37,922 nucleotides of DNA from NCBI GenBank assembly GCA_018816555.1, contig JAHIVT010000143.1:1-37922 (forward strand), given 5' to 3'. Shown here piece by piece: positions 1 to 37,922 of this stretch. The notes beneath the pieces are model-generated. The model made no database searches. It was not told the origin of the DNA and saw nothing but the letters and a program-made list of their open reading frames with translations. A program made the translations under genes and the position numbers. This DNA comes from Pseudomonadota bacterium. GTDB lineage: Bacteria > Desulfobacterota > Desulfobulbia > Desulfobulbales > SURF-16. Numbering within the stretch: position 1 is the stretch's first letter; each line of letters opens with the position of its first letter.

Positions 1-917
1 ACAATCTCCCCCCCATACTCGGTGACCACCACATTATCCTCCAGATGTCTGAGTCGCAGGCCACCGTCTTCTTCTACGCCGAGCACCTCCGCCTCATACT
101 GGGGATTCTGCTGCACGTCATAGCCAAACATCACCCGCCGTCCGAAGGAGTCACTGAGCTCACGCCACCTGTTTAACAAAAATTGTTCACTCTCCGGCAG
201 CACATTGTCCGGCTCTGCCAGCTGCAGTTCTTCCTGCAGATAGAGCAGCCCGAAATTCCAGCAGAACTTGGCCAGCAGATCCGTGGCCACCAGATCCAGA
301 TCAAGGCTGTGGCCGCAGAGGCCGGCCATGGAAGCGGCCAGGTTGTCGAGTTCCGGCGGAAAGCTGGTATTGTTGACATTGAGTCCTGCGCCGATGAGGA
401 TATACTCCTCGCCGGATTGGCTGCCATACAGGGTTTCCATGAGAATACCGGCCACCTTGCGGCCCCGGACATGCACATCGTTGACCCATTTGACCTGGGC
501 CGGCACGCCGAACTGGCGCACTGTTTCACAGCAGGCAACCCCTGCGGCCAGGGGCAGCAGGCGGCTTATCTCCGGCAGCAGGTTATTGACAAAGACCATG
601 GTCAGCCAGATCCCCCCCACCGGGGCATGCCAGTAACGTCGGAACCGGCCTTTACCGCCGGTCAGTTCCTCGGCCAGGATAACCAGGCCGCTGGGAAAGG
701 AGCGGGCCTGGCGCTCATGCTCATCAATGAGCTGCCGGGCCTCATCCATGCCCCGCTCCAGACTGGTATAGGTGTGAATGCGGGAGCCGGCAATGGCCCC
801 ATAACGAAAAACCGTCTGCACCCGGTTTTCGGGCAACAGACGGCTTCGGCGTTCGATCTCGTGGGTGCTTATATAATGTTGGACAGCAGCGGGATGCGGA
901 AACGGATTTATTCCCAT
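1..917 (-). CDS. birA: Biotin--[biotin carboxyl-carrier] protein ligase, 3' end outside window
   Basis: Reads as the BirA/LplA catalytic fold: it would activate biotin with ATP and attach it to the carrier lysine encoded just upstream. No stop codon occurs before the window edge, so the C-terminus is missing; 305 codons are visible. Seen: the nucleotide/biotin loop GGKGRFRRYWHAPVGGIW (usual GRGRRGRxWxSPxGxxL), the KWVNDV core motif, RKVAGILMET and IGAGLNVN. Start chosen at the ATG at 917, whose ATG overlaps the end of the carrier gene by 10 nt, so translation is probably coupled. About 45 residues precede the catalytic domain; they do not look like the winged-helix repressor domain of E. coli BirA, so a DNA-binding role is not supported. 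Membership in the carboxylase operon strengthens the assignment. Confidence 0.9.
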   Translation of the reverse strand, partial: MGINPFPHPAAVQHYISTHEIERRSRLLPENRVQTVFRYGAIAGSRIHTYTSLERGMDEARQLIDEHERQARSFPSGLVILAEELTGGKGRFRRYWHAPVGGIWLTMVFVNNLLPEISRLLPLAAGVACCETVRQFGVPAQVKWVNDVHVRGRKVAGILMETLYGSQSGEEYILIGAGLNVNNTSFPPELDNLAASMAGLCGHSLDLDLVATDLLAKFCWNFGLLYLQEELQLAEPDNVLPESEQFLLNRWRELSDSFGRRVMFGYDVQQNPQYEAEVLGVEEDGGLRLRHLEDNVVVTEYGGEI

Positions 918-1558
918 TCAGCTTTGACGCGGGTTATGATTTTTTCAATCACCGGCAGCTTGTCAGGCGGACAGATGCCGATCAGCGGTTCGCCCTGATC
1001 AACGGAAATGCCCGGCTGGAAATAGACGGAATGGATAATGCCGGGCGCTCCCTGGTAATAAACCGGGGTGTCCCGTTTCATAAGCGACATGGTGAACAGC
1101 TCATCCCCCGGTTTGATGGACACCGACCGCTGCCCGAACTTTTCGATGCGGGCCTGAATCTCCATGGAGAAGAAATATTTGGCCCGTTCCGGCGCCTGGA
1201 AGGGCAGCAGGACCTGGCGCAGGATCTGTTCGATGATTTCCCGCTTCTTCAAGGGATGCTTGATGGTGATGATTTTCTCGGCTGCTTCGACAAACTGGCC
1301 TTCCAGGTCGTCACGGATAAAGGAGACCACACCGTTTGAGGTGGAATGTATCGACTTGTTGTTCCGTTCCCGGCGGAGGGTGAAGAGCTGCGTGCCGGGT
1401 ATATGATGCCACTTGCCCGTGGTTCCCTCCACCTTGTCGTCAAGCCGCACATGCAAACGGATCTGCCCGGTATGGGATGAGAAAATATCCACATAGCCGT
1501 ACGGGTCTGAGCGGTATTCGCGGAGGATATGTTCGTAATCTATGTCGTCGTCGTGCAT
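908..1558 (-). CDS. Biotin/lipoyl-attachment carrier protein of the carboxylase, MKR variant
   Basis: 216 residues. The C-terminal ~75 residues match the biotinyl domain pattern: a K inside LMKRDTPV (Lys161), then APGIIHSVYFQPGISV and QGEPLIGI, corresponding to MKMxxxI and the APxxGxVxxixVxxGDxV hairpin. Lys161 is the expected biotinylation site, but the residue after it is Arg where Met is nearly universal. The N-terminal ~130 residues are basic and unlike the Pro/Ala-rich linker of AccB; I do not recognise them. It sits between the carboxyltransferase and birA, so it is likely the biotin carrier of this carboxylase. Start ATG at 1558 has no Shine-Dalgarno: the preceding 120 bp are a degenerate repeat tract. 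Length is greater than AccB (~155). Confidence 0.75.
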   Translation of the reverse strand: MHDDDIDYEHILREYRSDPYGYVDIFSSHTGQIRLHVRLDDKVEGTTGKWHHIPGTQLFTLRRERNNKSIHSTSNGVVSFIRDDLEGQFVEAAEKIITIKHPLKKREIIEQILRQVLLPFQAPERAKYFFSMEIQARIEKFGQRSVSIKPGDELFTMSLMKRDTPVYYQGAPGIIHSVYFQPGISVDQGEPLIGICPPDKLPVIEKIITRVKAEWE

Positions 1559-1560
1559 TT

Positions 1561-1685
1561 TGTTAGTCTTATTAGTCCTACTGGTCTTACTGGTCCGATT
1601 AGTCCGATTGGTCGGCTGGTCTTGTTAGTCTGATCTGTCCTGTTTTTGACCAGTAAGACCAATAAGACCAGCAGAACCAGTCAGA
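1561..1685. repeat. Degenerate 9-bp repeat tract with an inverted partner
   Basis: About nine tandem units of the form YTRGTCYKA (for example TTAGTCTTA, TTAGTCCTA, CTGGTCTTA, CTGGTCCGA) fill 1562-1643. After a short T run come at least four units in the opposite orientation (GACCAGTAA, GACCAATAA, GACCAGCAG). The two arms can fold into a long imperfect hairpin. The tract exactly fills the gap between the carboxyltransferase stop (1686) and the carrier start (1558) in an otherwise tightly packed operon. Confidence 0.85.
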
Positions 1686-3935
1686 CTATCTATAATATAA
1701 ATTCCTGCCGCCCATGGTCAGCAGGGCCTTGTGCAGATTGCGGCGGAATTCCCTTCTGTCCCAGATGCCCTGAATATGGCCTCTTTTCAAGGCATTCTTG
1801 GCGCTGTGATAGCCTGGAGGGATATCCTCGCCTGTGGTGTCCCTGATGACCTTGGGGCCGGCAAAACCGACCCGACTGGAACGGATGGCAAACTGATAGT
1901 GGGAACAACCCAGGAAACTTGCCACTGGTCCGGCATAGGAATTGTTGTCATACACCACAATATACAGCCCGCCTGAATCCACATATTGCCGCACAGCCAT
2001 GGTGCATTTAGGCATCTGCACCACGCCCAGAGTGCCTTCCTGGATGCGGATACCGCCGGTGGTATGCACATAGGCGAGCAGCGGCCGGCGTTTGAGTTTC
2101 GCCAGCTCGCAGGCCTGCACGAACTTCTCCCCCTCGGCGGAACCCACGGTGCCGTTGCGGAAATCGCTGTAAAGCATGGCCACCACCAGATCCACCCCGA
2201 CAACCCTGGCCTCGAAGGTAATGATGGCGCTACGCCTGCCGGTTTTGGCCTTGGCCGCTTCCAGCCGTTTTTCAAAACCCGTCACGGACAGCGGATTGCC
2301 CGAGGCTATTTCGCCGTTGAACTCCTTGATCGTGTCACGGTCAAAGAGATGCTTCAGATACCACTCATATTCCAGGGGAAAATGGTGGCCGCATGTTTCG
2401 CAAACGCCACAGAATTCACCATACAAATCAGGTACCCAGAGATCCTTGCAACCATACTTTGCCGCATTGGGACAGCTGACGGTACGGTCCTCATTGGCCA
2501 GGGGGCTGGTGTAGGTGTCGCCGAACTCGGTGGCCATGGCCTGCTGGTTGCTTACCGATGGTTTGGCCTGCCTGCCGTCCTGTTTGGAGGAAATAAAGTC
2601 ATAAGCCGCGGCGATGGGAGCGGAAACCTGCTTGAGCAGCACGGAACCCTCGCCGGAAACGTCCTTGATGACCTGCTTCACCTGTTTATGCTGGCTGCGC
2701 AGGACATCATAGCGGAAGGTATAATAGACCTTGCTTGATTTCTCTTTCATCCGCTGGCAGAAAGATGAAAAGGCGGTAGGCTTGCCGGAGAACCCGCCCA
2801 GGGCCATCTCCCGGTATTTTCTGTAGCGCAGCTGCAGGAGACGCTTGATTTCATCATTATTGAGATCCCAGGAGATTTCGATCAGGTGGTCTTCCGAATT
2901 AACGACCTCATTTTTCTTGAGTTTCAGCTCATAGGCCCTGAAGGCTCTGAGGCTTTTTGTCTTTAATACCACCTCATCCGTTGCCCGGATCATCTCGAAC
3001 TTCACCCTTTTGAAAAAGGCAAAATCATCCCGTTTGGCGCCAAGCAGCGGTTCATCAACCACCCGGTCGATGGTGCCGAGTTTGAGATTATCACTAGCGG
3101 TAATGCGCAGCCACTTGGCACAATCCTCCAGTAGCTGCTTCGGTATTTTTTCACCTTCCTGGATTTTTCCCTCGATGGCGCCGGCGCCTTCCGGCGAGAT
3201 GACCGAATAATAGCCGTGGGAAAACATCATACGGAAATCCGCCAGACCAATGGCCTCCGCGCCGCCGGATCCACCTTCGGAAATAATGGAAATAAACGGC
3301 ACCCGCAACTTGGCCATGGCATAAATGTTTCTGGCGATCTGCTGGGCCGCGCCTGGATAATCTTCCACAGGAAAAGAGCCGGGGGTAAAGATATAGGAGT
3401 GGATGGGAATGCCCTCGGTCTGGGCCACCTGCATGAAACGCAAAGCCTTTTCATTACCCCAGGGCTTACAGCAACCGCCGTTGCGGTATTCCTCGCCATG
3501 TCCCTTTTCCTGGCCGATGACCATCACCTGCTGGGTGATATTTTTGTTTTTCACCCGCCGGACAATGGTGGCCTTGGCGGCAACCATGGAGGGATCGATA
3601 CTGGCCTCGTCCTGACCGCCGAGTTCGCTGAAATCCTCATAGACGTTTTCCAGAATATCCTGCAGGGAAAAACGCAAGGGACTGCGGACGATTCGCACCC
3701 TCTCCATGGGGGTGAGATTTTCCTCGCAGCGCTGCTCGAGAAAGGAAAGTCCCTCCTCCAGGGTACAGACCTGCTTTTCAAGTTCTTCTTCAGGAACATC
3801 GTAAAACGAATTCCTGACAGTATCCAGTTTCTCCTGCAGCCCGGCCAGGTTGCCCCAATCCATCCCGTCCCGGATCTGGCTCAGGTACGAGATGCGTTCC
3901 GTGCTCTTCAGAAGTCTTTTTCGTAAATCTTCCAT
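1686..3935 (-). CDS. Acyl-CoA carboxylase carboxyltransferase, fused alpha-then-beta subunits
   Basis: 749 residues. It should transfer the carboxyl group from carboxybiotin to acetyl-CoA (or a related acyl-CoA), giving malonyl-CoA. Residues ~1-305 match AccA: a coiled N-terminal helix region, the oxyanion motif GGSGGA at 221-226, YSVISPEG ending at 250, and ITASDNLKLGTIDRVV. A linker of about 180 residues follows. Residues ~485-749 match AccD: a Cys cluster (488, 496, 509, 512, 515) where the AccD zinc ribbon lies, GSAEGEKFV, TTGGIRIQEG (625-634) and GFAGPKVI. The order alpha-beta is the reverse of a simple accD-accA fusion, and the first zinc-ribbon CxxC pair is replaced by C-x7-C. The ATG at 3935 directly abuts the accC stop. 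The substrate could be propionyl-CoA or another acyl-CoA, but AccA/AccD-type motifs favour acetyl-CoA. Confidence 0.88.
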   Translation of the reverse strand: MEDLRKRLLKSTERISYLSQIRDGMDWGNLAGLQEKLDTVRNSFYDVPEEELEKQVCTLEEGLSFLEQRCEENLTPMERVRIVRSPLRFSLQDILENVYEDFSELGGQDEASIDPSMVAAKATIVRRVKNKNITQQVMVIGQEKGHGEEYRNGGCCKPWGNEKALRFMQVAQTEGIPIHSYIFTPGSFPVEDYPGAAQQIARNIYAMAKLRVPFISIISEGGSGGAEAIGLADFRMMFSHGYYSVISPEGAGAIEGKIQEGEKIPKQLLEDCAKWLRITASDNLKLGTIDRVVDEPLLGAKRDDFAFFKRVKFEMIRATDEVVLKTKSLRAFRAYELKLKKNEVVNSEDHLIEISWDLNNDEIKRLLQLRYRKYREMALGGFSGKPTAFSSFCQRMKEKSSKVYYTFRYDVLRSQHKQVKQVIKDVSGEGSVLLKQVSAPIAAAYDFISSKQDGRQAKPSVSNQQAMATEFGDTYTSPLANEDRTVSCPNAAKYGCKDLWVPDLYGEFCGVCETCGHHFPLEYEWYLKHLFDRDTIKEFNGEIASGNPLSVTGFEKRLEAAKAKTGRRSAIITFEARVVGVDLVVAMLYSDFRNGTVGSAEGEKFVQACELAKLKRRPLLAYVHTTGGIRIQEGTLGVVQMPKCTMAVRQYVDSGGLYIVVYDNNSYAGPVASFLGCSHYQFAIRSSRVGFAGPKVIRDTTGEDIPPGYHSAKNALKRGHIQGIWDRREFRRNLHKALLTMGGRNLYYR

Positions 3936-5342
3936 TTAAAATGTCAACAAATTATCTATATTATCTTTAAGATAGGCGATATTGGTCATAATAGGATCAC
4001 CTGCCCCGTTTGTTCCTTCAATGATCACTTCATTTAAAAATTGACGGCCCCGTTCTTTAGCCTCGCTAATGGAATTTCCCCATACAATGGCCAAAGCCAG
4101 GTTCGGGTCATAATCACTGGGAATCACATAGGAACGATCAAAGGGAACATGGGTGTAAACAGCTGCCCACTCACATTTTGGAAAGTCAAAGCGGGAAATT
4201 GTGCCGATCCAGGGGGCAAAGCCGCGGCGCGGGTCCTCCGCAACAATCCTGAATTCAATGCTGGCCCCCGTGAAATTTATTTTTTTCTGACTATAGCCGA
4301 TTCTGTCTCCCAGGGCCAGCCGGATCTGCTCCCGGATCAGGTTCGGCTGTTTATTATTGATGAAGCTGATGCGCGCGGAAACGTCATTTTCCACCTGGAT
4401 GCGCGTATTGACCTCAAGCAGATAGGGCTTGCCCGATCTGCTGACGATCCATTCCCAGGTGCCGATATTGTCATAACGCACATGGGCCGCAAGCTTTAAC
4501 GAATATTGCACTATTTTGTCAAGTACATCTTTGGCGTTAAATTCATAGGAAAAGCAGGTTTCATCAAATCCAGGCGCCGCCTCAAGCCGCTTCTGCCTGC
4601 CCGTGCTTTGAATGGTGCAGTTTCTTGTGCTGAAATGGACTCTTTCCCCATGCCTGCTGCAGAGCAGCTGCACCTCAAGGTGATTGTAATCGCGCAGACA
4701 CTGCTCGATCAGCACCCCGGCATCGCCGAACTGGCGTTTGGCATAATTCTGCACCTGACGGTATGTCCGGCGGAATTCATCTATCCGTTTGACCTCCTCA
4801 ATACCCATGCCGCCGCCGCCGGCCGCGGCCTTGACCAGGATGGAGGGATCCTTGATTTTCTGGGCCCGCTGCTCTTCCAGGAGCTGTTCGGCAATGTCCT
4901 CGGCCTCCATCTCGTTATAAATCGGCCCGTCGGTGCCCGGGATGGTCGGAATGCCGAGTTTGTTGGCAACACGCTTGGTGTTGATCTTGTCGCCCAGATC
5001 CCGGATCACCTCCCATTTCGGACCGATAAAGGTGATCGGCCTTTCACGGATGGTCACCCGCCTGGCAAAACGGAAATCCTCCGAGAAAAAACCATACCCC
5101 GGATGAATGGCGGTGCAATTGGTATGGTCGGCAACGGAAATGATATCATTGGGATCAGTGTAACTTGCCACTTTCCAGGCCCGTTTTTCAGCTCCCTGGT
5201 TCTGCAGGAACTGATAAACATGCTCGGAGTCCTTGTCCGCCTCAGTATAGATCATGACAAAATCAAGACCCAGATCTTCACAGGCCCTGGCAATCCTGAT
5301 GGCAATTTCTCCCCTGTTCGCTATGAGTACTTTTTCTTTCAA
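3936..5342 (-). CDS. accC: Biotin carboxylase subunit, divergent
   Basis: 468 residues, a normal biotin carboxylase length. It carboxylates carrier-bound biotin with bicarbonate and ATP. Seen: start region KVLIANRGEIAIRIARA, AIHPGYGFFSED, FIGP, the ATP-grasp glycine loop KAAAGGGGMG, EVNTRIQVEN and a C-terminal biotin_carb_C region. Several positions are unusual: the SIQRRHQK(V/L)xEEAP loop reads TIQSTGRQKRLEAAP (the lysine is kept), GAGTxEFL reads NIGTWEWI, and QVEH reads QVEN. First gene of a four-gene operon with carboxyltransferase, carrier and birA. Translation most likely starts at a TTG (5342), because an in-frame TAG lies just upstream and the protein begins at the conserved KxLIANRG. 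The divergence suggests a separate lineage from housekeeping AccC. Confidence 0.9.
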   Translation of the reverse strand: MKEKVLIANRGEIAIRIARACEDLGLDFVMIYTEADKDSEHVYQFLQNQGAEKRAWKVASYTDPNDIISVADHTNCTAIHPGYGFFSEDFRFARRVTIRERPITFIGPKWEVIRDLGDKINTKRVANKLGIPTIPGTDGPIYNEMEAEDIAEQLLEEQRAQKIKDPSILVKAAAGGGGMGIEEVKRIDEFRRTYRQVQNYAKRQFGDAGVLIEQCLRDYNHLEVQLLCSRHGERVHFSTRNCTIQSTGRQKRLEAAPGFDETCFSYEFNAKDVLDKIVQYSLKLAAHVRYDNIGTWEWIVSRSGKPYLLEVNTRIQVENDVSARISFINNKQPNLIREQIRLALGDRIGYSQKKINFTGASIEFRIVAEDPRRGFAPWIGTISRFDFPKCEWAAVYTHVPFDRSYVIPSDYDPNLALAIVWGNSISEAKERGRQFLNEVIIEGTNGAGDPIMTNIAYLKDNIDNLLTF

Positions 5343-5842
5343 ACCCTAAAACCTGAATCGGCAAAGCCGTAATTTAAATATGAATATTTTTGACTGTCTC
5401 GGATTTAGCGCCTTGGGTATTCATGCCCTTTAAGGACAAAAACCCTCTCGACAGCCGCACAGTGCATGATAAGTTCCTGATTGATCGTCACGGAAATTCC
5501 GTGCCTGGACTTTTTACCCACAAGGGGTATAAACACCCGCTAGGGGTATTAATCCAAAGCCTTCATTTTTTGCAGTATACGAAAAAATTTGACTTTAGCA
5601 AAAGACTTGAATTAAAGGAAATGAATTCATTGTTTGATCAATGCAATTTTTTTGGTTAATATTGTTTTTTTAAATCTTATCCTTTTTTAAAGCAAGATGC
5701 TTATAACGATTTCCCAACAACCAGTCAATTTTTTTTCTTGGCTGCAAAGGCCCTTTTCAGTAGCCAACCATAGGATAACAATGAATTTTTTCCGTCTGAC
5801 CAACAGCTTTACAGCCACACGAAAAAGCTATTAATTACCACA
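5343..5842. other. 500-bp divergent intergenic region, no convincing gene
   Basis: AT-rich region between accC (minus) and corC (plus); both promoters should lie here. An 89-codon open frame on the plus strand (5390-5659) has no ribosome binding site or recognisable sequence and was not called. The only clear structure is a pair of ACCC/GGGGT dyads near 5515-5548, listed separately. A 17-codon frame (5781-5834) ends just before corC and is unproven. Confidence 0.6.
5515..5548. promoter_or_regulatory. Two tandem ACCC-N4/5-GGGGT dyads
   Basis: TACCC-ACAA-GGGGTA (5515-5529) and CACCC-GCTA-GGGGTA (5534-5548) are two copies of the same dyad, centred 19 bp apart, about 170 bp upstream of the accC start and 295 bp upstream of corC. 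Two turns of helix spacing is typical of cooperative operators. The cognate regulator is unknown. Confidence 0.35.
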
Positions 5843-6694
5843 ATGGACAAAGAACAGCCTCCTTCGGAACCGAATCATTCCTTTCTCCGCCGCCTCCTGC
5901 AATTTTCAAGGCTCTCCCCGCAACCCGATACCCCTGAAGACCTGGAACAGGAAATCCAGGAGCTTATTGATGAAGGGGAAGAGCAGGGTCTCATCTCAAG
6001 CCATGAAGTCCAGATGATCAGCAGCATCCTTGAATTCCGCGATACCCTGATCAGGGAGGTCATGACGCCGGCAACCGAAATTATCAGCGCCTCCCTTGCC
6101 GCCACTCCCTCTGATGTCATCCAGTTGATCACCAGCAAGGGGTACAGCCGTATTCCCATTTACGACGGCAGCCCGGACAACATCGTCGGATTTCTCCATG
6201 CCAAACAGCTGCTCACCTGTTCCCCGGATACGGAACTGCCCCCCCTGCAGGAACTGCTCAATCCCCCTTTCTTTGTCAGGGAAAATGACAAGATCGTTTC
6301 CCTGCTCCTGGAGTTCCAGTCCCAGAAAAAACATATGGCCATTGTCACCGATGAATTCGGCAGCATCCGCGGCCTGGTAACCATGGAGGATATCCTGGAA
6401 GAAATCGTCGGAGAAATCGCCGATGAGACGGACATGCAGGTTGATGAGTGGCAGGTCGTTGATGACAACACCGTCATCACCTCGGCCAAGGTCGATATAG
6501 AAAAAATCGAATCCTTTTTCAATATGGAGTTTCCCGAAGGGATATACGAATCCGTTGGCGGATTCATCATCAACCAGTTGGGCAAAATCCCCGAAACCGG
6601 CGAAAAAGCCAACTTCGGACCTCTCACCTTTACCGTGCTTACTGCCAGCAAGCGGCGGGTCAAAAGCGTCAGGATCAGCCGGGAAAGTACATGA
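5843..6694 (+). CDS. corC: CorC/HlyC-type protein with paired CBS domains
   Basis: 283 residues. Order: an acidic N-terminal helix region, REVMTPATEI leading into a CBS pair (~65-190; SRIPIYDGSPDNIVGFLHAK and MAIVTDEFGSIRGLVTMEDI), then a CorC/HlyC C-terminal domain (~205-280; ending in the TVLTASKRRVKSVRI stretch). No membrane segments, as in E. coli YbeX/CorC. The family is linked to magnesium/cobalt homeostasis and envelope functions; the exact role is unsettled. The next gene is lnt, the same pairing as ybeX-lnt in E. coli. The ATG at 5843 has only a weak upstream Shine-Dalgarno. Confidence 0.88.
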   Translation: MDKEQPPSEPNHSFLRRLLQFSRLSPQPDTPEDLEQEIQELIDEGEEQGLISSHEVQMISSILEFRDTLIREVMTPATEIISASLAATPSDVIQLITSKGYSRIPIYDGSPDNIVGFLHAKQLLTCSPDTELPPLQELLNPPFFVRENDKIVSLLLEFQSQKKHMAIVTDEFGSIRGLVTMEDILEEIVGEIADETDMQVDEWQVVDDNTVITSAKVDIEKIESFFNMEFPEGIYESVGGFIINQLGKIPETGEKANFGPLTFTVLTASKRRVKSVRISREST

Positions 6695-6699
6695 CGGAT

Positions 6700-6752
6700 A
6701 AAGGAGAATGCAGACGCAGAGCGCTGTTGCCGCCCATTCTCCTTTCTGCGTC
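6700..6752 (+). other. Interleaved inverted repeats (possible pseudoknot) between corC and lnt
   Basis: AAAGGAGAATG (6700-6710) is exactly complementary to CATTCTCCTTT (6735-6745), and GACGCAGA (6713-6720) is complementary to TCTGCGTC (6745-6752). The pairings interleave in the H-type pseudoknot order. The structure would also bury the GGAG that could serve as a ribosome binding site and an upstream ATG at 6708. It ends 22 nt before the likely lnt start. Confidence 0.5.
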
Positions 6753-6773
6753 AGGGGACTTAATCTAAATCCC

Positions 6774-8333
6774 ATGCCTATTCCCCTGCTCTTTTTACTC
6801 AGCTCCCTGCTTCTCTGGCTGTCGTCCCCGGGACCGGGACTGTCCTTCTGCGCCTGGTTCGCCCTGGTGCCGCTGCTCACCGGCTGCGCCATGGTCACCC
6901 CGAAAAAGGCCGCCCTGCTGGGCTTTGTCAGCGGGCTGGTTTATTACCTGCTGCTGATCTACTGGGTGGTCATCTCCCTGGGCACATACGGCCATCTTCC
7001 CTGGTGGCTGTGCGGTCTCGCCCTGCTGCTGCTCAGCGCCTACATGAGCCTCTATCTTGCCTTTTTCTGCGCAGCCTGCAGCTGGAGCATGCAGGCCGTG
7101 GCGCCGTTATGGAGCGCCCCCCTGCTCTGGGTGGCCCTTGATTTTATCCGCGGCCTGCTTTTCTCCGGGTTTCCCTGGCAGGATCTGGGCTACTCCCAGT
7201 TCAACACCCCGCTGCTCATCCAGGTAGCCGATCTGGCCGGCCATCACGGCATCACCTTCCTGATTGTCATGGCCAACTGCCTGTTGTTCACTCTCTCTGC
7301 ACGCTGGCGCAAAAAAGACGCGGCCTGGCGGCCGCTGCCGACCCGCCTGCAGACCACCACCGGTCTTTTGCTCATTGCTGCGGCCCTGGCCTATTCCGCA
7401 GTGCAGCTCAAGGTGATTTCCCGCGACCTGGCATCCGCCCCCGGATACCCGGTGGCAGTGATCCAGGGCAATATCGAACAGGACCAGAAATGGGTGGCGG
7501 AAAAACAGCGGGAGGCCATGGAAACCTATATTGAGCTGAGCAGCAAAGCGGCTTTGCAGCAGCAGCCCGCGCTGGTCATCTGGCCGGAAACAGCCATGCC
7601 CTTTTTTCCCCCCACCAGTCCGCTCTTCCCCCAGGTGCTTGCCCGCACCGTATACAGTCACCACTACTTACTCCTTTCCGGCGCCCCTTACTTTGTGGAA
7701 AAGGAAAAGGATTACGACCTTTACAACAGCGCCCTGCTCGCCCGCCCCGACGGCAGTCAGACCCTCTACTTCAAACAGCACCTGGTTCCCTTCGGCGAAT
7801 ATATCCCCTTCAGCGACATCCTGCCCCTGCCGGGTCCGGTGGTGGAATCGATCGGCAACTTCTCAGCGGGTAATAGTGCCCGGCCGCTGGCCGCCGGCAA
7901 GGCGCAACTGGGGGTTCTCATCTGCTTTGAATCCATTTTCCCGACTCTGGCCCGCCAAGAGGTGGCAAACGGGGCGAATCTGCTCATCAACATCACCAAT
8001 GACGCCTGGTTCGGCAGATCCTGCGCCTCCATCCAGCACATGGCCATGGCGGTGTTCCGCGCCGTGGAAAACCGCCGCAGCCTGGCCCGCGCCGCCAACA
8101 CGGGTATCAGCTGTTTCGTTGACCCTGCCGGCCGCATCAGCCAGGCAACTCCTCTTTTCACCACATGTTCGATTAACGGAAGTCCTGTTCTCTTTGCGCA
8201 ACATACCGTATTTACTCGATTCGGCTATCTCTTCCCCATTGCCTGTCTTATTTTCTTGATTCCTGTGGCATTCTGGATCAGGATAATAAGAATATCATTT
8301 TTAAAACAGCAACAAAATCCGAAAATAAATTGA
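6774..8333 (+). CDS. lnt: Apolipoprotein N-acyltransferase
   Basis: 519 residues, the usual Lnt length. It adds the third acyl chain to the N-terminal cysteine of lipoproteins in the inner membrane. Seen: an N-terminal half with about six hydrophobic segments (beginning MPIPLLFLLSSLLLWL), then a nitrilase-fold domain from about residue 220 (VIQGNIEQDQKW) with the Glu-Lys-Cys triad in WPETAMPF, FKQHLVPFGEY and LICFES, and NITNDAWFG / FRAVENRRSLARAANTG. A final hydrophobic segment lies near 490-510. The start at 6774 fits the conserved membrane segment; an upstream in-frame ATG at 6708 sits inside the inverted-repeat structure and would add 22 non-family residues. Downstream of corC, probably co-transcribed. 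Confidence 0.93.
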   Translation: MPIPLLFLLSSLLLWLSSPGPGLSFCAWFALVPLLTGCAMVTPKKAALLGFVSGLVYYLLLIYWVVISLGTYGHLPWWLCGLALLLLSAYMSLYLAFFCAACSWSMQAVAPLWSAPLLWVALDFIRGLLFSGFPWQDLGYSQFNTPLLIQVADLAGHHGITFLIVMANCLLFTLSARWRKKDAAWRPLPTRLQTTTGLLLIAAALAYSAVQLKVISRDLASAPGYPVAVIQGNIEQDQKWVAEKQREAMETYIELSSKAALQQQPALVIWPETAMPFFPPTSPLFPQVLARTVYSHHYLLLSGAPYFVEKEKDYDLYNSALLARPDGSQTLYFKQHLVPFGEYIPFSDILPLPGPVVESIGNFSAGNSARPLAAGKAQLGVLICFESIFPTLARQEVANGANLLINITNDAWFGRSCASIQHMAMAVFRAVENRRSLARAANTGISCFVDPAGRISQATPLFTTCSINGSPVLFAQHTVFTRFGYLFPIACLIFLIPVAFWIRIIRISFLKQQQNPKIN

Positions 8334-8347
8334 ATTATCTCCATATA

Positions 8348-8369
8348 TTCAGTATGTTATATTACTGAA
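8348..8369. promoter_or_regulatory. Perfect dyad TTCAGTA-N8-TACTGAA upstream of the hybrid kinase
   Basis: A 7-bp perfect inverted repeat in AT-rich sequence lies between lnt and the hybrid kinase, ending 18 bp before its ATG. Its size and position suit a dimeric repressor or autoregulator site, but a short hairpin is also possible. No regulator is assigned. Confidence 0.35.
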
Positions 8370-8387
8370 CTCAGCAAAGAGAAACCA

Positions 8388-11300
8388 ATGCGCCTAGGAA
8401 TTCGCGGCAAGCTCATAACGATCTTTATTTTCATCAAGGTCATTCCCCTGATCCTGCTGGCCTGGCTGGCCATGAACGAGGTGAACAAACTCGGCATCTC
8501 GGTCAGCAGCCAGTCAGCCCAGATGGCAAAGGACACCAAGGATATTGTCGGCCAGATCGGTGGGCTGGCCACCGCGAATTCGATCATCGCCCTCGATGAA
8601 AAATCACGGGAGAGCATCGAAAGATTGACCACGGATACGGCCCGGGATGTAGCCTCTTTCCTGTATGAACGGGATGAAGATATTCTTACGGCAGCAAACC
8701 TTTCCCCCTCCGCAGAAAACTATCAGAATTTTCTTACCCCGCGCAGACATCCCACGGTTTTCCACGCTCCCTGGCAGCTCAGTCCTGACGGCGCAAGCTG
8801 GGTCCCCCCTCAGGAACATGACGATTCCCTGCCGGTCACCGCCCGGAATCCGGATAATGAAAAAGATTTCCACTACCGCCCGCCCGAGGCACAAGGCATC
8901 ACGGTGGAAAAACCCCTCTACCTGGAAATGACCTTCATCGATCTCGCAGGCAAAGAAAAGGTAAAGGTAACCACCACGGATTTGCTCCCGCAGACATTAG
9001 GGGACGTTTCCTGCAGAGAAAACACCTGGTGCAGAGCGGAGACCTATTTCTCCGAGCTGAAAAAACTGAAACCCGGAGAAATTTATGTCTCCGAGGTGAT
9101 CGGCCCCTACCTTCCCTCTCCCCTGATCGGCCCTTACACCAAAAAACGCTGCGAGGAGATGGGCATTCCCTTTGAACCGGAAAAAGCCGCATACGCGGGC
9201 AAGGAAAACCCGGAGGGCAAACGATTCCAGGGAATCATCCGCTGGGCCTCGCCGGTGACCAAAGCAGGACGGATCATCGGTTATGTGACCCTGGCCCTTG
9301 ATCACACCCATATCATGGAATTCACCGATCATATCGTCCCCACCGAAGAACGCTACTCGCCCATTTCCGACGCCGCCAGCGGCAATTACGCCTTTATGTG
9401 GGACTACAAGGGCCGCAATATCTCCCATCCCCGGGACTACTTTATCGTGGGTTATGATCCTGCTACCGGTGAAGAGGCGGTCCCCTGGCTCTCCAGCGAA
9501 ATTTACGACATGTGGCAGAAAAGCGGGCTTACCTTCGGCGAGTTTCAGAAAACCGCTCCGGTCTTTCTGGAACAGCGCCTGGCAAAAAAGCCGGCCGCCA
9601 GCCTGACCAAGGCGGGCATGGTGGGGCTTGACGGACGCTTTCTCAACTTCGCTCCCCAGTGCAGCGGCTGGCATACCCTGACCCAATACGGCGGTTCCGG
9701 CTCCTTTGTCATCTTCTGGAGCAATCTGTGGAAGCTCACCACGGCCTCCACCATACCCTATTACACCGGCATGTACAAAAACAGCCCCAGGGGATTCGGC
9801 TACGTGACCATCGGCGCCAATGTGGACGAGTTCCATAATGCCGCAACCCAGACCGCCTCACAGATCGCCGCCATCGAAAAGAATTTTGAAGGAAAACTGC
9901 TGGCGAAAAACGCCGCCAACCAGAAGTTCATGGCCGACGCCCTTGAGGACACTGCCCAAAAACTGTCTCTTTCCACCCTGTTCATGATCCTTGTGGTGAT
10001 CCTCATCGCCATCTGGATGGCCTCAAGCCTTACCGGAAAAATAACCCACATAATCCAGGGCATCAAACGTTTCCAGGACGGCAATTACGATCATCGCCTT
10101 GAAACCAGCAGCAGCGACGAGATGGGCCAGCTGGCCCGGGCATTCAACAACATGTCCGACGTCATCCAGGAATCCCTCAGACAGACCAAAATAGCCCGCC
10201 ACAAGGCGGAAGAGTCCGACCGGGCCAAAAGCCTGTTTCTGGCCAACATGTCCCATGAAATCCGCACCCCGCTGAACGCCATCATGGGCCTGACCGACCT
10301 GGTGCTCACCTCCGACGTGGACCCGAACCAGAAAAAATATCTCCATGCGGTGAAGACATCATCCGACCGGCTGCTGTCGGTTATCACGGATATCCTGGAT
10401 TTTTCTAAAATCGAGGCCGGCAAACTCGAACTCGTTGCCATCCCCTTCAACCTCCACGAAACCCTGGACAGCGTGCTGCAGATCCTCACCGTGAAGGCCC
10501 AGGGAAAAAATCTTGTCCTACAGCGCACGATCAGCTCCACAGTCCCGCCATTGCTGATCGGGGACCCGAACCGCCTGGTGCAGATCATTATCAACCTGGT
10601 AACCAACGGCATAAAATTCACCAATGTGGGCTCGGTGACCATACACGTCAACAGGGAAAAGATGACGGAAGACGGCAAGGTCATGCTCAAATTCAGCGTT
10701 ATCGATACAGGCATCGGCATCAGTCCGGAAAACCAGAAGCTGATCTTCCGGGCCTTTTCCCAGGTTGATCAGTCCCATATCCGCCGATTCGGCGGCACCG
10801 GTCTCGGCCTTTCCATCTCCTCCGAACTTGCCACTCTCATGGGCGGGACCATCGGGGTTTCCAGCACCCCGGGCAAAGGGTCAACCTTCTGGTTTAGTGC
10901 CTGCTTTGGATTGTCCGGCATCAATTCAGTCCATGATGAGCCTGAAAACGGCCAACTCACGGCGCTGCTCGGCAATAACAAAGATGCCCTGCGTAATATA
11001 AGGGTGCTGCTGGCCGAAGACGAAATAATCAACAGCATGATGGCCAAGGACATACTTGAACGCAAAGGGATGCTCGTCACCACGGTTGCAAACGGCGAGG
11101 AGGCGGTGGCAGCCTTTTCCGCAGACACATTCGACATCATCCTCATGGATGTGCAGATGCCCGACATTGACGGCTTTGAGGCGACAAGGAGGATACGGAC
11201 TCTGGAACGCGGGACCGGCACCCATATCCCGATTATCGCCTTAACCGCCCATGCCATGAAAGATTACCGCAACAAATGCCTGGAAAGCGGCATGGACGAT

Positions 11301-11402
11301 TATATCACCAAGCCCATCCAGCTTAATGAACTCTACCTTGCCATCGAAAGGCTGGTTGTCCGAAAAGAGGCAAATGGAGGGAAAGACCTCACTGCTCACT
11401 GA
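8388..11402 (+). CDS. Hybrid sensor histidine kinase with C-terminal receiver domain
   Basis: 1004 residues. Order: short cytoplasmic N-terminus, transmembrane helix ~10-30, a large (~490 residue) extracytoplasmic region probably of double-Cache type, transmembrane helix ~527-547, HAMP (~548-600), HisKA with MSHEIRTPLNAIMG (His623), HATPase_c with the usual N, G1 (DTGIGI) and G2 (GGTGLGLSI) boxes, and a receiver domain from ~870 (LLAEDE; Asp921 in LMDVQMPD; KPIQ). It should sense a periplasmic ligand, autophosphorylate and pass phosphate to Asp921. There is no HPt domain or output regulator next to it, so its partner is elsewhere. The extracytoplasmic region has four cysteines or more (SCRENTWC, RCEEMG), which could be disulfide-bonded or ligand binding. 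Starts at ATG 8388; a dyad lies just upstream. Confidence 0.93.
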   Translation: MRLGIRGKLITIFIFIKVIPLILLAWLAMNEVNKLGISVSSQSAQMAKDTKDIVGQIGGLATANSIIALDEKSRESIERLTTDTARDVASFLYERDEDILTAANLSPSAENYQNFLTPRRHPTVFHAPWQLSPDGASWVPPQEHDDSLPVTARNPDNEKDFHYRPPEAQGITVEKPLYLEMTFIDLAGKEKVKVTTTDLLPQTLGDVSCRENTWCRAETYFSELKKLKPGEIYVSEVIGPYLPSPLIGPYTKKRCEEMGIPFEPEKAAYAGKENPEGKRFQGIIRWASPVTKAGRIIGYVTLALDHTHIMEFTDHIVPTEERYSPISDAASGNYAFMWDYKGRNISHPRDYFIVGYDPATGEEAVPWLSSEIYDMWQKSGLTFGEFQKTAPVFLEQRLAKKPAASLTKAGMVGLDGRFLNFAPQCSGWHTLTQYGGSGSFVIFWSNLWKLTTASTIPYYTGMYKNSPRGFGYVTIGANVDEFHNAATQTASQIAAIEKNFEGKLLAKNAANQKFMADALEDTAQKLSLSTLFMILVVILIAIWMASSLTGKITHIIQGIKRFQDGNYDHRLETSSSDEMGQLARAFNNMSDVIQESLRQTKIARHKAEESDRAKSLFLANMSHEIRTPLNAIMGLTDLVLTSDVDPNQKKYLHAVKTSSDRLLSVITDILDFSKIEAGKLELVAIPFNLHETLDSVLQILTVKAQGKNLVLQRTISSTVPPLLIGDPNRLVQIIINLVTNGIKFTNVGSVTIHVNREKMTEDGKVMLKFSVIDTGIGISPENQKLIFRAFSQVDQSHIRRFGGTGLGLSISSELATLMGGTIGVSSTPGKGSTFWFSACFGLSGINSVHDEPENGQLTALLGNNKDALRNIRVLLAEDEIINSMMAKDILERKGMLVTTVANGEEAVAAFSADTFDIILMDVQMPDIDGFEATRRIRTLERGTGTHIPIIALTAHAMKDYRNKCLESGMDDYITKPIQLNELYLAIERLVVRKEANGGKDLTAH

Positions 11403-11496
11403 GATTTTGTTGTCGCTTTTTTTTCTTTGGGTTATTATGTCGAATTGCTTAACAGGAATACATCTCTCTTTCACCTTTACTCATAAGAAAAAATAT

Positions 11497-12592
11497 ATGT
11501 CTGCAGAACTGAAACAAAAACTCCAGGAAATTCAATTAAGGCTGATGGCCTTGAAGGAGCATCTTTGAATTAGCCGACAAGACAGAAAAATTGCGGGAAC
11601 TCGAGCAGAAAACCACTCATCCCGCCTTCTGGAACGATGCGGAAACGGCTAAAAATGTGCAGCAGGCAATCAGCCGGCTACAGGAGCCCATTGATGGTTA
11701 TGAGTCTTTAAACCACCTGATGGAAGACGCCGAGGTGCTGCTGGAGCTTGCCGTCAGTGAACAGGACGCGGAAACCGAGCAGGAGGCACGGCAGACCCTC
11801 AAAGTGCTGGATGAAAGAATTGCCGCCTTTGAACTGGAATGCATGTTTTCCGGTGAACATGATGCGAATAATGCCATGCTCACCATCCATGCCGGCGCAG
11901 GGGGCACGGAGGCACAGGACTGGGTCAGCATTCTGCTGCGCATGTATATGCGCTGGGCGGAAGATAAAGGCCTTACTGCGGAAATACTTGACTGGCAGCC
12001 CGGAGATGAGGCTGGGGTGAAAAGCGCCACCATCATGATCAAGGGACGCTATGCTTACGGCTATCTCCGTTCGGAAATGGGTATTCACCGCCTGGTGCGT
12101 ATTTCCCCCTTTGATGCCGGGGGCAGGCGCCACACCTCTTTCGCTTCGGTTTTTATCTTCCCCGAACTTGATGACACCATCGTGGTTGATATCAACGAAA
12201 AGGACCTGCGCATTGACACTTACCGGGCCAGCGGCGCCGGCGGCCAGCATGTCAACAAGACCAGCTCAGCCATCCGCATCACCCATCTGCCGACCAACAC
12301 TGTTGTCCAGTGCCAGAATGAACGCTCCCAGCACCGCAACAAGGACACGGCTATGAAGATGCTCAAATCGCGGCTGTATGAGCGGGAAAGGCTATTGCAG
12401 CGGGAGCAGCGCGACGAACTGGGAGGCGAGAAAAAGGAAATCGCCTGGGGCAGCCAGATCAGGTCCTATGTCATGCAGCCCTACCAGCTGATAAAGGATC
12501 ATCGTACCAATCATGAAACCGGCAATGTGGATGCAGTCCTTGATGGCGTCCTCGATCCGTTCATCAAGGCGTATCTGCTCTGGCAGAAGTGA
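11497..12592 (+). CDS. prfB: Peptide chain release factor 2, programmed +1 frameshift
   Basis: Frame 0 runs from ATG 11497 for 23 codons to an in-frame TGA at 11566-11568; the main frame then continues from 11567 to 12592. The junction reads AAGGAG-CAT-CTT-TGA, the classic internal Shine-Dalgarno plus CTT slip codon plus TGA. Joined, the product is 364 residues, the normal RF2 length. The product recognises UGA and UAA and triggers peptide release. Seen: the SPF anticodon-like tripeptide (RISPFDAGG), the catalytic GGQ (SGAGGQHVNKTSSAIR) and the conserved C-terminal HRTNHETGNVDAVLDG. The frameshift gives autoregulation: low RF2 slows decoding of TGA and favours slippage. Confidence 0.97.
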
Positions 12593-13833
12593 AAAAGACA
12601 GATAAACAGCAGGCAGCAGGTGATCAATGCGCCAAATGCGGAGCATGCACCGCTGTCTGCCCGGTTTATCAGGTAACCGGCCGTGAATCCCTCACCGCCC
12701 GGGGCAGACTGCATTTGTTGAGCCGCCTCACCAACCCCGCTTCCGCTGTCTTCGGCAAAATCGTCTCCGCCTGCCTACTGTGCGGCTCCTGCCTCGATGC
12801 CTGCCCCAGGAAAATCGACACCCTCTCCCCGTTGATCAGCGCCCGTGAGCAATTACCGCTGTCTGCCCGGCACCAGTTTCTGGAAAAGCTCGTGGCCAGA
12901 AAAACCCTTACCTCTCCCCGGCTGCTCGCAGGTCTTGCCGCCCTCCGACAAAAATTGCTGCACTACCTGCCGGAAACAAGCGGCCTGTGGCTGAAACTGG
13001 CTCTGCTGCCCGAGGACTTTTCACCAGAGGATACTCAGCCTCTCTTGCCTGCCGTCCAGCAGAACGGCGTTCAGCCTGCGGTCAGCTACTTCAGCGGCTG
13101 CCTGGCCCGCTATCTGAGCCCCGACATCAGCGCTGCCACCGATTTTCTCAGCCGCCGGGTTACCGGCAGCCCCTTGCTGATCCCAGGGGAGCAGGCCTGC
13201 TGCGGCCTGGCCTCTTTTGCCGCCGGCAGTAGAAAGGAGGCCCAGGACCTGGCCAGAAAAAACATCGCAGCCTTTGCCGGCAATGCCCTTCCTATCCTCA
13301 CCTCCTGCGCCTCCTGCTACAGCCACCTGCGCTCCTATCCCGTCCTGCTGGCCGATGACCCGCACTGGCGCGGACAGGCAGAGGATTTCAGCGCCAGGGT
13401 GCGGGAATTTTCCCGTTTTTTCCTGGAGGCCGGTCTTGCCCCACCCGTCGGCCCAGAGACTGGAGAGCCGGCGGATACTGCCGGCATTTTCTACCACGAT
13501 CCCTGTCATCTCCGCTTCGGCCCGGAAAAAATCATTGACCAGCCGCGCCGTCTGCTCAAAAATATCACTGGATCACCACCCCTGGAGCTTGCCGGCGGGC
13601 CGCACTGCTGCGGTCAGGGCGGACTTTTCCATATCGCCCATCCCCATCTGTCGCAGCAGATTTTAGCCGGCCCTCTGGCGCAATTTCTGGAACTATCGGC
13701 TTCCCATGTTGTCACAACCTGCAGTGGCTGCCTGCTGCAATGGCAGCAGGGATTAGGACAGGCCGGACTCCCTGACCGGGCATGCCACCTGGCGGTTTTG
13801 CTGGCCAGGATCATCCGGCAGAAAGGCGGATAA
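12589..13833 (+). CDS. GlcF/HdrD-like iron-sulfur oxidoreductase with two CCG domains
   Basis: 414 residues. N-terminal 2[4Fe-4S] ferredoxin-like region: CAKCGACTAVCP and CLLCGSCLDACP. Then two cysteine-rich (CCG) domains: YFSGCLARY ... ACCGLASF ... TSCASCYSHL and YHDPCHLRFG ... PHCCGQGG ... TTCSGCLLQW. This is the architecture of glycolate oxidase subunit GlcF, LldE-like proteins and heterodisulfide reductase HdrD. No flavin (GlcD-like) partner is adjacent, so the electron donor is not defined; oxidation of a 2-hydroxy acid such as glycolate or lactate is the usual role. Starts at a GTG (12589) overlapping the prfB stop by 4 nt (GTGA). Cytoplasmic: no signal peptide. Confidence 0.85.
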   Translation: MKKTDKQQAAGDQCAKCGACTAVCPVYQVTGRESLTARGRLHLLSRLTNPASAVFGKIVSACLLCGSCLDACPRKIDTLSPLISAREQLPLSARHQFLEKLVARKTLTSPRLLAGLAALRQKLLHYLPETSGLWLKLALLPEDFSPEDTQPLLPAVQQNGVQPAVSYFSGCLARYLSPDISAATDFLSRRVTGSPLLIPGEQACCGLASFAAGSRKEAQDLARKNIAAFAGNALPILTSCASCYSHLRSYPVLLADDPHWRGQAEDFSARVREFSRFFLEAGLAPPVGPETGEPADTAGIFYHDPCHLRFGPEKIIDQPRRLLKNITGSPPLELAGGPHCCGQGGLFHIAHPHLSQQILAGPLAQFLELSASHVVTTCSGCLLQWQQGLGQAGLPDRACHLAVLLARIIRQKGG

Positions 13834-13862
13834 AGGAACCCTGCGTCCCGCCTTGATCACCT
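13823..13862 (+). terminator. Possible weak terminator after the Fe-S protein gene
   Basis: AAGGCGG (13823-13829) pairs with CCGCCTT (13848-13854) across an 18-nt loop, followed after a few bases by a short T run at 13863-13867. The loop is long and the T run is offset, so function as an intrinsic terminator is uncertain. Confidence 0.3.
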
Positions 13863-13974
13863 TTTTCAAATCCTGTCAAAATAACAGTTGAAAATTATCA
13901 GCGGATCAAGAACAATTGTCGGCAACCAAACATATCTTGCCACTATCTCTTCCACTTATCTATCAGGAGGTTGT

Positions 13975-14835
13975 ATGAGAATAAAAACTTTTTTTCTAAC
14001 ATTTATCTGCGCCATGGGTATCTGCCTCACGGCACAGGCTGAGATTGATTCCGAGATCAGCAATTCCTTCAAGGCAGCCGATGCCCCTCTTGATCTTGCC
14101 AGTTCCGTTAACGGCAAATATGTCTTTGTTTTAAGCAAAGGCAGCGTGAGTATTTACACCAATGACGGCAAGCTGGAGGATGCCATTGCCGTTGATCCCT
14201 CCTTCAACCGCATTTCCGTCTCCGGGCTGGATCTGGCCAATCTTGAAGACAAAATTTTTCTCAGCAGCGAATCCACGGGTAAGGTGCAGGAACTGAGCTA
14301 TTCCTTTATTGTCTCCATCGACATCACCAATGCCCCTTTCCTCGGCATGCCCGAAGCCCCGGTATCCATTGTCATTTTCAGCGACTTTCAATGCCCTTAC
14401 TGCTCCAAACTCGGGCCGACCTTTGATGACATTCTGAAAAAGAATCCGGAAACCGTCAAAATCGCCTACAAACACTTTCCCATCCGTGGCCATGCCCAGG
14501 GTATGCCCGCCGCCATTGCCGCCATTGCCGCCCAGAAACAGGGGAAATTCTGGCAGTATCATGATCTTCTCTTTCAGAACATGAGAGATCTCAAGCCTGA
14601 GAAATACCTTGAATTGGCTACATCTCTCGGTCTGAACATGGATCAGTTCAAAAAAGAAATGGCTGATCCGCAGAGCATGGCCCAGGTCAACAAGGACCAG
14701 CAGGACGGCATCAGTGCCGGGGTGAAGGGAACACCTTCCGTTTTTATCAACGGCAGAAAAGTCAAAGACAGAACCGTTCCCGGCATGCAGAAACTCATTG
14801 ACGAGGAACTGGCCAAAATCAAGAGCCATCAATAA
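13975..14835 (+). CDS. Exported DsbA-family thioredoxin-fold protein with N-terminal extension
   Basis: 286 residues. ATG 13975 follows an excellent AGGAGG 5 nt upstream; the protein starts with a Sec signal peptide (RIKTFFLTFICAMGICLTAQA). Residues ~25-115 are a beta-rich region (GKYVFVLSKGSVSIYTNDG) of unclear fold, possibly a propeller-blade-like module. From ~118 to the end is a DsbA/thioredoxin domain: VSIVIFSDFQCPYCSKLGP with a CPYC active site, KHFPIRGHAQ, WQYHDLLFQN, and the cis-Pro loop GVKGTPSVFING. It probably acts as a periplasmic thiol oxidase or disulfide isomerase. The CPYC dipeptide resembles BdbD/DsbA-like proteins rather than DsbA CPHC. No DsbB is adjacent. Confidence 0.87.
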   Translation: MRIKTFFLTFICAMGICLTAQAEIDSEISNSFKAADAPLDLASSVNGKYVFVLSKGSVSIYTNDGKLEDAIAVDPSFNRISVSGLDLANLEDKIFLSSESTGKVQELSYSFIVSIDITNAPFLGMPEAPVSIVIFSDFQCPYCSKLGPTFDDILKKNPETVKIAYKHFPIRGHAQGMPAAIAAIAAQKQGKFWQYHDLLFQNMRDLKPEKYLELATSLGLNMDQFKKEMADPQSMAQVNKDQQDGISAGVKGTPSVFINGRKVKDRTVPGMQKLIDEELAKIKSHQ

Positions 14836-14842
14836 TTTCCCC

Positions 14843-15850
14843 ATGCTGAATACGGCCACACAGAAACAACTCTCTTTCACCGATAACGAAGCGGCCCGCC
14901 TGCTGTATGGCGACCTGAACCGCAATCTGCTGGCCATTGAAAAGGCGGTGGGAGTTACGGTCAAGGCCAGGGGAACGACCCTGACCATCTCCGGCCTTGA
15001 CCACGATGTAACAACTACCGCCGCCACCCTCAATCAGCTGTATGATCTCATCGTCACCGGCTATCCGATCTATGCGGCGGATGTGGCCTATGCGCTGAGA
15101 ATCATGGAGCGCTCACCCCAGACCAACCTGAAGGAAATCTTTCTCGATCAGGTCTATATCACGGCCAAGCACAGGATTGTCTCACCCAAGAGCATCAACC
15201 AGAAACTCTATATCGACGCCATCCGCAACAACGACATCGCCTTCGGCATCGGACCTGCCGGCACCGGCAAAACATATCTGGCCGTGGCCATGGCCATCGC
15301 CGCCTACAGCGCCAATCAGGTCAAATCCATCATTCTCACCAGGCCGGCGGTGGAGGCCGGTGAAAACCTTGGTTTTCTGCCCGGCGATCTGGTGCAAAAA
15401 ATCAATCCCTACCTGAGGCCGCTGCATGACGCCCTTAATGACATGCTCGGTCGTGAACGGGCCAAGGAACTGGAGGAACGGGAAATCATCGAGATCGCGC
15501 CTCTTGCCTTCATGCGTGGCCGCACCTTAAACAATGCCTTTGTCATTCTCGATGAGGCCCAGAACACCACCCCGGCGCAGATGAAGATGTTTCTCACCCG
15601 CCTTGGCTTTAATTCCAAAGCAGTCATAACCGGTGACATCACCCAGATAGACCTCCCCCACGACCGGGGTTCAGGACTGATCCACGCCTCCAGAATCCTG
15701 AAAAAAATAAAGGGAATCTCCTTCAGCTATTTCAGTGATGTTGACGTGGTTCGCCATCCCCTGGTGCAGCAGATTATACGGGCCTATGAAAAACAAGAAA
15801 AAAGTCACCTGAAAAAGGAGAAAGGTGATGCCCGTTCTGCTCAGAAGTGA
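14843..15850 (+). CDS. phoH: PhoH-like ATPase (YbeZ family)
   Basis: 335 residues. An N-terminal KH-like or small domain (~1-110) is followed by a P-loop ATPase: Walker A GPAGTGKTYLAVAMA, TRPAVEAGENLGFLPGD, Walker B AFVILDEAQNTTPAQM, and GDITQIDLPHDRGSGL. The family is a predicted RNA-associated ATPase working with YbeY. Here ybeY overlaps the 3' end by 23 bp, the same pairing as E. coli ybeZ-ybeY. Start chosen at ATG 14843, 8 nt after the preceding stop; a reading with an earlier start would overlap the DsbA-like gene and add non-family residues. Confidence 0.93.
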   Translation: MLNTATQKQLSFTDNEAARLLYGDLNRNLLAIEKAVGVTVKARGTTLTISGLDHDVTTTAATLNQLYDLIVTGYPIYAADVAYALRIMERSPQTNLKEIFLDQVYITAKHRIVSPKSINQKLYIDAIRNNDIAFGIGPAGTGKTYLAVAMAIAAYSANQVKSIILTRPAVEAGENLGFLPGDLVQKINPYLRPLHDALNDMLGRERAKELEEREIIEIAPLAFMRGRTLNNAFVILDEAQNTTPAQMKMFLTRLGFNSKAVITGDITQIDLPHDRGSGLIHASRILKKIKGISFSYFSDVDVVRHPLVQQIIRAYEKQEKSHLKKEKGDARSAQK

Positions 15851-16289
15851 AGTCAAACCACTGCCAGTCACCCTTGCCTGGTTGAAAAAAACCGCCACCG
15901 CACTGCTCAGGCATGCGGACAGGAAGCATTGTGAATTAAGCATCCTGCTGGTTGATGACAGCCGCATGACCGAGCTCAATACCACCTACCGGGGCATCAA
16001 CAAACCGACCAATGTGCTGTCCTTTCCCATGGCTGACGACCCTTCCTCACCTGCACCACACCTGCTGGGAGATATCGTTATTTCCCTCGATACCGCGGCA
16101 CGGGAGGCTCTGGCTTGTAGCATGACCCTGGAAGATTATATCTCCGTCCTGCTTGTCCATGGCCTTGTGCATCTACTTGGTTATGACCATGAGCTTGGAG
16201 AAGATGATGCCGAGGAGATGACGGCACGGGAAAAAGAACTGCTGCAGCAGTTGAGCGGCGCAAAGGTGCTTGCCCCTTTATCTGAATAG
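15828..16289 (+). CDS. ybeY: Endoribonuclease YbeY / rRNA maturation factor
   Basis: 153 residues. Zinc-dependent single-strand RNase involved in 16S rRNA 3'-end maturation and ribosome quality control. The three-His zinc motif HGxxHLxGYDH is seen as HGLVHLLGYDH near 115-125, with NTTYRGINKPTNVLSFPM and LGDIVIS upstream. ATG 15828 follows AAAGGAG with 7-nt spacing and overlaps phoH, indicating coupled translation. Confidence 0.95.
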   Translation: MPVLLRSEVKPLPVTLAWLKKTATALLRHADRKHCELSILLVDDSRMTELNTTYRGINKPTNVLSFPMADDPSSPAPHLLGDIVISLDTAAREALACSMTLEDYISVLLVHGLVHLLGYDHELGEDDAEEMTAREKELLQQLSGAKVLAPLSE

Positions 16290-16360
16290 GGGTATTTTAG
16301 GATCCGGGGAGAGTGTCTAAAGTACTTTAAGCACTTCAATAGATTATCTTGAGGGAAAAA

Positions 16361-17074
16361 ATGGTAAAGCTTGCCATAAACGTCGATCACGTTGCCACCC
16401 TGAGACAGGCCAGAGGCATTGACGAACCTGACCCGGTTCTTGCCGCCGGTATCTGCGAACTGGCCGGGGCGGCAGGTATTGTTGTTCACCTGCGGGAAGA
16501 CCGCCGCCATATCCAGGACAGGGATGTGATCCTCCTGCGCCAGACGGTTAAGACCAAGCTCAATCTGGAAATGGGGGCAGCCGAGGAAATCATCAATATC
16601 GCGCTCAATCTGAAACCGGATATGGTGACCCTGGTGCCGGAAAAAAGAGCGGAACTGACCACGGAAGGCGGCCTTGACGTCATCGGCCAGGAGCATCATC
16701 TCAGTAGTGTCATCGCCCAGATGACCGATGCCGGCATTCCGGTCAGCCTGTTTATCAATCCTGATACCGAACAGATCAAGGCAGCCAAAAGGGTTGGCGC
16801 CACCTTTGTTGAAATACACACGGGTCGTTACAGCGATGCGACAAGTGAAGTGGAAGAAAACAGGGAATTTGCCATGATTGTGGCGGCGGTGGATACTGCC
16901 CATGATCTGGGCCTGCGGATCAATGCCGGTCACGGTTTGAATTACCTGAATACGGCCAGGATTGCCGCGCTTGGCAAAATCGAAGAGCTCAGTATCGGCC
17001 ATGCGGTGATGGCCAGGGCCATCTATGTGGGACTGGACCAGGCGGTGCGGGAGATGCGCGCCCTCTGCTGCTGA
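16361..17074 (+). CDS. pdxJ: Pyridoxine 5'-phosphate synthase
   Basis: 237 residues, the family length. Condenses 3-amino-2-oxopropyl phosphate (1-amino-acetone 3-phosphate) with 1-deoxy-D-xylulose 5-phosphate to give pyridoxine 5'-phosphate in DXP-dependent vitamin B6 synthesis. Seen: [16 protein letters not shown] at the N-terminus, [14 protein letters not shown] (phosphate/substrate site), [28 protein letters not shown], and [10 protein letters not shown] ... [14 protein letters not shown] 16361 was preferred over an upstream TTG because the conserved VKLxINVDHVA begins here. Follows ybeY in the same direction with a 71-bp gap. Confidence 0.96.
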
Positions 17075-17095
17075 ATAAATGATTCCTGCGGTATG

Positions 17096-17521
17096 TCACC
17101 TGAAGCTTGAGTACGTGCCGCCGCCGGCTACCAGAGGGGAAACATAACACTCACCCCGGCGTATCCTGTCCACCGCTATATAGAGCTCCGTATCGGCATT
17201 TTCTTTGAGCAGATACCCTTCCGCCCCGGCGGCCAAAACATAATCCACGTATTCCTTTTCCCTGTGCATGGTCAGAATCAGAATTTTTACGTTCGGATAG
17301 ACCATTTTTATCTCACGGGTTGCGGCCAGCCCATGATGATTGGGCATGGAGATGCCCCAGATCACCATATCAGGCGGCTCTTTTTGAAAAAAATCAAGGA
17401 GCCTCAGGTCGTCCCCCGCCTCCCCGATTACCTTCAGTCCTCCTGCACCTTCGAGAAGATCCTTTACGCACTGGCGAAACATGGCATGATCATCTGCCAA
17501 TAATATACGATACGCGCCCAC
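17096..17521 (-). CDS. Degenerate orphan receiver domain lacking phospho-acceptor Asp
   Basis: 141 residues, receiver fold only. It is clearly a paralogue of the NarL-type regulator at 18836-19498 (shared LADDHAMFRQ, ATREIKM, KILILTMH, AGAEGYLLKE, ADTEL). The acidic pocket (Asp10, Asp11) and Lys (LLKE) remain, but the phospho-acceptor position reads MVIWGISMP: Gly56 replaces the Asp of VILDISMP. The LuxR-type helix-turn-helix is gone; the frame stops after GGGTYSSFR with no HTH remnant before pdxJ. Begins with GTG (17521) after a GGGGGA stretch. It may act as a phosphorylation-independent decoy or partner of the kinase/regulator pair, or be a decaying duplicate. Convergent with pdxJ. Confidence 0.75.
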   Translation of the reverse strand: MGAYRILLADDHAMFRQCVKDLLEGAGGLKVIGEAGDDLRLLDFFQKEPPDMVIWGISMPNHHGLAATREIKMVYPNVKILILTMHREKEYVDYVLAAGAEGYLLKENADTELYIAVDRIRRGECYVSPLVAGGGTYSSFR

Positions 17522-17572
17522 TATCAGTTCCCCCAGTCCATAACTCTCTCATTGCCTTGCCTCACCCTGGTC

Positions 17573-17614
17573 AAAACGAAACAGGCCCCCCGGCAAATCC
17601 GGGAGACCTGTTTC
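17573..17614 (-). terminator. Strong hairpin, likely intrinsic terminator of the repeat-protein gene
   Basis: On the minus strand GAAACAGGTCTCCCGG pairs with CCGGGGGGCCTGTTTC across a 5-nt loop. The stem has 16 bp with two G-U wobbles that are only allowed in the minus-strand RNA, followed by GTTTTG. It lies between the repeat-protein gene and the orphan receiver gene. Confidence 0.6.
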
Positions 17615-17774
17615 ATGCAGCCACTCGGGAGCCCTGAATGAATGTTGCGCGAAATCGCTGCTAGCCTGTTGTGCCGTGCCTTACGGCGACACGGCTGAAC
17701 ACTCTGTCTTTAGAAAATATCCTATTCGCTGTTCACTCAGGATTCCCACTAACCAAGCTGAAAACTAAGACCTA
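17615..17774. other. Intergenic sequence with a second hairpin
   Basis: Non-coding stretch downstream of the repeat-protein gene. It holds a GC-rich hairpin (GCCGTG 17673-17678 with CACGGC 17690-17695, inner GCC/GGC). I compared it by eye with the cyclic-di-GMP riboswitch pattern and saw no match. Confidence 0.4.
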
Positions 17775-18284
17775 TCAGCCCAGAATCATATTGACACTGA
17801 CCGTGCTGTAGTCCAGACAGGAGCCGTCTCTTAACCGATCCGGAACTCCGTCTCCTGTTCCGTCGCGCAGTTGATCTTGACCGTCAGATACAATAAATCT
17901 GCCGCTTACATCCGTGCTGTAATCCAGGCAGGAGCCGTCTCTTAACCGATCCGGAACTCCGTCTCCTGTTCCGTCGCGCAGTTGATCTTGACCGTCAGAT
18001 ACAATAAATCTGCCGCTTACATCCGTGCTGTAGTCCAGGCAGGAGCCGTCTCTTAACCGATCCGGAACTCCGTCTCCTGTTCCGTCGCGCAGTTGATCTT
18101 GACCGTCAGATACAATAAATCTGCCGCTCATATCCGTGCTGTAATCCAGGCAAGAGCCATCTTTAAGCTGTTGTTTATCTTTAATACAATCCCGGTCCCG
18201 GTCCTGGTCATCAGCAACTGCAGCACCTGGGAGAGTTACGAACATGAATGCCGTTGTCATGAGAATAGCTGTACGTTTAATCAT
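17775..18284 (-). CDS. Exported protein of tandem 37-residue TSP3-like repeats
   Basis: 169 residues. Sec signal peptide (MIKRTAILMTTAFMFVTLPG, cleavage near AVA-DD), then an acidic region and about 3.4 copies of a 37-residue repeat, RDGSCLDYSTDVSGRFIVSD plus GQDQLRDGTGDGVPDRL. The repeat contains DGTGDGVPD, which resembles the calcium-binding thrombospondin type 3 motif (DxDGDGVPD), and one cysteine per repeat. At DNA level the copies are 111 bp and almost identical, implying recent expansion. ATG 18284 follows AAGGCGG. I do not recognise a named family; a secreted or periplasmic calcium-binding or structural role is inference. It follows the sensory operon on the same strand and could be its target. 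Confidence 0.75.
   Translation of the reverse strand: MIKRTAILMTTAFMFVTLPGAAVADDQDRDRDCIKDKQQLKDGSCLDYSTDMSGRFIVSDGQDQLRDGTGDGVPDRLRDGSCLDYSTDVSGRFIVSDGQDQLRDGTGDGVPDRLRDGSCLDYSTDVSGRFIVSDGQDQLRDGTGDGVPDRLRDGSCLDYSTVSVNMILG
17821..18160. repeat. 111-bp near-identical tandem repeats (3+ copies)
   Basis: The word GAGCCGTCT recurs at 17821, 17932 and 18043, with a diverged copy (GAGCCATCT) at 18154: exactly 111 bp each time. The three downstream copies differ by only a few bases, and the fourth (5' end of the gene) is more diverged. All units are in frame. Confidence 0.9.
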
Positions 18285-18835
18285 CTGTTTATCCGCCTTA
18301 AAAATTGTCTTAGGTTAATTTCTTTGTGTTACCCGAACCATTCGGGTGCCCATACCGGGCATGCCATGCTGCCTTCAGCCCCCAACTACCTCATTTCAAG
18401 TATCTCCCCCATGCGATACTTCCGAGTGCCGACGCAGATCGAAAAAATAAAAATTGTGTTCTCCTCTTCCTCACCTCCTAGCCGAATTTGTCCGCTTCCT
18501 TGCCGGGCTCCAATGGCGGAAGGCGAACAGTCTTTTTGGGGGCGGCTGTTTCCGTAATTCATTGTTGATTTCCACCGGAATAAAAAGCATCAAACCGGTG
18601 AATTTTCACGTTGCCGCAAAAGCAAATCAGGATCTCCGGAGCCGCAGGTTTGGAACCATTCTTACGGAATTATTCTCAAACCCAAGAGGTCCTCGTCTGT
18701 ATGCAACAATACGCTGTTAAGGCCAGGGAAACAATCCGGCGAACTACTCAAGACTTAATCAGATTAACTACCTATTGACGGCTGAGTATTACTACCTAGA
18801 AGTGAGATAATGGCATGTTTTTAAAGGATTTTTCT
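18285..18835. other. 551-bp intergenic region upstream of the repeat-protein gene
   Basis: No credible gene on either strand. It contains a perfect hairpin ACCCGAA-CCA-TTCGGGT at 18331-18347 and, on the minus strand, an isolated TAGGAGGTGAGG at 18470-18481 without a good start. Its length suggests that the repeat-protein gene has its own promoter and regulatory region rather than being read through from the response regulator gene. Confidence 0.5.
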
Positions 18836-19498
18836 TTATTTGGTGGACAGAATGTAGCCCTTGTTCAGGGCATATTTTACCAGATTGGCGGTTTGTTTGA
18901 TGTTCAGCTTGCGCATGATATTGGCGCGATGATTTTCCACGGTGCGGATACTGATAAAGAGCAGATCGGCAATCTCCTTGTTGGAGATCCCCTCGGCAAT
19001 CAGCTTCAGGACTTCCCGTTCACGGGTGGTCAGAGGATCGGACAGGGAAGACATCTCCCCCTTGTGGGAGGCCTGCACCATATCAAAGGCAAATTCCCCG
19101 GACAGGAGCGGGGAGATGTAGCAGCCATTGTCCCTGATCTTTTCGATGGCGGCAAAGAGTTCCGTATCCGCATCTTCCTTGAGCAGATATCCTTCCGCTC
19201 CGGCTGACAGGGCGGAATAAACGTAATCCTTGTCCTTGTGCATGGTCAGGATCAATACCTTCACATCGGCGGAGATCATTTTAATTTCCCGGGTTGCCTC
19301 AAGCCCGCGAAGATGCGGCATGGAGATATCCAGAATCACCAGATCAGGGGTTCCCTGGCGTAAAAGATCAAGCAGCATAAGGCCATCGCTCGCCTCCCCG
19401 ACAACCTCAAGGTCCTCGACAGTTTCGAGAATATTCTTGATACCCTGACGGAACATGGCATGATCATCGGCCAGTACAATACGATACGGCGTCATCAT
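18836..19498 (-). CDS. NarL/FixJ-type response regulator
   Basis: 220 residues. Receiver domain (acidic pair Asp11-Asp12, phospho-acceptor Asp57 in VILDISMP, Thr in LILTMH, Lys in YLLKE), then a LuxR-type helix-turn-helix (LTTREREVLKLIAEG, SNKEIADLLFISIRTVENHR). It should be phosphorylated by the adjacent kinase and then bind DNA. Start: ATG 19498 has GAGG 7 nt upstream; a GTG at 19510 overlapping the kinase stop (GTGA) is the alternative and adds four residues. Third gene of a binding protein-kinase-regulator operon. Confidence 0.94.
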   Translation of the reverse strand: MMTPYRIVLADDHAMFRQGIKNILETVEDLEVVGEASDGLMLLDLLRQGTPDLVILDISMPHLRGLEATREIKMISADVKVLILTMHKDKDYVYSALSAGAEGYLLKEDADTELFAAIEKIRDNGCYISPLLSGEFAFDMVQASHKGEMSSLSDPLTTREREVLKLIAEGISNKEIADLLFISIRTVENHRANIMRKLNIKQTANLVKYALNKGYILSTK

Positions 19499-19506
19499 CG
19501 GTTTCC

Positions 19507-21303
19507 TCACTCATTTAAAGGAAGGGTAAAGCTGATTCTGGTGCCTGTCCCTTGACGGCTCCAGACATCGAGAGATCCTCCCAGCATGCGGACCCGCTCG
19601 TTCATGGCTGAGAGTCCCAGGCCATATTTAGCGTGGTCCCGCCCATAGGCATCCTGCACATCAAAACCCTGGCCGTCATCCTCCACCCGGAAGAAAAAAC
19701 TGTCCTTCTGCCTTCTGAGAGTGACCGCTACATGACTGGCTTTGGAGTGCTTTGCTATGTTGGTAAGACATTCCTGCACGATCCGGTACACGGTAATCTT
19801 CTGGTCACGGGAAAAAAGCCCGTCAAGCTCGGTCATATCCAGGGAACAGGTGATATTATAAAGCTTACCGGATGATTCCACAAGTCGGCGCACGGCGATA
19901 GTCAGCCCCAGATCCTCCAGAATAGAGGGACTGAGGTCCCGGGACAGGCGGCGGACGTTTTCCGTGACCTCATTGATGTAATTGATCACGGCATCACACT
20001 CTTTTTTGAGGCCTGTCTCAGCGTCGCCCCAGGTCCTCTGGATGGCCCGCACCTTGAGTTTCAGCACCATCAGCGACTGTCCCAGTTCGTCATGGAGTTC
20101 CACGGAAAGTCGCCTGCGTTCTTTTTCCTGGGCGGTAAGGATCTGGGCGGACAGGAAGCGGAGTTCCTTCTCGGACTGACGGAGCGCCTCCTCCGCCTTC
20201 CTGCGTTCGGTGATGTCACGGGCAATGCCGACGACTCCCTCTATTCCCCCCTCTTTATCTTTCAGTACAGCGGCTGAAAAAAGCATGGGCACACTGGTGT
20301 CATCCTTGGCCAGATAGTCTATTTCCAGATTAATAATTTTTTCTCCGGCGAGCACCTGCCGAAATCCCGATTCACTGAAAAATATCTCTTCCAGGGGAAG
20401 AATTTTATGTATATCCCGGCCGATCAGTTCATCCGCCTCATAGCCGAGAAGCTCACAGGTCGCCTTGTTCACGCTGCTGATCCTGGAATCCCGATCAAGC
20501 ACCACCAGGGTATCGTTCATGCTGCCGATAATGTTATCAACATAATCTCTGGAGATGGTCGTTTTCTGCAGATTCTCCGTCATTTCGTTAAAGGAATTGG
20601 CCAAAGCGCCGATCTCATCGTTTCTTCTGATGGTCAACCGGGTAATGAGATCGCCTGCGGCCACTTTGCCGGTGGCATCGGTTATCTTTTTGATCGGCGC
20701 AGCGATAAAGGCAGCCAGCAGATAGGCGGAAATACCGCCGATAAGAATGGTTACCACACCCATCAGGAAAATCTGTCGCCGAGCGCTGGCAATTTCCTTT
20801 TCAACCGCCATATAGGAATATCCCAGCCGGACCGTTCCCAAGCGGGCATCTTCAAGGGAAATGGGGGTATAGATATCGTAATAGTGTTCCCCGCTGTCAG
20901 GCAGGGATGCCTGGAAACTGCCATGTTTCTCGGACTTCATCGCCACGGCGGTCATGCTGTCCCGGTAGATTTTGCCGACTTCCTTCAGGTCACTGTGCAT
21001 CACCACCTTACCCTGCGGGTCAAGCAGGATGACGTAACGGACATAATCCTGCTCCATGGAGTGATTGACAAAACGGCGAAGAGTCGGCAGGTCGTTGCTT
21101 AACATGGGGCTGGTGGTAAATTTGGCCACATCGGCGGCTAGCGCCAATCCCCGTTTGCGCAACTCGCTTTCCAGGCTTTCCTTTTCCCGCATGGTGGTGA
21201 TAATACCGGTAACCACGACAATGATCACCACCAGACTTTCAATCAGCAGGGTAAGTTTGATGCGTAAGCTGAATTTCACCCATTGTTGCGGGTTGAGTTC
21301 CAT
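19507..21303 (-). CDS. Sensor histidine kinase, HAMP-PAS-HisKA_3 (NarX-like)
   Basis: 598 residues. Transmembrane helix ~16-38; periplasmic sensor of ~140 residues (single-Cache-like, YVILLDPQGKVVMHSDL); transmembrane helix ~178-200; HAMP ~201-253; PAS ~255-370 (NDTLVVLDRDSRISSVNKAT ... GIARDITERRKAEEAL); HisKA_3 with ERRRLSVELHDELGQSLM (His404); HATPase_c (DDGQGFDV, GLGLSAMNERV). It should phosphorylate the regulator encoded directly downstream (stop/start overlap). Encoded 7 nt after the PhnD-like binding protein, which is probably its ligand-sensing accessory. Confidence 0.93.
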   Translation of the reverse strand: MELNPQQWVKFSLRIKLTLLIESLVVIIVVVTGIITTMREKESLESELRKRGLALAADVAKFTTSPMLSNDLPTLRRFVNHSMEQDYVRYVILLDPQGKVVMHSDLKEVGKIYRDSMTAVAMKSEKHGSFQASLPDSGEHYYDIYTPISLEDARLGTVRLGYSYMAVEKEIASARRQIFLMGVVTILIGGISAYLLAAFIAAPIKKITDATGKVAAGDLITRLTIRRNDEIGALANSFNEMTENLQKTTISRDYVDNIIGSMNDTLVVLDRDSRISSVNKATCELLGYEADELIGRDIHKILPLEEIFFSESGFRQVLAGEKIINLEIDYLAKDDTSVPMLFSAAVLKDKEGGIEGVVGIARDITERRKAEEALRQSEKELRFLSAQILTAQEKERRRLSVELHDELGQSLMVLKLKVRAIQRTWGDAETGLKKECDAVINYINEVTENVRRLSRDLSPSILEDLGLTIAVRRLVESSGKLYNITCSLDMTELDGLFSRDQKITVYRIVQECLTNIAKHSKASHVAVTLRRQKDSFFFRVEDDGQGFDVQDAYGRDHAKYGLGLSAMNERVRMLGGSLDVWSRQGTGTRISFTLPLNE

Positions 21304-21310
21304 GCCTTCT

Positions 21311-22222
21311 TTATCGTCCTTTCACGGAAGCAGCGCTTCTATCTGATCTTTTTTCACCGATAAGTTCCCGCATTTCATCATAATGCTTATCCGTTGTCCG
21401 CTGAAATCCCCCCACTTCAGCAGAGTAAAGGATTTTGGCATGTTCAGGATTACTGTTGTTTAGTTTCAGCAAGGCACGGTCGAACTTGGCGATAAGCGCA
21501 GGGTCCAAGTCCTTGCGGGCGGCAAATACCCTGGTCGGCACCCATCTGGTGATGGCAATGATGTGAAGATCCTGGGCGTTGACCCCGAGTTCCCGCTGTT
21601 TTTTGGCATGCTCCCCAAGATAATGGTCGCACACCACTCCGGCATCAAAGGCCTTGAGAAACACATTGAAGAGGATATCCTCACAGCAGCCGCCATTGGC
21701 ATACATCGACAGATCTTTGTCAATGTCAATGCCGTTTTCTTCAAACAGCATTTTCGCCACCACCCATTTGGAGGCCGAAAGCTTGGAGCCGAACATGACG
21801 GACTTGCCGATCAGATCCTTCATTGTGTTAATATTGCTGTCCTTCCTGGCAACGATGGCGCCGGACTGGTAGATGCCTCCTTTCAGGCTGAGAGCCCGCA
21901 GCAGGGTCTTTTGGTCATAGAGCCCGGCAAATTTCACGTACACATTGGGGTCCTGGAAAACAAAATCGATATCTTTATTCATGATCTGGGCCTCGAATTC
22001 CGCGGCATCCGGGGGGAACACCAGTTTGATCTCCGTCCCGGTTTCCGCCTGCAGATAGGTGACCAGCGGATGGAATTTTTTAAAGCTCAGCACCTCGTCA
22101 CTGCAGGGTGAAACGGCGATAACAATCTTCTCTCCGTCCTCTTCGGCAGAACTTACGCCGGCCAGCAGGCAGAAAAAAAACATGAACACCCCAACTCTAT
22201 TAACCAATTTCCTGATCCCCAT
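21311..22222 (-). CDS. PhnD-like periplasmic binding protein, probably sensory
   Basis: 303 residues. Sec signal peptide, then a phosphate/phosphonate-type (PhnD) binding-protein domain: IVIAVSPCSDE, FHPLVTYLQAETGTEIKLVF, DIDFVFQDPNVYVKFA, GAIVARKDSNINTMKDLIGK, FDAGVVCDHYLGE. PhnD usually has an STSG loop and GxHDAA; here these read SKLSASKW and GGCCEDI, so the ligand is unlikely to be a simple phosphonate. The double Cys is striking. No permease or ATPase is nearby; instead it heads an operon with a kinase and a regulator, so it probably delivers ligand information to the kinase. ATG 22222 has GAGG with 7-nt spacing. Confidence 0.85.
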   Translation of the reverse strand: MGIRKLVNRVGVFMFFFCLLAGVSSAEEDGEKIVIAVSPCSDEVLSFKKFHPLVTYLQAETGTEIKLVFPPDAAEFEAQIMNKDIDFVFQDPNVYVKFAGLYDQKTLLRALSLKGGIYQSGAIVARKDSNINTMKDLIGKSVMFGSKLSASKWVVAKMLFEENGIDIDKDLSMYANGGCCEDILFNVFLKAFDAGVVCDHYLGEHAKKQRELGVNAQDLHIIAITRWVPTRVFAARKDLDPALIAKFDRALLKLNNSNPEHAKILYSAEVGGFQRTTDKHYDEMRELIGEKRSDRSAASVKGR

Positions 22223-22436
22223 ATTCAAACCTCTTTCAACTGATACAGCGAATTATCCTTACAGCTTTACTTACAAAAAATCTGTCTCCAACTATAACAC
22301 GTATTTCTCACCTGTATTGTTGCGATAAACCAAAAAATTTCCAATTTTAATGTATCATAAAATTTCCCGAAGATGTCCTCTTTTTCGTTGCCCTCCTTTT
22401 ACAACGGCATATGCAGGCTTTTCTCTCATAGACAAC

Positions 22437-22463
22437 CAAAATGAAAAATACCCTTCATTTTTG
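22437..22463. promoter_or_regulatory. Dyad CAAAATGAA-N8-TTCATTTTTG, possible activator site
   Basis: Inverted repeat of nine bases (one inserted T) about 115 bp upstream of the sigma-54-type promoter, the usual distance for an enhancer-binding protein site. Function is inferred from position only. Confidence 0.3.
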
Positions 22464-22577
22464 TCATGTTTGCTGCAAAATTGGCCGACTGTATTCCGCT
22501 TACCGTTGCTAGTTAATTCGCCGCACCAACACATTTAACATACTGATATTATAATAAATTGATTAAAATTTATACGT

Positions 22578-22593
22578 TGGCACTAGGTTTGCT
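22578..22593 (+). promoter_or_regulatory. Sigma-54 (RpoN) promoter candidate
   Basis: TGGCAC-TAGGT-TTGCT matches the -24/-12 consensus (TGGCAC-N5-TTGCW) at every defined position, with GG and GC exactly 12 bp apart. Predicted start near 22605, about 175 bp upstream of the first ModE-type gene. Confidence 0.55.
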
Positions 22594-22741
22594 ATCATTC
22601 TTTTTCAACATGGCCGAGTCAATTTTTTTTAACCGTCCTCCCGGATTTATTAAAAAATATGCTGAGCCAAATTCTGCGGCTGGTTCTGTGCTGTTACTCT
22701 GTTTATCGGTGCCAACCGCAGTAAGGTTTCGGCTTGTCATT

Positions 22742-22765
22742 CGTTATGTATATTATTATATATCG
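22742..22765. promoter_or_regulatory. ModE-box-like palindrome before the first ModE-type gene
   Basis: CGTTATGTA-TATTAT-TATATATCG: half sites related by dyad symmetry (7 of 9) with a 6-bp spacer, like the CGNTATATA-N6/7-TATATAACG pattern of E. coli ModE. It ends 15 bp before the ATG, so binding would block transcription or translation initiation (autorepression). Confidence 0.5.
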
Positions 22766-22780
22766 ACAAAAAGGAGAGAA

Positions 22781-23128
22781 ATGATGAAAAGAGCATGCAT
22801 GAAACCGCCAAGCTGCTGTGTGATTGTCGAACTGGAACAGGGAGCATTTCTGGGGTACCGAAGGGCCGTGCTGCTGGACGAGATCCAAAACCGTGGCTCG
22901 CTGTCGCAAGCAGCCAAAGCAGCCAAAATCCATCAGGAACATGCGCTTCATCTCCTGACCGAGATGAACGTTTCCTTCCATACCCCGCTGGTTTACTTTC
23001 AGGAAAACAGCATGGAAACCGACAGCGCCCGACTCACGGAGACGGGCAAAGAAATGGTCCGCTCCTACTGGAACAAATTTGCAAGCGCCTGGACATCCAT
23101 TACCGAGGAACGAAGCAAACATTATTAA
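22781..23128 (+). CDS. ModE-type winged helix-turn-helix protein, divergent (no molybdate domain)
   Basis: 115 residues. Matches the N-terminal DNA-binding domain of ModE: GAFLGYRRAVLLDEIQNRGS, SLSQAAKAAKIHQEHALHLL, then RLTETGKEMV. No MOP (molybdate-binding) domain follows. Compared with the second ModE-type protein (31447-31824), the recognition helix SYRHAWDLVDSMN reads HQEHALHLLTEMN, and the glycine-rich basic wing (GGRGGGGAK) is replaced by FQENSMETDSA. DNA specificity is therefore likely different or lost. ATG 22781 or 22784 (the latter has better spacing from AAGGAG). First gene of the uptake cluster, preceded by a ModE-like palindrome. Confidence 0.8.
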   Translation: MMKRACMKPPSCCVIVELEQGAFLGYRRAVLLDEIQNRGSLSQAAKAAKIHQEHALHLLTEMNVSFHTPLVYFQENSMETDSARLTETGKEMVRSYWNKFASAWTSITEERSKHY

Positions 23129-23164
23129 ACCATCATCCCGTAAACGACAACAAAGGAGATCGTT

Positions 23165-23656
23165 GTGAACTCTGAACTGAAATCCAGCAACAACAGGGAA
23201 TCCGGGCATAGTGCGGATTACGCACTTTGCATATGCGGCAGGGTGACAACGCCTCTGATGCTCGACATTAAAGAGCTTCGGGGCATGGAACCCGTGGAGA
23301 CGGATGAACTTCCCATGATTTGTGGTAACGGCGATCCCAAGGGCTGTATCGGTCGCTGCCGGGGCGTTCTGCTTTCAGACATTATCAACAGAGCCGATAT
23401 CCTGATAACAGGCCACAATGATACGCGGAAAATGTTCATCGTCGCCTCATCGGACGACGGGTACAAGGTGGTCTTTTCCTGGCAGGAGATCTTTAATACG
23501 CCGACAGGCGAAGGCATCATGGTCCTGCTTGAAAAAAACAGCAGGTCCCTTTATGACGAGCAGGGGGCGGTTGACCTTGTCTCAGCCCGGGATTTTCTGA
23601 CCGGACCGCGGTATGTCAGACAGCTCAAGACCATCGAAATCGTATTGATGGCTTAA
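23165..23656 (+). CDS. Small SUOX-fold (molybdopterin oxidoreductase-like) protein
   Basis: 163 residues. Resembles the stand-alone sulfite-oxidase/YedY-type molybdopterin-binding fold: CICGRVTTPLMLDIKELRGM, RGVLLSDIINRADI, IVASSDDGYKVVFSWQEI, GIMVLLEKNSRSL, FLTGPRYVRQLKTIEIVL. It is much shorter than catalytic family members, has no signal peptide, and the cofactor-cysteine region reads PMICGNGDPKGCIGRCRG (three Cys). Whether it binds molybdopterin, a metal or nothing is unknown. GTG start (23165) after AAAGGAGAT. Follows the ModE-type gene by 36 bp and probably shares its transcript. Confidence 0.65.
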   Translation: MNSELKSSNNRESGHSADYALCICGRVTTPLMLDIKELRGMEPVETDELPMICGNGDPKGCIGRCRGVLLSDIINRADILITGHNDTRKMFIVASSDDGYKVVFSWQEIFNTPTGEGIMVLLEKNSRSLYDEQGAVDLVSARDFLTGPRYVRQLKTIEIVLMA

Positions 23657-23667
23657 TTTTTTTTACA

Positions 23668-23695
23668 TTCGTTATTCTTTTTTGTATATAGCGAA
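23668..23695. promoter_or_regulatory. Second ModE-box-like palindrome, upstream of the receptor gene
   Basis: TTCGTTATTCT-TTTTTG-TATATAGCGAA: outer dyad TTCGYTAT/ATAGCGAA with a 6-bp spacer. It lies 12 bp after the SUOX-like stop and 125 bp before the receptor ATG. A further TATAGCGAA half site follows at 23703-23711. Confidence 0.45.
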
Positions 23696-23778
23696 ATATT
23701 CTATAGCGAAGACAGAATAGAAGAAAAATAGTTTCAACCAGCTGACCAGACTCGCTTATCTTTTATTTTTTTTATTTA

Positions 23779-23795
23779 TCGTTATGCATATATAA
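23779..23795. promoter_or_regulatory. TCGTTATGCATAT motif 42 bp upstream of the receptor start
   Basis: TCGTTATGCATAT (23779-23791) is identical in 12 of 13 positions to TCGTTATGTATAT at 22741-22753, which sits at nearly the same distance (40 bp) before the ModE-type gene. This suggests a shared regulator. Confidence 0.5.
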
Positions 23796-23820
23796 ACACA
23801 ACCATTGGGAGGTTTTCGTC

Positions 23821-25839
23821 ATGAAATGCAGTATTGTTGAGAGGTTCCCCGTTTCTGTGGGGGTCATACTGGCCTTACTGGCCATGCCACTGGCCGGCAG
23901 AGCGGATGAGACGGAAAATACGGAAAATAGTGTCTTCACTCTCGGCGAGATCGAGGTAAGCGGCAAGACGGAGGAAAACAAAAATATCACCATCGAAAAA
24001 ATTGATGCCCAGGAACTACGCGATTTCGACCGGAACACCGTGGCCGACGCAGTCAACCTGCTGCCTGGGGTGACATCGTCGGTGACCGGGGCGCGCAACG
24101 AGCAGACCGTATATGTGCGGGGCTTTGATATCAAGCATGTGCCGATTTTTCTCGACGGCATACCTATTTACGTGCCTTATGACGGCTATCCCGACCTTGC
24201 CCGCTTTACCACCTTCGATCTGTCGGAGATCATCGTTTCCAAAGGATTTACCTCAGTCCTTTACGGCCCCAACACCATGGGTGGTGCTATCAATATGGTA
24301 TCCCGCCGGCCGGAAAAGACCTTTGAAGGCAGCGTAGGAGCAGGATACGGCTCGGGCAATACCTATAATGGCTACATGAATCTCGGCACCAACCAGAACA
24401 CCTGGTATGTACAAACCGGGGCCTCTTACCTGAACAGCGATTATTTCAATCTTTCAGATGACTTCAAGGCTTCCGCAGCCGAGGACGGCAACCACCGGGA
24501 GAATTCCTACCAGCGGGACGAGAAGGTCAATATCAAGCTTGGTTTTACGCCGAACAAGGATGACGAATATGCCTTCAGTTACATCTACCAGCACGGAGTC
24601 AAGGGCACCCCGCCTTATGCCGGCACCGACCCGGATGAAAAGGCGCGCTACTGGAAATGGCCCTATTGGGACAAACAGAGCTACTACTTTACTTCAAAGA
24701 CCGATTTTGCCGGCAAAGCCTACCTGAAAACCCGGGCCTTCTATGATATATTCAAGAACTCCCTGTGGAGTTATGACGACGCAACCTACACCACCATCAC
24801 CATGCCTTACGCCTTCAGGAGCCACTATGACGACTATACGAACGGTGGCTCGGTTGAGGTGGGCACAGCACTTATTCCCGACCACCTGCTCAAGCTCGCC
24901 CTGCACTACAAACTCGATGTGCATAAAGAGCAGGATGACAATGATCCGGTCAAAACGTTCAGGGACCAGATGCTGTCAGTGGGACTGGAAGACACCATCA
25001 CTATTTCCAAGAGTTTCTATGCCATAGCCGGTGCCAGCTATGATACCTTGGACACCCTGGTGGCCGAGGACCTGACCTCCAACGGGCAGATTGTCAATTT
25101 TCCCAAGGGCAGCACTTCGGGTTTCAACCCCCAGCTCGGCCTCTTTTATCTGCCGTCCGAGGCCTGCGCGCTCCATGCGTCAGTATCCCGGAAAACCAGG
25201 CTCCCTTCCATCAAGGACAGATATTCGTACCGGCTCGGCACAGCCATTCCCAACCCTGATCTGGACCCGGAGAGATCAGTAAACTATGAGATCGGCTATG
25301 AGGACCGGCACCTGGAGAATCTGCGTTTCAAGAGCACCGTCTTTTACAACGATGTCAGCGATTATATTCAGCTGACAACCATACCGGACCCGAACAATCC
25401 GGGGACCACGACCACCCAGAACCTCAACATCGGCGAGGTCGATCTCTACGGCCTGGAACTGGAACTCTCGGGCTACCTGCTCACTTCGCTTGAAATCGGC
25501 TGTAACTACACCTACACCTATGCGGAAAACAAGACCGATTCAAGCGAGCTGATCAACATCCCCCTGCATAAGGCGGTCGCCTATCTGCGCTACACCCTGC
25601 TGGACAGCCTGAGCGCCCTGATCGACGCGGAATATGACTCAAAACGCTATAGTTCAACGGACGGCGACCAGGTCGCCCAGGGATTTACCGTGGCCAATGT
25701 CAAGTTCAGCTATGCCTTCGGCAACGGAGTTGTTGCCGAGGCCGGGGTAAAAAACGTTTTTGACCGGGATTACGAGCTGCAGGAAGGGTATCCCGAAGCG
25801 GGAAGAACTCTGTTTGCCAATATGCGCTATACATTCTGA
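23821..25839 (+). CDS. TonB-dependent outer-membrane receptor
   Basis: 672 residues. N-terminal signal peptide (VSVGVILALLAMPLAGRA), TonB-box-like stretch (FTLGEIEVSGK), plug domain ~55-165 (DAVNLLPGVTSS, VYVRGFDIKHVPIFLDGIPI, IIVSKGFTSVLYGPNTMGGA), then a ~500-residue 22-strand beta-barrel ending in the terminal aromatic RYTF. It imports a bound substrate through the outer membrane using TonB energy. ATG 23821 has TGGGAGG upstream. Substrate not readable from sequence; genome context (ModE, FmdE, FecB-type importer, own TonB) points to a metal complex, with Mo/W preferred over iron, nickel or cobalamin by inference. Confidence 0.93.
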   Translation: MKCSIVERFPVSVGVILALLAMPLAGRADETENTENSVFTLGEIEVSGKTEENKNITIEKIDAQELRDFDRNTVADAVNLLPGVTSSVTGARNEQTVYVRGFDIKHVPIFLDGIPIYVPYDGYPDLARFTTFDLSEIIVSKGFTSVLYGPNTMGGAINMVSRRPEKTFEGSVGAGYGSGNTYNGYMNLGTNQNTWYVQTGASYLNSDYFNLSDDFKASAAEDGNHRENSYQRDEKVNIKLGFTPNKDDEYAFSYIYQHGVKGTPPYAGTDPDEKARYWKWPYWDKQSYYFTSKTDFAGKAYLKTRAFYDIFKNSLWSYDDATYTTITMPYAFRSHYDDYTNGGSVEVGTALIPDHLLKLALHYKLDVHKEQDDNDPVKTFRDQMLSVGLEDTITISKSFYAIAGASYDTLDTLVAEDLTSNGQIVNFPKGSTSGFNPQLGLFYLPSEACALHASVSRKTRLPSIKDRYSYRLGTAIPNPDLDPERSVNYEIGYEDRHLENLRFKSTVFYNDVSDYIQLTTIPDPNNPGTTTTQNLNIGEVDLYGLELELSGYLLTSLEIGCNYTYTYAENKTDSSELINIPLHKAVAYLRYTLLDSLSALIDAEYDSKRYSSTDGDQVAQGFTVANVKFSYAFGNGVVAEAGVKNVFDRDYELQEGYPEAGRTLFANMRYTF

Positions 25840-25854
25840 AAAGGAGGAATGAAT

Positions 25855-26484
25855 ATGGAAAAATATAAAGAATTTGCACAGCTACTGGATAAGGCTGCGG
25901 CATTTCACGGCCACCTCTGTGCCGGACAGGTCATCGGCGTGCGCATTGCCATGCTCGGCCTGCGCGAGATCGGCATAAGCGATCCCCTGGGCGAGGATCG
26001 TAAAAAGCTGATTGTCTTTGTCGAGATTGACCGCTGCGCCACGGACGCGATCATGACCGTCACCGGCAGCAGGGTGGGCAGACGGAGCCTTAAAATCGTG
26101 GATAACGGAAAAATGGCGGCAACCTTCATCAATATCGAGACCGATAAGGCGGTGCGCATCGTCTCGCTCCGTGACGCGCGGGAAAAGGCGGCGGCCAGGT
26201 ATCCCGAACTGAGTGAAAGCGCAGCGCAGATGAAGGCCTACCGGGAAATGCCGGACATCGATTTGTTCAGCGTGCAGGATGTCTCTGTGGCGCTGAAGCC
26301 GGAAGATATGCCGGGCAGCCCGACGGGCAGAGCCCTCTGCGCAAGCTGCGGGGAAACGATCCTTGACAAACGCGACATCCAACAAAACGGCCTGGCTCTC
26401 TGCCGGCCATGCGCCACAGGAAACACTTACTACACCGTGCAATCGCCGCTGCGGCCACCGCTACAGGAGGGCATTCCACTATGA
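25855..26484 (+). CDS. FmdE family protein with C-terminal zinc ribbon
   Basis: 209 residues. FmdE domain: AAAFHGHLCAGQVIGVRIAM (the HGHxCxG signature), FVEIDRCATDAIMTVTG, GSRVGRRSLKIVDNGKMAA; then a C-terminal zinc ribbon CASCGETILDKRDI plus CRPCA (CxxC-x20-CxxC). FmdE takes its name from a molybdenum formylmethanofuran dehydrogenase operon; its biochemistry is not established, though the His/Cys motif suggests metal binding. ATG 25855 is preferred to 25849 because GGAGG is then 7 nt away. 15 bp after the receptor gene and overlapping the methyltransferase gene by 4 nt (ATGA). Confidence 0.88.
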   Translation: MEKYKEFAQLLDKAAAFHGHLCAGQVIGVRIAMLGLREIGISDPLGEDRKKLIVFVEIDRCATDAIMTVTGSRVGRRSLKIVDNGKMAATFINIETDKAVRIVSLRDAREKAAARYPELSESAAQMKAYREMPDIDLFSVQDVSVALKPEDMPGSPTGRALCASCGETILDKRDIQQNGLALCRPCATGNTYYTVQSPLRPPLQEGIPL

Positions 26485-27314
26485 ATACAGCCCTCGCATC
26501 GACAATGGACATGAAAAAGGTGAACTGGAATATGGTATGGCGTGAAGCCCGGCAGCAGCGGAAGTTCGATCGCAACGACAACTCCTACTGGAACCGCCGC
26601 GCCCCGTCATTTGCCAGACATACAAAAACCAGCGGCTATGCCCGGAATTTTCTGCGCCTCATGAATCCGAAACCGGAGTGGAGCATCCTTGACGTGGGCT
26701 GCGGGGCGGGTACCCTAGCCATTCCGCTTGCCGGCCTGGTGCAGTCTGTGACGGCGATTGATTTTTCGGATGTCATGATATCCATCCTGGGGGAGCGGTG
26801 CTGGGAACAGGCTATTACCAACGTAACCCCACGCGTCATCGGCTGGGAGGATGACTGGGATATGGCTGGCATTGCGGAGCATGACGTGGCCATTGCCTCA
26901 CGCTCACTGGTGGTGGAGGATCTCCACGCCGCAGTGATAAAGCTTGACAGCAAGGCCCGCCGGAAGGTTTTCATCTCCTCGCTGGTGGGTGACGGTCCTT
27001 TCGACCGCAGAATTTTTGAGGCAATAGGGCGGGATCTTGACCGAGGACCGGATTACATCTGCGTATACAACCTTCTGCACCAGATGGGCATCTTCGCCGA
27101 TGTCACCTTTGTGATGAACGGCGACGGAGATAAGGTCTACAGTAATGTCGATGAGGCAGCGAAAGGCTTCCGCTGGATGATCGACGACATGACGGCCGAT
27201 GAGGAGGCCCGCCTGAGAATCTATCTTAAAGGGCATCTCGTTAAAAAAAAGGAAGGATGGACGCTTTCCTACCATCATGAAGTCCGCTGGGCCATCATCT
27301 CGTGGAGCAAGTGA
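26481..27314 (+). CDS. Class I SAM-dependent methyltransferase
   Basis: 277 residues. Rossmann-type SAM fold: motif I SILDVGCGAGTLAIPLAG (~70-87), acidic motif VTAIDFSDVMISIL, motif IV-like HDVAIASRSLVVED. N-terminal ~60 residues are basic/aromatic (FDRNDNSYWNRRAPSFARH), a pattern of methyltransferases carried in such uptake clusters. Substrate unknown; it could modify a metal-carrying ligand, a thiol metal complex or a corrinoid/tetrapyrrole, but nothing in the sequence decides. ATG 26481 overlaps the fmdE stop, with GGAGG upstream, so the two are made together. Confidence 0.85.
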   Translation: MNTALASTMDMKKVNWNMVWREARQQRKFDRNDNSYWNRRAPSFARHTKTSGYARNFLRLMNPKPEWSILDVGCGAGTLAIPLAGLVQSVTAIDFSDVMISILGERCWEQAITNVTPRVIGWEDDWDMAGIAEHDVAIASRSLVVEDLHAAVIKLDSKARRKVFISSLVGDGPFDRRIFEAIGRDLDRGPDYICVYNLLHQMGIFADVTFVMNGDGDKVYSNVDEAAKGFRWMIDDMTADEEARLRIYLKGHLVKKKEGWTLSYHHEVRWAIISWSK

Positions 27315-27337
27315 TGACGAATGCTGGAAAACTGCGA

Positions 27338-27560
27338 ATTCACCACAGAGCACACGGAGATCACAAAGAAATATATTTTATTACAGCTAGTTAGACATGT
27401 GGAATCAACGGATTTCTAGTTTTGGTGAGTTTATCATAATAATGAGTTGATGGTCTGGCAAAAAAAGTCAGTATTTCTCACGGAAGCCATAGCGTGTACA
27501 GATGCGACACATGAAATTATAATATTTTTCTCCATGTGCTCTGTGCTCTCTGTGGTGAAT
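27338..27560. repeat. 223-bp element bounded by CACCACAGAG inverted repeats
   Basis: The left end ATTCACCACAGAG-CACACGGAG (27338-27359) is mirrored by CTCCATGTGCTCTGTG and CTCTCTGTGGTGAAT (27531-27560). The interior (~170 bp) is AT-rich with no reading frame. It resembles a miniature inverted-repeat element or a pair of degenerate CACAGAG repeats; no target-site duplication is evident. It separates the methyltransferase gene from the ABC importer operon. Confidence 0.65.
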
Positions 27561-27597
27561 GATCAGTTTTCATCATAAAGCAAAAACGGAGACCAGC

Positions 27598-28626
27598 ATG
27601 AAGGTGAAAGTACTTTTCGTGATTTTGTTCTGCCTCTATGTTTTTCCCCTCTTTGCACAAGGGCGGGAGATTATCGACATGAGCGGCAGAAAGGTGACGA
27701 TTCCGGACAGGATTTCCAAGGTGGTCGCCGTGTCGCCCCCCGGCACCTATCTGCTGTATGCCATCGATCCTGCTTTTATCGCGGGTCTGAACTTCCCTCT
27801 GTGGGAAAACGAGAAAAAATACACCGTGGCAAGTCTCGGGAAACTCCCGGTCATCGGCGGCCTGGTGGGCCAGGGCAGGACCCTCAACCGGGAGGTGCTG
27901 CTGCAGGTCAGGCCGGATTTCGTGCTGTTCTGGGCCTGGCGGGACGACGCGGTCAACCGGAAGTTTGAGACCGCCCTGGATCAGCTTGGTCTGCCACGGG
28001 TCTCCGTGCGACTCGACAGTATTGACGACTATCCGGCGGCCCTGCTCTTTCTGGCGGACGTGCTTGGCAAAAAAGAGCGGGGGCTGCTGCTGCACCGCTA
28101 TGCCGCGGATACCCTACGCCAGGCAAAGGCCGCAGCCGCACTCATTGCCGAGTCCGACAAGGTAACGGTCTATTACGCCGAGGGTCCGGACGGCCTCGGC
28201 ACGGAGAGGGCTGCATCGCTGCATGCCGAATTAATCCCGCTGGCCGGAGGCGTGAACGTGCATCAAGGCGAGGAGCTCGATCATTACGGCATGGAAAAGG
28301 TGTCAATGGAGCAGGTCCTTATGTATGATCCCGAGGTTATCCTGGTCAAGGAAAAATCCTTTTTTGATACCGTGTTCATTGACCCGCGCTGGCAGAATAT
28401 CCGAGCCGTGCGTGACCGACGCGTCTATCTTATTCCCTATATCCCGTATAACTGGTTCGACCGGCCGCCCTCTTTCATGCGACTGCTGGGAATCAAGTGG
28501 CTCCTGCACACCCTCCACCCCGACCTTTACCAAATCGATATGACGGCAGAGACCAGTTCCTTCTATAAACTCTTTCTCGGGGTGGATCTGAGCGAAAAAG
28601 AGGCGCGAGAGGTGCTGAACCCATGA
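27598..28626 (+). CDS. FecB/BtuF-type periplasmic substrate-binding protein
   Basis: 342 residues. Signal peptide (VKVLFVILFCLYVFPLFAQG), then the metal-complex binding-protein fold (cluster of FecB, BtuF, CeuE): IIDMSGRKVTIPDRISKVVA, VIGGLVGQGRTLNREVLLQV, RPDFVLFW, YYAEGPDGLGTE, YDPEVILVKEKSF, VYLIPYIPYNWFDRPPSFMR. The last motif is typical of importers that take up metal chelates. No lipobox. ATG 27598 follows ACGGAG. The stop overlaps the permease start (ATGA). Ligand uncertain: molybdate/tungstate chelate, ferric siderophore, nickel or cobalamin. Confidence 0.88.
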   Translation: MKVKVLFVILFCLYVFPLFAQGREIIDMSGRKVTIPDRISKVVAVSPPGTYLLYAIDPAFIAGLNFPLWENEKKYTVASLGKLPVIGGLVGQGRTLNREVLLQVRPDFVLFWAWRDDAVNRKFETALDQLGLPRVSVRLDSIDDYPAALLFLADVLGKKERGLLLHRYAADTLRQAKAAAALIAESDKVTVYYAEGPDGLGTERAASLHAELIPLAGGVNVHQGEELDHYGMEKVSMEQVLMYDPEVILVKEKSFFDTVFIDPRWQNIRAVRDRRVYLIPYIPYNWFDRPPSFMRLLGIKWLLHTLHPDLYQIDMTAETSSFYKLFLGVDLSEKEAREVLNP

Positions 28627-29633
28627 GAAGATTGACACTGCCGTTGCTCGCCTTGCTCCTCGGGGCAATTATGTTGGTCTCGCTCTCACTCGGCAAATAC
28701 CGGATCCCGGCCGCTGATCTGCTGGGCTTTGCCGGTTGGAAACTCTTCGGCCTAACCGGCCCGGCCGCTGACCAGAAGGCCCTGCTGGAAAACATTCTGC
28801 TCGATATCAGACTGCCCCGCATACTGGCGGCGGCCATGATCGGCGCCTCCCTGTCCGTTGCCGGGGCAGCCTTTCAGGCCCTGTTCATCAATCCCCTGGT
28901 CTCCCCGGGATTACTCGGCGTACTGGCCGGAGCCTCTTTCGGTGCGGCCTTGGGCATGGTGCTGTCAAAAAGCTGGGCCATGGTCCAGCTCTCCACCCTG
29001 GCCTTCGGGTTTGTTGCCGTGGGCGTTGCTCTGGTCATTGCCAAGGCGTACCGCATTAATTCCGTCATCATGCTCGTGCTGGGCGGCATTATCAGCGGTG
29101 CCTTTTTCACCGCTTTGCTCTCCATCGTCAAATATGCGGCTGATCCCTACAATCAGCTGCCGGCCATCGTCTACTGGCTGATGGGCAACCTTTCGGCCGT
29201 GGACTGCAAAACCATACTGTTCATAAGCCTTCCCGCTGCAGCCGGCATCGGGGTCATCATCCTTCACGCCAGACAGCTGAACGTCCTGAGCATGGGAGAG
29301 GAAGAAGCCAAGTCACTGGGGATCAATGTCGGACGAGTGCGGCTTATCGTGATTTTCTTCGCCACCCTGATCAGCGCCCTGACAGTGATGGTCGGCGGCA
29401 TGATCGGCTGGGTGGGCCTGATCATTCCCCACATCTGCCGCATGATCGTAGGGCCGAACAACGAGATGGTTCTGCCCGCCGCAGCCCTGATCGGCGCAGC
29501 CTACCTGGTGCTGGCAGATGATATTGCGCGGCTCCTATTCTCCTATGAAATACCCACAGGTATCCTGACATCCCTTATCGGCATTCCTTTTTTCGCTCTG
29601 GTCCTGAAAAATGCCCAGCGGGGGTGGCGATGA
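28623..29633 (+). CDS. FecCD-type ABC transporter permease
   Basis: 336 residues with about ten hydrophobic segments. Family motifs: RLPRILAAAMIGASLSVAGA, QALFINPLVSPGLLGVLAGA, YWLMGNLSAVD, and GMIGWVGLIIPHICRMIVGP (the coupling-helix region). Inner-membrane channel of the importer; works as a homodimer with two copies of the downstream ATPase. Overlaps the neighbours at both ends by 4 nt, so the three transporter subunits are translationally coupled. Confidence 0.95.
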   Translation: MRRLTLPLLALLLGAIMLVSLSLGKYRIPAADLLGFAGWKLFGLTGPAADQKALLENILLDIRLPRILAAAMIGASLSVAGAAFQALFINPLVSPGLLGVLAGASFGAALGMVLSKSWAMVQLSTLAFGFVAVGVALVIAKAYRINSVIMLVLGGIISGAFFTALLSIVKYAADPYNQLPAIVYWLMGNLSAVDCKTILFISLPAAAGIGVIILHARQLNVLSMGEEEAKSLGINVGRVRLIVIFFATLISALTVMVGGMIGWVGLIIPHICRMIVGPNNEMVLPAAALIGAAYLVLADDIARLLFSYEIPTGILTSLIGIPFFALVLKNAQRGWR

Positions 29634-30409
29634 CGAATTTGCTTGAAGTGAAACGGGCAGGCTTTGCCTACCGGGGCCAAGAGGTGCTGAATGATGTCAG
29701 CCTTGCCTTCCAGCGGGGGGAGGTGGTCACTTTTCTCGGCCCGAACGGCAGCGGTAAAACCACCCTGCTGAAAATCATGCTCGGCATCCTGCAGCCGAAA
29801 ACAGGAACCGTGCTCTTTGAAGGCCGCGCCCTGAAAACAATACCCCGCCGGGATTTTGCCCGGCAGGTTGCCTATGTGCCGCAGATTCACCGGGAGTCCT
29901 TCGCCTACAAGGTGGAAGAGGTGGTTCTGATGGGCAGAATGCCCTACCAGTCCTTTTTTTCCGCTTACTCCCGCAAGGACCGGGATATTGCCGCTGCGTC
30001 CATGGACAGGCTCGATATTCTGGATTTACGGGACAGGCCGTACACGGAAATCAGCGGCGGCGAACGCCAGCTAACTCTCATTGCCCGCGCCCTGGCCCAG
30101 GGTGCTGGTGTTTTCATCATGGATGAGCCGGTGAACGGTTTGGATTACGGCAACCAGATGCGGCTGCTGAGCGGCATCAAGGGACTTGCGGCAGAAGGGC
30201 TGACCTTCATCATCACCACCCACTTCCCCGATCATGCCCTGATGACAGCCGACCGCGCCATTTTATTCAAGGATGGGGCTGTCATTGCCGACGGTCCACC
30301 GGCACAAACCATCACCAGGGAGGCCATCTTTGCCCTCTACCGCATCGATGTGAATGTTGTTTCCATGAACGACAGCGGCAAGGTGTGCATGCGGGTGTGG
30401 GCAAATTGA
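29630..30409 (+). CDS. FecE-type ABC transporter ATPase
   Basis: 259 residues. Walker A GPNGSGKTTLLKIM, Q-loop VPQIHRESFAYKV, signature ISGGERQLTLIARAL, Walker B VFIMDEPVNGLD, switch His in TTHFPDHAL. The signature motif has E-R-Q rather than the usual Q-R/Q-Q, still within the family range. ATG 29630 overlaps the permease stop; a GTG six bases earlier is less likely. Powers the importer. Confidence 0.95.
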   Translation: MTNLLEVKRAGFAYRGQEVLNDVSLAFQRGEVVTFLGPNGSGKTTLLKIMLGILQPKTGTVLFEGRALKTIPRRDFARQVAYVPQIHRESFAYKVEEVVLMGRMPYQSFFSAYSRKDRDIAAASMDRLDILDLRDRPYTEISGGERQLTLIARALAQGAGVFIMDEPVNGLDYGNQMRLLSGIKGLAAEGLTFIITTHFPDHALMTADRAILFKDGAVIADGPPAQTITREAIFALYRIDVNVVSMNDSGKVCMRVWAN

Positions 30410-30477
30410 GGCGATCACTTTCAAGATAACCTGACCCACGAATGAAACATTGGCAACCAACAAGGAGTTGAGGAAAA

Positions 30478-31380
30478 ATGGCTGAAGGAGTTGAAATATT
30501 TAACGTGCCTATTATTTCTGTAGCTGCTGAGCCGAGAAACCATTTGCCAATTCATCAGACCAAAGCCATCAAACTGTCCTTTCTGCTGCATGCCATGCTG
30601 ATCTGCGCAACCATCATGCTGAATTGCCAGACGATCCCGGCAAAATCCCCTCTTGTCATTGATTTTACTGTTGAGACAGCCGAAATGCTTATGGAAGACC
30701 CTGCCGCACCGGACAGAACGCATAAGAGGCAGGAAACCGTTCCTGCAGTCATTCCTCCCGTTACTCCGGTTCATATCGACAGAAAAAAGCTGGATACATC
30801 CAAAATCAGAGTTGAGGAAAGACGAGGCCAGAAGTCGGCAAGGCAGGAAAAGAAACCAGCGGCCCCACAACGGGAGGGCCACACGACAAAACCCGAGGCG
30901 CTGATCAGTTCAATGCCAAGCCCTGAGGAAAAGACACCTGGGCAGGCAGCTCCGGGAGCCGCAACCTCTGCCGCATCTGCAGGCAGTGCCTTAAACAAGT
31001 CAACTATCCAGGCGATTGCCCCGGCTGCCGGCAACATTGCCAACCAGGGTCAGAGCCGGGTTGCGGCAATCAGCGACAGTGACGACGCGGGAAACGAAGC
31101 AAGACAATACCTGCGCAAAAATTTCGATTACATCCGCAACCTCATCATGCGCAACCTCTCCTTTCCGGCTGCGGCCCGGAAGCTGGGTTGGACCGGGAAA
31201 ATACTCGTATCGTTTATCATCAGGGAAGACGGCAGTGTGGAGGACATCAATATTGTTTCCGGTTCAGGGCATGAAGTGCTCGATTTAAACGTCATTTCCG
31301 CCATCCGCCGGACCGCCCCGTTTCCCAAACCACAGAAAAAGGCCCGATTCATGCTGCCCATCGCCTACAGCCTGAAATAA
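30478..31380 (+). CDS. TonB-type energy transducer
   Basis: 300 residues. One membrane segment near residues 30-50 (IKLSFLLHAMLICATIML), a ~150-residue periplasmic spacer rich in Pro, Lys, Ala and charged residues, and a TonB C-terminal domain ~220-300 (FPAAARKLGWTGKILVSFII, REDGSVEDINIVSGSGHEVL, TAPFPKPQ). It should connect ExbB/ExbD to the receptor in this cluster. No exbB/exbD in the window, so it must borrow a complex encoded elsewhere. About 30 residues precede the membrane helix, longer than usual. ATG 30478 after AAGGAGTTGAGG. Confidence 0.9.
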   Translation: MAEGVEIFNVPIISVAAEPRNHLPIHQTKAIKLSFLLHAMLICATIMLNCQTIPAKSPLVIDFTVETAEMLMEDPAAPDRTHKRQETVPAVIPPVTPVHIDRKKLDTSKIRVEERRGQKSARQEKKPAAPQREGHTTKPEALISSMPSPEEKTPGQAAPGAATSAASAGSALNKSTIQAIAPAAGNIANQGQSRVAAISDSDDAGNEARQYLRKNFDYIRNLIMRNLSFPAAARKLGWTGKILVSFIIREDGSVEDINIVSGSGHEVLDLNVISAIRRTAPFPKPQKKARFMLPIAYSLK

Positions 31381-31397
31381 CCTGGAAGGTATACCGC

Positions 31398-31422
31398 CAT
31401 CGGGTTTGCATTTGACCCGATG
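31398..31422. promoter_or_regulatory. Perfect 8-bp dyad overlapping the -35 box of the second ModE-type gene
   Basis: CATCGGGT-N9-ACCCGATG. The right half covers the -35 hexamer TTGACC (31412-31417). It could be an operator, or a hairpin ending the tonB transcript; the absence of a T run argues against an intrinsic terminator. Confidence 0.45.
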
Positions 31423-31440
31423 CAAGGTCCATGCTAGTAT
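31412..31440 (+). promoter_or_regulatory. Sigma-70-type promoter for the second ModE-type gene
   Basis: TTGACC (31412-31417), 17-bp spacer, TAGTAT (31435-31440). Predicted start near 31446-31448, which coincides with the ATG at 31447, so the transcript may be leaderless. Confidence 0.5.
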
Positions 31441-31446
31441 GGCAGG

Positions 31447-31824
31447 ATGAAAAATCAACGCGAGCCATGCATTGAACAAGCAGAACAAAAAGGCTTCAAC
31501 TTTAAAGGCCGTATCTGGATCGAGGTGGATGGAGCGACTTTTCTCGGTTACGGGCGGGTCACCCTGCTGGAAAGAATACGACAATACGGTTCCATCAGCC
31601 AGGCGGCCAAGTCCATGGAGATGTCCTACCGGCATGCCTGGGATCTTGTTGACTCAATGAACCGCCAGTCGCCTAAGCCGCTGGTGGAGACGACAACCGG
31701 CGGCAGAGGCGGAGGAGGCGCGAAAATTACGGAAACAGGCGAACAGGCGATCTCCCACTTCTGGAACCTTTACAAACGCTTTAAAAAATTCCTCGACAGG
31801 GAAGCCAAAACGTTCACCTTATAA
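31447..31824 (+). CDS. ModE-type winged helix-turn-helix regulator (no molybdate domain)
   Basis: 125 residues. Good match to the ModE N-terminal DNA-binding domain: GATFLGYGRVTLLERIRQYG, SISQAAKSMEMSYRHAWDLV, the Gly-rich wing TGGRGGGGAKITETG. No MOP domain follows, as in many bacterial ModE-like regulators found outside E. coli. It is the better candidate for binding the ModE-like palindromes upstream in the cluster. No Shine-Dalgarno precedes ATG 31447 (GCAGG only), consistent with a leaderless transcript. Closes the uptake cluster; faces the fapA-like gene. Confidence 0.88.
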   Translation: MKNQREPCIEQAEQKGFNFKGRIWIEVDGATFLGYGRVTLLERIRQYGSISQAAKSMEMSYRHAWDLVDSMNRQSPKPLVETTTGGRGGGGAKITETGEQAISHFWNLYKRFKKFLDREAKTFTL

Positions 31825-31889
31825 TTCCCGCGGTCAAACACGGGATGCGATTCTGGATTTCAATGCGGATCAGGTTTACCTGGCAACAG

Positions 31890-33326
31890 TTAAGCAACCA
31901 CCTCTTTCTCTTCGGCGGTCATGGAGCGGACATGGATCTGCAGGGTGCTCTTATTCAGTTCCACCACCACCTGCCGTTCCTGCTTATCAATAACCCGCAC
32001 CGCCTTGCCGATGGTGACCGACACTCCGGGACAGAGGCAGCCGTAAACATAAATTGCCTCACTGGATGACTGTTCGAGCTCTTTATCGAGTTGCATCTGC
32101 ATTTCGGTCAACTGGTTATTTTTCTCCATCACCTCAGGCATCATCTTGTTGAGCTCAGCCAGCACATTGGCCTTCTCGCCACCGAAGTCTTTACCCTCCG
32201 CTTTTTTCATGTCATTGAGAGCGCTGATATTCTTGAGAATCTCGTTCATCCGGCTGGGCCAGTATTCCTTTGCCGCTTCAACCTGTCTTTTCTTTTTTTC
32301 AAGCTCAGGCTTTAACCCCACCGTCACTTCCGTGACAACCTCCGCCTCTGAACCGAGTTCCTTGACATGCATGCTGCCGCCGATGACATACTTACCGCCG
32401 ATGACCGTACCCTTACCGCCCACCACCGTTATGTTGCCGCCGGTTTTCACCCTGCCCTGCACCACAAAATTTTCAACCCGCAGGGATCCTCTGGTTTCAA
32501 TGAGACCAAAATTTTCACAGAAATCAAGCTGGATATCACCTTTTGCCCGTATTTCCGCGTCCTGCCCCACAACGCCGCCGGATATCCGCACCGTTCCCCC
32601 GGCCAGGATCTGGACATTATTCACCCCTTTGCCGATGAAAACATCTCCCTTGCACTTTATCTTGAACCCCGGCAGCACCTCCCCGGTAATCTCAAGTTTG
32701 GTGCCGCAGAAGGCGATGTTGCCCACCGCCATGTCAACATTGCCGGTGATGACATGCTCCTCGTAAACAGCGGGCTTGCCGTCGCCCATGACGAACTTGC
32801 CATCCACCAGGGCGGTCACCTGCAGGCCGTCCTCACTCAACGCCACGCCCGGTCCGCATTTGATGTTGACATCTTTGCCGGGCTTGCAGGTGATCGCCTC
32901 ACCCAGCACATTTTTACCAGGTGTCCCCAACGTGGCCGGGATCTTCTTCAGCAGCAACTGCCCCTTGGGCACATTGACGATATTGCCGAGCTCGCGGAAA
33001 TCAACCCTGTCTTTTCCCGGTTTCAGAGACTTTGCCCGGGAGACGATGACCGGCTTCACCACCGGTTTTACCTTGGCGTTTTCTCCCGGCACCGGCGGTT
33101 TGCCGCTGGCGATGACCGTTTTCCCCTCCCTTGCAGGAGGAAGCTTGGCGACAAAACCGAAAGATACTCCTTGAGCCTGCACCTCTTTGACAAGCTCATC
33201 AAAGGGAACATTTTCAAAACGATCTTCCTCACTGACTAGCTGGAGAACCGCTTTCAGTTTATCCTTGGTCAGCTTCAGCAGGAAATGATCATTGCAGATT
33301 TTAACCGGCTTTTTCGAAAGATCCAC
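31890..33326 (-). CDS. FapA/DUF342 family protein
   Basis: 478 residues. N-terminal ~120-residue region, then the right-handed beta-helix typical of DUF342 (~150-330): GKNVLGEAITCKPGKDVNIK, VDMAVGNIAFCGTKLEITGE, VLPGFKIKCKGDVFIGKGV, a series of G[GD]xxIxGGV-type turns, then a helical coiled region ~340-430 (ELEKKKRQVEAAKEYW) and a C-terminal beta segment. The family is widespread in bacteria with unknown molecular role; some members polymerise or act in surface or secretion processes. GTG start (33326) after AAGGAAGGC. Downstream of the potassium channel gene on the same strand. Confidence 0.85.
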   Translation of the reverse strand: MDLSKKPVKICNDHFLLKLTKDKLKAVLQLVSEEDRFENVPFDELVKEVQAQGVSFGFVAKLPPAREGKTVIASGKPPVPGENAKVKPVVKPVIVSRAKSLKPGKDRVDFRELGNIVNVPKGQLLLKKIPATLGTPGKNVLGEAITCKPGKDVNIKCGPGVALSEDGLQVTALVDGKFVMGDGKPAVYEEHVITGNVDMAVGNIAFCGTKLEITGEVLPGFKIKCKGDVFIGKGVNNVQILAGGTVRISGGVVGQDAEIRAKGDIQLDFCENFGLIETRGSLRVENFVVQGRVKTGGNITVVGGKGTVIGGKYVIGGSMHVKELGSEAEVVTEVTVGLKPELEKKKRQVEAAKEYWPSRMNEILKNISALNDMKKAEGKDFGGEKANVLAELNKMMPEVMEKNNQLTEMQMQLDKELEQSSSEAIYVYGCLCPGVSVTIGKAVRVIDKQERQVVVELNKSTLQIHVRSMTAEEKEVVA

Positions 33327-33446
33327 TATTGCCTTCCTTCACATGACACGGCAATTGCCGACAAGGTAAAAAGAAGAGCGAACTATGCAGAAATAATTAT
33401 AATTCGCACACGTTCCTCCATTTTAGCACAGACTCTCCGGAATCGA

Positions 33447-34433
33447 TTAAATAATTTTCTCCAGCTGCTTGATTTTCTCATACTCACCAAGCACCACCAG
33501 GGTATCACCGCTTAAGATGCTGGTCCCCAGGTTGGGGTTGAACTGCATCTCCCCCTGCCTGCGTTTGATGGCAACGACGATCAGATCAAAATCCCGCCTG
33601 ATATTGGATTCCAGCAGGGTTTTGTTCGTCATTTGCCCTTTCTCGGAAACCCGAAGCTCCTCCAGGCGAAGCCCGAGTTCACCGCCGGACACGGTCAAAT
33701 CGATAAAATCGGTCACCGTGGGACGCAAGACATGATGGGCCATACGAGTCGCCCCTATATAATAGGGGGAAAGAACCTTATTTGCCCCGGCCCGGAGCAA
33801 TTTTATCTCCACGCCCTCTACTCCGCTGGAGCGGGCCATGATATAAAGATTCGCATTCAGACCTCTGGCGGAAAGGACAATATAGACATTATCGGCATCA
33901 GATGAAACAACGGCAATAAGCCCACTGGCTTTATCCACACCGGCCTTGAGAAGCATATCGTCATTGGAGGCCTCTCCCTCGAGAAAAAGATATCCCAGCT
34001 CCCCGAGCTTCTTCAGGACCTGGGGGTCATTTTCGATGACAACGAACTGTTTCTTTTCCGCACTGAGGAGCTTGGTAATGACCTGGCCAATACGGCCGAA
34101 GCCACACACAATGTAATGGCCGCTCAGTTCAGCCACCTTCTTCTTCATATTCAACCTCCCGTAAACGGCCTGCAGTCTGCCTTCTACCACAGCCTCGGTA
34201 ATCTTCGTGAAAACAAACATGACAAATCCCACCCCAACGAGGATAAGGCCCATAGTGAAAATACGGCCCTGGGGACTGAGATGAACAACCTCTCCATAAC
34301 CAACGGTGGAAATGGTGATGAGGGTCATATACAGACCATCTATAAAGGAGCTGCCCTCAAGCACCATGTAGCCGATTGCCCCGACAATAAGAATAAAAAT
34401 GAGGAGCAGTGCTGCTGTGACAGGTTTTCGCAT
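33447..34433 (-). CDS. Potassium channel with TrkA-N/RCK domain
   Basis: 328 residues. Two transmembrane helices (~5-25 and ~60-80) flanking a pore loop with the selectivity filter TVGYGE (ITISTVGYGEV), then an RCK (TrkA-N) domain with the nucleotide-binding GFGRIG motif (YIVCGFGRIGQVITKLL; VIENDP), and a TrkA-C domain (LRLEELRVSEKGQM, NPNLGTSILSGDTLVVLG). This is the MthK-like ligand-gated channel architecture. No clear ribosome binding site precedes ATG 34433: the upstream sequence is a short GAGTTT-type repeat. Confidence 0.93.
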   Translation of the reverse strand: MRKPVTAALLLIFILIVGAIGYMVLEGSSFIDGLYMTLITISTVGYGEVVHLSPQGRIFTMGLILVGVGFVMFVFTKITEAVVEGRLQAVYGRLNMKKKVAELSGHYIVCGFGRIGQVITKLLSAEKKQFVVIENDPQVLKKLGELGYLFLEGEASNDDMLLKAGVDKASGLIAVVSSDADNVYIVLSARGLNANLYIMARSSGVEGVEIKLLRAGANKVLSPYYIGATRMAHHVLRPTVTDFIDLTVSGGELGLRLEELRVSEKGQMTNKTLLESNIRRDFDLIVVAIKRRQGEMQFNPNLGTSILSGDTLVVLGEYEKIKQLEKII

Positions 34434-34771
34434 AATAAAAAGAGTTTTGAGTTTAGAGTTCTGGGTTTTGGGATCTTATTGCCAGAGCAGTTAACACATT
34501 AAAATTTCATGAAAAACAAACTGCAATATCCGCTTATTTGGCAAGATTCCATTTTACTCTGTATTTCCCACCATTCCTACCGGATATTTTTCAGTCCGGC
34601 AGATACTGCAATCGGCAGAACCTCCCGGAGCGTTCTGAAACCGTTACTCCATGCTGCAGGTAAAAGTCAAAATCGTAAAAATAAAGTTATCCTGAAAAAT
34701 GCCGATACGTTTATCATAGAGAATAGACAACCAAGCAGAAAAAGACATATATTTTCAGGGAAGGAACCGCC
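34434..34771. other. 338-bp divergent intergenic region
   Basis: AT-rich region between the potassium channel (minus) and the small gene (plus). Begins with a short degenerate repeat (GAGTTTTGAGTTTAGAGTT, 34442-34460). An 88-codon plus-strand frame (34509-34775) shows no family sequence or ribosome binding site and is not called. Promoters in both directions are expected here. Confidence 0.5.
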
Positions 34772-34894
34772 ATGACACGCCAGGAAGCGATCAGAATTCT
34801 GATATTGAGCCCCTTTTATTTCCGCATGACCCTCGTTGACCGAAAAGAACTTATCAGGGAATTCTGCATTCTGCACGGCAAAAGAGACAAGTAA
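34772..34894 (+). CDS. Small 40-residue protein of unknown function
   Basis: Starts MTRQEAIRILILSPFYFRMT and ends at a TAA at 34892. ATG 34772 follows CAGGGAAGGAACC, a good ribosome binding site. Predicted as two short amphipathic helices with a conserved-looking SPFYFR turn, no signal peptide. I do not recognise a named family. It is separate from the upstream frame and lies 209 bp before the adenylate kinase start. Confidence 0.55.
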   Translation: MTRQEAIRILILSPFYFRMTLVDRKELIREFCILHGKRDK

Positions 34895-35103
34895 CTTCAC
34901 AGCAACCTTTTCCCTTCTTTTTCCCCCTCCCTTATCTGTGACCTCTCAGACAATTCATCCTCTTTTTCTTTTTTATGGCATAGTTTTTCAACATGAGCTA
35001 TAGTCCTTTGCCAGTTATAGTAAAAGCACCGCAATTACTACATGTTACCTCAATTCTAGGAGAGGAATTTCAACATCAAACTTTGCACAAGGAGAGAGAC
35101 GGG

Positions 35104-35781
35104 ATGAACATTTTGATTTTCGGTCCGAACGGCAGTGGTAAGGGAACCCAGGGCGCCAAGGTTCAGGAAAAATACAATATCGCACATGTCGAGTCCGGCG
35201 GCATTTTCCGCAAAAACATCAAAGGCGGCACCGAACTGGGCAAAAAAGCAAAAGAGTATATCGACAGGGGCGATCTGGTTCCCGATGATATCACCATTCC
35301 GATGATTCTCGACAGACTGAAAGAAGACGACTGCAAAAAAGGATGGTTGCTTGACGGTTTTCCCCGTAATAAGGTGCAGGCTGAAACCCTGGCCAAGGCC
35401 CTGAAAGATGCCGGCATTGAACTCAACTACGTCATTGAAATCATGCTTGACCGCCAGATTGCCAAAGAAAGAATCATGGGCCGCCGTCTGTGCGCCAACG
35501 ATAACAACCACCCCAACCACATCGCCTTTGAGGCCATCAAACCGGTGGAGAAAGACGGCAAACTCGTATGCCGTGTCTGCGGCGGCGACCTGAGCGCCCG
35601 TGCCGACGACCAGGATGAAGTCGCCATCGGCAAACGCCACGATATCTACTATGATACCAATACCGGCACCATGGCTGCGGTAAACTTCTTCAAAGGCATT
35701 GACGGACCGAAGGTTATTTCCGTGGACGGCTCCGCCGGCATCAAGGAAGTTCTCGATTCCATCATGAAAGAACTCGACTGA
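35104..35781 (+). CDS. adk: Adenylate kinase, variant P-loop and LID
   Basis: 225 residues. Interconverts ATP + AMP and 2 ADP. P-loop reads FGPNGSGKGTQG (usual GPPGxGKGTQA), followed by SGGIFRKNI, LLDGFPRNKVQAE (LxDGFPRxxxQA) and DRQIAKERIMGRR. The LID domain keeps the second zinc pair CRVC but the first CxxC is replaced by CANDNNHPNH, so metal coordination would be altered (Cys/His/Asp). RADDQDE and KRHDIYYD match the family. ATG 35104 follows AAGGAGAGAGACGGG; a longer reading from 34993 adds 37 non-family residues. Confidence 0.92.
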   Translation: MNILIFGPNGSGKGTQGAKVQEKYNIAHVESGGIFRKNIKGGTELGKKAKEYIDRGDLVPDDITIPMILDRLKEDDCKKGWLLDGFPRNKVQAETLAKALKDAGIELNYVIEIMLDRQIAKERIMGRRLCANDNNHPNHIAFEAIKPVEKDGKLVCRVCGGDLSARADDQDEVAIGKRHDIYYDTNTGTMAAVNFFKGIDGPKVISVDGSAGIKEVLDSIMKELD

Positions 35782-35849
35782 TCTGCAAATCCCTCAAGGC
35801 AAGTCTCATTTGCGGGGCTTGCCTGATGTAATATCTTACAAGCAGTTAC

Positions 35850-35887
35850 AAAAGGTGAAGGCTGATAAAGCCCTCACCTTTTTTTTA
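35850..35887 (+). terminator. Rho-independent terminator after adk
   Basis: AAAAGGTGAAGGCT-GATAA-AGCCCTCACCTTTT: a long stem with one mismatch, followed by a T8 run. The A-rich left flank makes it usable in both directions; its T run overlaps the stop of the converging acyltransferase gene (35885-35887). A second hairpin (AGGCAAG/CTTGCCT) lies just upstream at 35797-35824. Confidence 0.9.
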
Positions 35888-36652
35888 ATGTTCCTTCCTG
35901 CCAAACTCCCCCCATGATTTTTCATACAGATCATTCAGCGCCTGTTCCAGCTTGAGGCGGTACTCCTCCAGTTCCACACTATGCAGTTCCCTGGGCACAG
36001 AGATCGGCTCACCAAACCATATGACAACCCGGGAGAAGGGCAGAGGGATTGAGGTGCGGTCCCAGCTGCGGAAGGATTTGTAACGATCTGCCGCCCACCC
36101 CACCGGCAGAATGGGCGCCCCGGTCTTGCTGGCCAGCAGGATCGTGCCGGCCTGGGCCTTGCGGGCAGGGCCCTGGGAGCCGTCCGCCACCAGCACTGCG
36201 GTCTTGCCCTGGGCCATCTCCTTCATCAATGCCTTCAAGGCGCCGATGGCTCCTTTGTTTCGCGACCCGCGCACAGTGGCAAACCCCTTACTCTGCAGAA
36301 TGCGGGACACATATTCCCCGTCCTTGCTGGCGCTGACCATGGCCACATAGGGGATCTTCCTGGCCTGATACACAATATAAATAACACCGTAATGCCAGAA
36401 GGAAACGATAAACGGCAAACCCGCCCCGGCAAGCCGGGTAAAATGCTCATGCTCGCGCTGCTTCACCCGGCAGGTGGAAAACAGTACAAAAGAAACTAGC
36501 CGAAAAAAAAGCGGTACAGCCCATAGCGAAAACCGGCAGAAAAGACCTTCCTGCCGTTCCCCGGCTTCTGGTTCCTTACTTCTGTCTCCTGACTCCTGGC
36601 TTCTCACTTCACACCTCTCATTTCTTCTCACTTCTCTCTTCCAACTTCTCAC
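35885..36652 (-). CDS. DUF374 lysophospholipid acyltransferase-family protein
   Basis: 255 residues as read from a GTG at 36652. Family motifs: PFIVSFWHYGVIYIVYQ, MVSASKDGEYVSRILQSKGF, TVRGSRNKGAIGALKAL, AVLVADGSQGPARKAQAGTI, SKTGAPILPVGWAADR, SFRSWDRTSIPLPFSRVVI. DUF374 proteins are related to PlsC/LpxL acyltransferases, and this one has an HYG motif where PlsC has HX4D. A hydrophobic segment lies at ~40-57. Residues 1-32 are encoded by a GAAGTGAG-type repeat tract, so the true start is uncertain; no ATG occurs before the conserved core. Follows uvrB with a 3-bp gap. Confidence 0.85.
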   Translation of the reverse strand: MRSWKREVRRNERCEVRSQESGDRSKEPEAGERQEGLFCRFSLWAVPLFFRLVSFVLFSTCRVKQREHEHFTRLAGAGLPFIVSFWHYGVIYIVYQARKIPYVAMVSASKDGEYVSRILQSKGFATVRGSRNKGAIGALKALMKEMAQGKTAVLVADGSQGPARKAQAGTILLASKTGAPILPVGWAADRYKSFRSWDRTSIPLPFSRVVIWFGEPISVPRELHSVELEEYRLKLEQALNDLYEKSWGEFGRKEH

Positions 36653-36655
36653 TTT
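36560..36655. repeat. Degenerate GAAGTGAG / CAGGAGTC repeat tract
   Basis: On the minus strand the sequence repeats GTGAGAAG, GAAGTGAGAAG, GAGGTGTGAAG, CCAGGAGTCAGGAGACAGAAG in irregular 7-10 bp units. It runs from the uvrB stop into the acyltransferase reading frame and encodes its Arg/Glu/Ser-rich first residues. Confidence 0.75.
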
Positions 36656-37922
36656 TTACAGCCATTGCAGCTCCTGTTCCTTGAGAATGATCAAGCGGTC
36701 ACGCAGCTCGGCCGCCTCCTCAAAGGCAAGGTCCCGGGCCTTCTCCATCATCTGTTTCTCCAGTTTTTTGATCTCTTTGCGCAGATCCTTCAGGCTGTGG
36801 AACTTCAGCTGTTCTTCCGCCGCCTTGAGCAGCGGGGCATGCTCCGTTTTCTCATACACGGTTTCCATCACGTTTTTGATGGATGAACGGATGGTTTCCG
36901 GCGTGATGCCGTGCCGCCGGTTATGCTCCTGCTGCAGAATCCGCCTGCGGTTGGTCTCGTCAATAGTGCGCTGCATGGAACCGGTCACCTTGTCTCCGTA
37001 AAGAATGACCATTCCCACCACATTTCTGGCCGCCCGGCCGCAGGTCTGGATAAGCGAGCGCTCGCTGCGCAGAAAGCCCTCCTTGTCCGCGTCCAGCACC
37101 GCTACCAGCGATACCTCGGGAATATCAAGCCCTTCGCGCAGCAGATTGATGCCGATCAACACATCATATTCCCCCTGGCGCAGCTGGCGCACCAGTTCGA
37201 TACGCTCCAGGGTCTTGATATCCGAATGGAGGTAGCGCACCCGCACCCCCAGTTTCTCATAGTAATCGGTCAAATCTTCGGCCATACGCTTGGTCAGGGT
37301 GGTGACCAGCACCGCCTCGTGCCGTGACGCCCGCTGCCGCACCTCCTCCAGCAGATCATCCACCTGGCTTGTGGCCGGCCGCACCTCGATGGCCGGATCA
37401 AGCAGCCCGGTGGGCCTGATGATCTGCTCCACCACCCTGCCCTGGGCTCGGTCGATTTCAAAGTTACCCGGGGTGGCCGAGACATAAACCGCCTGGTTGA
37501 TGCGGCGGTCAAATTCATCAAACTGCAGGGGGCGGTTGTCCAGTGCCGAGGGCAGCCGGAAGCCGAAATTCACCAGGGTCTCCTTGCGGGAGCGGTCCCC
37601 CCGGTACATGCCGCCGATCTGGGGAATGGTAATATGGCTTTCATCGGCAAAAAGGATAAAATCCGGGGGGAAATAATCAAGCAGAGTGGGGGGCGGTTCG
37701 CCTGGACTTCTGCCGGTGAGATGACGGCTGTAGTTCTCAATGCCGTTACAGTAGCCCAGCTCGCTTATCATCTCCAGATCAAACATGGTACGCTGCTCCA
37801 GCCGCTGGGCCTCCACCAGGCGCCGCTCTTTGGTAAAAAAATCCAGGCGCTCCTTGAGTTCTTCCTTGATGGTTCCCATGGCCCTGGCCAGGATTTCCTT
37901 GGAGGTGACAAAATGGCTGCCC
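36656..37922 (-). CDS. uvrB: UvrABC excinuclease subunit B, 5' end outside window
   Basis: 422 codons visible, corresponding to about residue 250 to the C-terminus of E. coli UvrB. Seen: [10 protein letters not shown] at the window edge, [133 protein letters not shown], and a C-terminal UVR domain ([20 protein letters not shown]). Loads onto damaged DNA with UvrA and recruits UvrC for incision. The open frame runs off the right edge of the window. Confidence 0.97.

What the first reader, a model, noticed from the sequence alone, without database searches (positions are those of the whole stretch)
17775..18284. Exported protein made of almost identical 111-bp repeats with TSP3-like calcium motif
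Three downstream copies are almost identical at DNA level, including silent sites, so expansion is recent and copy number is probably variable between strains. DGTGDGVPD suggests calcium binding, and a single cysteine per repeat could give disulfide-linked fibres. It lies downstream of the sensory operon on the same strand, with a long upstream region of its own.
Basis: partly seen in the sequence, partly recalled or inferred. Interest (0 to 1): 0.6.

Follow-up and report, generated by a model that had tools for sequence, protein, structure and literature searches.

The report
Secreted cysteine-repeat output of envelope signalling
A small exported protein built from near-identical repeats, each with one cysteine, belongs to an undescribed family in sulfur-cycling bacteria whose genes mostly sit beside, and often carry candidate promoter sites for, one of three unrelated envelope-sensing switches, so it is probably what those switches turn on.

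Summary
In detail: 17775-18284 (-) encodes 169 aa, a signal-like N-terminus plus 37-aa units (111 bp, 95.5-99.1% identical in DNA). The TSP3/calcium label is not supported: no Pfam or NCBIfam model reaches its cut-off, and acidic D-x-D-x-D-G-like motifs occur in 12 of 29 family proteins or fragments. Shared features are one cysteine per unit (usually D-G-S-C), acidic/Gly linkers and a short apolar stretch.

The main finding lies around it. Of 22 genomes of the order with such a gene, 20 carry it next to a signalling module: (A, this window) PhnD-type sensor + histidine kinase + NarL regulator; (B) kinase + NarL regulator; (C) ECF sigma + putative anti-sigma. Candidate sites: three GTAGT boxes 24 bp apart (A), a GTAGGA-N5-TCCTAC palindrome (B, perfect in 2 of 5), GTAAC-N16-CGTT (C, 8 of 10 genes). 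Within one genus, close orthologues sit beside module A, beside module C, or alone with the ECF-type promoter nearly intact.

Best reading: a dedicated, quickly re-arranging exported output of extracytoplasmic sensing. Its biochemical job (thiol/metal/sulfur binding, matrix, or signal) is undetermined; AlphaFold gives no confident fold.

The parts
17775..18284 (-). REP gene: exported DGSC-repeat protein, 169 aa
   Evidence: only match in its genome at E<=1; purifying selection against G003
18213..18284 (-). signal peptide (codons 1-24), read by eye
   Evidence: 98.6% DNA identity with G001 over these 24 codons
17801..18166 (-). 111-bp tandem array, 3.3 copies
   Evidence: TRF; unit identities
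17829..18161 (-). three full 37-codon units phased on D-G-S-C (18051-18161, 17940-18050, 17829-17939); a partial unit follows
18743..18795 (-). array of three GTAGT boxes spaced exactly 24 bp, candidate NarL-regulator sites
   Evidence: seen in G000, G001, G003 and, with one changed base, G004; the only match in each of those four genomes and none in the other 6 searched
18320..18433 (-). conserved 5' leader block with a hairpin at 18331-18347; function unknown
   Evidence: conserved in G001 and largely in G004; only chance-level Rfam matches on 17000-19600, none here; leader 18285-18480 folds no better than shuffles, z -1.04
18836..19510 (-). NarL-type response regulator (receiver + GerE HTH)
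   Evidence: Pfam Response_reg and GerE
19507..21303 (-). sensor histidine kinase (sCache_3_2, HAMP, PAS, HisKA_3, HATPase)
21311..22228 (-). PhnD-family periplasmic binding protein, nearest solved relatives PtxB (phosphite) and ArrX
   Evidence: Pfam PF12974 5.8e-44; PDB phmmer
17096..17521 (-). degenerate receiver without HTH, phospho-accepting Asp replaced by Gly
   Evidence: omega 0.03 between G000 and G001
17577..17615 (-). long hairpin (with G-U pairs) between REP and the degenerate receiver, candidate transcription stop
   Evidence: stem seen in the rejected mir-934 match; not listed by the terminator scan

Best explanation
The gene encodes an exported, low-complexity repeat protein (signal peptide, then units of acidic/Gly linker + one Cys + short apolar stretch) that is the dedicated transcriptional output of the signalling module beside it. 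In this window a PhnD-type binding protein detects a ligand outside the cytoplasm and passes it to the sCache histidine kinase, which phosphorylates the NarL-type regulator; this binds the three GTAGT boxes just downstream of its own gene and activates the repeat gene. Relatives do the same with a kinase/NarL pair or with an ECF sigma factor. Shown here: gene, repeats, module adjacency, conserved or shared candidate promoter elements, exchange of modules. Inferred: export, phosphotransfer, binding and activation. Guess: outside the cytoplasm the Cys/Asp units act as a binding or sacrificial polymer (thiol or metal chemistry) made on demand; unit number and type are free to vary because only a repetitive, Cys-bearing chain is needed.
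For: Adjacency: 20 of 22 genomes of the order with a true match have the gene next to a module; on a slightly different set, 18 of 21 lie within 3 kb of a GerE or sigma-70 region-2 domain against 0.40 expected (which corrects), and 11 of 12 with one genome per genus (0.23 expected). Sites: A, the three-box array is the only match in each of four genomes and always lies in this gap; G051 of another family keeps two boxes 24 bp apart after its NarL gene. B, palindrome GTAGGA-N5-TCCTAC perfect upstream of the gene in G006 and G569 and in none of 13 A or C loci scanned, imperfect in G570 and G512. C, GTAAC-N16-CGTT upstream of 8 of 10 repeat genes, at spacing 16 only of 10-23; 20 sites in 118,058 bp of C loci against 1 in 233,243 bp of A/B stretches. 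On 18 ECF loci not used to find the motif it occurs in 17 and faces a small exported Gly/Asp-rich Cys protein in 10. Module exchange in genus g27: G606 ECF operon; G051 PhnD-kinase-NarL with a scar of the ECF operon's last gene; G042 no module but GTAAC-N16-CGTA starting 105 bp upstream. Repeat gene, degenerate receiver and PhnD orthologue are all absent in same-genus G005.
Against: No expression, binding or export data. The A boxes lie 459-511 bp from the start codon, so a long leader or a second promoter must be assumed; in G051 a PilZ-like gene lies between. The reversed control of the three-box pattern has 10 chance matches in the same 10 genomes, so only the position carries weight. B: one of five (G489) has no palindrome, two are imperfect. 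C: two of ten repeat genes (G606, G434) lack the promoter directly upstream and would depend on the operon in front; the one motif hit among A/B loci lies before the kinase gene of a B module (G569). G042, G453 and G314 genes have no adjacent module; G002 has a second copy (C250) with none in the stretch read. 12 of 29 ECF loci show no such gene facing the motif within the flank (some cut by contig ends). The thiol/metal part rests on composition alone.
Confidence: 0.62

Rival explanations
1. Multi-copy signal precursor: the repeats are cut after the apolar 'L-A-A/G' stretch into Cys-bearing peptides that the neighbouring periplasmic sensor (or anti-sigma) detects, so module and repeat protein form a feedback loop rather than only sensor and output.
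For: Unit design with an 'xLAAD'/'xLAGN' junction resembling the end of a signal peptide in many relatives (by eye); recurrent partnership with sensors of three kinds; near-identical units, as in multi-copy precursors.
Against: Close repeat orthologues pair with unrelated sensors within one genus; unit sequence differs strongly between species whose kinase proteins are 97.8% identical, which a specific ligand would not easily allow; no dedicated protease or exporter was recognised beside it.
Confidence: 0.12
2. Structural surface or matrix protein: Ca2+-stiffened, disulfide-linked fibres made under stress.
For: Signal-like N-terminus, repeats, one Cys per unit, acidic motifs in part of the family; PilZ-like genes (motif by eye) beside it in G051 and G606.
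Against: No match to TSP3, curli or RTX models in Pfam; calcium-like motif in only 12 of 29 proteins or fragments; AlphaFold mean pLDDT 38, no fold (shallow alignment of 10). The PilZ-like proteins have no Pfam match.
Confidence: 0.22
3. Neutral or weakly used low-complexity gene that expands by slippage; its place beside the regulator is inherited synteny only.
For: Repeat type and number change quickly while the neighbouring module genes are 94-96% identical in DNA.
Against: Omega about 0.09 between units of G000 and G003; the partnership recurs with three unrelated modules in 11 of 12 sampled genera; promoter-like elements are shared with the ECF operon.
Confidence: 0.07

Closest known systems
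AioX/ArrX-type periplasmic sensor + kinase + regulator systems (and ThsSR/TtrSR with PhnD-like sensors)
   Same: PhnD-family binding protein encoded with a histidine kinase and a response regulator; best PDB matches are PtxB (E 1.2e-8) and ArrX (E 5.6e-8). AioX as first component of a signalling system: start of the abstract of PMC5908839, seen in the search listing only. Sensor kinases with PhnD-like domains (ThsS, TtrS): passages of PMC5408782.
   Different: No arsenic, tetrathionate or thiosulfate enzyme was recognised among the genes at 11591-25839 (most names by eye; the rest of the window was not annotated); the product next to it is a repeat protein. Ligand unknown. In ThsS/TtrS the sensor domain is part of the kinase; here it is a separate protein.
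ECF sigma factor / anti-sigma operons (modules of relatives)
   Same: Sigma70_r2/r4_2 protein, overlapping second gene, the same promoter pair in front of operon and target in several loci.
   Different: The second gene carries a C-terminal AMPK1_CBM domain in the one scanned and the target is a Cys-repeat protein; none of the papers listed joins AMPK1_CBM with ECF factors, judged by counts and titles.
GacA/UvrY box TGTAAG-N6-CTTACA (one passage of PMC3171408 seen)
   Same: Inverted repeat of the same kind (GTAGGA-N5-TCCTAC) upstream of B-type repeat genes beside NarL-type regulators.
   Different: GG/CC instead of AG/CT in the half sites and one base more between them; binding not tested.
TSP3 calcium-binding repeats
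   Same: DGTGDGVPD here and DRDNDGICDGDG in G004 look like Asp-rich calcium loops (motif recalled, by eye).
   Different: No Pfam match; 17 of 29 family proteins or fragments lack the motif; the commonest conserved element is D-G-S-C.

Membership tests
TSP3 (thrombospondin type 3) repeats | match to the Pfam TSP_3 profile | tested here: not met
   not among Pfam matches at E<=1 for P0001 or at E<=0.1 for 8 relatives
TSP3 (thrombospondin type 3) repeats | calcium loops D-x-D-x-D-G in register in every repeat | tested here: not met
   pattern D-x-[DNST]-x-D-G in 12 of 29 family proteins or fragments
Curli or RTX repeat proteins | match to their Pfam profiles | tested here: not met
   no such family listed
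AioX/ArrX-type sensor modules (window module A) | PhnD-family periplasmic protein | tested here: met
   PF12974 5.8e-44; ArrX among best PDB matches
AioX/ArrX-type sensor modules (window module A) | encoded together with histidine kinase and response regulator | tested here: met
   same in G001, G004, G010, G051 and, as far as its contig reaches, G003
AioX/ArrX-type sensor modules (window module A) | binds an arsenic oxyanion and controls an arsenic enzyme | not testable with these tools
   no arsenic enzyme recognised at 11591-25839; ligand unknown
ECF sigma/anti-sigma module (relatives, type C) | sigma-70 regions 2 and 4 only | tested here: met
   L108:6725-7210; region 2 is just below Pfam's cut-off there (23.2 of 24 bits)
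ECF sigma/anti-sigma module (relatives, type C) | second gene is an anti-sigma factor that binds the sigma factor | not testable with these tools
   inferred from position; only an AMPK1_CBM domain was recognised
Sec-exported proteins | N-terminal signal peptide, export shown | tested here: inconclusive
   signal-like N-termini by eye in the window protein and in the full-length relatives printed; no predictor or experiment

The most novel reading that the evidence does not exclude
A new class of exported effectors: modular, one-cysteine-per-unit polymers that several unrelated extracytoplasmic signalling systems (oxyanion-type sensor + kinase + NarL regulator, kinase/NarL pair, ECF sigma) have independently or by exchange taken as their main output, and whose unit number and type are re-shuffled within a genus. 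In sulfur-cycling bacteria such a thiol array could buffer reactive sulfur, oxidants or metals outside the cytoplasm.
Probability: 0.3. Interest if true: 0.78.

Novelty: new variant of a known kind. Interest (0 to 1): 0.6.

Why it matters
It turns an anonymous repeat ORF into a protein family with a testable role: no Pfam or NCBIfam model reaches its cut-off for the members scanned, and three text searches of the open-licence PMC library found no paper with its motifs or setting. Exchange of whole signalling modules around one conserved output is a clear case for studying how regulatory systems are rewired, and the candidate promoter elements give ready reporters for what Desulfobulbales-type bacteria sense outside the cell.

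Tried and rejected
TSP3/calcium, curli, RTX: no profile match. PHROGs: nine weak matches of unknown function, best E 7e-5 without a passing stretch, taken as chance on a repetitive protein. The 5' leader as a riboswitch: no Rfam family, fold z -1.04; left open. Structure: AlphaFold mean pLDDT 38.4, pTM 0.17; no fold search was made on it. PDB sequence search with the repeat protein: best E 0.036, a de novo protein. Mobile element idea: no match in plasmid or phage collections (low-complexity filter on). Removed before counting: G560 (PAS kinase with 'RKDGSC'), G153 (judged an ORF of another reading frame), Frankia L034 (likewise). G314 (L025: Cys motif and a GPGDGTG tail, no module found) and G453 (L024/L039: repeats, no module found) lie outside the order; G453 is a miss in the adjacency count, G314 was not in that set. 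G068 (stops inside) was not followed.

Adjacency count: yes/no values were entered by hand from coordinates, with the rounded genome sizes printed there. One search took G546 as a hit, but one search lists no sigma domain on that contig (its ECF gene was found by BLAST); one search corrects 19 to 18 of 21. For genus g27 the genome with module A (G051) was taken, not G042. The set leaves out G002, G004 and G545. Motifs A, B and C were first seen by eye in the loci themselves; the first box was written GTAST so that G004 fits. No shuffle test was made for A or B.

Full report
OBSERVATION. The ORF at 17775-18284 (-) is real: 169 aa, signal-like N-terminus, and a 111-bp tandem array (TRF 17801-18166, 96% match). 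Three full units phased on D-G-S-C are 95.5, 96.4 and 99.1% identical in DNA. It is the only match in its 4.93-Mb genome. Between one unit of this genome and two of relative G003 there are 17-17.5 synonymous and 10-10.5 non-synonymous changes (omega about 0.09, rough because synonymous sites are near saturation), so the unit is a selected protein and not chance reading.

NOT TSP3. P0001 has six Pfam matches at E<=1, all below their cut-offs, and none is TSP_3, curli or RTX; its one NCBIfam match (CcmE, 23.4 bits against a cut-off of 221) is far below threshold. For eight relatives nothing reaches a Pfam cut-off either (best 23.6 of 27 bits). Among 29 family proteins or fragments (two of them the wider Gly/Asp type, and split genes counted as two) an acidic D-x-[DNST]-x-D-G motif occurs in 12; all 29 have at least two cysteines in the mature part, often 25-41 residues apart. 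In G004, same genus, the units have lost D-G-S-C and carry the Cys inside DRDNDGICDGDG instead. The constant design is: acidic or Gly-rich linker, one Cys, short apolar stretch ending in LA/LAG. AlphaFold gives mean pLDDT 38, so nothing can be said of its fold.

FAST TURNOVER. Against G001, the module genes are 93.7-96.3% identical in DNA (degenerate receiver 95.5, NarL 95.4, kinase 96.3, PhnD 93.7; pdxJ beyond is 89.9) and the signal-peptide codons 98.6%, but cross-species units are 76.8-88.5% (gaps left out), while the last three units inside G001 are 94.9-98% alike. Number and type of units differ: 4, 6 and 5 DGSC/DDSC motifs in G000, G001, G003. These are species, not strains, and contigs of G004, G002, G546 and G489 end inside the gene, so copy numbers may be understated.

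WHERE RELATIVES ARE. Of 97 genomes searched with the full protein, 8 match at E<=0.01, its own included; among them 4 of the 5 other genomes of the genus. A unit profile matches 23 of 257 genomes of the order at E<=0.01, own included, one false (G560), so 22. In a thin sample of the phylum it matches 7 of 395, own included, one false (G153). A scan of one genome for each of 84,980 species for D[RK]L[RKG]DGSC[LKV] gave 43 stretches, 5 confirmed by tblastn: two titled Desulfocapsa, one Desulfobulbaceae, one 'Proteobacteria bacterium' (the contig of G001), and a Frankia one that I judge a reading-frame artefact. No match in plasmids or phages.

NEIGHBOURS. This is the core result. Type A: PhnD-type protein, kinase and NarL regulator beside the repeat gene in G000, G001, G003 (its contig ends before PhnD), G004, G010 and, in another family, G051. 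Type B: kinase + NarL regulator in G006, G489, G512, G569, G570. Type C: ECF sigma, putative anti-sigma (AMPK1_CBM in the one scanned), small lipoprotein-like protein and periplasmic Gly/Ser-tailed protein in G090, G498, G501, G502, G545, G546, G557, G579, G606, and in G434 outside the order; not all four genes fall inside every fetched stretch, and in G557 one gene lies between. That is 20 of 22 genomes of the order; misses are G042 (a GerE kinase 3.9 kb away, nothing nearer) and G002 (gene split over contigs, second copy without module in the stretch read). GerE and sigma region-2 matches are few (2-16 and 3-9 per genome). Within 3 kb of such a domain: 18 of 21 observed against 0.40 expected (misses G042, G453 and G546, whose ECF gene the Pfam search did not list); one genome per genus, 11 of 12 against 0.23. 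Independence is limited by descent; the genus count is the fairer one.

SITES. A: three GTAGT boxes exactly 24 bp apart follow the NarL stop codon in G000, G001, G003 and, with one base changed, G004. Searched in 10 genomes, this three-box pattern has one match in each of these four, always here, and none in the other six; the reversed control pattern has 10 chance matches, so the pattern is not rare by itself and the weight lies in the position. G051 keeps two boxes at 24 bp after its NarL gene; G010 has degenerate ones at the same spacing. B: GTAGGA-N5-TCCTAC perfect in 2 of 5, imperfect in 2, absent in 1; the perfect form is in none of 13 A or C loci scanned. It resembles the GacA/UvrY box quoted in one passage of PMC3171408. 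C: GTAAC-N16-CGTT lies upstream of 8 of 10 repeat genes and within 250 bp of 4 of 8 ECF genes, at no other spacing from 10 to 23; 20 sites in 118,058 bp of ten C loci against 1 in 233,243 bp of 17 A/B stretches, some overlapping; that one lies before the kinase gene of G569. The motif was found by eye on these loci, so it was tested on others: an anti-sigma query matched 57 of 257 genomes (loci capped at 30, best first). Of the 29 loci opened besides the query, 28 have the motif and 17 have it facing a small exported Gly/Asp-rich Cys protein; of the 18 not seen before, 17 and 10. So the D-G-S-C proteins look like one branch of a wider set of ECF-controlled exported Cys proteins. Other genes behind the same motif include a di-haem cytochrome c peroxidase-like protein in G546 (Pfam CCP_MauG) and, by similarity of sequence, G090: a hint of a redox theme.

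MODULE EXCHANGE. In genus g27, close orthologues of the repeat gene are found after the ECF operon and next to a PilZ-like gene (G606), after PhnD-kinase-NarL and PilZ-like (G051), or without a module (G042). G051 has, between NarL and the PilZ-like gene, a remnant (GGSSGGSNGGSGGYEGR, stop) of the Gly/Ser tail of the ECF operon's last gene, in a 116-bp stretch 82% identical to G042's ECF locus, followed by the PilZ-like gene at 88%. G042, whose ECF operon lies on another contig (L112), keeps GTAAC-N16-CGTA starting 105 bp before its repeat gene. The regulator is replaced and the output stays: this favours output over specific ligand.

MECHANISM. Shown: gene, repeats, neighbours, conserved sites, exchange. 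Inferred: the PhnD-type protein (closest solved relatives PtxB and ArrX) senses an oxyanion-like ligand, the sCache kinase and NarL regulator transmit it, the regulator activates the repeat gene from the three boxes with a long leader; the protein is exported by Sec. The biochemical role is a guess: one Cys per unit in an acidic chain suggests thiol or metal chemistry outside the cytoplasm. In the same genus, G005 lacks repeat gene, degenerate receiver and PhnD orthologue together, as expected for a functional cassette.

NOVELTY. No curated family reached its cut-off, and no paper was found with the motifs or the setting (library is open-licence PMC only). Its parts (two-component systems, ECF factors, exported repeats) are known kinds; the combination and the family are new to the sources searched.

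Noticed in passing
window 17096-17521 (-): Receiver-only protein with the phospho-accepting Asp replaced by Gly (VIWGISMP) and no HTH; kept in G001, G002 and G004 with the same change, omega 0.03 (G000/G001). Possibly a phosphate-independent partner of the kinase/NarL pair. Not found in G003 or G005.
   Followed up: partly
window 18320-18433 (-): 5' leader block highly conserved between G000 and G001 and largely in G004, with a 7-bp hairpin at 18331-18347 and an AAGTATC/GATACTT inverted repeat; no Rfam family.
   Followed up: partly
window 22559-25839 (+): ModE-like DNA-binding protein, small Oxidored_molyb-like protein (below Pfam cut-off) and TonB-dependent receptor, divergent from the PhnD operon: might be a molybdate/oxyanion uptake and control locus.
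   Followed up: no
L036 2556-3311: Scar of an ECF-operon gene tail between NarL and PilZ-like genes in G051, evidence that one signalling module replaced another around the same output gene.
   Followed up: yes
L117 4500-5561 and L118 (motif at 8351, - strand): Di-haem cytochrome c peroxidase-like genes behind the same GTAAC-N16-CGTT promoter (Pfam checked for L117 only): the ECF regulon may respond to redox stress.
   Followed up: partly
L127, L128, L132, L138, L139, L140, L147, L149: A larger set of exported Gly/Asp-rich proteins (GPGDGTG...GDC...LLARGGNG) divergent from ECF genes, with no Pfam or NCBIfam match at E<=0.1 (five of the eight scanned in both libraries).
   Followed up: partly
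L015 (G002:C250): Second repeat gene of G002 with TTACTACCTA (reverse complement of the box TAGGTAGTAA) upstream, on a contig that also holds a di-haem peroxidase and a DUF2202 protein.
   Followed up: partly
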